A DNA stretch of 27,458 nt from a virus, in IMG/VR virus record IMGVR_UViG_3300007631_000006, positions 1-27,458 of that record; one strand, written 5' to 3'. The notes beneath the pieces are model-generated. The model saw only the letters and a list, made by a program, of their open reading frames with translations, was not told where the DNA came from and ran no database searches. How positions within the stretch are numbered: position 1 is the stretch's first letter; every line of letters starts with the position of its first letter. The translations under genes and the position numbers were made by a program. Below, piece after piece: positions 1-27,458 of this stretch.

Positions 1-180
1 CTGAGGTACGTTCTTAAGACCCAGGGATCGACGATACATCTTATATGTATCGAATCGTGATCGCTTGTCAAGCTCTCGATATTGTTTTGTCGATCGACCC
101 GTCGGATTCATATTCACACCGGGTCCACTTGATGTATTCAGTGGAGCCTCTTCGTCGACGTAGTCCTTAAACGATTTCAT
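1..180 (-). CDS. Partial phage protein with capsid-targeting-like N-terminus
   Basis: An open frame of 60 codons begins with ATG at 180 and runs off the left edge without a stop, so only the N-terminus is seen. It begins MKSFKDYVDEEAPL, which fits the N-terminal signature shared by seven other genes in this window and resembles the T4 internal-protein capsid targeting sequence, with a possible cut after V-D-E. The rest of the visible part is basic and polar, with a QYRELDKRSRFDTYKMYRRS stretch. It starts 2 bases after the stop of the 200-residue gene, so it belongs to the same transcript. Function is unknown. Confidence 0.75.
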   Translation of the reverse strand, partial: MKSFKDYVDEEAPLNTSSGPGVNMNPTGRSTKQYRELDKRSRFDTYKMYRRSLGLKNVPQ

Positions 181-182
181 CG

Positions 183-785
183 TCATCTCTGAATGTCTCT
201 TGCTGTAATGTATACGTTGTGATGAGTATCCGCATGACGAACACGATAGATGTTGGTGTTTCTTACAGACCCAATCGGCGTCGTGCTTTCGTCGACAATA
301 ACTCTTTGTTGAGGATGTCCGATTACTTCACCGGTTGTAGGAGAGAGTGCCTCGGTATTCAACTCGTACGTACCCGGAGCAATCTGATTGTTTTTCTGAA
401 TAAACCAGGGTTGTTCATTGACGGACTCGTTCAGCTCAATTTCATCGAGGTCGATTCCCATCTTGTCGAACACTGCACCAAGTTGTTCATCGCTCATTCC
501 AGTATGTTCTTTAATTAAGTACAGAGCAGCAGCGTATGACGCCGCCGCGGTTCGACCGCCCGGAAGCTTTTGTAGAATACGTTTGATACCAAACACAAGT
601 CGATGAAAGATCGTATACGCGCTCTTTTCCTCTGAAGTACGAAGCGTTCGAGACTTACGAAGAACCTTTCCGTTCTCGTCGATGATACCAAACTCATACG
701 CGTCCATGTCCTTCCAATCGGTAGAAAGAATCTTAACGAATCGATATGCGTAGTATGTATCGGCTGCCTGTGATACGATTCCCAT
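183..785 (-). CDS. Conserved marine T4-like phage protein, function unknown
   Basis: This encodes 200 residues with no signal peptide or membrane segment. The N-terminal half (MGIVSQAADTYYAYRFVKIL, then the regions FGIIDENGK, FHRLVFGIKRIL and AASYAAALYLIKEHTGMS) matches my memory of a conserved hypothetical protein of marine T4-like phages, usually beside structural genes. The C-terminal half contains GTYELNTEALSPTTGEVI and may be a small beta domain. It lies tightly between two other minus-strand genes: the upstream gene ends at 786, and the next begins at 180. A virion role is inferred from position only. Confidence 0.7.
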   Translation of the reverse strand: MGIVSQAADTYYAYRFVKILSTDWKDMDAYEFGIIDENGKVLRKSRTLRTSEEKSAYTIFHRLVFGIKRILQKLPGGRTAAASYAAALYLIKEHTGMSDEQLGAVFDKMGIDLDEIELNESVNEQPWFIQKNNQIAPGTYELNTEALSPTTGEVIGHPQQRVIVDESTTPIGSVRNTNIYRVRHADTHHNVYITARDIQR

Positions 786-1154
786 CTATAGATTCCTCAG
801 TCTCTCAACGATCGTCTGATCCAGCGGTACATCAAGAAGTTCGTTATCTCGAAGATAGTTCAGAAAGATTAAGAACGTCTTAATCGCTGACCAGTATTCC
901 TTCTCCATTCGATAGAACATCATCTTGTTAGCCGGTGCGATACCAAATACATTGTAAAGTACAACAATGTGGTTGAGTATCAGACGTTCCTGCAGATCGT
1001 CATTCTGTGTGTATCGTCTTAAAAGTCTCTTCAGATACTTAAACCTATTAAGATCGTGTTGAAACTCTTCGATCGACATGCACTGCGGATTGTCGTAGTA
1101 CCGCGATGCAAAGAGAACAAAGTTGTCCTCGTTTAGCTCATCAAATAGTTGCAT
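786..1154 (-). CDS. Conserved small helical phage protein
   Basis: A 122-residue protein, predicted largely helical, with a dense basic patch (RFKYLKRLLRRYTQ, about residues 38-51) followed by LNHIVVLYNVFG and a C-terminal LKTF-like segment (IKTFLIFLNYLRDNELLD). I recognise it only as a conserved hypothetical of marine T4-like phages next to head or structural genes. Its stop abuts the next gene's ATG (785/786). A late-promoter-like GATAAATA lies 46 bases upstream of its ATG at 1154, which suggests late expression. Confidence 0.7.
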   Translation of the reverse strand: MQLFDELNEDNFVLFASRYYDNPQCMSIEEFQHDLNRFKYLKRLLRRYTQNDDLQERLILNHIVVLYNVFGIAPANKMMFYRMEKEYWSAIKTFLIFLNYLRDNELLDVPLDQTIVERLRNL

Positions 1155-1199
1155 ATCCTATCGGATTCCTTGTGCAGTTTATTATATTTCTCACAAGAG

Positions 1200-1207
1200 T
1201 ATTTATC
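1200..1207 (-). promoter_or_regulatory. Late-promoter-like GATAAATA
   Basis: On the minus strand the octamer is GATAAATA, one base from the T4 late -10 consensus TATAAATA. It lies in the 81-base gap before the gene starting at 1154, 46 bases from its ATG. T4 late promoters are read by RNA polymerase carrying gp55 and the sliding clamp. One mismatch makes this call moderate. Confidence 0.45.
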
Positions 1208-1235
1208 CGATAAGCATAGACTTACCACGATACTA

Positions 1236-1577
1236 CTAACTCATCATTCTCTTAATACGATCAAACGAGACGTTTGTTTTTACTGCAGGAGTTTCGTTCG
1301 AGCCGGGTTCATCGGCGGCCATAACCTTTTCGGTGCCGTCCTCGTACTCGGAGCTACCTGGATCAAAAACCTTAACTGTATGACGATCGGCCCAGTGTTT
1401 TTCAGCCGGCGCACGTGGCTCGAGCTTTTCTTGACCTTCAGGATCAACGCCCTGTTCGGCGCGATTTGGATAATCAACGGCTTCGTTCAATGCGCGGCGA
1501 ACAGAATTTGGATTCACACCCGCAGTCATAAGTGCCTCCTCGATCTGTTCCCATGTGTAGATAGTATTATCGGACAT
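1236..1577 (-). CDS. Hypothetical acidic protein, 113 aa
   Basis: Unrecognised. The start is placed at the second ATG (1577, MSDNTIYTWEQIEEAL) because AGAGGA abuts the first ATG at 1586 and is 9 bases from the second. The N-terminus looks like a small helical domain (YTWEQIEEALMTAGVNPNSV, resembling a helix-turn-helix or HeH-type fold). A long disordered, proline- and glutamate-rich middle follows, and then a short basic tail (VSFDRIKRMMS). The neighbours are small membrane proteins, transcribed in the same direction. No function can be assigned. Confidence 0.65.
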   Translation of the reverse strand: MSDNTIYTWEQIEEALMTAGVNPNSVRRALNEAVDYPNRAEQGVDPEGQEKLEPRAPAEKHWADRHTVKVFDPGSSEYEDGTEKVMAADEPGSNETPAVKTNVSFDRIKRMMS

Positions 1578-1590
1578 TGTCAGCATTCCT

Positions 1591-1878
1591 CTACTTTTTT
1601 ACCTGATTGCGACTTTTATTTACGAGAGCTTCGGATCCCATGTATGCACCGATGACACCCGCCTGTGCGATATAGAACAAACTTGCGATCTCAGTAAGAA
1701 TCTCGATTCTTGTATTATCAACGATTGGAAGAAACATAAAGATGGTAAATCCAATCATTGAGAACATAGCGATCCATGCCATCGATTTTTGATTATCCTG
1801 GCGTCGATCGATACGTTGCTGCTCAAGAAGGACGAGCTCATTGTCGCTTACTTCTCCGTCCTTATAGACATCATTCAT
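1591..1878 (-). CDS. Small membrane protein with two predicted TM segments
   Basis: A 95-residue protein. A charged N-terminus (about 1-32, with EQQRIDRRQDNQK) is followed by two hydrophobic segments: about 34-52 (WIAMFSMIGFTIFMFLPIV) and about 63-80 (IASLFYIAQAGVIGAYMG). It ends with a basic tail. The size and topology fit a holin or other inner-membrane phage protein, but no family-specific motif is recognised. Its start overlaps the upstream membrane-protein gene by 8 bases, so the three membrane proteins from 1591 to 2490 are probably made together. Confidence 0.7.
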   Translation of the reverse strand: MNDVYKDGEVSDNELVLLEQQRIDRRQDNQKSMAWIAMFSMIGFTIFMFLPIVDNTRIEILTEIASLFYIAQAGVIGAYMGSEALVNKSRNQVKK

Positions 1879-2143
1879 TTTCTTCTAGCCTCTCTATTGT
1901 GTTTTCCAATTCGTCGATCTTACTACGAACGTGAGGATACTTTTTTCTCCATGCGTTCTCGTCCTGCCTAAGAAACTTAAATCCGTATCGATCGACAAGT
2001 GCATCAAGAATCGAATCGACTCTTGAATAGAACGCGATTCCAATCCTTGTTGTTCTCATGTATGCGACGAACACGGCACCGATCACCGAACCGATAATCG
2101 CGGTATATATCCAGAGCGTATCGTCGAACAATCTATCGATCAT
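1871..2143 (-). CDS. Small membrane protein: one TM plus C-terminal coiled coil
   Basis: A 90-residue protein. A hydrophobic segment lies near the N-terminus (about 11-28, IYTAIIGSVIGAVFVAYM), followed by a soluble basic region (YGFKFLRQDENAWRKKYP) and a C-terminal heptad-like stretch (VRSKIDELENTIERLEENE). It overlaps both neighbours by 4 to 8 bases, which indicates translational coupling. It may be part of a lysis or membrane complex with its neighbours; this is inferred from topology and clustering alone. Confidence 0.7.
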   Translation of the reverse strand: MIDRLFDDTLWIYTAIIGSVIGAVFVAYMRTTRIGIAFYSRVDSILDALVDRYGFKFLRQDENAWRKKYPHVRSKIDELENTIERLEENE

Positions 2144-2490
2144 GGCATTATGCTGTTCATTGCCATCGCGACCAACACAGTCGTAATTGCACCGACCGCG
2201 GTCCAGAAGAAATTAAACAGACTCTTAAGACTCGATTTATTCTTAGAGACATCTAGTTCAAGCTCATGTATTCGATTTGTATGCGAGTTGACCGCAGCCT
2301 TGATCTCGGCGGTGTCCTCTATCAGGACTACGATCTTTTCCTCCGCACGAGCGATCGACACGACCGCATTCGTAAGTTCATCGAGCTTCTTTTCGATACG
2401 ATCCATGCGCTCAGCATAGTGCTCGTCGAATCTACGATGAAGATCGTCGAGATCCTTTTGAGTTGCGTTACGATCGTCTGATGTCGACAC
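2140..2490 (-). CDS. Coiled-coil protein with C-terminal TM anchor (holin/haemolysin-like layout)
   Basis: The frame is open back to an ATG at 2541, but a GTG at 2490 is preferred. It starts 2 bases after the upstream stop and has AGAGGA 9 bases before it, while the longer start would overlap the upstream gene by about 50 bases. The 116-residue product is a long coiled coil (LDDLHRRFDEHYAERMDRI, then EKKLDELTNAVVSI and HTNRIHELELDVSKNKSSL) ending in one hydrophobic segment (FWTAVGAITTVLVAMAM). This resembles the layout of XhlA-type phage proteins, which have an N-terminal coiled coil and a C-terminal TM. Family membership is not proven. Confidence 0.6.
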   Translation of the reverse strand: MSTSDDRNATQKDLDDLHRRFDEHYAERMDRIEKKLDELTNAVVSIARAEEKIVVLIEDTAEIKAAVNSHTNRIHELELDVSKNKSSLKSLFNFFWTAVGAITTVLVAMAMNSIMP

Positions 2491-2492
2491 TT

Positions 2493-2861
2493 CTATGAAT
2501 CCTCTTCTTTCTCTTTCTGATCCACGATCTTTTGCGCCCACTCAACTCCGGCGTCTCCACCCCAGCCTAGCCATGCGACATGCCCGTTGTCTTTCCACGG
2601 TGTGTCTTTATACTCTGATGATATCTTTGCATTCTTCTTATGACGAGCAAAAGCGGCCATTCTTTTTACCGTGTCGTACGACAGATCTTCTCGATCAGCC
2701 AACTGATTCGCACGAATCCAACCCGTACGAGTCATAGCGGTAACCTCATCGTCACCATGCTCTTCCTTCCAGTCCAGAGCTTTCTGCGCGTTCTTAGCAG
2801 CACCCGCCGGTGGTTTGTAAGTTTCCTCTTCCTCAACGATATACTGAGCGAACGTCTTCAT
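2493..2861 (-). CDS. Capsid-targeted-like protein with KPP...AWLGWGGDAG module
   Basis: A 122-residue protein. It starts MKTFAQYIVEEEE, matching the shared N-terminal signature with I-V-E as a possible protease site. The body (about 16-115) has the order KPPAGAAKNAQKALDW, GWIRANQLADREDLSYDTVK, RMAAFARHKKN, then HVAWLGWGGDAGVEWAQKIV. I recognise this as a module found in various phage structural and prohead-associated proteins, where it reads roughly KPP-...-A.DL..G..LS..TV+RM..F..RH...-GR+AW..WGGDAG..WA. Its biochemical role is unknown to me. The C-terminus is highly charged. Confidence 0.75.
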   Translation of the reverse strand: MKTFAQYIVEEEETYKPPAGAAKNAQKALDWKEEHGDDEVTAMTRTGWIRANQLADREDLSYDTVKRMAAFARHKKNAKISSEYKDTPWKDNGHVAWLGWGGDAGVEWAQKIVDQKEKEEDS

Positions 2862-2877
2862 AGTTATGCGATTCCTA

Positions 2878-3114
2878 TTATCCGAACTCGTGGCCAGCGA
2901 CTCGCTTCATCTGTTTCTTGAACTCAGCGAAGTCGGGTTTGTTCTTATAGAGTTTGATTGTAACCTCGTCGCGATCCTTGCCCTTGATACGCCAGTTGTA
3001 TCCGTCCTCTTTGTGCCTATCAAGAGTCGTTTTTACAACGCGACGCTCGAATCCGTCCTCCCAGGATTCGTAACCCTCTGATACTTCTTCACGAAGTTGA
3101 GAAAAACTCTTCAT
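2878..3114 (-). CDS. Small capsid-targeted-like protein, 78 aa
   Basis: It begins MKSFSQLREEVSEGYESW. This is a variant of the shared N-terminal signature, with V-S-E followed by G as the likely processing point. The remaining roughly 65 residues are basic and look like a compact alpha/beta module (GYNWRIKGKDRDEVTIKLY, then FAEFKKQMKRVAGHEFG). I recall similar short modules in marine T4-like phage proteins but no function. The ATG at 3114 lies 6 bases after the previous stop. Confidence 0.7.
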   Translation of the reverse strand: MKSFSQLREEVSEGYESWEDGFERRVVKTTLDRHKEDGYNWRIKGKDRDEVTIKLYKNKPDFAEFKKQMKRVAGHEFG

Positions 3115-3120
3115 TATTGG

Positions 3121-3540
3121 TTAATCCGTGTCCGCTCGTTCCTGCCACTCGTACGAAGTGTCATCATCTTTAATCGGACCGCCCTTGGCCCATGTACGGC
3201 AGGTACGTGCGGAGTGACACTTAAAGTGGTGCATCCAGCAGTAACCGAGTCTACCGTCATCGTCTGACGTCGGACCCGGCATACAGTCCTCCATACGTGG
3301 CGAGATATCAAAGGCGACGCAGTTGCCGCAGAGTGATTTCTTAGCCGCCTCGACCGTGGTGTCCCAGTATTCGGCTATATCCTTCCAGTAGTCACCGGGC
3401 TCGTCGACGTTGAGTGGGCCGTATTGAATATAGTCGGCCTTAATCGCCGCATCACGATTCTTCGTATTGAGCTTCACATCCTGAGTTGCGTCAGGGCACT
3501 CCATGTCCTGCTCTTTGATAAACTTAAAAAATGATTTCAT
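3121..3540 (-). CDS. HiPIP-like cysteine-rich protein with capsid-targeting-like N-terminus
   Basis: The start is placed at 3540 (MKSFFKFIKEQDMECP) rather than 14 codons upstream, because only this start gives the shared signature and it leaves just 2 bases after the previous stop. In the 139-residue product, cysteines lie at 71, 74, 86, 101, 108 and 114, in the order CGNCVAFD, EDCMPG, LGYCWMHHFKC, RTCRTWAKGGPI. The spacing C-x2-C-x11-C-x14-C with a GYC turn resembles high-potential iron-sulfur proteins (C-x2-C, later C, then GWC). The two extra cysteines could equally make a zinc site. Metal content is an inference. Confidence 0.65.
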   Translation of the reverse strand: MKSFFKFIKEQDMECPDATQDVKLNTKNRDAAIKADYIQYGPLNVDEPGDYWKDIAEYWDTTVEAAKKSLCGNCVAFDISPRMEDCMPGPTSDDDGRLGYCWMHHFKCHSARTCRTWAKGGPIKDDDTSYEWQERADTD

Positions 3541-3542
3541 TA

Positions 3543-4826
3543 CTAATCCCCAATGCCGGCTTCTTCGCGAGCACTCAGCCATGCAGCAACCGCCATTTCT
3601 CTCCGCTCCTCATTATCCTTACCTTCAAACTGAGGCGCATCAGACTTACGGAAATCCTCGATCCATTTCGACACATCGTCAGATGGTTTGAGAACCTCGG
3701 TAATGGTTGACTCGTTCTTCTCTTTGTCGCTCTTCCAGTTCTTGTCAATATAATCGTAGAATTCTTTTTCCTTCTCGCCCTCGAGTTCACCCTGTGATTT
3801 AACACCGAACTTCTTGAGTGCCTTATTAAAGAACTTGCGATAGGCATCCTTATCGCCAGACTTGGCTTCAGTCAGCGTACTCTCTCCATACATGCTCATG
3901 CCCATGGAGTAACGATCCGACTGACGAGCCTTCATCTTACGAGTCTTGCCCTTCATGTAAGAGTACAGACCTTCCATCTCGCCTTCCATCTTGGCAAGTT
4001 TGTTTTGATACCACTCGGGCATTGGGCAGCCACTATTAAGACAACGAGTGATGTCGTCAGCAGCATATTTGATAAATTGGAGCTGAGTCTGTGCCATCTC
4101 AGATGCGCCGATCGGGCCATAGTCAGGATAGTCGTAGTAACCCTCGGACAGAGTCTCCTCGTTCATGACCTGCTTGACTTCAATGTCGTCCTCGTTGTCA
4201 TCCATCCACTTGTCTGCGGCCTTCATATTACGAAACTTCTTAGTGAAGGACTTCGAGTTCATGCCCTTGACACCCTTGACCACGATCTTTTTGTTTGGAT
4301 CGATATCGTCCTCGTAGGAGGTCTGCTCGTTCATCGGCACAGTATCACCGCTATCAACGTAAAATCTGTCTTTTTTATTTGTTGAAAGATTTTTAATATT
4401 GACCCAATATCCAGGTCCAGACTGTTTTGGTCTTGATATAACTTCATGTGGTGTATCATCGCGCCCATAAAGAATTACATCGCCAGGTTTTAGATCATCT
4501 GGACCTTTTTCGGCCCTGTAATTTTCATTCTTCATTCGTTTACGAGCTTCTTCCATCGGCACGCAGTTTGGAACTTCCTTACCGTTCTTCTTTTTGGTGC
4601 CGACTTGAACGTATCCGTCCCAGCACGGGCCGTCATCCTCTTTCTTCATCGCCTTTGAGATTGCCTTACGGCGCTTCTTGAGATACTCGTCGGACGAATC
4701 AACATCACCGTCGTTATCGATATCGGCGTCTGCCTTACCGACTGGATCGAGCTTCTCCTCGCGTTTGTTATTCTTGCCGCACTTAGCCTCCTCGAGCTCG
4801 CGGCGAAATTTGAAAAAGTCAGCCAT
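3543..4826 (-). CDS. Modular virion polyprotein-like protein with several protease-like sites
   Basis: A 427-residue protein. It starts MADFFKFRRELEEAKC, a divergent member of the shared signature with L-E-E|A at 11-14. The modules are: an EF-hand/dockerin-like acidic loop (DADIDNDGDVDSSDEYLK, 33-50); CWDGYVQVGTKKK...PNCVP (68-90); an SH3-like segment (LKPGDVILYGRDDTPHEVI, 112-130); FRNMKAADKWMDDNEDD (198-214); a helical module (IGASEMAQTQLQFIKYAADD, from 239); and a basic module (YRKFFNKALKKFGVKS, 329-344). Cleavage-like sites L-S-E|G (226-229) and L-T-E|A (318-321) fall between modules. I have seen these modules in marine T4-like structural proteins. A scaffold or internal-core role is inferred. 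Confidence 0.7.
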   Translation of the reverse strand: MADFFKFRRELEEAKCGKNNKREEKLDPVGKADADIDNDGDVDSSDEYLKKRRKAISKAMKKEDDGPCWDGYVQVGTKKKNGKEVPNCVPMEEARKRMKNENYRAEKGPDDLKPGDVILYGRDDTPHEVISRPKQSGPGYWVNIKNLSTNKKDRFYVDSGDTVPMNEQTSYEDDIDPNKKIVVKGVKGMNSKSFTKKFRNMKAADKWMDDNEDDIEVKQVMNEETLSEGYYDYPDYGPIGASEMAQTQLQFIKYAADDITRCLNSGCPMPEWYQNKLAKMEGEMEGLYSYMKGKTRKMKARQSDRYSMGMSMYGESTLTEAKSGDKDAYRKFFNKALKKFGVKSQGELEGEKEKEFYDYIDKNWKSDKEKNESTITEVLKPSDDVSKWIEDFRKSDAPQFEGKDNEERREMAVAAWLSAREEAGIGD

Positions 4827-4840
4827 CGTAATTACCTTTA

Positions 4841-6307
4841 CTATGAGTTCTTGATTTTATCTTGTACGCTGTCGGGTAGCTCATCAAACAGATCTTTGTC
4901 AGCTTTCTGAGCCGTGCCTTTTCCATACGTGAGAAAACTGTTTACTCGAGCCATTGCCCACTGAGGCGCAGTTGTACCAGGACGGTGACCCTGCTTATAC
5001 GCAGCAAGGCCGCGATCGTAGACCTTCTTAAGTACACTCATCGGTGCGCCGGTCTCGTCGGACTTTTTCTTTAAGCCTTTATTCTCTGTTATAAACTCTG
5101 AGAATGTTTTCACGTCTTCTTCTCCATATATTTCTTTATATTTCTTTGTATGCTTAGACGGTTTTGTCTCTGCGTCCTCGTCACCTGGAGCCGGACCCTT
5201 TCCGCCGCCGCTCTTAAAGTATTTAGCTCGAGCCTTCTTTTCTTTATCGCTCAAACCCTTATAGTACTGCTTGGGTTGATCACCCTCGACGTCAGGAACC
5301 GCGTCCTCATCCTGCTGCTCTCGATCGTCCTCGGCCTCTTCTGCTTCGAGACGTTCTTCCTGTTCTGCTTCAATCTCATCCCTACGACGAGCATCCTCGA
5401 GCTTATCTTCGTACTCATCCTCGAGATCGTCCTTCGCGTCCTCGTATTCCTGCTGAACACGATCGACGTTCTCACCCTCGTCAAGTCTCTCGACATCGGA
5501 TAACCACTTGCGATACTTCTTACCCTCTGCCGTCTCGACGATAACGTAGTTGGCTCCGAGGAACGCGATCGCTCCGACCTCTTCTGTTTTTGTGATAACG
5601 ACCGAGTCACCCTCGTTGAATAGATCACCTGAGGCATACGCCTCACGTTCCTCGGAAACTGGTTGCAGCTGAATGTGTCTGCGAAAATCGTGCGACTCAT
5701 TCAGGCCCATGCCCTTACGTACGTCGTTAAAGAGATCCTTGGCATCACTGAATCCTGATGGCATACCCTTCATAAAGGTCTGCAGATCGTTGGCCGCGGC
5801 TGCCTGACGTAGTTTGGATGCGGACATACCGGATACACCCTCGGCATCAGGGTCGCGCTCACCGGCAGAGATAACATTTACGCCACCCTGGAAATTATAG
5901 AATCCGTGTCGGGCCTTCTTACCGTTATACATATCGGTCAACTTCTCGAACTGACCTACTCGATCTGAGCCGACGACCAAGTTGACCTGAGTGTATCCTT
6001 CTTCGTAGAGTTTGACCAGAATGTCAAAGATGTTCTTGATGTCCCTGTTCATGATAACTGACCGAGCATGCTTAGGGAACATTTTACGAATGTACTTGAC
6101 CTTTGTGCGATAGTCAAGCGGGTTCTTTTTAGAATCCTGGGACTGGGATACATAGATTCGATAGATTCCGCCAGACGCAACTCGTGCAACGGAATCAAGT
6201 AACTTACCGTGTCCAACCGTAGGTGGATTAATGCGTCCGAAGGTAAACGTGATTTCCTTCTTTGCCTCGGTAATGTACTGTGTAAACGACTTAAAGCTTT
6301 TCTGCAT
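4841..6307 (-). CDS. Nucleotidyltransferase (HxGH superfamily) with SH3-like, coiled-coil and C-terminal modules
   Basis: A 488-residue protein. After MQKSFKSFTQYITEAKKE (signature, I-T-E|A), residues 20-200 are a cytidylyl/adenylyltransferase-like domain. It has FTFGRINPPTVGHGKLL (the HxGH motif with the first His replaced by Thr), NLVVGSDR and GVSGMSASKLRQAA (equivalent of the IS-S-T-x-[IL]-R motif). Next come an SH3/KOW-like segment (FNEGDSVVITKTEEVGAI, 230-247), an L-D-E|G site near 275-278, an acidic coiled coil (281-335), a lysine-rich KGLSDKEKKARAKYFKSG module, and finally LKKVYDRGLAAYKQGHRPGT (about 426-445). A second targeting-like segment, VKTFSEFITEN, occurs at 399-409. The substrate is unknown; NMN or CTP-linked chemistry is possible. 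Confidence 0.75.
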   Translation of the reverse strand: MQKSFKSFTQYITEAKKEITFTFGRINPPTVGHGKLLDSVARVASGGIYRIYVSQSQDSKKNPLDYRTKVKYIRKMFPKHARSVIMNRDIKNIFDILVKLYEEGYTQVNLVVGSDRVGQFEKLTDMYNGKKARHGFYNFQGGVNVISAGERDPDAEGVSGMSASKLRQAAAANDLQTFMKGMPSGFSDAKDLFNDVRKGMGLNESHDFRRHIQLQPVSEEREAYASGDLFNEGDSVVITKTEEVGAIAFLGANYVIVETAEGKKYRKWLSDVERLDEGENVDRVQQEYEDAKDDLEDEYEDKLEDARRRDEIEAEQEERLEAEEAEDDREQQDEDAVPDVEGDQPKQYYKGLSDKEKKARAKYFKSGGGKGPAPGDEDAETKPSKHTKKYKEIYGEEDVKTFSEFITENKGLKKKSDETGAPMSVLKKVYDRGLAAYKQGHRPGTTAPQWAMARVNSFLTYGKGTAQKADKDLFDELPDSVQDKIKNS

Positions 6308-6332
6308 TTTTGTCCACTGTTCCCATGAGGTT

Positions 6333-6348
6333 TAGATAGTACTATCTA
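6333..6348. repeat. Perfect 16-bp palindrome in intergenic gap
   Basis: TAGATAGTACTATCTA equals its own reverse complement. It lies in the 69-base gap between the nucleotidyltransferase gene (start 6307) and the preceding gene (stop 6377). No T-run follows on either strand, so a rho-independent terminator is unlikely. It could be a dyad binding site or an RNA processing hairpin. The rest of the gap shows nothing else clear. Confidence 0.5.
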
Positions 6349-6376
6349 TCCAGCCTATAATCTATGACTTCAACAC

Positions 6377-7621
6377 CTACGCGTCGGACCATCCTTTCAA
6401 TACGTCCGGTGAGAAGTTATTATATGAGAACTCCATGCGATCGACTAGCTTCACAGCGTTATTGCTGAGGCGGTCGATGGCTACGTAGCCCTCATCACCC
6501 GTTGTTCTGTATCCGTTACGAGTACGAACAAAGGTGCTCATATCATTCAATTTGTCTAGTTTATTTATAATAATAAGTTTCGCATCAATGAGTGCCTGCT
6601 GCAGATCAAAGACTAATTTAAGGTTTTTTCGGTTCTTTTCCGAAAAGAATTCAAGAATCTCGTCACGCTTAGCGAACTGAGACGCTCGACCTTTTTCGGT
6701 CTTTCTCTTTGAGGCTTCCTTCTCGTACTTACTCTCGATCCAACGAATTAGATTGTTGACGTGGGCGGCGGTGTCCTTAATTCTCTCACCACGACGAACA
6801 TACGTGTTATTGAACTGCTCGATCATTTGAGCGAACTCTTTATTGTTCTCAATCTCTCGTAGTGTCGAACCGGAGATTCTGGAGAAGATCTTACCAGCCT
6901 TTGACAGTGCAGCGGTTACTTCTTCAGTGTCACTCTTTGTCAGAGTCGCCTTACCCGACAGATCCTTGAGACCCGCGTCCTGTAACCAGACGTTACTAGA
7001 ATTCTTAAAGTCGCGTTCGGCGTTGACATTGAACGATGAGCTCATGGACTGAAAAGAATCACCTGTGTATCGTGTATGAAACACGATCCCGATCTTAGCA
7101 GCCTTGATCTCTTTACCGGCATCTGAGTCAACGGGGACGGCGTACACAATGGTGTTGGGCTGAAAGGTATAGTACTTTGTTTCATCGATCGTATCGGTCT
7201 GAACGTCGCCTTCTCCGAACATAAAGTCGCCCTGAAAGACACCCTCGGTTACCACGCCATTGAGATACTTCAGCGCAGCCTTGAGCTTAACCGCAAGATC
7301 TCCGGATGTATCCTCATCGACCTCTGCAGGTGTCGTATAGTACTTTGGTGTCGTATTGAATACCGACTTTTTGCCAACAAAGAATTCGCCGGCCTTCTCG
7401 TTCTCCGGTGGTACGATACCACAGAATACGGCCGGAGCACCGTCCCACTTAACTGTTACATCCGTCTGAGTCGAGGTATTACCAGCTAACATGTCTCGCA
7501 GCTCGCGAAGCGCGTTGATCGACTCGCGTGTACCGCTGACGCCACCATAGATCACGGCGTCCTCGATGTGAGTCATATGAGTGTTCTTTGCCTCGGCGAG
7601 GTATGATGTAAATGAAAGCAT
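6377..7621 (-). CDS. Capsid-targeted-like protein with KWDG (ligase/capping-type) motif
   Basis: A 414-residue protein. It begins MLSFTSYLAEAKN, the shared signature with L-A-E|A. The body contains VTVKWDGAPAVFCGI (56-69), where K58-W-D60-G61 resembles motif I (KxDG) of the covalent nucleotidyltransferases (DNA/RNA ligases and capping enzymes). EGVFQGDFMFGEGDV (126-140) could be motif III-like, and AKIGIVFHTRY (175-185) motif IV-like. The C-terminal 200 residues are helical and basic (EKEASKRKTEKGRASQFAK). I know it as a conserved hypothetical of marine T4-like phages; the ligase-fold link is inferred from motif order. Its ATG overlaps the previous stop by one base (TAATG). Confidence 0.7.
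   Translation of the reverse strand: MLSFTSYLAEAKNTHMTHIEDAVIYGGVSGTRESINALRELRDMLAGNTSTQTDVTVKWDGAPAVFCGIVPPENEKAGEFFVGKKSVFNTTPKYYTTPAEVDEDTSGDLAVKLKAALKYLNGVVTEGVFQGDFMFGEGDVQTDTIDETKYYTFQPNTIVYAVPVDSDAGKEIKAAKIGIVFHTRYTGDSFQSMSSSFNVNAERDFKNSSNVWLQDAGLKDLSGKATLTKSDTEEVTAALSKAGKIFSRISGSTLREIENNKEFAQMIEQFNNTYVRRGERIKDTAAHVNNLIRWIESKYEKEASKRKTEKGRASQFAKRDEILEFFSEKNRKNLKLVFDLQQALIDAKLIIINKLDKLNDMSTFVRTRNGYRTTGDEGYVAIDRLSNNAVKLVDRMEFSYNNFSPDVLKGWSDA
6562..6569 (-). promoter_or_regulatory. Possible internal late promoter TATAAATA
   Basis: An exact TATAAATA on the minus strand lies inside the KWDG-protein gene, about 255 bases upstream of the nucleotidyltransferase start. It may be a coincidence of the local AT-rich codons for LIIINKL, or an extra late start for the two large downstream genes. 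Confidence 0.25.
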
Positions 7622-8403
7622 TATTCGAACTTCAGTGTTGGTTTTATAGTTGCCTGAGTGACGCGATCAAGACCAATGTTCTTTCTTTGTATCTTGCCGG
7701 AGAATATTACTTCACCATAGTCCTTCTTCCCCTTATCATTGTTTATAAGAATCACCTCATCACCCTCGAAGTAATTGAACGCTCGATCACCATACTTTTT
7801 TTCAATCTTTTCAAATTCTCTCGGAGCCCTCTTCTTCATTGTCTCAATCTGAGTCTTGGGGATCTCACCCGGTGCGCCCGAGAGATCGAGCTTTTCTTTT
7901 AGGTCAGCTAGCTCACCCATGATATCATCAAGTCTCACGGTCCCACCGAGTTTGAAATCATGAAAATCGCCGGCCTTTACGCGTGGTTTAACCGCTTTGA
8001 TCTCGTACTTCTTACTACCGACAACAAGATCTACACCAGCTGATGCACCACCGCCTAGTTGGCTGTTATCGAGAAGATAGTACAGTGTCGCCTCACCCGG
8101 ACCAACACCCTTTAACGGGTAGTCGTGTAGTTTAGAAAAAAGCTTCGTGTTGATTGACTTAAGCTCTCGAATCAGTGCATTAAGTTTGTCTTTGTCGACA
8201 CTAGTAAGAGTTTTTGATGTATCAAATCCTGGAAAGAAGTTCTTTGTCAGTAGATACTGAATCTCTGCCTTGTTCTCGGTCGACTCGAAATCAGATGTTT
8301 GTAGATTGAACGAAGTGACTTTCTCTGCGCGTCGAATAAAATCCATATTAAGATCATCGACAGAGATGGTTGCTTCTTTAATGTACGACTTAAACGATTT
8401 CAT
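7621..8403 (-). CDS. PD-(D/E)XK nuclease-like protein with capsid-targeting-like N-terminus
   Basis: The start is set at 8403 (MKSFKSYIKEATIS) instead of six codons upstream. It gives the full signature with I-K-E|A, and AAGAG lies 6 bases before the ATG. In the 260-residue product, GPGEATLYYLLD (102-112) supplies a helix glutamate. It is followed by SAGVDLVVGSKKYEIKAVK (121-139), in which D125 and E134-x-K136 fit the D...ExK core of the PD-(D/E)XK restriction-type nuclease fold. A lysine-rich helix and a C-terminal beta segment (FEGDEVILINNDKGKKDYGE) follow. It is the first gene after a terminator and an exact late promoter, so it opens the late block. Nuclease activity is inferred from motifs. 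Confidence 0.7.
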   Translation of the reverse strand: MKSFKSYIKEATISVDDLNMDFIRRAEKVTSFNLQTSDFESTENKAEIQYLLTKNFFPGFDTSKTLTSVDKDKLNALIRELKSINTKLFSKLHDYPLKGVGPGEATLYYLLDNSQLGGGASAGVDLVVGSKKYEIKAVKPRVKAGDFHDFKLGGTVRLDDIMGELADLKEKLDLSGAPGEIPKTQIETMKKRAPREFEKIEKKYGDRAFNYFEGDEVILINNDKGKKDYGEVIFSGKIQRKNIGLDRVTQATIKPTLKFE

Positions 8404-8435
8404 TCCTGACTCTTGTAACATAAGTTATATACTTC

Positions 8436-8443
8436 TATTTATA
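8436..8443 (-). promoter_or_regulatory. T4-type late promoter TATAAATA
   Basis: An exact TATAAATA on the minus strand ends 33 bases before the ATG at 8403 of the PD-(D/E)XK-like gene. It overlaps the AT tract of the upstream terminator. The match to the T4 late consensus and its placement at a transcription-unit boundary support it. Confidence 0.75.
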
Positions 8444-8477
8444 TAAAAAAATAAAGGCGACTCAAACGTGGCCGCCT
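8444..8477 (-). terminator. Rho-independent terminator after the metalloprotease-like gene
   Basis: Read on the minus strand, AGGCG (8477-8473) pairs with CGCCT (8459-8455) across an imperfect loop, followed directly by a T-rich run ending near 8444. It lies 36 bases after the stop at 8513 and just before a late promoter. It therefore separates the early/middle region from the late block. Confidence 0.65.
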
Positions 8478-8512
8478 ACATTAAAACAACAGTTAAGGAT
8501 TGGTTATTATAG

Positions 8513-8935
8513 TTATAAGGAAATCAGTTGTTTATGATATCGTTCTTCGAGATCAACGGCTTCCTGTTCCCAGGGACGATTCGCATAGTCTACGGAGGTC
8601 ATGTCCTCTCCCTTCCATACCATTCGAGGACCGAGGCCGCGAATGTGCTCCTGCACCAGGTCACCACGAACGTACTGCCAGATATGAACGAGCTCGTGAA
8701 TGATCGTTCTCTCGAGTTCTTCTCCACGTAGATCGGATCGAAGTTCGATCGTGTAGTCGTCGTGATCCTCCTGAGTACAGTAACCGTCAACGGTCATATC
8801 GTGGTCAATCTCAAATCCGACCGATATCATATCGTGGTCGATGTCTTCGAACACTTTATCGGATACTTGTCTTACCACTCTTTCAATCGTATCGACGACG
8901 CGGTCGTTCTTCACATTTCCAAGTCCGATCAACAT
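8513..8935 (-). CDS. Zincin-like metalloprotease-fold protein (HELVH)
   Basis: The frame is open back to 9115, but the start at 8935 (MLIGLGNVKNDRVVDT) is preferred because it lies 16 bases after the preceding stop. The longer version would overlap that gene in a low-quality arginine-rich stretch. The 140-residue product has RTIIHELVHIWQYVRGDL, with H80-E81-x2-H84 as a zincin HExxH, and a downstream NRPWEQEAVDLE with E124 as a possible third ligand, as in SprT-like or small phage peptidases. The substrate is unknown. It is followed by a terminator. Confidence 0.7.
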   Translation of the reverse strand: MLIGLGNVKNDRVVDTIERVVRQVSDKVFEDIDHDMISVGFEIDHDMTVDGYCTQEDHDDYTIELRSDLRGEELERTIIHELVHIWQYVRGDLVQEHIRGLGPRMVWKGEDMTSVDYANRPWEQEAVDLEERYHKQLISL

Positions 8936-8951
8936 ATTGAGAAGACTCTTA

Positions 8952-9179
8952 CTACTCTTCTTCCTCTGTATCGTCTTGATGAAAATTACGCCAACTCTCC
9001 TGATTCTGGTTACAGAGTCCGACAATCTCACCGTCCTCATCGATACGAATGTATCCGACCTCAGACAGTCGAGACATGACTGCCACCGCACCCTCTGTGA
9101 AAGACGTCGATCCATAGGATAGAATCGATGCGATCCAAAGGACTCCTAGCAGCAGAATCATCCACCATTCGAGAAACAT
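8952..9179 (-). CDS. Small single-pass membrane protein, 75 aa
   Basis: The N-terminus MFLEWWMILLLGVLWIASIL (1-20) is one hydrophobic segment. It is followed by GSTSFTEGAVAVMSRLSEVG and an acidic tail ending DDTEEEE. It could be a membrane-anchored early protein or a small lipoprotein-like factor, but no lipobox cysteine follows the segment. A GATAAATA late-promoter-like octamer lies 33 bases upstream of the ATG. Unrecognised beyond its topology. Confidence 0.65.
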   Translation of the reverse strand: MFLEWWMILLLGVLWIASILSYGSTSFTEGAVAVMSRLSEVGYIRIDEDGEIVGLCNQNQESWRNFHQDDTEEEE

Positions 9180-9188
9180 AGTGTTCTC

Positions 9189-9428
9189 CTAGTTTCCTGG
9201 AAAGACACTAGTATTTATCTCATCGATACTTTTCACGCCTCTTTCGATAATATCGAATCGACGACGCGAGGAATAGAAGTTCGAGCCCTTGGTCGACAAG
9301 ACGTGAAACGAACCGTCCACGACGTTCCAATAGGCATACACCTTGGCCTTCTTATCGGACAGAACGTACGTATGGTTCGGTGTGTTCGGTGCTTCGGTCC
9401 ACTCCGTGGTTTCCTTTGCGATGATCAT
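9189..9428 (-). CDS. Small conserved marine-phage protein, 79 aa
   Basis: A soluble protein of two parts: TTEWTEAPNTPNHTYVLSD, then KAKVYAYWNVVDGSFHVLST, and a segment NFYSSRRRFDIIERG. I recognise the pattern EW-...-NHTY-[LF]-...-K.+-Y.Y..-...-STSRRKF from small proteins and modules of marine T4-like phages, where it is uncharacterised. Its start codon overlaps the preceding gene by one base (9428). Confidence 0.65.
   Translation of the reverse strand: MIIAKETTEWTEAPNTPNHTYVLSDKKAKVYAYWNVVDGSFHVLSTKGSNFYSSRRRFDIIERGVKSIDEINTSVFPGN
9212..9219 (-). promoter_or_regulatory. Late-promoter-like GATAAATA
   Basis: GATAAATA on the minus strand lies inside the 3' end of the 79-residue gene, 33 bases from the ATG at 9179. 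That is the same distance as the exact late promoter at 8436 has from its gene. One mismatch from TATAAATA. Confidence 0.4.
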
Positions 9429-9595
9429 TATACCTTACCTCGTGTAATCTTAACGGTGGCAATAATGAGTGCGCCTACAAGGATGACGACGTAACCGATC
9501 AGCATCGGCGAAAATACCATCCACCACGACCAGGCGACAACCTCGGTCAGCTTAAGTACGATGAACACGATTGTCAGAGTCTCGAGAAATCCCAT
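9428..9595 (-). CDS. Small hydrophobic membrane protein, 55 aa
   Basis: The start is set at 9595 (MGFLETLTIVFIVLKLTEVV) because AAAGGAG lies about 10 bases upstream and the longer frame from 9649 would run through the promoter. It has two hydrophobic segments, about 6-21 and 26-48, joined by WSWWMVFSP, and a basic end (KITRGKV). It is the first gene after a strong promoter. I recall similar WSWW-containing small proteins in marine T4-like phages, with no known role. Confidence 0.7.
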   Translation of the reverse strand: MGFLETLTIVFIVLKLTEVVAWSWWMVFSPMLIGYVVILVGALIIATVKITRGKV

Positions 9596-9629
9596 GATGT
9601 AGTAGCTCCTTTCCTTAACTGTTGAGTCT

Positions 9630-9658
9630 ATTATACTATCCGAGACCACGGATGTAAA
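9630..9658 (-). promoter_or_regulatory. Early-type sigma70 promoter
   Basis: On the minus strand TTTACA (9658-9653), exactly 17 bases, then TATAAT (9635-9630). It lies in the gap after thyX and about 35 bases upstream of the ATG at 9595. It is one of six matching promoters in the window and resembles the T4 early consensus GTTTACA...TATAAT. Confidence 0.8.
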
Positions 9659-9686
9659 TAGCTAGAGTGAAGGAATTCACAATTCG

Positions 9687-10376
9687 TTACGATTCACTCA
9701 CGTACTCATCGATCATCGGAAAGATCTTTGCGATCTCATAGGCGCATTCACGAGCGATCAACGCGTGCTCCTTCTGTGTGCCGTTACCCGAGCGCAACTG
9801 AATGTAGTGAATCCAGGACCGAAGAGTACCGTTCATATACAGACGTGACGTAGTCAGACCTTCTGGTAGAACGGCACGACACTGTTCCTTAGCGATACCC
9901 TGCTCGATTCCCCACTTATAGGCCTCGATCGCGGCGTCCTTGACTTTGTTCTGTTTCTGAACCCACATCTCTTCCATGGTTCGATTCACCGAAGAGTCGT
10001 CCAGTTCAATCGAGTTCTGACGATTCTTCGTATCCTGAAGACGCGCCTCGCGCATAACGAAGTCAAGTTCCTGTGTCGGATCGGCGTATCGCTGACTGAA
10101 CTCCTGAAAAGCAAACGAGCGATGCCGTACGATCTGATGAGCGATGTCGCGAGTCGTATCGATCTCAATCACGGCGTTCACGAGTTCAAACGGACTCCAG
10201 TGTCCGTGGCGCGCTAGGAATCGCACGAGCTTTTCGGCCGTCTCCTGATTCGTCTGATTCGACGGGTTCGATACTCGAGCGGAGTAGACGACCAGATCCT
10301 GCAGGTCTGGATTATCCCTCCACTCCTTCACGAAGTCGTCGGTAGGCTGAGTGTAACTAATAAGTTTTGCTGTCAT
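9687..10376 (-). CDS. thyX: Flavin-dependent thymidylate synthase ThyX
   Basis: ThyX converts dUMP to dTMP using FAD, NADPH and methylene-tetrahydrofolate. The 229-residue length is normal. The ThyX signature is seen as RHRSFAFQEFSQRY (84-97), a variant of RHRxxSxNExSxRY in which the first Ser is Ala and Asn is Gln, while S95 is kept. Downstream, CRAVLPEGLTTSRLYMNGTL and RSWIHYIQLRSGNGTQKEHA are the usual substrate-binding C-terminal region. It follows gp41 with a one-base overlap (TAATG-type). With the dCMP deaminase and dCMP hydroxymethylase-like enzyme upstream, it forms a phage pyrimidine pool pathway. Confidence 0.93.
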   Translation of the reverse strand: MTAKLISYTQPTDDFVKEWRDNPDLQDLVVYSARVSNPSNQTNQETAEKLVRFLARHGHWSPFELVNAVIEIDTTRDIAHQIVRHRSFAFQEFSQRYADPTQELDFVMREARLQDTKNRQNSIELDDSSVNRTMEEMWVQKQNKVKDAAIEAYKWGIEQGIAKEQCRAVLPEGLTTSRLYMNGTLRSWIHYIQLRSGNGTQKEHALIARECAYEIAKIFPMIDEYVSES

Positions 10377-11785
10377 TATACTTTTACTCCACTGAAATCT
10401 TTACGTTCACTTGCGATTCCTGCTCCGGCCATTGATGAATCAAACACCGGTCCGCTGTCCTGTACCAATGTCTGAGCATTATCCTCGACGTCGTAAAATC
10501 GCATCTTAGCTTTATCAACACCCAGAACGAATCGTTTGTTCTGAGTGGGATCCGAGTATCTATTCTTGAGCTGTTTGACCATTACCTGACCAAGATTCTG
10601 CAGGTCCTCGGTAGAGATCAAAGCAAACATCATGTCGGCGGTCGCAGGTACACCGAATGATTCGGACGTGTTGTTCAAATCAACCTCTGAGTTGGCAAAT
10701 CCCTCACGATTTGACTGCGTTGCTGTAACGATCGGAAGATTGAACTCGATGGACAGACCACGAATCTCCTCGGCGATCGACTTGATTAATGAGTACGTAT
10801 TGATCGATCCACCGAGACCACGCATACGAGCCGACGAACAGATGTTCAGATAGTCGATAAAGATAATGTCTGGAACAAAATCACGTTTAAGTTGCAGCTC
10901 CTCGAGCAGTGCACGAAAGTGACCGGCATGAGCAGCACCGGTCGGATACTCCTTAATGATCAGCTTACCGGTGTTACGTTTTGCGATCTTGTTAATCTTA
11001 GTCGAGTACTGATCGTAGGACATGTTCTCGAGTTGATCGATCGGCACGTTCATAAGGTTCGCATCGATACGTTCGGCGATACGTTCCTCAGCCATCTCAA
11101 GAGTAACGTACAGAACGTTCTTACCTTGTGTCAGTATGGATGCAGCGTGATGACACATGAACATAGACTTACCGACACCAGTCGACGCAAGGATCACATT
11201 CAGCGATTTACGTGGAAGACCACCCTTACTGATCTTGTTCATATAGTCAAGATCAAAAGGAAGTTTTTCTTCGTAACGATGATAAAACTCGTATCGTGCG
11301 TCTGCGTCATTGATGTAGTCATGACCGACCGAGGTATCAAACGAGACTGAGAGCGCATCCTTGAGAAGATCGGGAAGAGCGTTCTTTGTCAGTTCCTTGT
11401 GACGGCCATCGATGATATTGATCGATTCCATGACCGCAAGATAGATCGCACGGTCCTGACACCACTTTTCGGTCTGGTCCTCGAGCCACTGCTGATTAAC
11501 CTCCTTGTATTCAGAGATGTCAGTAAGAAGACTCGATGCTTCGGATGCGTCATCCTCTGGCAGATTTTCTGAATCGGCAATTTCAATACCCAGGGCTTCG
11601 GCCGTCGGAAGTTTGTTGTACTTCGCGACAAAGTGAACGACTGAGTCAAAGATTGCTCGATGCGGACCTTCGAAATACTCGCGTTTTAGAAACGGAACGA
11701 CACGTCGTGTATACTCTTCATTGTGAAGAAGATTCCGCAGGATTGTCGTCTGTATCGTCGTCTCTGCCAATTCGGTAATCTCCAT
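10376..11785 (-). CDS. 41: Replicative DNA helicase, T4 gp41-like (DnaB family)
   Basis: A hexameric helicase that unwinds DNA at the phage fork. The N-terminal part has EYTRRVVPFLKREYFEGPH, matching the gp41 N-domain. The RecA-like core has LASTGVGKSMFMCHH (Walker A), VLYVTLEMAEERIAERIDA, PDIIFIDYLNIC (Walker B) and PIVTATQSNREG, then SESFGVPATADMMFALI. The frame is open to 11848, but T4 gp41 homology begins near the ATG at 11785. A TTG at 11770 with GGAG 9 bases upstream is also possible. It overlaps the preceding gene by about 65 bases, which is unusual here. Confidence 0.92.
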   Translation of the reverse strand: MEITELAETTIQTTILRNLLHNEEYTRRVVPFLKREYFEGPHRAIFDSVVHFVAKYNKLPTAEALGIEIADSENLPEDDASEASSLLTDISEYKEVNQQWLEDQTEKWCQDRAIYLAVMESINIIDGRHKELTKNALPDLLKDALSVSFDTSVGHDYINDADARYEFYHRYEEKLPFDLDYMNKISKGGLPRKSLNVILASTGVGKSMFMCHHAASILTQGKNVLYVTLEMAEERIAERIDANLMNVPIDQLENMSYDQYSTKINKIAKRNTGKLIIKEYPTGAAHAGHFRALLEELQLKRDFVPDIIFIDYLNICSSARMRGLGGSINTYSLIKSIAEEIRGLSIEFNLPIVTATQSNREGFANSEVDLNNTSESFGVPATADMMFALISTEDLQNLGQVMVKQLKNRYSDPTQNKRFVLGVDKAKMRFYDVEDNAQTLVQDSGPVFDSSMAGAGIASERKDFSGVKV

Positions 11786-12086
11786 TCTCAAATGCGTTTT
11801 CAATAATATGCATGATAATGTTTCCGACGTACGTCTGAAACTCATCATTATTCTCGAGCTGTTCGGCCGTATACATTCTAGGATCGTATTTTGTTACGGT
11901 AAAGTCATACGATAGCTCAGCCATCTCATCTCCGTCGAGAACACGTGCGCTGAGACGTGTAACCTTGAACTTAATACCGTTCCACCTAGAACTCGTACGA
12001 TCGATACGAATCTCAGAGAGTGCCTGACTTGAATCGGCTACAAAATCTGGATCAAGTATTGTATAGTCAGCTTCAGTTACTGTCAC
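11718..12086 (-). CDS. Conserved hypothetical between uvsX and gene 41
   Basis: The GTG at 12086 is chosen: AAGAGGA lies 8 bases upstream, within the 3' end of uvsX, giving a short translationally coupled overlap (about 14 bases). The ATG at 12143 would add a stretch that is only a shadow of uvsX. The 122-residue product has a beta-rich middle (EIRIDRTSSRWNGIKFKVTR, then AELSYDFTVTKYDPRMYT) and a helix NDEFQTYVGNIIMHIIENAF, with an acidic tail. Position suggests a replication or recombination accessory role, but no function is known to me. Confidence 0.65.
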   Translation of the reverse strand: MTVTEADYTILDPDFVADSSQALSEIRIDRTSSRWNGIKFKVTRLSARVLDGDEMAELSYDFTVTKYDPRMYTAEQLENNDEFQTYVGNIIMHIIENAFENGDYRIGRDDDTDDNPAESSSQ

Positions 12087-13161
12087 TACCCGCGTCCTCT
12101 TCAAGCTGTGGTTGTAGGTCTCCTGGAAGGTCATCCGCCTCAATCATCGACTTATAACCAATCATATAGTGATTACGAATAAACTCTTGGAACTTGGGAT
12201 CTGCAAGAATTGGTTCCCAGAACTCTGCCTTCTGTGTATCCTTCTCGCGAACCTTGGGCTGAACCTCTTCTCCAGTCTCTGTATTAATACGGCAGTACCA
12301 TCCTTGATTTGGTTTGGTAACATGACCGGAGAGCAGAGCAATGTCGAGTAGACCAGAGAACGGTTGAATGCCACCTTCCCAGGATACAGAGATCGGAATA
12401 CGCGACTTCTCCTTGACGAAACGCGACTTCTCGACATTAATGATAAAGTGATAGCCCTTGATCTCGGTTCCTTTCTTGTCCTGCTGACGACCAATGATCC
12501 AGACGTTATCGGAACTATACATGATGCCGGTACCGCCAGATACGATAGCCTTGGGAAAGAGACCGATCTCCTGATAGGTATGATTGACCGCCAGCATCGG
12601 AATGTTCTTCATCGAGAGATACGGCGTGACCATACGAAAGAGACCTTTCAGAGCCTTGGCACGAGACATATCGGCGACAGATTTCTCATTGATTGCGTCC
12701 TCGAGCTCCTTCTTTGACGCAAGGTTACCGATTGAATCGATTACGACGATGACCTTGTCACCGCGTTCAATCGACTCAAGCTGGTTGACGATATCGAACT
12801 TGAGCTTTTCGACATCAGTGATCGGCGTATGTAACACGCGATTTGTATCGATATCAAACGACTCGAAGTATCCCTGAGGTGAACCGAATTCGGAGTCGTA
12901 AAACAGCATGACCGCGTCCTCGTGATGCTTCATATACGCCGAGGCCATGAGCAGAGCGAACGAGGTCTTAAAGTGTTTGGACGGACCGGCGAGTACGGTA
13001 AGTCCGGATGACAAGCCACCATCGAGTCGACCAGAGAGTGCGGCGTTGACCATCGGTACATCGGTCGGTACTTGGTCGTTTTCTGAAAAGAACTTAGACG
13101 ATGCGAGAACCGACGTCTCCTTGATTCGTGAGTTCTTCTTAAGTTTATCCATTGCTGACAT
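12073..13161 (-). CDS. uvsX: UvsX recombinase (RecA/Rad51 family)
   Basis: Strand-exchange protein for recombination-dependent replication and repair. The 362-residue sequence follows T4 UvsX closely: ASKFFSENDQVPTDVPMVNA, ALSGRLDGGLSSGLTVLAGP, Walker A GPSKHFKT (59-66), LFYDSEFGSPQGYF, VIVVIDSIGNLASKKELEDA, KNIPMLAVNHTYQEIG, and SGGTGIMYSSDNVWIIGR. The acidic C-terminus (EEDAGSDSN) is typical. AAAGGAG is 9 bases before the ATG, and a strong early promoter lies 35-63 bases upstream. Confidence 0.95.
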   Translation of the reverse strand: MSAMDKLKKNSRIKETSVLASSKFFSENDQVPTDVPMVNAALSGRLDGGLSSGLTVLAGPSKHFKTSFALLMASAYMKHHEDAVMLFYDSEFGSPQGYFESFDIDTNRVLHTPITDVEKLKFDIVNQLESIERGDKVIVVIDSIGNLASKKELEDAINEKSVADMSRAKALKGLFRMVTPYLSMKNIPMLAVNHTYQEIGLFPKAIVSGGTGIMYSSDNVWIIGRQQDKKGTEIKGYHFIINVEKSRFVKEKSRIPISVSWEGGIQPFSGLLDIALLSGHVTKPNQGWYCRINTETGEEVQPKVREKDTQKAEFWEPILADPKFQEFIRNHYMIGYKSMIEADDLPGDLQPQLEEDAGSDSN

Positions 13162-13195
13162 GCAGACGTACTCCTTTTATCATTGTACGAGTATT

Positions 13196-13224
13196 ATTAT
13201 AACTCAATTCACTATCGATGTAAA
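13196..13224 (-). promoter_or_regulatory. Early-type sigma70 promoter for uvsX
   Basis: GTTTACA with its TTTACA at 13224-13219, 17 bases, then TATAAT at 13201-13196 (minus strand). It overlaps the last codons of the methyltransferase-like gene and drives uvsX, whose ATG is 35 bases downstream of the -10 box. Confidence 0.82.
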
Positions 13225-14450
13225 CTAATAAATTCTTCAAGAGTCGACTCATCACGAGAAACAACATCATGACCCATCTTGACGTTGGACTGTTTCACGA
13301 AATCGCCCTGAACGGTATCTGTCTGACCGTTGAGATACTCCGTCACAAAGTCGGCCATGTCCTTTGCAGTGGTTACAGGTACATTCTGACACATATGATT
13401 TGCATTGGCCGGTGACTGAGGACTTGAGCCCGCCATATCAAAATCGTCCGGAATCTTCATGATTCGCAAACCCTCTCGTAGAGTCAGGAATCGATCGGCA
13501 AAGGGATTCACAAGGTAGTGTGGCATTGCACCGATGAAAGATGGAATCTGACCCTTTGGTACCGTAATACCGTGCGACCAGTAACCTTTGCCCTGATCAA
13601 GCTTCTCCTGCATAGCGCGAGCTCGATTCGCAAACTTTTCTGAAAAGGCCATGCTCTCCATCCAATCGGCTGTCTCGTTTAGATTCTGAACCAATCGATC
13701 CGACTCGACAATACAGTTGGTAGTCTTCTCAATCACATTGTAGTAGTCTTCGATTGTTTCACATTCATTCTTGTACATGCAGAATCGTAGCCACGGATTG
13801 TCAAGAGGATTGTCCTTATTGATCAGAACGTTCATTGGATCGTCCTCGGCGATATCGCGAGTCAGGATATCCTCCACCGGTTCCATCGGCCGACGAATAT
13901 ATCGAAAGATCGGTGTCTCTTCAAATCCTTTCGTAAAAAAGTAGAACGTCCGTGGTCTCTTCTGAGCGATACCATGCAAACGTGATTCGGTATAGTATAG
14001 ATTCAGAGAGTAACCATTACTTTTACCAATCTCGTGCAGTCTCTGAGCAACCTTTTCTCCTACTTTACTGAACAAACGAGGTGCATTCTCACCCCAGAAG
14101 ACCTCGGGCCGAATCTCAGACAGTACGTATTCTGCCGTCTTATACATCCATTCGTTGACCGATGAGTCCGCACCGGACGTACGTGATAGACTCGACAAAC
14201 CAGCGCAAGGACAAACGGTATTCACTACGTCGACAGTAGATCGTTTACTCGAGTCCTCGTCAAGCAATGCATACTCACCGTCCCAGTTCTTTTTCTCGCG
14301 AAGGTAGTTCACAAAGTGAGAGTCGTTGGCCTGAAAGTCTGAGTACGATAGAATCCATTCGGGTAACTGACCGTTCATAGACTCCATGATTCCTAGGTTT
14401 TCACCACCGATTAGCGGTACGATCGATGCGTACGTAATGTCTTTACTCAT
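13212..14450 (-). CDS. C5-cytosine DNA methyltransferase-like protein
   Basis: A 412-residue protein with Dcm-type motifs in canonical order: motif I-like PLIGGENLGIMES (12-24); motif IV VCPCAGLSS (79-87, P81-C82 with catalytic Cys); motif VI WGENAPRL (119-126, ENx); motif VIII AQKRPRTF (162-169); motif IX RFLTLREGLRIMKIPDDF (320-337); and motif X-like QNVPVTTAKDMADFV. Known C5 methyltransferases transfer a methyl group from SAM to cytosine C5. Motif I lacks the usual FxGxG. It overlaps the glycosyltransferase gene by 8 bases. With a dCMP hydroxymethylase-like enzyme present, its substrate or its one-carbon donor may be unusual; this is inference. Confidence 0.82.
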   Translation of the reverse strand: MSKDITYASIVPLIGGENLGIMESMNGQLPEWILSYSDFQANDSHFVNYLREKKNWDGEYALLDEDSSKRSTVDVVNTVCPCAGLSSLSRTSGADSSVNEWMYKTAEYVLSEIRPEVFWGENAPRLFSKVGEKVAQRLHEIGKSNGYSLNLYYTESRLHGIAQKRPRTFYFFTKGFEETPIFRYIRRPMEPVEDILTRDIAEDDPMNVLINKDNPLDNPWLRFCMYKNECETIEDYYNVIEKTTNCIVESDRLVQNLNETADWMESMAFSEKFANRARAMQEKLDQGKGYWSHGITVPKGQIPSFIGAMPHYLVNPFADRFLTLREGLRIMKIPDDFDMAGSSPQSPANANHMCQNVPVTTAKDMADFVTEYLNGQTDTVQGDFVKQSNVKMGHDVVSRDESTLEEFISLHR

Positions 14451-15714
14451 GATTCGTTAGCTCCTTGATTGTATTCATTGCAAGTTCATTAAGATACGAG
14501 CCGTCATAGTACTCGTCCTTTAGCATTCCGTCTATATTTCTGCGTAGTTCGGAGTAGGCATCTGGATTGTTCTCAAGGAACTCGATCTTGTCGAACAGAT
14601 CCTTGGAGTCGGTCACTCGCAGGAACTCAGGACACTTGAGATTGTTCTGCTCGTCGTACTCCGGATGTAGAAAAGGAATGATACCGTAGTGTGCCATCTC
14701 CCAGAACTTAGCGGTGACCCATCCCTTCTTAATCGGAATACAAAAGGTGTACTTAACTCGTGGCAGCATTTCCTGCAGATCGTTAAACTTCTTCGGACCC
14801 TTGAATCTTGCGTCTTCACCGACTGTACGAGGATCCCACTTACCATAGATCTCAACGTTCTCCACGTGGTCGAGAATGTACTTCTTAAGCTGTGGATATC
14901 GAGACGGCAGTCCCTCGTTACAGACAACCATAAAGTCGATGTCCTTCTCACCCTTTTCTGTCGATTCCTCTTCACCGCTAAAGAATGCGTCCAGTGTCGA
15001 CGGTGTCTCGACAATCTGCTCACCCTTGGTCTTACCGATAAGAAAGATCGTCTCGACTCGCGAATACTCGCACGGTACACTGGCGTGGTCGATTTCGGTC
15101 GATCCAAACTTCTTTACACATCGATGATTTACCGTCTCGTTGTACTGCGACAGAACCTTTGACGGTCGATGCATAAGATCTCGCATCTGCGCGGGCCAGT
15201 ATCGTGGATCGTTTACGATGATACCGTACGGAATGCGAGTCTCGTTCAGATAGTCGATAACGGGTCCGGCGTACTTAGCCTGCATGAACAGAGGACTTGC
15301 CAGAGTCGTAGGATCAGTCATCTTATACATCTTACCGCGAACATTGGAAGTCGCGGTCGGACCCATAAAGAACAGACCGCAGTCCATACCAGGATCAACA
15401 TTCTCTCTCCAGTACTGGAGGTACTTAATATTTACCGCATCCTGATCAACATCGTTCTTCTTTTTATATCTATCCTTAAACTCCGACAGCTCACTCCACG
15501 GATCGACGACGTTACCGTGTCGATTGATTCGAGCACGTTCCTTGGGATCAAGGCGCGAGAAGTCGGAGGCACCGATCAGATAGAACGTAACGTTCGGATT
15601 GCGATGAATCAGATTCTCGTAGAAGATCGGAGCCTCGTTGTCTCCGCCTGTCGCTCCCCACCTCTGAGGATTAAACAGAATCGACTTTCCGACCTTACCA
15701 ATCGCACACTTCAT
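14443..15714 (-). CDS. Glycosyltransferase-like protein (GT-B style)
   Basis: A 423-residue protein. The N-terminal half has alternating beta/alpha elements (NVTFYLIGASDFSRLDPKER, DCGLFFMGPTATSN, YGIIVNDPRYWPAQ). The second half has ETIFLIGKTKG, IDFMVVCNEGLPSRYPQLKK, VENVEIYGKWDPR and FCIPIKKGWVTAKFWEMAHY followed by GIIPF. The last motif is typical of the nucleotide-sugar site of GT-B glycosyltransferases (W-x-T-x-K-x-[WF]-E...G-x-[IV]-P). It could glycosylate modified cytosine in DNA, as T4 AGT/BGT and RB69-type enzymes do, or another target. It overlaps genes on both sides (methyltransferase-like and HAD), which supports a common pathway. Confidence 0.65.
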   Translation of the reverse strand: MKCAIGKVGKSILFNPQRWGATGGDNEAPIFYENLIHRNPNVTFYLIGASDFSRLDPKERARINRHGNVVDPWSELSEFKDRYKKKNDVDQDAVNIKYLQYWRENVDPGMDCGLFFMGPTATSNVRGKMYKMTDPTTLASPLFMQAKYAGPVIDYLNETRIPYGIIVNDPRYWPAQMRDLMHRPSKVLSQYNETVNHRCVKKFGSTEIDHASVPCEYSRVETIFLIGKTKGEQIVETPSTLDAFFSGEEESTEKGEKDIDFMVVCNEGLPSRYPQLKKYILDHVENVEIYGKWDPRTVGEDARFKGPKKFNDLQEMLPRVKYTFCIPIKKGWVTAKFWEMAHYGIIPFLHPEYDEQNNLKCPEFLRVTDSKDLFDKIEFLENNPDAYSELRRNIDGMLKDEYYDGSYLNELAMNTIKELTNHE

Positions 15715-16081
15715 GATCTACCCATTCCTTAAAGTCATTTAGATTCATGGCCTTATCGTCCACGTAGTATGTATTGGCGTACGGTTTTCCGAATACCAAT
15801 TCATCGTAGGGTACGTTCCATAGATTAAGCCATCTGACCGTTACGTCCCAGACATCCCTGTGAATCTTATCGATATCACCGTCATGAGTAAGCATACGTC
15901 GAGCTGAGTGAATGATAATGTAAAAATTGTCCACACTCAGCCTATGCATACGATCGATAATATCAATGTTTGGTTTTGCCTGACCGTACTTCGTTTCAGT
16001 GTCCTTGGCCTCATGATTTGGATAACAGATCGTATCGTCAAGATCGAACACGATCACTGGTCTGTTTTTATTACCAGGCAC
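15695..16081 (-). CDS. HAD-superfamily phosphatase-like protein
   Basis: The start is set at GTG 16081, 10 bases after AAGGAG and overlapping the end of the upstream fusion gene by 11 bases. The longer open frame to 16234 is only a shadow. The 128-residue product has IVFDLDDTICYP (D13 and D15 of HAD motif I), YIIIHSARRM (motif II region) and ANTYYVDDKAMNLNDF (motif IV acidic pair). It is small and has no large cap, like phosphatases in sugar-nucleotide and capsule pathways. It probably dephosphorylates a sugar or small phosphoester made with its neighbours; the substrate is unknown. Confidence 0.78.
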   Translation of the reverse strand: MPGNKNRPVIVFDLDDTICYPNHEAKDTETKYGQAKPNIDIIDRMHRLSVDNFYIIIHSARRMLTHDGDIDKIHRDVWDVTVRWLNLWNVPYDELVFGKPYANTYYVDDKAMNLNDFKEWVDHEVCDW

Positions 16082-17576
16082 GATTAATGTACTCCTTAGC
16101 GTAGCTTGCGAATCTCTGCTGTCGTTTTTCGTCGTCAGAGTGTAACGGAATACATGACGCAAGAAGAATGATTCCACCGTCAAGAATCGTTTTGACCGGC
16201 AGATTGTATTCACGTAACTTTGAGAGAAACACACTCTTTACGATCTGATTGTGCTCGACGCCTGCGAGCATCGCATTGTATCCGTGGTAGAGATCGTGAG
16301 CAAGTTTGGCCCAATCATAAATATCGTCTCCGCGTGTCGTTCTTTTATTCGTACCGTATGCCCCACGAGGATCGATTAACTTAATCTGATCGGTGTTGTA
16401 GTTGTACAATATATTGCCAGAGTGTAGATCACCGTGTACGGTCTCGATAGGACGAGTCCTCTGAGCGACCTTGAGTGCCTGAACGGTAAACGCATTCTGA
16501 TGTGAACCGACAAAGAAATTGTCGCACTGCGACATGCGATTCCATGTCTTATTGTACCACATCATCTTTGCCTCGTCGGAGAAACATCGAATAAACTCAG
16601 AGTCTTTACAAGTATCATTAAAGTGATTAAGCTTGATACGAAATACTTTATCGATAATATATTCCCAGGTTGCCTGCGTCAGATTCTCGTAGAGCATAAG
16701 ATCTGACAGAAGTATGCCCGACTCAAAAGACATACAAAGTTCGTATGAACTGGCATTATCAAATACACGAGGAACAAAACACTCCTGTGTAGGAGAAAGA
16801 CTTGAGTACCAAGAGATCTCAGATCTCAGCGTGTCCATCGATGACCGATCATGATAGTCTGGAGTCTTAGTAATTGTCCCAAGATCGTGATTGTACGACA
16901 GATTATTAAAAGCACGAGCCTTACGATTTAGAAGTGCGGCTGACGTCTGATGATACGTATTTAGTTGACCAATATCGTACCACTGATTAGTCATGACACG
17001 ATCAAACTCACCGTACATCTCTAGAAACTCAGAGATCTCTGGCCCCTTCTTACACCAGGACATTGCCGTGTCGGCCTGCTGTCCGTCAGAAAAAGAATAG
17101 AGACCAACGAGCGCAACGCCGTTATCGATGGTTCGATTCGGTTTGTTATAGAACTCCTTTCCGTCCCACATACACCAACTCGAGTGATCATCGACGTTCT
17201 TGCAGAGAAGAAAATCCGTACCCAGGTCAAGATCATCGTCAAGAATAATGGCATCACCCAGCCATACGACTAACGGAAGAGACTTTTCTTCAAGTAGACT
17301 CATACCGAGTTCGATCGCAAATCTTGGGCCGTTAAGCTCTTCCTGACGAACGAACTTAACCTTCGGATGTTTCTTTGCGCAGTAGAGACGCGTGTCATCG
17401 AGAGCACCATCAACCACAACGATCTCGTTAATATCAGCTAGCTTATACGCCTGCTCAAGAATATAGTCGATCGTCGGCTTGCCATTGACTCGAACCATTA
17501 CCTTGGACGTATTTGACGTAAGTGGTCGTAACCGTGTGGCCTCACCGGCAGCAGGAATAATAAGATTAATCGCCAT
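16071..17576 (-). CDS. Fusion of sugar/choline-type nucleotidyltransferase and APH-like kinase
   Basis: A 501-residue fusion. Residues 1-225 are a GT-A-fold nucleotidyltransferase: IIPAAGEATRLRPLTSNTSK (the GxGxRxxP-type signature with E in place of the second Gly), VRVNGKPTIDYIL, LGDAI with D108 as metal ligand, and QWYDIGQLNTYHQ. Residues 250-501 are an aminoglycoside/choline-kinase-like domain with ETVHGDLHSGNILY (H381-G-D383, N388) and KLIDPRGAYG (D402). The logic is phosphorylate, then activate with NTP, as in LicA plus LicC, or activation of a sugar by a kinase and a pyrophosphorylase. AAGGAG lies 8 bases before the ATG. It probably feeds the glycosyltransferase. Confidence 0.82.
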   Translation of the reverse strand: MAINLIIPAAGEATRLRPLTSNTSKVMVRVNGKPTIDYILEQAYKLADINEIVVVDGALDDTRLYCAKKHPKVKFVRQEELNGPRFAIELGMSLLEEKSLPLVVWLGDAIILDDDLDLGTDFLLCKNVDDHSSWCMWDGKEFYNKPNRTIDNGVALVGLYSFSDGQQADTAMSWCKKGPEISEFLEMYGEFDRVMTNQWYDIGQLNTYHQTSAALLNRKARAFNNLSYNHDLGTITKTPDYHDRSSMDTLRSEISWYSSLSPTQECFVPRVFDNASSYELCMSFESGILLSDLMLYENLTQATWEYIIDKVFRIKLNHFNDTCKDSEFIRCFSDEAKMMWYNKTWNRMSQCDNFFVGSHQNAFTVQALKVAQRTRPIETVHGDLHSGNILYNYNTDQIKLIDPRGAYGTNKRTTRGDDIYDWAKLAHDLYHGYNAMLAGVEHNQIVKSVFLSKLREYNLPVKTILDGGIILLASCIPLHSDDEKRQQRFASYAKEYINRAW

Positions 17577-17937
17577 AAACGTAGCTCCTTAGCTCGTATA
17601 ACATATTCTGCTCGTAAGAACGATCATTGAGCAGACGATTTAATGGTGACGGATGCGGCATCTTAAAGTGTTGGGTGTCAATACGTTTCAGTGAATTTGA
17701 AACGAGATTACCCAGCGCCACCACGTACGAGTAGTTATACACACTCTTATGTAGCAGTTCGTAGTTCACCGAGGAGAGCCTCTGAGGTAGAAGAGGATCA
17801 ACGATCGCGTTATGAAAACTAACGAAGCGCAGGCCGAGAAAATCGACCCACGCTTCGAAGCGATCGAGTGTACAGTTACGTCGATACTTTGCTCGTGACG
17901 GTTGCATACCGATAAAGATTACATTTCGGTTCATCAT
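17566..17937 (-). CDS. Uracil-DNA glycosylase-superfamily-like protein
   Basis: A 123-residue protein. NVIFIGMQPSRAKYR (first strand and G-x-x-P loop), FHNAIVDPLLPQRL, VVALGNLVSNSLKRI and FKMPHPSPLNRLL match the order of motifs in UDG-fold proteins, with HPSPLNR corresponding to the HPSPLS DNA-binding loop of uracil glycosylases. It is shorter than family 1 UDGs (over 200). I know similar short marine-phage proteins as uncharacterised. ATGATG at 17937/17934 has no Shine-Dalgarno and lies only 8 bases from a -10 box, so the transcript may be leaderless. It overlaps the fusion gene by 11 bases. Confidence 0.65.
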   Translation of the reverse strand: MMNRNVIFIGMQPSRAKYRRNCTLDRFEAWVDFLGLRFVSFHNAIVDPLLPQRLSSVNYELLHKSVYNYSYVVALGNLVSNSLKRIDTQHFKMPHPSPLNRLLNDRSYEQNMLYELRSYVYGD

Positions 17938-17945
17938 AATAAAGT

Positions 17946-17974
17946 ATTATATCACAACTCAATCTAGATGTAAA
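17946..17974 (-). promoter_or_regulatory. Early-type sigma70 promoter
   Basis: GTTTACA with TTTACA at 17974-17969, 17 bases, TATAAT at 17951-17946 on the minus strand. It overlaps the 3' end of the dCMP deaminase gene. The -10 box ends 8 bases before the first ATG of the UDG-like gene, so transcription would begin at or next to the start codon. Confidence 0.8.
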
Positions 17975-18423
17975 CACTCTATAGTTATATCGGACTTAAG
18001 ACTTGCCTCTTTGAACAGCTTTGTGGTCTGATGCAGCGACGCCAACCATTGTTCAGGAATGTCATCGTCTGATCCCCAGTAGACGGATCTCACTCCGACC
18101 TGAAGAACGCCCTTGGCGCACTCACTGCATGTTGGTAGACCCCAGACATAGAGTGTTGAACCGTCGAGGCAAACACCGTTGTAAGTCGCGTTATAGATAC
18201 AGTTCATCTCAGCGTGTACAACTCTTTCGTACTTTAGATCGCGGTTCTCATACAAGTACGGAAAGTCACGCAGAGCTCGAGGAAAACCGTTATATCCAGT
18301 CGCAAGAACTCGACCTTTTTCGGATATGGCTACGGCTCCTATTTGACGTGAGGGATCCTTGGACCAAGTAGAGATCTCACGAGCTAGCGAAAGATATCGT
18401 TTGTGCCACTTGTTGTCAGACAC
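17959..18423 (-). CDS. cd: dCMP deaminase-like zinc enzyme
   Basis: It deaminates dCMP to dUMP to supply thymidylate synthesis. In the 154-residue product the zinc and catalytic motifs are VVHAEMNCIYNA (H70, E72) and LPTCSECAKG (C99, C102), with SKDPSRQIGAVAISEKG and ATGYNGFPR typical of dCMP/ComE-type deaminases. T4 Cd is somewhat longer and allosteric. Here it feeds ThyX and competes with the dCMP hydroxymethylase-like enzyme for dCMP. It overlaps the upstream gene by 8 bases. Confidence 0.9.
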   Translation of the reverse strand: MSDNKWHKRYLSLAREISTWSKDPSRQIGAVAISEKGRVLATGYNGFPRALRDFPYLYENRDLKYERVVHAEMNCIYNATYNGVCLDGSTLYVWGLPTCSECAKGVLQVGVRSVYWGSDDDIPEQWLASLHQTTKLFKEASLKSDITIECLHLD

Positions 18424-18997
18424 TCTTCTTAACCTCTTCTCGCCAGTAGGGCATTACCTCATCGAGTTTATATCCGAGTGCCTTATTCACAAACTCATTA
18501 ATCGTAATGTCCTCTTCGTGGGCTGCACGAGCGATCAACGCAAGTTCAGAATCGTTCAGATCAAGAGAGATGGTCTCCATCTCCTCCTTTTCTTTAGTAT
18601 CGTTTCTGCTTGGATGAACGATAACTCCATCGACTACATCACGAGCAATTCCTAGAATCTTATCGGGTAAATAGTCAACAATCAGTTCTTCGATACGCTC
18701 GTCTCCAACCTGATACTCAAACTTATTCTTATGATACCTCTCGAGATACTTTGGATTAACCCATCGATAACGAGAAACACCATCGCCTAGAGTAATTACA
18801 TCGATTTGATACACTTCGTGATACACTGGATCAAATTGAACCGCAATAACCCAGCGATTATGCCTCTCTAATAACCATTCAACGGCATTTGCCATAAAGA
18901 TATCGGGTTCATTCATATAAATGCTAGCATCTAGATCATTTGGAAGATCAATGCTCTGCTGTTCCCAGATGGCCTTAATTTCTTCGATTGTATTCAT
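18416..18997 (-). CDS. Hypothetical protein with C-terminal ribbon-helix-helix-like segment
   Basis: A 193-residue protein. Residues 1-130 are an unrecognised mixed alpha/beta region (MANAVEWLLERHNRWVIAVQ, then VYQIDVITLGDGVSRYRWVN). From about 140, METISLDLNDSELALIARAA followed by HEEDITINEFVNKALGYKLD has the strand-helix-turn-helix pattern of MetJ/Arc-type ribbon-helix-helix DNA-binding domains. It lies between the dCMP hydroxymethylase-like and dCMP deaminase genes, one base after the former's stop. It may regulate nucleotide genes or bind DNA in another way; this is an inference. Confidence 0.65.
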   Translation of the reverse strand: MNTIEEIKAIWEQQSIDLPNDLDASIYMNEPDIFMANAVEWLLERHNRWVIAVQFDPVYHEVYQIDVITLGDGVSRYRWVNPKYLERYHKNKFEYQVGDERIEELIVDYLPDKILGIARDVVDGVIVHPSRNDTKEKEEMETISLDLNDSELALIARAAHEEDITINEFVNKALGYKLDEVMPYWREEVKKSV

Positions 18998-18998
18998 A

Positions 18999-19682
18999 TT
19001 ACTTCACCAGGTGAAAGTGTCTTTCGTATACATGTAGGTTTTGTACCTGCCAATAGATGTTGCCGTTCTTGACCGTACGATTATCGTTATTTAGAACGTT
19101 ATAGTGATCGACCATCATGTCCAACGTGTGTGACTGCCAGGCAAAGTCGTTCTTATATCCGAAGACCACATCATTGGAGCGCATCTGCACGACGCAGTGC
19201 ATAAGACCGTCACGAATGTAATAGGTCACAGCGTTCGTACAGATAAAGTCGTTCTTTCCATTCTGCTTTGACTCGTGCCAGATTGACGGGCGATTGTAGA
19301 TCATACATGCACGACGAGAGTCGGGATTGTTGACCAGTTCGTATAGAGCATTTGAGAACTGATGGTAAAACTCAGGAGAAAAGATCAGATGACCGTAGTT
19401 CGAGTTGATCTCACCGTGACGACTGGCCGCGATCTGCCATGCCTTAGGCGGCTCACGATCCTCACCATAGATGTCGTTAATATTTGTCGAGCAAGAGTAG
19501 TACCAGTCGAGCTCCTTCTGAATGTACTCCTCATTTGGTTTGCCAAAGATTGCAGGTTCGTCAGCAATGAAGGAGGCCCCGAGTAACTCGATGGTCTTTT
19601 GGCCAGTACGATCCTCGGTGAACCGTTCGTTCTTAAGCTCGTCGATAAAGTACTCACGAATGTCGTCTACAGTCTGATACAT
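18999..19682 (-). CDS. 42: dCMP hydroxymethylase-like enzyme (thymidylate synthase fold, gp42-like)
   Basis: T4 gp42 adds hydroxymethyl to dCMP from methylene-tetrahydrofolate. The 227-residue sequence has thymidylate-synthase-fold motifs: KELDWYYSCSTNINDI (56-71), WQIAASRHGEINSNYG (82-97), NPDSRRACMIYNRP (119-132), the catalytic Cys in NDFICTNAV (C148), QMRSNDVVFGYKNDFAWQ (166-183) and LHVYERHFHLV. In thymidylate synthases the position of D179 is Asn, which reads uracil; Asp here is the hallmark of dCMP-specific enzymes, and T4 gp42 also uses C148 and D179. A dCMP methylase, as in Xp12-type phages, is an alternative. Confidence 0.88.
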   Translation of the reverse strand: MYQTVDDIREYFIDELKNERFTEDRTGQKTIELLGASFIADEPAIFGKPNEEYIQKELDWYYSCSTNINDIYGEDREPPKAWQIAASRHGEINSNYGHLIFSPEFYHQFSNALYELVNNPDSRRACMIYNRPSIWHESKQNGKNDFICTNAVTYYIRDGLMHCVVQMRSNDVVFGYKNDFAWQSHTLDMMVDHYNVLNNDNRTVKNGNIYWQVQNLHVYERHFHLVK

Positions 19683-19685
19683 AGT

Positions 19686-19877
19686 CTATGTCTCTGCTCC
19701 ATGCACTCGAACAAGGTAGTCCGCGCGACGTGCAAGTCGATGTTTTTCTTTGTTGCTACGAGCGTTCGCCATCGACTCGTTGATCTGACTTAGAGTCATG
19801 CCTTTGATACGATCGCGGCCAGTGCGAGTCTTATGAGGGCTCTGCCTACCCTTTCCAAATCCGTTGATTGCACCCAT
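19686..19877 (-). CDS. Small basic protein, 63 aa
   Basis: It is basic throughout (MGAINGFGKGRQSPHKTRTG at the N-terminus, then RDRIKGMTLSQINESMANAR and KEKHRLARRADYLVRVHG). The second half is probably a helical hairpin. It is unrecognised beyond similarity to small phage proteins containing KTRTGRDRIKGMT. Its start overlaps the upstream stop by one base and its stop is 3 bases before the hydroxymethylase-like gene. Nucleic-acid binding is possible because of its charge. Confidence 0.65.
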   Translation of the reverse strand: MGAINGFGKGRQSPHKTRTGRDRIKGMTLSQINESMANARSNKEKHRLARRADYLVRVHGAET

Positions 19878-20236
19878 TACTCTTCGTCTCCTTCTTCAAT
19901 GTTAGTAGAGTTGATCGGTCGATTGAGAAAGTCGCGATCATCAGACTGACCGTCCATTTGACCACGCATATATGATACGGCGAATGACAGATAGTTGATC
20001 GCGTCCTTGGCGGAGTCTTCGAGAGACTCGAATGCAGGATCCTCACCGTACTCAGCTGCCTCCATGACGGAGTACATGCGAGTCATTTTCTGATGAACCA
20101 TGTCAAGAATGGTTGCGGTACCACGAGGATAGTGATCCGCCTGGCGAATGCGCGACTTATCGTTCTGATAGTCACGAGCTTTGCGATCCTGTAGTTCGGC
20201 ACACTCCTGTAGTACCTTAATCGATTCACGTGCCAT
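19877..20236 (-). CDS. Conserved helical phage protein, Nmad1/DUF1599-like
   Basis: A 119-residue protein. RKARDYQNDKSRIRQADHYP, GTATILDMVHQKMTRMYSVM and LEDSAKDAINYLSFAVSYM resemble the helical pattern of proteins named nucleotide modification associated domain 1 (K..DY..., I.D....K..R, E...D...D..NY), which occur beside phage DNA-modification genes. The link is from memory and is not certain. It is the first gene after an early promoter and lies just upstream of the dCMP hydroxymethylase-like gene, which fits the modification theme. AGAGGA lies about 10 bases before the ATG. Confidence 0.65.
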   Translation of the reverse strand: MARESIKVLQECAELQDRKARDYQNDKSRIRQADHYPRGTATILDMVHQKMTRMYSVMEAAEYGEDPAFESLEDSAKDAINYLSFAVSYMRGQMDGQSDDRDFLNRPINSTNIEEGDEE

Positions 20237-20265
20237 AGTCTTCTGTTCCTCTGTTATTTTATTCT

Positions 20266-20294
20266 ATTATACACTAGTTCACTGCTCATGTAAA
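20266..20294 (-). promoter_or_regulatory. Early-type sigma70 promoter
   Basis: GTTTACA with TTTACA at 20294-20289, 17 bases, TATAAT at 20271-20266 on the minus strand. It lies between the primase-like stop (20295) and the ATG at 20236, and would drive the Nmad1-like, basic, hydroxymethylase-like, RHH and dCMP deaminase genes. Confidence 0.82.
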
Positions 20295-21251
20295 CTATAG
20301 ATTCCTGTATGCAAACTCTAATGCACGATCCGCCTCGATATCAAGTCGGCGGTTCTGATATCTCTGAGTAGTCTCTGTATCCAGTTCGTGTACTAGATTT
20401 ACGATCTCTTTGTTCGTAATGGCGTATCCGTCACGTACAGCATTCGTGGCAATTGAGACCATGATCTTATAGATCATTGCGTACCGACCAGAGTTATCGA
20501 CATGAGCGATGGCCTTATACTCTTGAATCAGATTCTTGTTAACGAACGGACAGTCACGATATCCTGACCATCTTACATCGATTTTTCTCTCCATGGACTC
20601 GCGCCGATGACGAACGATCTCATCCTGCATTGCCTTTGGCAGACGATCAAGAAAGTTCTTTGCGGTCGAACGAGTCTCGATGTACTCGTGCTTGCTCATT
20701 AAAGAGCGAGGATTAATAACAGAACCAGAGTGATTAGAGAAAATAAAGTTGTAAGCACCAACATATTCTGCAGGTATGTAATACATGCGAGAGAGGTCTT
20801 TAGTTTGTGGATCTCCGATGTCGCCGAGCTCTCGGTTGAGTGCATACCAGAAATGCCTGATTCGATCACCATTAACCGTTGACGATAATGGGAAGACCAA
20901 CCTGAACTTCGGTAGATCGCGGCTGCTGGAGGCAGTAGAGTAACAAACGTAGTTATAATTGCCATACCGATCAAATAATTCATTTTCTAGATTCTCCGCA
21001 CTAAAGTCATGGTCGTCTACGTCCATCGCTGCCCACGCCGACCAGTGTGTGACGTTATCGTTGCACCGACGATTGGTACCATCTTCATAACACGCCGGCG
21101 ATATCAGATGAGAGTCGCGCTTTGACGAACGCGGAATTTTACTGAGCTTATACAGCAGACTCTCGAACTCGTCAAAGTTCGAGAGATGCATGTTCTTATC
21201 GGTCTTGTTATCGAAGATCGAATTAAAGAGCGTCAGCGAGATGTCCGACAT
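20295..21251 (-). CDS. AEP-type primase-like protein
   Basis: A 318-residue protein. WSAWAAMDVDDHDFSAENLE (70-89) carries a D-x-D-D-H-D cluster after a hydrophobic strand, like motif I of archaeo-eukaryotic primase domains. Next come YVCYSTASSSRDLPKFRLVF (101-120), where the usual S-x-H of motif II is replaced by Ser residues, and GDIGDPQTKDLSRMYYIPAE. RepB/plasmid and phage primases share the order D.D, S.S....P+FR[LV][VI].PL, D.SR....P. The C-terminal part is helical. I know it as a conserved uncharacterised protein of marine T4-like phages. It overlaps the MazG-like gene by 29 bases. Confidence 0.62.
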   Translation of the reverse strand: MSDISLTLFNSIFDNKTDKNMHLSNFDEFESLLYKLSKIPRSSKRDSHLISPACYEDGTNRRCNDNVTHWSAWAAMDVDDHDFSAENLENELFDRYGNYNYVCYSTASSSRDLPKFRLVFPLSSTVNGDRIRHFWYALNRELGDIGDPQTKDLSRMYYIPAEYVGAYNFIFSNHSGSVINPRSLMSKHEYIETRSTAKNFLDRLPKAMQDEIVRHRRESMERKIDVRWSGYRDCPFVNKNLIQEYKAIAHVDNSGRYAMIYKIMVSIATNAVRDGYAITNKEIVNLVHELDTETTQRYQNRRLDIEADRALEFAYRNL

Positions 21252-21642
21252 TGTCTCCGTGCTCCGGTGGCTGCCATCCCTCGGGTTTTACCATGTCGGG
21301 CAGTCCTAGTGGATTTGGACGCGATTCCTTTACACCGACCTCCTTGGCCATATTTGCCTTATGAACTCGACTCCAAGAGGCTCGTGGATCGACACCGAAC
21401 GCGTCCATGGTACCGATCGCAATCACACAGAGATCAATCAGACCATCAACCACTTCGGACGCGTCGCCGTTTGCAATCGCTTCTTTGGTCTCACCCAGTT
21501 CCTCGTCCAGAAAGTTCATACGAAACTCAAGAAACTTTCGCAGCTTGTCAAAGTCGCCGTCTTCAAGAGTCTTTTCGACCCATTGATTAACACCGTACTT
21601 TCGATGCATCTCTCCAATATCGTGTACCCAATCACTACTCAT
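21223..21642 (-). CDS. mazG: MazG-like NTP pyrophosphohydrolase
   Basis: The start is set at 21642 because AAAGGAG lies 8 bases upstream; the ATG six codons earlier is part of that site. The 139-residue product is all-alpha with FLDEELGETKEAI (E47-E48-x-x-E51) and ASEVVDGLIDLCVIAIGTMD (E63, D66 or D70), the EExxE plus ExxD metal-binding pattern of MazG and related all-alpha NTP-PPases. The C-terminal segment (KESRPNPLGLPDMVKPEGWQ) is as in short phage versions. It may hydrolyse dNTPs or (p)ppGpp-like substrates; specificity is unknown. The early promoter at 21669 is just upstream. Confidence 0.82.
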   Translation of the reverse strand: MSSDWVHDIGEMHRKYGVNQWVEKTLEDGDFDKLRKFLEFRMNFLDEELGETKEAIANGDASEVVDGLIDLCVIAIGTMDAFGVDPRASWSRVHKANMAKEVGVKESRPNPLGLPDMVKPEGWQPPEHGDNVGHLADAL

Positions 21643-21668
21643 ATCGTTTTCTCCTTTCATAATGTTCT

Positions 21669-21697
21669 ACTATAACACATCCGAGTCGTCTTGTAAA
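21669..21697 (-). promoter_or_regulatory. Early-type sigma70 promoter for mazG-like gene
   Basis: TTTACA at 21697-21692, 17 bases, TATAGT at 21674-21669 on the minus strand. It overlaps the 3' end of the 66-residue gene and lies 26 bases upstream of the ATG at 21642. Confidence 0.75.
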
Positions 21698-21870
21698 TCA
21701 TCGATGTCAAACCACTCGAAGATCTCGTTCATTACACACGTTATGATCGTGTCCTTTACCTGCTCAGGATCCGGATCGTCGGTGTGCTTGTACGATCTGT
21801 GATATCCATACTTCACTCCGTTCTCTATCGCCTCGGAAAGGATTCGGTACGTCTTAGGTTTTAAACTCAT
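21670..21870 (-). CDS. Small conserved protein after gene 43
   Basis: A 66-residue protein. KPKTYRILSEAIENGVKYGY, HRSYKHTDDPDPEQVKD and VMNEIFEWFDIDDL form a helical, acidic protein. I recall close relatives directly downstream of DNA polymerase in marine T4-like phages, function unknown. Its ATG overlaps the polymerase stop by one base (TAATG), so translation is probably coupled to gp43. Confidence 0.75.
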   Translation of the reverse strand: MSLKPKTYRILSEAIENGVKYGYHRSYKHTDDPDPEQVKDTIITCVMNEIFEWFDIDDLQDDSDVL

Positions 21871-24401
21871 TATCCAAAGAACTCCTCGAGCGTCTGTTTG
21901 TTCTCGGTGCTCCAGCCGACCGCATCAAGAATCGGCTCGATCGGATCCAGAAACGTCTTCTGAAACTGCTTGTCGTAGTCGATGTACTTATGCAGTTGCA
22001 GCTCCGGTGGGAGATACTCCGGATACGATATGACGTTCTGACGAATCGGATTCGGCATTCGTAGGTAGCTGAACTTGACCTTATCGCCGGCCTGAATCAT
22101 CGGATAACGATTCTGCAGATCGTTATCCTTGACAGCAGAGTTATATAGCAGCGCACCGCGAACGTGAATCGGTGTACCGTTCTTAAAGACCGTCTGCTTG
22201 TCCTTCCACTTCTCGATGGCCGACACACCGCGCGGAAAAGATACGTCCTCGGGCGGCAATGTCTTGAAGTGAGACTTAAACTGCTCGATGGCACGCTGCG
22301 TCTTAGACTCAGATCCGGACACGATGACCTTGAACAACTCCTTTAGCGCATCGCGACAGACGCCAGGAGTCGACGACTTAATAGCCTCGATACCCATGAT
22401 CTTAAGCTTCGGTTCTGAGTAACGCACACCCTCGTTATCAAATACGTTGAGTATATAGCGTTTCTTAGCAGTCCATATGCCACGATCGGCAATGACCTCG
22501 CGCGACATTTCCATGCGATTTGTATAACAGTTGAATCGATCGAACATACTGGCGTATGCCTTTTCGATGACTGGCTCGATTGTATCACGACACGCTGCAT
22601 CAATAAAATCGATAGGATTCTTAGGCTCAAACTGGTTCACAAGATCACCCATGTTAACGTACAGCGAATCTGTATCAATCGCAATGACGTAGTCCTTATC
22701 CTGAGTAGCCAAAGTCTTGTTCATGAAGCCATTAACTGCACGTTCAGCCCAACGAATCGCGAGCTGACCAGTAAGAGTAATACCCTCGGCCATCGGTAGA
22801 GAAAAGTAGCGGAAAAACCTATTGCCCATAGCTCCGTATAATGAATTGAGCAGAATCTTAGCGGACATCTGCTGATTCTCTAGATGCGAGATCTCCCTCT
22901 CGAGCTGATAAACTTTTTGCTTATCGGATCGATCAACTTGCTCCAATTCCTGTTTTTTCTCAAGCATTTGCTTCTTGGTGACACGGCGATCGTCATAGTA
23001 CTGAACGACAATCTCTGGAATGATACCTTGTTCATCGTTTCTAAACATTGCACCGTTAGCGGCAAGCGAATACGTGTCCGTGTACTTACTAAAGTCGGCG
23101 TAGTTCAAGCAAAAGTCAACACTCATACCAGGATGAACGCCATCGATCTGAGTCTCTGGGCTCATGTTCCACTGTACGATAATCGACGGATAAAGTGAGT
23201 TTAGATCGAACGATGCGACCCACTCATGTAGCCCCACTTGAGGATCCTTGACGTACGCACCCTCAAAGTTGACCTTTTGCTTATCACGATTCGGTGGGAT
23301 CACAATGTTACGAGACATCAGCTTACGATAGATGATCGTATCCCATATACGAGTGGTGCCAAACGTATCTGCGTAGTTCACTCCACCCTTGTATGCCATA
23401 GTCATTGCTAACGTGATCAGACCCAACTTATCCTCGAGTCGATCAACAAGTTGCACATCGACGATATTATAGTCTATGTACTTCTGAAAGTTCTCCTCGT
23501 ATAAGTTCTGTAAAGATGTAAACTCCTCGTACGATAACTTACGTTCACCCAGAACGACGTGGGCAATATGGTCAAGTTTATATGATTCCTGGGCACCGTA
23601 CGTATAACCAAACTTTTGAAAGAGATCAAGATAATCAAGCTGCTGAATACCGTACAGATCATACGTATCCAGTGACTTACCTTTGATACCAATCTGCCGA
23701 TAGTTTACGATCTTCCACGGGGACATTTTTTTTGTCATGTCGTCACTGAGGACCTTTACGATACGATTCACAAGATAAGGAATATCGAACAGTCGAGTAT
23801 TCCAACCCGTCACAACATCAGGAGAGTGACGTTCAGAATCCCAGTGGTCGAGAAAGTTTAGTAACAGCTGAGCCTCGTTATCGCATCGACGATACACAAT
23901 GTTCGGCCGAGGATCGATCTCTGATTTTTCGATATCGTACTCCTTCAAACCCCAGACATAATAGGTATCATCAATATTGTTCTTAATCGTAATTGCGGTG
24001 ACCTCGTGGCGAGCCTCCTCGGGAAATGGAAAGCCGTCGTTTGACTGTACCTCAATATCGATCGTTGTGACGTTGATGCGAGAACGATCAAACTCCGGAT
24101 CGGTGGGGAATCGATCGTAGATATACTGAGCAAGATAGTTTTCGTTGCCGTAAACCGTAAAGTTATCGACTTCCTTATACTGCTCAATGTACTGCTTCGC
24201 GTCACGCATAGTATCAAACTCGCGCGGCTCGACGGGAGTACCGTCAAGCGTGCGATATCCAGTCTCGCCTCTTTGAGACGGAACATAGAGAGTCGGAGAG
24301 AACGTTTCTTTACGTGCTACTCGTTGTCCCGTCTCGTCGTAGCCACGGTACAGAATCTTCGATCCGTACCGATTGACGCAGGTATAAAACGCTGCAGTCA
24401 T
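21870..24401 (-). CDS. 43: DNA polymerase, T4 gp43-like (family B)
   Basis: Replicative polymerase with 3'-5' exonuclease. The start is set at 24401 (MTAAFYTCVNRYGSKI) because GGAGG lies 5 bases before it; the ATG four codons upstream overlaps that site. The 843 residues include Exo I TTIDIEVQSNDGFP (D115, E117 from this start), Exo II-like VVTGWNTRLFDIPYLV, Exo III YNIVDVQLV, Pol A ASFDLNSLYPSII, Pol B KILLNSLYGAMGNRFFRY and Pol C AIDTDSLYV. It is slightly shorter than T4 gp43 (898). No intein or intron is seen, although gene 43 is a common target for them. Confidence 0.96.
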   Translation of the reverse strand: MTAAFYTCVNRYGSKILYRGYDETGQRVARKETFSPTLYVPSQRGETGYRTLDGTPVEPREFDTMRDAKQYIEQYKEVDNFTVYGNENYLAQYIYDRFPTDPEFDRSRINVTTIDIEVQSNDGFPFPEEARHEVTAITIKNNIDDTYYVWGLKEYDIEKSEIDPRPNIVYRRCDNEAQLLLNFLDHWDSERHSPDVVTGWNTRLFDIPYLVNRIVKVLSDDMTKKMSPWKIVNYRQIGIKGKSLDTYDLYGIQQLDYLDLFQKFGYTYGAQESYKLDHIAHVVLGERKLSYEEFTSLQNLYEENFQKYIDYNIVDVQLVDRLEDKLGLITLAMTMAYKGGVNYADTFGTTRIWDTIIYRKLMSRNIVIPPNRDKQKVNFEGAYVKDPQVGLHEWVASFDLNSLYPSIIVQWNMSPETQIDGVHPGMSVDFCLNYADFSKYTDTYSLAANGAMFRNDEQGIIPEIVVQYYDDRRVTKKQMLEKKQELEQVDRSDKQKVYQLEREISHLENQQMSAKILLNSLYGAMGNRFFRYFSLPMAEGITLTGQLAIRWAERAVNGFMNKTLATQDKDYVIAIDTDSLYVNMGDLVNQFEPKNPIDFIDAACRDTIEPVIEKAYASMFDRFNCYTNRMEMSREVIADRGIWTAKKRYILNVFDNEGVRYSEPKLKIMGIEAIKSSTPGVCRDALKELFKVIVSGSESKTQRAIEQFKSHFKTLPPEDVSFPRGVSAIEKWKDKQTVFKNGTPIHVRGALLYNSAVKDNDLQNRYPMIQAGDKVKFSYLRMPNPIRQNVISYPEYLPPELQLHKYIDYDKQFQKTFLDPIEPILDAVGWSTENKQTLEEFFG

Positions 24402-24430
24402 GAACACCTCCATTCAATTTGCTGGAAACC

Positions 24431-24459
24431 ATTATATCAAAATATAAGGAGGTTGTAAA
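24431..24459 (-). promoter_or_regulatory. Early-type sigma70 promoter for gene 43
   Basis: TTTACA at 24459-24454, 17 bases, TATAAT at 24436-24431 on the minus strand, ending 30 bases before the gp43 ATG at 24401. The same interval contains the end of the 103-residue gene upstream. Confidence 0.82.
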
Positions 24460-24460
24460 A

Positions 24461-24772
24461 CTAGACTGACGTACTGATCTGCTGCTTTGGAGTTACGATT
24501 TTTGAAAACATATTTTGATACTGCGATAGAAGATCATCCACCGGATCGGTAACAAACATCACGTCTTTTTCTGTAATATCAACGCCCGAAGTAATACCAG
24601 TAGAATAAGGCATGAATGGTGCGAGGCCGAGTTGATTTGCTTCAGTAGGAATCAGAATAGCGATATCAGTCATATGATATACTGTACCACGAGAGGATGT
24701 TGATTCGCTAGTCAAAGTACAGATAAGTTCTTCACCGGTGGAGAGACGCACAATTTTAGTTTCAGGGGACAT
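24461..24772 (-). CDS. Conserved marine T4-like phage protein, possibly Sm-like fold
   Basis: The start is set at 24772 because GGAG lies 6 bases upstream, within codons of the longer frame (24784). In the 103-residue product, KIVRLSTGEELICTLTSEST, VYHMTDIAILIPTEANQLGL and APFMPYSTGITSGVDITEKD suggest a small beta barrel, with a helical tail LLSQYQNMFSKIVTP. The layout [IV].RL.[TS]GEE[LV]...-MPY-...-Y...F is familiar from marine phages and reminiscent of Sm/Hfq-like folds, which I cannot prove. It sits between the hsp20 terminator and the gene 43 promoter. Confidence 0.7.
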   Translation of the reverse strand: MSPETKIVRLSTGEELICTLTSESTSSRGTVYHMTDIAILIPTEANQLGLAPFMPYSTGITSGVDITEKDVMFVTDPVDDLLSQYQNMFSKIVTPKQQISTSV

Positions 24773-24790
24773 AATATACTCCATTGTATA

Positions 24791-24829
24791 GAGAGAAAAG
24801 AACCCCCGAGCAGCTGACGCTGACGGGGG
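24791..24829 (-). terminator. Rho-independent terminator after hsp20
   Basis: On the minus strand CCCCCG (24829-24824) pairs with CGGGGG (24808-24803). An inner CAGC/GCTG stem has loop GTCA, and a T-rich TTCTTTTCTC tract follows. It lies 17 bases after the hsp20 stop at 24846. Confidence 0.85.
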
Positions 24830-24845
24830 CTGTATTACCTAGTGA

Positions 24846-25322
24846 TTATTCGTTAAGGAGTGTCTTTTCCTTATCCGAATTGATTTCGATCTTCTTAGGC
24901 TTCTTGGACTCAGGCACAATACGCTCGAGCCAGATTTTAAGAAGACCATTGACCATCTCCGCCTCTTTAATCTCAATCTGATCATTCAGAGTAAAGGCTC
25001 GAGCAAAGTTACGGAGAGCAAGACCGTGATAGAGAACATCATCATTAGATTCGTTTGCGGAACCTTCGACAGTCAGCTTGTCGTCGTTGAGAGTGATCTC
25101 GATCTCAGACTCTCCGAATCCGGCAACCGCCATCTCGATGACGTAAGTATTCTCATCCTTCTTACGGATATTATATGGTGGATAGTTTGGAATGTTTTTG
25201 GCCATCTGATCGTGAACTCGGGACAACTGATCGTGCAACCGGTCGTAGCCGACCAGAAATTTGTCAGCGCCTTTGAACATATTATCCCAGTGATCAAACG
25301 TCGGATATTTAAGATGTGTCAT
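24846..25322 (-). CDS. hsp20: Small heat-shock protein, Hsp20/IbpA-like
   Basis: A 158-residue ATP-independent chaperone of the alpha-crystallin family. The N-terminal FDHWDNMFKGADKFLVGYDR is like IbpA. The alpha-crystallin domain contains YPPYNIRKKDENTYVIEMAV, AGFGESEIEITLNDDKLTVE, LYHGLALRNFARAFTLNDQI and NGLLKIWLERIVPE (equivalent of the G-x-L motif). Hsp20 genes are common in marine T4-like phages. Here it has its own exact late promoter and a terminator directly after it, so it is a monocistronic late unit or one with regA read-through. AAAGGAG lies upstream of the ATG. Confidence 0.93.
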   Translation of the reverse strand: MTHLKYPTFDHWDNMFKGADKFLVGYDRLHDQLSRVHDQMAKNIPNYPPYNIRKKDENTYVIEMAVAGFGESEIEITLNDDKLTVEGSANESNDDVLYHGLALRNFARAFTLNDQIEIKEAEMVNGLLKIWLERIVPESKKPKKIEINSDKEKTLLNE

Positions 25323-25384
25323 ATTATCTCTCCTTTATTAAGCGAGTTTTTACAAAGACGGATCCCATGAAGGCGATCCAAAAT

Positions 25385-25392
25385 TATTTATA
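25385..25392 (-). promoter_or_regulatory. T4-type late promoter TATAAATA for hsp20
   Basis: An exact TATAAATA on the minus strand, overlapping the regA stop and lying 63 bases from the hsp20 ATG at 25322. Late expression of the chaperone would coincide with virion assembly. Confidence 0.72.
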
Positions 25393-25870
25393 CTTTCTTA
25401 GACGTTGCGCCGATGTTGTATTTGGCGCAAAGTTCCCAGTTGTTCTTATCACGATACGAGATGATCTTGATCTGCCTCAAGGGCGCAGTATTCGATAACT
25501 GATCGGGATTCACCGATTCAACAAGACCCCAGTCCGATAGAAGAGTTACGATTGTATTGCGACGGCTGAGGTCGTTTTCCATCAAATTCGATGGTTTACC
25601 GTCCAGAAGAAACAACTCCTTAAAGTGTACGATAAAGTACCGGCCCTGCTTATGAAGAATGTGGCAGGACTGAAAGAGTTTGTTCTCGCGTCGAGATGCG
25701 ACACCAATGCGTGTCAGAGTTTCACGTACTTTAAGGAAGTCGTCCGGCTCTCTGAGAGAGACCTCGAGCATCATTGCTGGAGTCCACTCTACAGGCCTAT
25801 CCTCGTTCTGTGGTCGAGGCTTCTCAACGGCCGGAGCGTCTTGCTGATGATTTGTTGTTTGTATAGCCAC
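25388..25870 (-). CDS. regA: RegA translational repressor, with possible N-terminal extension
   Basis: RegA binds early mRNAs near their start codons and blocks translation. The core from about residue 34 matches T4 RegA: LEVSLREPDDFLKVRETLTR, LFQSCHILHKQGRYFIVHFK, RNTIVTLLSDWGLVE, IKIISYRDKNNWELCAKYNIG. The open frame starts at GTG 25870, with AAAGGG 9 bases upstream, giving 160 residues with a proline/glutamine-rich extension of about 33 residues. ATGATG at 25774/25771 would give the usual 127 to 128 residues but has a weak ribosome site. Its first 47 bases overlap the gene 62 relic in another frame. Confidence 0.9.
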   Translation of the reverse strand: MAIQTTNHQQDAPAVEKPRPQNEDRPVEWTPAMMLEVSLREPDDFLKVRETLTRIGVASRRENKLFQSCHILHKQGRYFIVHFKELFLLDGKPSNLMENDLSRRNTIVTLLSDWGLVESVNPDQLSNTAPLRQIKIISYRDKNNWELCAKYNIGATSKKV

Positions 25871-26000
25871 CTTTATAGACCCTTTGTTTCAATTCAGTAA
25901 TTTGATCATTATTCAACAGAGTCAGGACTTGGCGTGCTTTTTCATTACTGTAACCCATTAATTGTTGCTCACAATCGCTCATAAGTTCTAACTCATTCAT
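25824..26000 (-). pseudogene. 62: Relic of gene 62 3' end (58 codons)
   Basis: An open frame from ATG 26000 to TGA 25824. Its core, GYSNEKARQVLTLLNNDQIT then ELKQRVYKGGYT, aligns with the end of the intact gp62 downstream of the homing gene: HYSDEKADAVLSILTDEQLK then VLKQKVFKGGRT (about half identical over 34 residues). An in-frame TAA lies 3 codons before the ATG. It abuts and overlaps regA, where gene 62 ends in other T4-like phages, so this is probably the ancestral gene 62 end cut off by the insertion. It may still be translated, since AGGA touches the ATG. Confidence 0.75.
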
Positions 26001-26007
26001 TCCTAAT

Positions 26008-26015
26008 TATTTATA
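26008..26015 (-). promoter_or_regulatory. Late promoter TATAAATA toward regA
   Basis: An exact TATAAATA on the minus strand, 8 bases before the ATG of the gene 62 relic and upstream of regA. It is almost back to back with a plus-strand copy at 26029. Confidence 0.5.
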
Positions 26016-26028
26016 AAATCATAAATGT

Positions 26029-26036
26029 TATAAATA
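26029..26036 (+). promoter_or_regulatory. Late promoter TATAAATA for the homing endonuclease
   Basis: An exact TATAAATA on the plus strand, 58 bases before the endonuclease ATG at 26094. Freestanding endonucleases in T4 are often under late promoters. It pairs with the opposite-strand copy 13 bases away. Confidence 0.6.
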
Positions 26037-26093
26037 GATATGGATCGCGAGGTTGCAGCCTCCATCCATTCTAACACTATAGGGAGTGCCAGC

Positions 26094-26687
26094 ATGTCTA
26101 TTTATCATATCATTTATAAGACTACCAATATTATTAACGGTAAGTGGTATATTGGTGTCCATTCCACAGATGACTTAAACGACGGATACCTTGGGTCTGG
26201 AGTCAGATTATTACAATCAGTGAGTAAATATGGTGAAGAAAACTTCACCAGAGAAATACTATACTTTTTTGATACAAGAGAAGCTGCATTTAATAAAGAA
26301 AAAGAAATCATAACAGAAGATATAGTTAATGATCGTCAATCATATAATATGTGTATTGGTGGCAATGGCGGTGTAGGCAAGTTAATACCTACGGATGAAA
26401 CTCGACATAAAATGTCAGAAACTAGGAAAAAATTACCACCGCCCGGTTTAGACAAAAAATATAAACCAGCATCAGAAGAAAGAAAACAGAAGATGCGTGA
26501 ATACATGCTAGCAAATCCAACAAAAGGCATGTTAGGCAAAACTCAATCTGAAGAGACACGCAAAAGGATGAGCAAAGCTGCTAAAACCAGACCACATGCT
26601 ACATGCCCAAAATGTGGTTGGTCAGGTCAGAAACAGTCAGTGTCAAGATACCATGGATTAGATGGTTCTAGGTGCGACCGCCTTTGA
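26094..26687 (+). CDS. GIY-YIG homing endonuclease (Seg-like)
   Basis: The only plus-strand gene. The start is set at 26094 (MSIYHIIYKTTNIINGKWYI) with AGGGAG about 7 bases upstream; the frame extends to 26040 without a better start. The 197-residue product has the GIY-YIG core (IIY at 6-8, KWYIG at 17-21, R38, E70), three NUMOD3-like DNA-binding repeats (DETRHKMSETRKK, SEERKQKMREYM, SEETRKRMSKAAK), and a C-terminal zinc-finger-like CPKCGWSG...H...C. It makes a site-specific cut to promote its own copying. Its 3' end overlaps the convergent gene 62 by 20 bases, so the two ends must move together. Confidence 0.92.
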   Translation: MSIYHIIYKTTNIINGKWYIGVHSTDDLNDGYLGSGVRLLQSVSKYGEENFTREILYFFDTREAAFNKEKEIITEDIVNDRQSYNMCIGGNGGVGKLIPTDETRHKMSETRKKLPPPGLDKKYKPASEERKQKMREYMLANPTKGMLGKTQSEETRKRMSKAAKTRPHATCPKCGWSGQKQSVSRYHGLDGSRCDRL

Positions 26688-27078
26688 ATACTTTTTGCTT
26701 TAACACCTTTAGTTGTTCATCGGTTAAAATGCTAAGTACTGCATCTGCCTTCTCATCACTATAATGATATACCTTTTTGATTGCATTAATGGATTCATTA
26801 TCATCTGGCTTCATCCATTTGCTGAATCTTTTGCGCTTACGTATAGCGTGTAATAAGTAATCATTTTGAAGCCGTGAATCAAGGTGATGATTTTTGTTCA
26901 TCTCGTTTGCGTGTAGGACCGAATCATTAAAGTACGAGAGTGATCGATTTGTGATATATGGATTATAGACTCGCTCAAGCAGTTCCGAATGATCACCGTT
27001 CTGGTCAAGCATAATGTTACGCTTACCAGTGTTGATCTCGTTTACGAACGAAAACGGTGTAAGTTTATCTTTACTCAT
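26668..27078 (-). CDS. 62: Clamp-loader small subunit, T4 gp62-like
   Basis: gp62 works with gp44 to load the gp45 sliding clamp. The 136-residue sequence has LTPFSFVNEINTGKRNI, YITNRSLSYFNDSVLHANEM, HHLDSRLQNDYLLHAIRKRK and RFSKWMKPDD, then the helical end HYSDEKADAVLSILTDEQLK with VFKGGRT. It is shorter than T4 gp62 (187) but normal for marine relatives as I recall them. The C-terminal 43 residues look imported with the homing gene, because a second version of them lies next to regA. Its ATG overlaps the preceding small ORF's stop (TAATG). Confidence 0.88.
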   Translation of the reverse strand: MSKDKLTPFSFVNEINTGKRNIMLDQNGDHSELLERVYNPYITNRSLSYFNDSVLHANEMNKNHHLDSRLQNDYLLHAIRKRKRFSKWMKPDDNESINAIKKVYHYSDEKADAVLSILTDEQLKVLKQKVFKGGRT

Positions 27079-27233
27079 TAATTATAATATCTCTTATATA
27101 GACGATTGGCGATTCCTACGATCGTATAGCCATCAAGACGATCAATTCCTTCGTAGTTAACTGACTCAAGATACTCTCTTGCTCGACTACAACCATCGGT
27201 GTCGTATTCAAATATGTCTTTATCTTTTGTCAT
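27078..27233 (-). CDS. Small ORF, 51 aa, upstream of gene 62
   Basis: ATG at 27233 to TAA at 27078, overlapping the gene 62 ATG by one base, so it is probably translated and coupled. The product has MTKDKDIFEYDTDGCSRARE, then YLESVNYEGIDRLDGYTIVG and IANRLYKRYYN. It is soluble and mixed in charge, with no recognised family. It starts 21 bases after the stop of the exonuclease gene. Confidence 0.6.
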   Translation of the reverse strand: MTKDKDIFEYDTDGCSRAREYLESVNYEGIDRLDGYTIVGIANRLYKRYYN

Positions 27234-27254
27234 CTTCAATCTCTTTATAAGTTC

Positions 27255-27458
27255 TCACTCGACCATCGTCTCTCTTACAAGAAACTGCATACGCATAACA
27301 TCCATCGCGATGTCGTGAATCGGATCGTGATGTATGAACGATTCCTCTAGACCGGGTACCATAAAAGTGTTCTTGAGCCCCGATCCGAACGATAGGCCAT
27401 CAATCATCGATCGCGTGTCGCGTACGGTCCACCAGTTATAGACCTCAGGAGACTTTAC
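27255..27458 (-). CDS. dexA: DexA-like 3'-5' exonuclease, C-terminal part
   Basis: The last 67 codons of a gene that begins beyond the right edge. VYNWWTVRDTRSMIDGL, KNTFMVPGLEESFIHH and DPIHDIAMDVMRMQFL match the end of DexA/Rv2179c-type RNase H-fold exonucleases. In T4 DexA the equivalent is a [LV]..G-L-..F-..HD-..HD-..D[IV] pattern. HDPIHDIAMD would supply the Exo III His and Asp. Named from this fragment only. Confidence 0.72.
   Translation of the reverse strand, partial: VKSPEVYNWWTVRDTRSMIDGLSFGSGLKNTFMVPGLEESFIHHDPIHDIAMDVMRMQFLVRETMVE

Follow-up and report, generated by a model that had tools for sequence, protein, structure and literature searches.

The closest described system is the capsid-targeting sequence (CTS) of phage T4, a 10-residue tag on the gp21-processed cargo proteins IPI, IPII, IPIII and Alt, with aromatic residues at positions 4 and 7, an aliphatic residue at position 8 and glutamate at position 10 (PMC9026906). 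Residues 4 and 7 serve targeting and residues 8 and 10 processing; gp21 cuts by an L/I-x-E rule, and aspartate at position 10 blocks processing (PMC9026906). T4 cargo proteins carry one N-terminal CTS, with an additional C-terminal cut in Alt. The T4 scaffold proteins gp22, gp67 and gp68 are examples of single prohead proteins that are cut by gp21 at several L/I-x-E sites, but their fragments are core debris and mostly expelled. In the heads of phiKZ, 201phi2-1 and SPN3US, many proteins are cut after x-x-E by gp21-like proteases, extra propeptide sites are used, and the N-terminal fragment of SPN3US gp47 remains in the head (PMC5694885). Polyvalent proteins of phages and conjugative elements are multi-domain proteins that are thought to enter the host with the DNA and have been likened to polyproteins (PMC5512222). 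Finally, the putative cytidylyltransferase T4-GC190 of cyanophages was detected in S-SM1 virions (PMC3037559).

The locus described here shares with T4 cargo the tag logic, the cut rule, predicted late expression and a protease family that is present in its relatives. Unlike T4 cargo, it has a second complete CTS inside a chain, at a fusion seam, and unlike the fragments of gp22, gp67 and gp68, the products would be folded cargo domains, which have homologues encoded as separate genes. The phiKZ-type heads differ in their S/A-x-E or A-x-E motif and long propeptides, and internal CTS repeats are not described for them in the literature searched. Whereas release from polyvalent proteins is ascribed to embedded peptidase domains, none is present here, and an external prohead protease together with CTS tags would act. 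T4-GC190 has an orthologous enzyme domain, but its S-BM3 version is without the DUF5824 half and the second CTS. The system is a variation on the T4 CTS/gp21 system, with an internal CTS at fusion seams; no earlier description of such seams was found in the literature searched, which was limited in extent. Overall, the best reading is a packaged multi-cargo precursor that is probably cut by a gp21-type protease, to which we assign a probability of roughly 0.58.

A run of prohead cargo genes

The window, a 27.5-kb IMG/VR fragment (27,458 nucleotides), comes from a T4-like phage near the Kyanoviridae (Phage C48C1, Methylophilales phage Melnitz and Pelagibacter phage HTVC008M) and carries genes for UvsX, a DnaB-type helicase, ThyX and DNA polymerase. 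Seven minus-strand genes lie in a row (8403..2493), most of which start with a CTS-like segment. As a plain CTS regular expression matched internal sites at near-chance frequency and was set aside, segments were scored in bits with a position-specific matrix built from the N-terminal tags of other phages. In order along the run, with two late promoters, the features are:

8436..8443, minus strand: T4-type late promoter TATAAATA 5' of the cargo cluster (sequence match)
7621..8403, minus strand: CTS cargo gene, MKSFKSYIKE|A, 22.7 bits; start at M7 of the listed ORF
6377..7621, minus strand: CTS cargo gene, MLSFTSYLAE|A, 13.5 bits; DUF6267 (E 2e-100)
6562..6569, minus strand: T4-type late promoter TATAAATA 5' of the 488-residue gene (sequence match)
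4841..6307, minus strand: 488-residue ORF, MQKSFKSFTQYITE|A; CTS, NMNAT-like nucleotidylyltransferase, small beta module, acidic helix, and DUF5824 split by a second CTS
3543..4826, minus strand: 427-residue mosaic ORF, MADFFKFRRELEE|A; a chain of small shared modules
3121..3540, minus strand: CTS cargo gene, MKSFFKFIKE|Q, 12.6 bits; start at M15 of the listed ORF
2878..3114, minus strand: gene with a weaker CTS-like start, MKSFSQLREEVSE|G, 6.9 bits
2493..2861, minus strand: CTS cargo gene, MKTFAQYIVE|E, 22.0 bits

The window holds five copies of the late promoter TATAAATA against 0.67 expected, and, judged by sequence only, the run would be expressed late, at the time of assembly, as is T4-type CTS cargo. 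No protease gene was found in the fragment, for which a control search was equally silent. Peptidase_S77 is present in the relatives C48C1 and HTVC008M, and C48C1 also encodes a gp22-type scaffold and a gp23 capsid protein; the machinery therefore exists in the group, though not on this fragment.

Domains of the 488-residue protein

The features within the 488-residue protein are:

6266..6307, minus strand: N-terminal CTS MQKSFKSFTQYITE|A, residues 1-14; 26.1 bits
5699..6256, minus strand: NMNAT/NadD-like nucleotidylyltransferase domain, residues 18-203; PPTVGH and SASKLR motifs, Foldseek
5693..5704, minus strand: LNE|S, residues 202-205; [LIV]xE conserved where the enzyme domain ends
5486..5650, minus strand: small beta-rich module, about residues 220-274; AF2 strands, phrog_4808 and phrog_22379 matches
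5474..5485, minus strand: LDE|G, residues 275-278; candidate cleavage-like site at the module end
4892..5275, minus strand: DUF5824, residues 345-472, split by the second CTS; domain match
5122..5125, minus strand: GGAG, possible internal ribosome-binding site 8 nt 5' of the GTG codon of V399
5081..5113, minus strand: internal CTS VKTFSEFITE|N, residues 399-409; 20.9 bits; stand-alone homologues begin here

The N-terminal CTS has the highest score in three proteomes (window, C48C1 and HTVC008M). Its pattern is kept in 97 orthologues of the enzyme, with F at position 4 in 95/97 and Y or F at position 7 in all 97, followed by I/L/V, x and E, which agrees with the T4 experiments on CTS residues 4, 7, 8 and 10. 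The residue after the E is E in 41, A in 24, S in 16, N in 8, D in 4, Q in 3 and K in 1. An N-terminal propeptide of about 10-20 residues that is aromatic at positions 4 and 7, with L/I-x-E ending at position 10, marks T4-type CTS cargo; by this measure the segment is a T4-type CTS, in line with the preliminary description, which had taken the protein for prohead-targeted cargo.

Profile matches to DUF5824 (E 4e-18) and CTP_transf_like (E 2e-4) were obtained, and the alignment of this protein, run as a profile against PDB sequences, gave no match. The best Foldseek matches of the first domain are NaMN/NMN adenylyltransferases (E 1e-4), and PPTVGH and MSASKLR are invariant or almost so in the alignment (A4). 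With T/HxGH and SxSxxR motifs on a modelled adenylyltransferase fold, this domain is a predicted NMNAT/NadD-like nucleotidylyltransferase. The S-BM3 gene annotated as T4-GC_190 shares 48% identity with the window protein, and the T4-GC190 protein found in S-SM1 virions is an orthologue. Packaging into the head is highly probable.

Candidate cut sites lie between these units. [LIV]xE at 202-204 is present in 26/26 orthologues, the small beta-rich module that follows occurs in other phage proteins too, and [LI]xE|A/G at 275-278 is common to most close relatives; in L090, L121, L125, L129 and S-BM3 the orthologous gene stops at the LDE|G position. In an AF2 model built from 26 sequences (pLDDT 76.6), residues 204, 277 and 408 are located at domain ends or beside low-confidence linkers, with pLDDT below 50 at residues 210-216 and 394-404, the latter stretch overlapping the internal CTS. 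Burial of the sites inside folded domains had been named beforehand as grounds for giving up the polyprotein idea; in the model the sites fall between modules, and the protein is predicted to consist of folded units joined by exposed candidate cleavage sites.

A second CTS at a fusion seam

The internal segment KTFSEFITEN scores 20.9 bits, a value reached at 0 of 1.94 million shuffled positions. It ranks fifth among all positions in the three proteomes, and the four that outscore it are all true N-terminal CTSs. On this sequence evidence VKTFSEFITEN (399-409) is a genuine second CTS, as had been proposed from its complete targeting-like appearance. Relatives encode the DUF5824 helix domain in a gene of its own, which begins with a CTS. 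In L126, MIKFSQYITENEGLKNK comes right after ...MFGDD-stop, i.e., the enzyme and DUF5824 genes are split, and other split genes start at the seam position with MKSFNNFIKED (L074) and MITFKKYLEEK (C48C1). As the stand-alone relatives begin at the CTS, the 488-residue protein is an in-frame fusion of two cargo genes; that both were CTS-tagged and that the second tag was retained is almost certain. Its units thus exist elsewhere as separate genes (stand-alone CTS-DUF5824), as would be expected of a polyprotein.

The whole tag is found at the seam of the window protein and of the fusions in L160 (VHTFKQFVTEA), L069 (MKSFSEYNETLDED) and L141 (LTFEDFMVEA), while only its tail is found in L002 (QLDE|K) and L062 (LSE|N). 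The fusions of HTVC008M and Melnitz have IEIDE|T and QLDE|K, respectively, at this place. In the enzyme-domain tree, the window falls in a set of 41 rows, 27 of which are fused with a CTS, counts that are approximate as variants such as GHKPGTT were first missed and some rows were hand-read. The full-length relatives closest to the window protein lie at 0.66-0.84 substitutions per site. The residue following the seam E in the window is N rather than A, G or S, and N also follows the E in 8/97 N-terminal CTSs.

What the fusions keep at the seam

Among 44 non-redundant fusions, 35 have [LIV]xE within 11 residues of the DUF5824 helix against 10.8 in shuffles. The aromatic targeting half has been lost in 26 of the fusions, and 20 of these still have the motif (7.2 in shuffles); as fused relatives share descent, the counts are not independent. 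No significant enrichment was seen for [LIV]xD, [LIV]xK or [LIV]xxE in these 44 fusions. It is thus the cut half of the tag that fusions retain. With one N-terminal tag per chain, a second targeting half is unneeded while a cut site is needed, so that this retention pattern is what polyprotein processing predicts, and it fits the roles of the CTS residues in T4.

The E could be retained for other reasons, namely, shared descent and capping of the DUF5824 helix. The explanation that survives best beside processing builds on this: only the N-terminal CTS would be removed and the fused chain packaged whole, with the internal CTS as a relic and its E as helix cap. The N-terminal CTS is indeed universal in the orthologues, some fusions (e.g., L021, L045, L049 and L198) are without any CTS or LxE at the seam, and a recent fusion would retain a relic. 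However, the CTS pattern persists across divergent fused relatives, including lineages without a start codon at that place, and it is [LIV]xE and not [LIV]xD that is retained once the targeting half is lost, although D also caps helices well. We consider packaging of the intact chain unlikely, but give it more weight than the other alternatives.

A second alternative, which we consider improbable, is that translation also starts in frame at the GTG codon of V399; the gene would then yield, without proteolysis, a separate CTS-DUF5824 protein besides the full-length one. The idea is attractive for the window, where the GTG has GGAG 8 nt 5', as it also does in L005; GTG or ATG stands at this position in some other fusions, and T4 gp21 provides a precedent of a second internal start (PMC9026906). 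It nevertheless fails for most fused relatives, in which the codon at the tag start is CAT, TAT, CTA or similar and the CTS is still present. As many fusions are without a start codon there, the tag is kept as a peptide and not as a start. Moreover, the GGAG derives from conserved Gly-Glu codons, and several cargo genes in the run are without a clear ribosome-binding site.

The 427-residue mosaic protein

The neighbouring 427-residue protein (3543..4826) contains:

4788..4826, minus strand: CTS-like start MADFFKFRRELEE|A, with LEE|A at residues 11-14; weak and non-canonical, 3.6 bits only
4638..4739, minus strand: acidic DIDNDGDVDSSDEYLKKRRKA module, residues 30-63; phrog_4359, 38880, 3326, 22379 and 9737 matches
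4557..4631, minus strand: CWDGYVQVGTKKKNGKEVPNCVP module, residues 66-90; other phages have it in unrelated proteins, at up to 78% identity
4140..4151, minus strand: LSE|G, residues 226-229, ahead of the TQLQFIKYAAD module; L007 has LLGE|A here
3927..4124, minus strand: helical module ASEMAQTQLQF...PEWYQNKLAK, about residues 235-300; homologous in L007, L008 and L218
3864..3875, minus strand: LTE|A, residues 318-321, ahead of module e; [LI]xE[AGS] recurs at this boundary in homologues
3720..3863, minus strand: module e, SGDKDAYRKFFNKALKKFGVKS...DYIDKNWK, residues 322-369; stand-alone homologue in L241
3693..3704, minus strand: ITE|V, residues 375-378, ahead of the last module; ISE|K in L007, VTE|A in L048
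3546..3692, minus strand: C-terminal module DDVSKWIEDFRKSDAPQF..., residues 379-427; homologous in L007 and L048

The co-linear relative in L007 starts with MADFFSFYNRLNE|K and keeps only the L-x-E end of the tag. At the boundary of module e, [LI]xE[AGS] is found in 14 of 51 non-redundant homologues, compared with 7% of other 18-mers, and in L241 this module is a separate 67-residue gene with its own CTS (MKPFKQYMNE|ASADK...). Pattern scans returned one relative for the 235-300 module and no confirmed relative for the last module, and a single-sequence AF2 model of the protein was uninformative (pLDDT 42). Taken together, small mobile modules are strung together in this protein, LxE-type motifs mark the joints, and LSE|G, LTE|A and ITE|V are plausible cut sites.

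Short LxE motifs

The preliminary description had listed five short internal protease-like sites, all of which are present. LSE|G (226-229) and LTE|A (318-321) of the 427-residue protein and LDE|G (275-278) of the 488-residue protein coincide with boundaries of mobile modules, but ITE|A (12-15) of the latter is the ordinary N-terminal CTS site and LEE|A (11-14) of the former belongs to its putative N-terminal CTS, and neither lies between modules; LNE|S (488-residue protein, 202-205) and ITE|V (427-residue protein, 375-378) are two sites beyond those listed there. None of LSE|G, LTE|A and LDE|G is a CTS, and the CTS score is below zero for three of the five sites listed. That internal sites exceed chance holds for the second CTS but not for the count of [LI]xE[AGS] in the cargo proteins of the window (4 seen, 3.0 expected), which was dropped as support; the cargo clusters of C48C1 and HTVC008M likewise have no excess of internal [LI]xE[AGS] over chance.

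As the counts in the window are at chance, it is relatives alone that lend weight to the short sites. Across 119 non-redundant related mosaic proteins, the motif occurs at 2.31 times the shuffled frequency and is 1.66-fold enriched near module starts, while reversed, D and spacing-shifted controls reach 0.69-1.07 times overall and a K control 1.42 times. Distinct motif contexts are at 1.5 times, compared with 0.5-0.7 for controls. The excess in mosaic proteins is moderate, as non-mosaic ORFs of the same loci are already at 1.54 times. That the short motifs are chance matches in acidic linkers, with only N-terminal CTSs and ordinary domain shuffling of importance, agrees with the chance-level counts in the window and the two isolate clusters and with the background in non-mosaic ORFs, but is very improbable given the 2.3-fold excess over controls at about 1 or below, the distinct contexts, the enrichment at module starts and the internal CTS itself.

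Proposed processing and its significance

Under the favoured reading, a precursor cut by a gp21-type protease, both proteins would belong to the late-expressed prohead cargo run of a marine T4-like phage, and the N-terminal CTS of each cargo protein would bring its chain into the scaffold core. The 488-residue gene would have arisen by in-frame joining of two genes, one for an NMNAT-like enzyme and one for a small DUF5824 helix protein, with the second CTS left whole at the seam. A gp21-type prohead protease would then most likely remove the N-terminal CTS and cut at the seam; cuts at the other module joints are less sure. One precursor would thereby yield several separate polypeptides in the head, which would pass into the next host. 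Cleavage, release of separate chains and ejection into the host are the steps that we infer, and protease release of separate chains is slightly favoured over its opposite.

If this is true, the T4 packaging tag extends from single proteins to multi-part precursors, and many genes of unknown function in marine T4-like phages would be explained as strings of small shared modules. A simple rule, namely, F-x-x-[YF]-[ILV]-x-E at the N-terminus or inside the chain, would then find proteins that are packed into the head and probably injected. This is also relevant to delivery tools in which proteins are loaded by the T4 CTS.

Internal CTSs in other cargo families

The multi-module fusion pattern put forward for the two proteins recurs in relatives, where the cut half is retained at seams and internal CTSs exceed shuffles. 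A scan of 1799 non-redundant ORFs gave 9 internal CTSs of at least 15 bits versus 0 in shuffles, 14 versus 2 at 13 bits and 25 versus 6 at 11 bits. A few matches are doubtful, among them L005_1713, which apparently has a wrong start, and the one in L002, which lies within a conserved domain. For most matches, a homologue has the downstream part near its N-terminus, usually with a CTS there. Families with an internal CTS and such homologues are DUF5824, KFPKKLV, CWDGY and RIPRKKGQ, so that at least three cargo families besides DUF5824 have the same kind of internal CTS. The broader proposal that cargo genes of marine T4-like phages were repeatedly fused, with one N-terminal CTS importing the chain, the protease cutting at internal CTS/LxE seams and the products being co-injected in fixed ratio, is evenly balanced in our estimate. 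A further 61 non-redundant ORFs start with an F-x-x-[YF]-[ILV]-x-E-type segment.

Cargo modules and their arrangement

The first half of phrog_455 (764 positions) matches the DUF6267 cargo gene (6377-7621, minus strand) and its second half the nucleotidyltransferase (4841-6307, minus strand), which indicates that these neighbouring cargo genes occur fused in other phages. Residues 164-269 of phrog_2859 (a 740-position profile) match the 122-residue protein with a capsid-targeting sequence (CTS) encoded at 2493-2861 (minus strand), and this match marks it as another cargo module that is included in a large protein elsewhere. In Phage C48C1 (locus L213), a relative of the window phage, the CTS-DUF5824 gene that stands alone at 14854 has the late promoter TATAAATA upstream of it at 14694-14702, within the cytidyltransferase gene.

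For two minus-strand cargo genes, the longest-ORF starts look wrong because the CTS begins at M15 (3121-3582, MKSFFKFIKEQ) and at M7 (7621-8421, MKSFKSYIKEA), suggesting true starts at 3540 and 8403, respectively.

A strict CTS start was found in 61 further non-redundant ORFs from IMG/VR loci, which likely represent a broad group of packaged proteins and include:
P-loop kinase-like protein (MSLVVSFNDYICEGAEDPAIFKAVFL)
HAD-like protein (MKSFKQYLQEAAGMGLTVFDIDDTLF)

Other genes in the window

8513-9115, minus strand: SprT-like metalloprotease adjoining the cargo run, matching phrog_16532 (E 4e-19) and, below the cut-off, the Pfam SprT-like family (E 4e-5)
16071-17576, minus strand: 501-residue ORF, judged by eye
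26040-26687, plus strand (opposite to the cargo run): ORF with a GIY-YIG-like start, IYKTTNIINGKWYIGVHS

By eye, the 501-residue ORF resembles a fusion between a sugar-nucleotidyltransferase and a phosphotransferase-like domain. The plus-strand ORF probably encodes a homing endonuclease, and TATAAATA is found immediately upstream of it, at 26029.

Follow-up and report, generated by a model that had tools for sequence, protein, structure and literature searches.

Three late phage genes, one of them in an exchanged slot: a candidate nuclease, DUF6267 and an NMNAT-like protein with capsid-targeting-like starts

This locus raises the question of whether three neighbouring genes, read in an earlier note as encoding a nuclease-like, a ligase-like and a nucleotidyltransferase protein delivered with the phage genome, belong together as one packaged set. 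The window, that is, the whole 27,458-nucleotide stretch of viral DNA that was analysed (IMG/VR record IMGVR_UViG_3300007631_000006), was checked for open reading frames, and P3, P2 and P1 were all present as consecutive ORFs on the minus strand, at the coordinates given in the note. An alternative ATG for P3 is located at 8421 (ORF 7621-8421); the start at 8403 is the likely one, because its N-terminus (MKSFKSYIKEA) matches those of the relatives and the late promoter box is too near the ATG at 8421. The features of the window that concern us are as follows, and a GIY-YIG homing-type gene is present elsewhere in it.

8436..8443, minus strand: T4-type late promoter -10 box TATAAATA, exact match, 33 bases ahead of P3 (start codon at 8403)
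7621..8403, minus strand: P3, PD-(D/E)XK-like putative nuclease by motif and invariant residues, capsid-targeting-like start MKSFKSYIKEA
6377..7621, minus strand: P2, DUF6267 (PF19782), covalent nucleotidyltransferase/ligase-like motifs, capsid-targeting-like start MLSFTSYLAEA
4841..6307, minus strand: P1, NMNAT-like (PF01467) with GRINPPTVGH, GSDR and MSASKLR, C-terminal DUF5824, capsid-targeting-like start SFKSFTQYITEA
3543..4826, minus strand: gene with targeting-like start, short modules in common with S-SCSM1_92 and S-SZBM1_139
3121..3582, minus strand: small protein, targeting-like start MKSFFKFIKE
2878..3114, minus strand: small protein, targeting-like start MKSFSQLREE
2493..2861, minus strand: small protein, targeting-like start MKTFAQYIVE, phrog_2859 match
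1..186, minus strand: partial gene at the window edge, targeting-like start MTMKSFKDYVDE
13212..14450, minus strand: C5 cytosine DNA methylase (PF00145, 4.4e-16)

The genes had been called late, and the exact box ahead of P3 agrees with this; the window holds five exact late boxes compared to 0.67 expected, a number reached in 0 of 100 shuffles. The targeting-like starts also held up, since an expression shaped on the T4 capsid-targeting sequence matched seven consecutive genes (2493-8421) and the partial gene at 1-186, and none of the 34 other ORFs of the window. The pattern, a short N-terminal stretch of hydrophobic or aromatic residues followed by (I/L)xE, was found in P3, P2 and P1, and the starts of P3 and P2 are predicted to be disordered. 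When enrichment over other ORFs was computed across about 100 related contigs, the expression matched 68 of 97 DUF6267 proteins, 54 of 87 NMNAT-like proteins and 29 of 81 products of the gene upstream of DUF6267, against a background of 22/463 other plus-strand and 0/58 minus-strand ORFs. Such a start would pack P3, P2 and P1 into the phage head, in the manner of the T-even internal proteins (IPI, IPII, IPIII and Alt), which are late and head-targeted through a short F..(FY)(IL)xE start (MKTFKEF...ITEA in T4 IPI).

Members of the locus have been recorded in virions of other phages. S-SCSM1_90, which belongs to the cluster 0 family of the upstream gene (1.8e-70), and the NMNAT-like S-SCSM1_91 were both recorded as virion proteins (PMC9602691), and NMNAT-like proteins were reported in virions as S-SZBM1_140, as S-CREM2 ORF154 and in S-CBWM1, with co-purification rather than true packaging left possible by the authors of one report (PMC9146016, PMC10665884; the reservation in PMC10665884). 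Across these reports the NMNAT-like proteins are the member most often detected. Presence in the virion is on record for P1 relatives and for one swapped nuclease family in other phages. DUF6267 often lacks a targeting sequence in cyanophages and is absent from the reported S-SZBM1 virion proteins; because of this, DUF6267 may act in the producing cell in those phages. A broader form of that idea, in which the enzymes resolve, trim or seal the phage's own DNA ends in late replication or packaging and reach the virion on bound DNA, would suit the several cyanophages whose DUF6267 has no targeting start, as well as the replication genes (gp43, uvsX and gp41) that adjoin the locus in most annotated relatives. 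We regard it as improbable, since T4-type targeting starts, whose F and E are invariant in the alignment of NMNAT-like relatives, serve entry into the prohead core ahead of DNA packaging, and since swapping among 20 families, described below, is unexpected for a house-keeping DNA-processing enzyme.

The ligase or capping-type reading of P2 had been based on KWDG, and K58, D60 and G61 of this motif proved invariant in 67 relatives, as did Q130-G131-D132, E377-G378 and K391. The full series (I KxDG, III, IV EG and the motif V lysine, in order) was present in 100 of 101 DUF6267 members, compared to 3 of 506 other ORFs, one of them Va1_166, and none in shuffles. The motifs have ligase-like spacing, the predicted strand order fits, and short forms lacking much of the helical insert (about 229-358 in P2) keep exactly the same motifs. 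P2 is like T4 RNA ligase 2 (gp24.1) in motif order (I, III, IV, V), in predicted strand order and in EGYV as motif IV; it differs in motif I (KxDG, where T4 RNA ligase 2 has KIHG), in the long helical insert, in its NMNAT-like partner and in motif V, where the second lysine of the K-x-K of classical ligases is absent from DUF6267 and the invariant K391 is followed by L-V. No profile or fold match of P2 to T4 RNA ligase 2 or other covalent nucleotidyltransferases was detectable: profile comparison with T4 RNA ligase 2 gave no match with or without the helical insert, Foldseek against the PDB returned nothing significant, and sequence searches of P2 and P1 against the PDB, as well as profile searches, gave no match. 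Foldseek against viral models found only DUF6267 relatives, several fused to a cytidyltransferase.

These empty searches would also suit a DUF6267 that is no nucleotidyltransferase at all, with KxDG...EGxV...VK coincidental and the protein acting, for example, as a structural or immunity partner of a packaged nuclease; the unusual motif V and an invariant HxxHxED before motif I, which lies outside the ligase signature, point the same way. We consider this unlikely, as all the motifs are ordered with ligase-like spacing and strand order and are exactly what the short forms retain, the same series stands with an NMNAT-like domain beside the Vibrio homologue of P3, and the weak top PDB match is PCE1, an mRNA guanylyltransferase (E about 1). 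The assignment of P2 as a ligase-like covalent nucleotidyltransferase is accordingly partly supported, by motifs, predicted topology and context.

GRINPPTVGH was present in P1 as described, and the protein reached the Pfam CTP_transf_like profile (PF01467) with 21.8 bits, just above the cut-off of 21; the profile is matched by 29 of 31 relatives. Together with this profile, P1 carries the (H/T)xGH and (S/T)xSxxR motifs of the HIGH superfamily, with G32, H33, S162, K165 and R167 invariant among relatives. It shares 43% identity with S-SCSM1_91 across 260 residues and 37% with S-SZBM1_140. An HxGH/NMNAT-like nucleotidyltransferase is therefore a supported, if putative, assignment, and cyanophage homologues are annotated as cytidylyltransferase or NMNAT. 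The gene lies within 3 kb of DUF6267 in 89 of 93 related contigs; the two are fused in S-PM2 and others, and one PHROG covers both. Phage NAD salvage by NadV with NadM or NadR likewise employs a HIGH-superfamily adenylyltransferase, whereas the partner here is ligase-like.

This pairing admits a NAD-centred reading, in which the chief payload is the NMNAT-like protein, which would restore or alter NAD in early infection to counter NAD-depleting defences; the ligase-like protein would take part in this NAD/adenylyl chemistry, and the variable nuclease would be a neighbour with a role of its own. Phage NAD-salvage enzymes have been proposed to counter NAD depletion (PMC9503650), and the frequent virion detection of the NMNAT-like protein and its conserved, sometimes fused, association with DUF6267 would fit. 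However, no nicotinamide phosphoribosyltransferase, Nudix or kinase partner of P1 was found beside the locus, the Vibrio homologue has a C-terminal domain that is similar to both phosphopantetheine adenylyltransferase and NMNAT, leaving the substrate of P1 putative, and the regular upstream placing of the nuclease-like gene goes unexplained; we give this reading a low probability.

The D...ExK of P3 was located as D125...E134-x-K136, which is invariant, along with E104, in an alignment of 18 relatives. The secondary structure predicted around it (helix-strand-strand-strand-helix-strand) has the order of a PD-(D/E)XK fold. By sequence and by profile P3 had no match in Pfam, PADLOC or the PDB, and none of its Foldseek matches in the PDB reached significance, BbvCI and PvuII being among the weak ones (E about 6). 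In contigs retrieved with P3 as the sole query, DUF6267 adjoins it in 14 of 14. The arrangement recurs independently: in Vibrio phages a P3 homologue directly follows a KxDG/EF/EG/K-motif protein fused to an NMNAT-like domain; Va1_166 is such a neighbour, and a viral-contig search confirmed no further relatives of the fusion. Motifs, topology and context partly support P3 as a nuclease.

The trio did not hold as a fixed set. DUF6267 and the NMNAT-like gene travel together, and P3 adjoins DUF6267 in every contig retrieved with P3 alone, but P3 had to be rejected as a conserved third member, being one of many nuclease-like families that occupy its slot. Mapped on the DUF6267 tree, the family in the upstream slot changes 35 times among 77 loci, across 20 families, and locus pairs with 80-90% identical DUF6267 have the upstream family in common in only 45%. 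That the gene upstream of DUF6267 is exchanged among unrelated families is a new observation; the slot and orientation are always the same. All-against-all profile comparison did not detectably unite the families; the best matches between them (c28-c36 and c6-c11) are weak, and several alignments cover the targeting start. A D...(SEQ)xK motif was found in 37 of 68 upstream proteins of at least 200 aa compared to 6 of 68 shuffled ones, and two families match PADLOC type II restriction-enzyme profiles (best 7e-14 and 1.6e-10), PDLC03459 matching four upstream proteins and PDLC03438 three, and P3 matching neither. That upstream genes are always nucleases was rejected, as some encode RimK-like ATP-grasp, glutamine amidotransferase or structural proteins.

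A slot so often refilled could be a landing site at which selfish, homing-like PD-(D/E)XK genes move between co-infecting phages, the conserved pair being merely adjacent. T4-like phages do hold many homing endonucleases (e.g. segD and segE), and one homing-type gene, the GIY-YIG gene, lies in the window. We find this very improbable, given a packaging start on 29 of 81 swapped proteins, a report of one family in virions, and a slot and orientation that are always the same.

The reading we prefer, at a probability of about one half, is a virion-delivered, polymorphic nuclease that is accompanied by a conserved pair of ligase-like and NMNAT-like partners, as a variant of the packaged internal-protein theme. 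It builds on the motifs, targeting starts, late box, synteny, fusion and family swapping observed here and on the packaging of homologues in the literature; from these we infer the enzymatic activities, the delivery, the targets and a healing role. The proteins would be expressed late, packed into the head via the T4-type targeting sequence and delivered along with the genome. The variable member, here P3, would most likely cut non-self DNA as infection starts in a restriction-enzyme-like way, the candidate targets being the chromosome of the host, plasmids, prophages or a rival phage. Its frequent replacement would then reflect the different target DNA that it has to deal with. DUF6267 and the NMNAT-like adenylyltransferase would most likely act together, either in healing or adenylylating the ends of nucleic acids or in providing the adenylyl/NAD cofactor for this. 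Action on host DNA or RNA, repair and counter-defence, which the note had suggested, are candidate roles of these proteins.

The T-even internal proteins are likewise highly diverse and conserve little but the start (PMC3012670); unlike T4 IPI, a small nuclease inhibitor, the variable proteins here are nuclease-like and stand beside a conserved enzyme-like pair. Chlorovirus particles package restriction endonucleases thought to degrade host DNA (PMC7019647), and their packaging and activity are known, where both would hold for P3 by inference; chloroviruses, in contrast, have eukaryotic algal hosts and an adjacent methyltransferase partner where this locus has the ligase-like/NMNAT-like pair. 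No methylase gene lies directly beside P3, unlike in a classical type II restriction-modification system with its adjacent cognate methyltransferase, and the C5 methylase about 5 kb off (13212-14450) is a candidate protector of the phage DNA against the nuclease. A stronger version, to which we give a fairly low probability, is a polymorphic restriction system whose restriction-enzyme-like nucleases would be exchanged as cassettes at a fixed late locus, packed through the capsid-targeting start and injected to cut DNA of the host, of plasmids or of competitors, with a dedicated ligase-like/NAD-enzyme pair guarding or repairing phage nucleic acid.

The note knew of no description of the trio. 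In the literature searched we found none of a kit of nuclease-like, ligase-like and NAD-enzyme-like proteins, of DUF6267 or of packaged restriction enzymes in cyanophages; virion-borne NMNAT-like or cytidylyltransferase proteins homologous to P1 were already known from S-CBWM1, S-SZBM1, S-SCSM1 and S-CREM2. The published accounts treat the NMNAT-like protein as a lone metabolic gene and its nuclease-like and DUF6267 neighbours as 'hypothetical'. If the preferred reading is true, exchangeable, delivered nucleases join the known roles of T4-type internal proteins, Pfam DUF6267 and the puzzling virion NMNAT-like proteins gain a function hypothesis, and the injected content of close phage relatives is predicted to differ mainly in the cutter. 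T4-like phages of this kind abound in seawater. The locus was found in Kyanoviridae and relatives infecting Synechococcus, Prochlorococcus, Pelagibacter and Methylophilales, and also in Stenotrophomonas phage DLP_6. The product of the gene at 3543..4826 is 59% identical to S-SCSM1_92 over 54 aa and 67% identical to S-SZBM1_139 over 21 aa, both recorded as virion proteins.

The main finding is a locus in which a DUF6267 gene and an NMNAT-like nucleotidyltransferase gene stay together and the gene position before DUF6267 (the slot) changes occupant. The window is a single 27,458-base IMG/VR virus record whose minus strand carries a T4-like replication block. The three ORFs that an earlier note had proposed as a packaged enzyme set were all present in it; they come after the helicase gene, a location shared with S-PM2, Syn1, HTVC008M, Melnitz and S-SZBM1. 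Polymerase, recombinase and helicase were identified by translation and matching gene order in annotated relatives.

21870-24413, minus strand: DNA polymerase
13212-14450, minus strand: C5 cytosine DNA methylase (PF00145, 4.4e-16), among the replication genes
12073-13161, minus strand: UvsX-like recombinase
10376-11848, minus strand: gp41-like helicase
7621-8403, minus strand: P3, nuclease-like, in the slot
6377-7621, minus strand: P2, DUF6267, ligase-like
4841-6307, minus strand: P1, NMNAT-like

RegA (PF01818) and ThyX (PF02511) were also found as Pfam matches, and the methylase could protect the phage DNA. A SprT-like metallopeptidase (8513-8953, minus strand) adjoins P3 directly upstream, and other contigs also have its relatives (protein cluster 3) upstream of the slot. 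At 16071-17576 and 15695-16234 (both minus strand), a sugar-nucleotidyltransferase/APH-like kinase fusion stands beside a HAD protein that has a weak PNKP-phosphatase match.

P2 matched Pfam DUF6267 (E 1.6e-100), a family without known function, on which no publication was found in the open-access literature. The KWDG motif claimed for it was borne out; K58xDG is invariant across 67 relatives, likewise Q130GD132, E377G and K391. Of 101 members, 100 have the motif series, against 3 of 506 other ORFs and no shuffled copies. The strands around the motifs are predicted to follow the ligase/capping-enzyme order, with a helical insert at ~229-358, and short DUF6267 forms without much of this insert retain the motifs. 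Motif V consists of a single lysine only, and fold and profile searches gave no link to known ligases. We consider P2 probably a covalent nucleotidyltransferase. The stand-alone 294-aa DUF6267 protein S-SCSM1_257 (L138:4407-5288, a related locus) is encoded far from the NMNAT-like gene and lacks a targeting start and much of the insert.

In P3, the residues of the proposed D...ExK motif (D125, E134, K136), together with E104, are invariant in 18 relatives (27-91% identity), and the predicted topology fits PD-(D/E)XK. Profile and sequence libraries gave no match to P3, Foldseek returned nothing significant with it, and neither P3 nor P2 had a significant fold match. By Pfam, P1 contains CTP_transf_like, also matched in 29 of 31 relatives, and DUF5824; this match and the invariant or nearly invariant (H/T)xGH, GSDR and SASKxR agree with its reading as an HxGH nucleotidyltransferase. 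P1 is 43% identical to S-SCSM1_91 (start MKSFLQFLKEA) and 37% to S-SZBM1_140 (MRFRQFIIEA), both reported from purified virions (PMC9602691 and PMC9146016, respectively); each of these starts is a targeting sequence. NMNAT-like proteins were also reported from virions of S-CREM2 and S-CBWM1, with co-purification considered possible by the S-CREM2 authors (PMC10665884).

As claimed, P1, P2 and P3 all have starts that resemble the T4 capsid-targeting sequence in shape (in T4 IPI, MKTFKEFTSTTTPVSTITEA). The start of P3 was placed at 8403, not 8421, because the TATAAATA late promoter box ahead of it (8443-8436, minus strand) leaves space for the second ATG only, and because MKxFKxY..E is common to the relatives. 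By motif expressions of our own, picked after some sequences had been seen, the targeting pattern was matched by seven genes in a row (2493-8421) plus a partial edge gene, and by 0 of the window's 34 other ORFs. Across ~100 related contigs, the share of genes carrying it was 70% for DUF6267, 62% for the NMNAT-like genes and 36% for slot genes, compared to 5% for the remaining plus-strand genes; no other gene on the minus strand had it. Its F and E are invariant or nearly so in the P1 family, and disorder is predicted for the starts of both P3 and P2.

The related contigs were the best 80 of at least 597, and the set is therefore biased to near relatives; ORFs were called by length. In 89 of 93 contigs, DUF6267 has an NMNAT-like gene no more than 3 kb after it. 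The two are joined in S-PM2, one PHROG covers both, and the structural neighbours of DUF6267 carry annotations as cytidyltransferase fusions. The suggested co-occurrence held for this pair but not for P3 as a constant third member, since the slot elsewhere holds other proteins. A search with P3 alone found 14 contigs, all with DUF6267 immediately after the P3 homologue. Taking the slot as the gene before DUF6267, or the next one up where a structural-looking gene intervenes, 20 family labels (by similarity clustering) were obtained among 77 loci, with 35 label changes on the DUF6267 tree; pairs with 80-90% identical DUF6267 share a label in 45% of cases. Many slot proteins carry a targeting start, and D...(S/E)xK was present in 37 of 68 slot proteins of at least 200 aa (6 of 68 when shuffled). 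Two families with both features match PADLOC type II restriction enzymes. Non-nuclease occupants include a RimK-like ATP-grasp protein (L031:2031-3443) and a glutamine-amidotransferase/BPL_N-like protein (L074:3390-4136). In many contigs, a structural-looking protein of ~240 aa (cluster 2; L014:1695-2414, L062:5512-6243 and 10 others) lies between the nuclease-like gene and DUF6267. The same scheme was found in three further cyanophages, S-RIM2, ACG-2014d and S-CAM9, whose DUF6267 has no targeting start. S-SCSM1_90, recorded as a virion protein (PMC9602691), belongs to the largest slot family (1.8e-70) and directly precedes the NMNAT-like virion protein; DUF6267 is located elsewhere in that genome.

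In Vibrio phage Va1 and relatives, the P3 homologue comes after a ligase-like/NMNAT-like fusion protein without detectable sequence resemblance to DUF6267. In the N-terminal part of the fusion, KxDG, ExFxEF, EG and K do not vary between the Vibrio and Campylobacter phages; the C-terminal part is NMNAT/PPAT-like. With this independent repeat, cutter, ligase-like and NMNAT-like functions occur together twice. Vibrio and Campylobacter phages encode such fusions, with full nucleotidyltransferase motifs, at L009:8490-9941 and L140:3501-5009.

The nearest precedents are the T-even internal proteins, a diverse set in which the targeting sequence alone is conserved (PMC3012670), and the restriction endonucleases packaged by chloroviruses (PMC7019647). 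Packaging of the locus proteins is supported by their homologues. We infer that P3, P2 and P1 would be expressed late, packed together with the genome and delivered at infection, where the nuclease may cut non-self DNA and be swapped as targets change, and the DUF6267/NMNAT-like pair may heal or adenylylate ends or supply cofactor. Immediately ahead of the start of a GIY-YIG/NUMOD3 homing-type gene on the opposite strand (26040-26687, plus strand) are TATAAATA boxes at 26008 (minus) and 26029 (plus).

Follow-up and report, generated by a model that had tools for sequence, protein, structure and literature searches.

A homing-endonuclease element that appears to bring a replacement 3' end into gene 62 of T4-like phages and to displace the original end

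Analysis of the gene 62-regA region of a viral genome fragment points to a homing-endonuclease element that carries its own replacement for the 3' end of gene 62: having inserted immediately 5' of a TATAAATA motif within that gene, it would patch the gene product (gp62, the small subunit of the clamp loader) and displace the old end. We assign this reading a probability of roughly 0.86. The window, that is, the whole stretch of DNA analysed, is IMG/VR record IMGVR_UViG_3300007631_000006, positions 1 to 27,458 (27,458 nt). Along the direction of gene 62 the order of parts is gene 62, a convergent GIY-YIG endonuclease gene, the displaced old 3' end, and regA. Gene 62 (26668-27078, minus strand) encodes 136 amino acids ending in KVFKGGRT. 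Approximately codons 1-74 (26855..27078, minus strand) are the native 5' part, which shows 73-84% DNA identity to L002-L007, IMG/VR contigs in which gene 62 directly adjoins regA with no insert; the remainder (26668..26854, minus strand) is a carried, foreign 3' end that continues in frame, lacks TATAAATA and shows 51-60% identity to the same contigs. At the motif site this tail reads TTATTACACGCTATA, where TTATAAATA would stand. The endonuclease gene (26094..26687, plus strand) belongs to a longest ORF of 26040-26687, within which the ATG at 26094 is the probable start, and overlaps the gene 62 stop by 20 bases: its position between the two ends and its convergent orientation are as the first-pass annotation of this DNA had described them. 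Upstream of it lies a TATAAATA late-promoter motif (26029..26036, plus strand), divergent from a second copy (26008..26015, minus strand) that forms the first bases of the old end and that normally lies inside gene 62, facing regA. The displaced end itself (25824..26015, minus strand) is eroded just past this motif and keeps the regA start region; indeed, the start codon of regA (25388..25870, minus strand; Pfam Translat_reg, E 4e-43) is within it.

The two gene 62 ends match each other (E 3e-7 in a targeted search; E 3e-14 for the second copy in an HMM search), and a search of the whole 27-kb record places the gene 62 end in these two positions only. Their similarity is not due to chance, and the earlier observation that a 58-codon ORF beside regA (25824-26000, minus strand, overlapping the regA start at 25870) repeats the end of gp62 is thus borne out. 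The breakpoint had been put at codon 93; it lies instead at the embedded promoter motif. Judged by homology, the duplicated segment starts at about gp62 codon 74-75, at the TATAAATA of 26015-26008 (minus strand), and is longer than had been supposed. In the window the codons directly after this motif are missing from the old copy, whereas L085, a 95%-identical carrier, retains more of it (TELDDLDAVKTYYGYSNEK...): the window copy has therefore been eroded since the insertion. A separate observation concerns phrog_30971 (82 positions, clamp loader), whose model is limited to the C-terminal portion of gp62; mis-annotation or duplication of gene 62 ends in other phages may lie behind it.

Comparison of the junction with relatives that have no endonuclease identifies the origin of each end. 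In L002-L006 the sequence of the 58-codon ORF is the contiguous end of gp62, including an extension past KGGY (e.g. KGGYTNNKPRNSGH in L004) that is gone from the gp62 of the window. Over aligned columns DNA identity to L002-L006 is 78-85% for the old end of the window, 57-60% for the new end and 77-85% for the gene 62 5' part and regA: the figures favor the proposal, already made in the first-pass annotation, that a foreign end replaced that of gene 62 and displaced the old one. In phylogenetic trees old ends sit with native relatives; that of the window groups with L002-L006 (93/99) and the new end falls elsewhere. An AU test on 177 columns did not reject a grouping of the new tail with the empty relatives (p 0.18).

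The empty relatives found for the window group reach 73-84% identity only. Since the nearest of them is just ~84% identical, the junction in the window, and with it the boundary of the 5' part, was placed by homology with the exact junction of a filled and an empty genome, L021 and L217. Gene 62 of these two is identical through ...CATTTTCTT; in L021 there follow a new tail and an HNH endonuclease gene (881 bp), after which identity resumes at TATAAATATCG and runs through the old end into the start of regA. L126, a relative of L021, matches L217 at 99.8% over 2808 bp on one side of the insert and at 98.9% over 2838 bp on the other, and the two are 99-100% identical over 5.6 kb outside the 881 bp. 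Presence and absence at a single site are thus found in near-identical genomes, here for an HNH carrier, and the point of insertion is fixed just 5' of the TATAAATA motif within gene 62. Two further pairs (L127/L028 and L155/L328) show the same pattern at 91-98% identity. In L021, L127 and L155 the old end is 98-100% identical to that of the empty sister and the new end 70-75%, which marks the former as native and the latter as foreign. Since the junction is not spanned by any repeat, a precise loss from L217 would seem unlikely. Inserts measure 743-882 bp and consist of the tail plus one large ORF, the endonuclease.

The insertion point coincides with a conserved signal. In almost all uninterrupted gene 62s TATAAATA stands exactly at this position, inside the coding sequence: it is present in 98 of 115 distinct genes (those not fetched by the motif pattern), and ATAAATA in 107 of the 115. 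Displaced ends have the motif at their start and carried tails lack it throughout (ATAAATA in 0 of 7 distinct tails; Fisher p 1e-7, for lineages that are not fully independent). The isoleucine codon at the site is ATA in 107 of 107 cases, compared with 353 of 900 elsewhere in gp62, and the DNA sequence itself is therefore constrained here. Isolates with the motif at this position include S-PM2, P-RSM4, C48C1 and Pelagibacter phage Mosig; T4 and Caulobacter phage Cr30 have no TATAAATA there, and T4-like phages therefore do not all carry the embedded motif. In S-PM2 NATAAATA is the late promoter, and it also occurs as a motif in other cyanomyoviruses (PMC2984593). The embedded TATAAATA is probably the late promoter of regA, and on the simplest reading one stretch of DNA would both encode gp62 residues and drive late regA expression, two jobs that the element has split between two copies. 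The old end had been regarded as a relic: it is indeed displaced, but it is not a mere leftover, since the late-promoter motif and the start of regA are still located in it.

The arrangement is not confined to the single case first noticed. When 405 loci (gp62 and regA both present in 292; 199 distinct gp62 5' parts) were scanned with an HMM, a duplicated end was detected in six lineages, and every enlarged gp62-regA spacing seen had one; because loci were gathered by similarity and motif searches, and so non-randomly, the fraction of carriers is not an estimate of frequency. The window, L001, L084 and L085 carry the GIY-YIG gene. HNH genes occupy the site in L021, L126 and L127, in L132 and its relatives, in L155 and in L255, and in all five endonuclease-bearing groups the enzyme is encoded on the strand opposite to gene 62, convergent with it. 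The sixth lineage, L045, has the duplicated end and no endonuclease: tandem gene 62 ends (L045:1559-1945) meet at the same junction, with an insert of 204 bp, and it may equally be a remnant after loss of the endonuclease or an intermediate of duplication. The carried tails of L021 (816-1007) and L127 (2720-2911, both in gene 62 orientation) share 70% DNA identity, and the respective endonucleases are closer (85% protein identity); tail and enzyme may not always travel as one unit, or tails may evolve fast.

The window enzyme matches the homing-endonuclease family phrog_314 (E 5e-44). Matches to Pfam GIY-YIG (E 0.015) and SegE_GIY-YIG (E 6e-4) are both below curated cut-offs; the IY...YIG motifs are visible in the sequence, which, together with its homology to phage homing endonucleases, marks it as a Seg-like GIY-YIG enzyme by sequence. 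Between the window and L085 its dN is 0.022 and dS 0.206 (dN/dS ~0.1), and it is thus under purifying selection. A C-terminal region of DNA-binding type (NUMOD3 or zinc-finger-like) is present: NUMOD3 is found at its cut-off, and CPKC-x-RYHG-x-C is common to the window enzyme and the HNH enzymes. Indeed, identity with the HNH enzymes that L021 and L155 carry at the same site amounts to 41-43% over the C-terminal ~90 residues, even though the catalytic domains are unrelated. The match of the GIY-YIG enzyme to the HNH enzymes of the site scores 62 bits over this region, as against 44 bits for the best match among 50,697 phage records. Most HNH enzymes of the site share the region, that of L255 having a different C-terminus, and the natural reading of these alignments would be a common targeting region with an exchanged nuclease domain. 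The leaders of the window GIY-YIG gene (26029-26094) and the L255 HNH gene (2420-2495) have a hairpin in common with compensatory changes (ATGGAT/ATCCAT vs GTAGAT/ATCTAC). It was set aside as evidence: its energy is unexceptional relative to shuffled sequences (z -0.75 for the window and -0.93 for L255). In L255, regA is immediately followed by a second ORF of GIY-YIG-like type (1295-1903).

If the end of gene 62 had been duplicated first within one genome, by misrepair or unequal recombination, and an endonuclease had landed in the spacer later, then tandem ends such as those of L045 could be explained, as could copies that are nearly identical in part (L155) or 88% identical over 33 codons (L255). 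We consider this order of events improbable. It does not predict that in L021, L127 and L155 the regA-side copy alone should match the empty sister, nor that the junction should be shared to the base by the exact pairs and should coincide with one motif across all lineages, and L045 fits a remnant left by loss of the endonuclease equally well. An assembly chimera or a mixture of strains is more unlikely still: filled and empty alleles do occur together in single samples (L127 and L028 in 3300045135; L085 and L005 in 3300026094), but the same junction was assembled from separate metagenomes for the window, L001, L084 and L085 and is seen in five other lineages, with reading frames intact and the endonuclease constrained as described above. 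Least credible is that the 58-codon ORF, open and with a possible start, represents a small gene in its own right, conserved in the interval from gene 62 to regA, given its identity with the contiguous gp62 end of insert-free relatives, the lack of any locus with the separate ORF and no second end among the 292 with gp62 and regA, and no sign of purifying selection on the old end between the window and L085 (dN 0.117, dS 0.076, 33 codons; tails with indels, such as the L127 new tail, were misaligned and were left out of dN/dS calculations).

Insertion of an endonuclease element with its own gene end remains the preferred reading. The sequences establish the point of insertion, the order of the parts, the native origin of the old end, the foreign origin of the new one and the recurrence of the arrangement, and from them the following course can be proposed. 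The element would enter gene 62 at about codon 74, immediately 5' of the embedded TATAAATA. It would bring a replacement 3' end, an oppositely directed endonuclease gene and, for the latter, a late-promoter motif that most lineages have and that diverges from the regA-facing copy. Gp62 would be completed in frame by the replacement end, so that the essential clamp-loader subunit survives; the original end would be retained because the late-promoter motif and translation start of regA lie within it. In a mixed infection the enzyme is expected to cut gene 62 alleles that lack the insert, at this doubly constrained site or close to it; repair from the carrier would copy tail and endonuclease together, and the replacement tail, having no TATAAATA, would resist cutting. 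Whether these elements form a self-patching homing family is a matter on which we are evenly divided: such a family would parasitise the doubly used gene 62 / regA late promoter site, conserving the targeting region and the point of insertion, exchanging the nuclease domain (GIY-YIG or HNH) and the carried end, and splitting overlapping functions into two copies.

The closest match among known systems is provided by fungal mitochondrial endonuclease ORFs with a carried gene end: mobile ORFs (mORFs) carry C-termini of atp6 in Allomyces and of atp6, atp9, cox2 and nad3 in Glomus (PMC3630166). There, as here, the reading frame of the host gene is completed by a foreign 3' end to which an endonuclease ORF is linked, and the native end, displaced downstream, is closer to the relatives than the inserted one is (PMC3630166). 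The phage elements differ in that they belong to T4-like phages, are inserted at a promoter motif embedded in the gene, encode their endonuclease, which has a late-promoter motif to itself, antisense to the host gene, and leave a displaced end with an apparent job as the regA leader. In the Glomus hybrids the endonuclease ORF is on the strand of the host gene; because it is on the opposite strand in all endonuclease lineages here, we regard these elements as a phage variant that works like the fungal type, not as a member of it. A review of the Seg and Mob enzymes of T4-related phages (PMC2988022) describes GIY-YIG or HNH nucleases that have a distinct C-terminal region for DNA binding and lie beside an essential gene, presence or absence between near-identical genomes, and late promoters, as here; in the same review those genes are free-standing between others and, segD excepted, nearly all co-oriented with their neighbors, and duplicated gene ends are not mentioned. 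Prophage e14 and related prophages at icd likewise supply a replacement 3' end and displace the original (PMC6379469, PMC10111431), but do so with an integrase and att sites: the 743-882 bp insert holds neither an integrase gene nor an att core, its largest ORF being the endonuclease. Within the open-access literature, passages on duplication and related matters in reviews of T4-related homing endonucleases (PMC2988022, PMC2993671) describe no phage endonuclease with a duplicated gene end, and those in a study of phage endonuclease boundaries (PMC10448857) nothing of this kind. What is new here is a phage endonuclease element that patches the very gene it interrupts. An endonuclease gene without intron or intein can thus inhabit essential coding sequence by bringing the missing end, a route by which foreign ends replace those of phage core genes and which would mislead gp62 phylogenies. 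The insertion further reveals, and separates from the coding function, a signal within gene 62 that is conserved as DNA and is probably the late promoter of regA.

A tblastn search with the gp62 end gave matches at 915 places in 914 phage records (one record, outside the matches listed, with two), and no isolate carrier was among the matches listed. No other clear duplication of a 3' end came to light when the flanks of 94 endonuclease loci were scanned for duplication. A possible mirror-image case, affecting a 5' end, was seen in the psbA-psbD region of L258 (1698-4247): a full-length photosystem II gene (psbD-like) is accompanied by a 48-codon ORF that matches its first 49 residues at ~90% identity, and another ORF and an HNH endonuclease lie between the two. 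It looks as though the gene had received a new 5' end while its former one stayed nearby.
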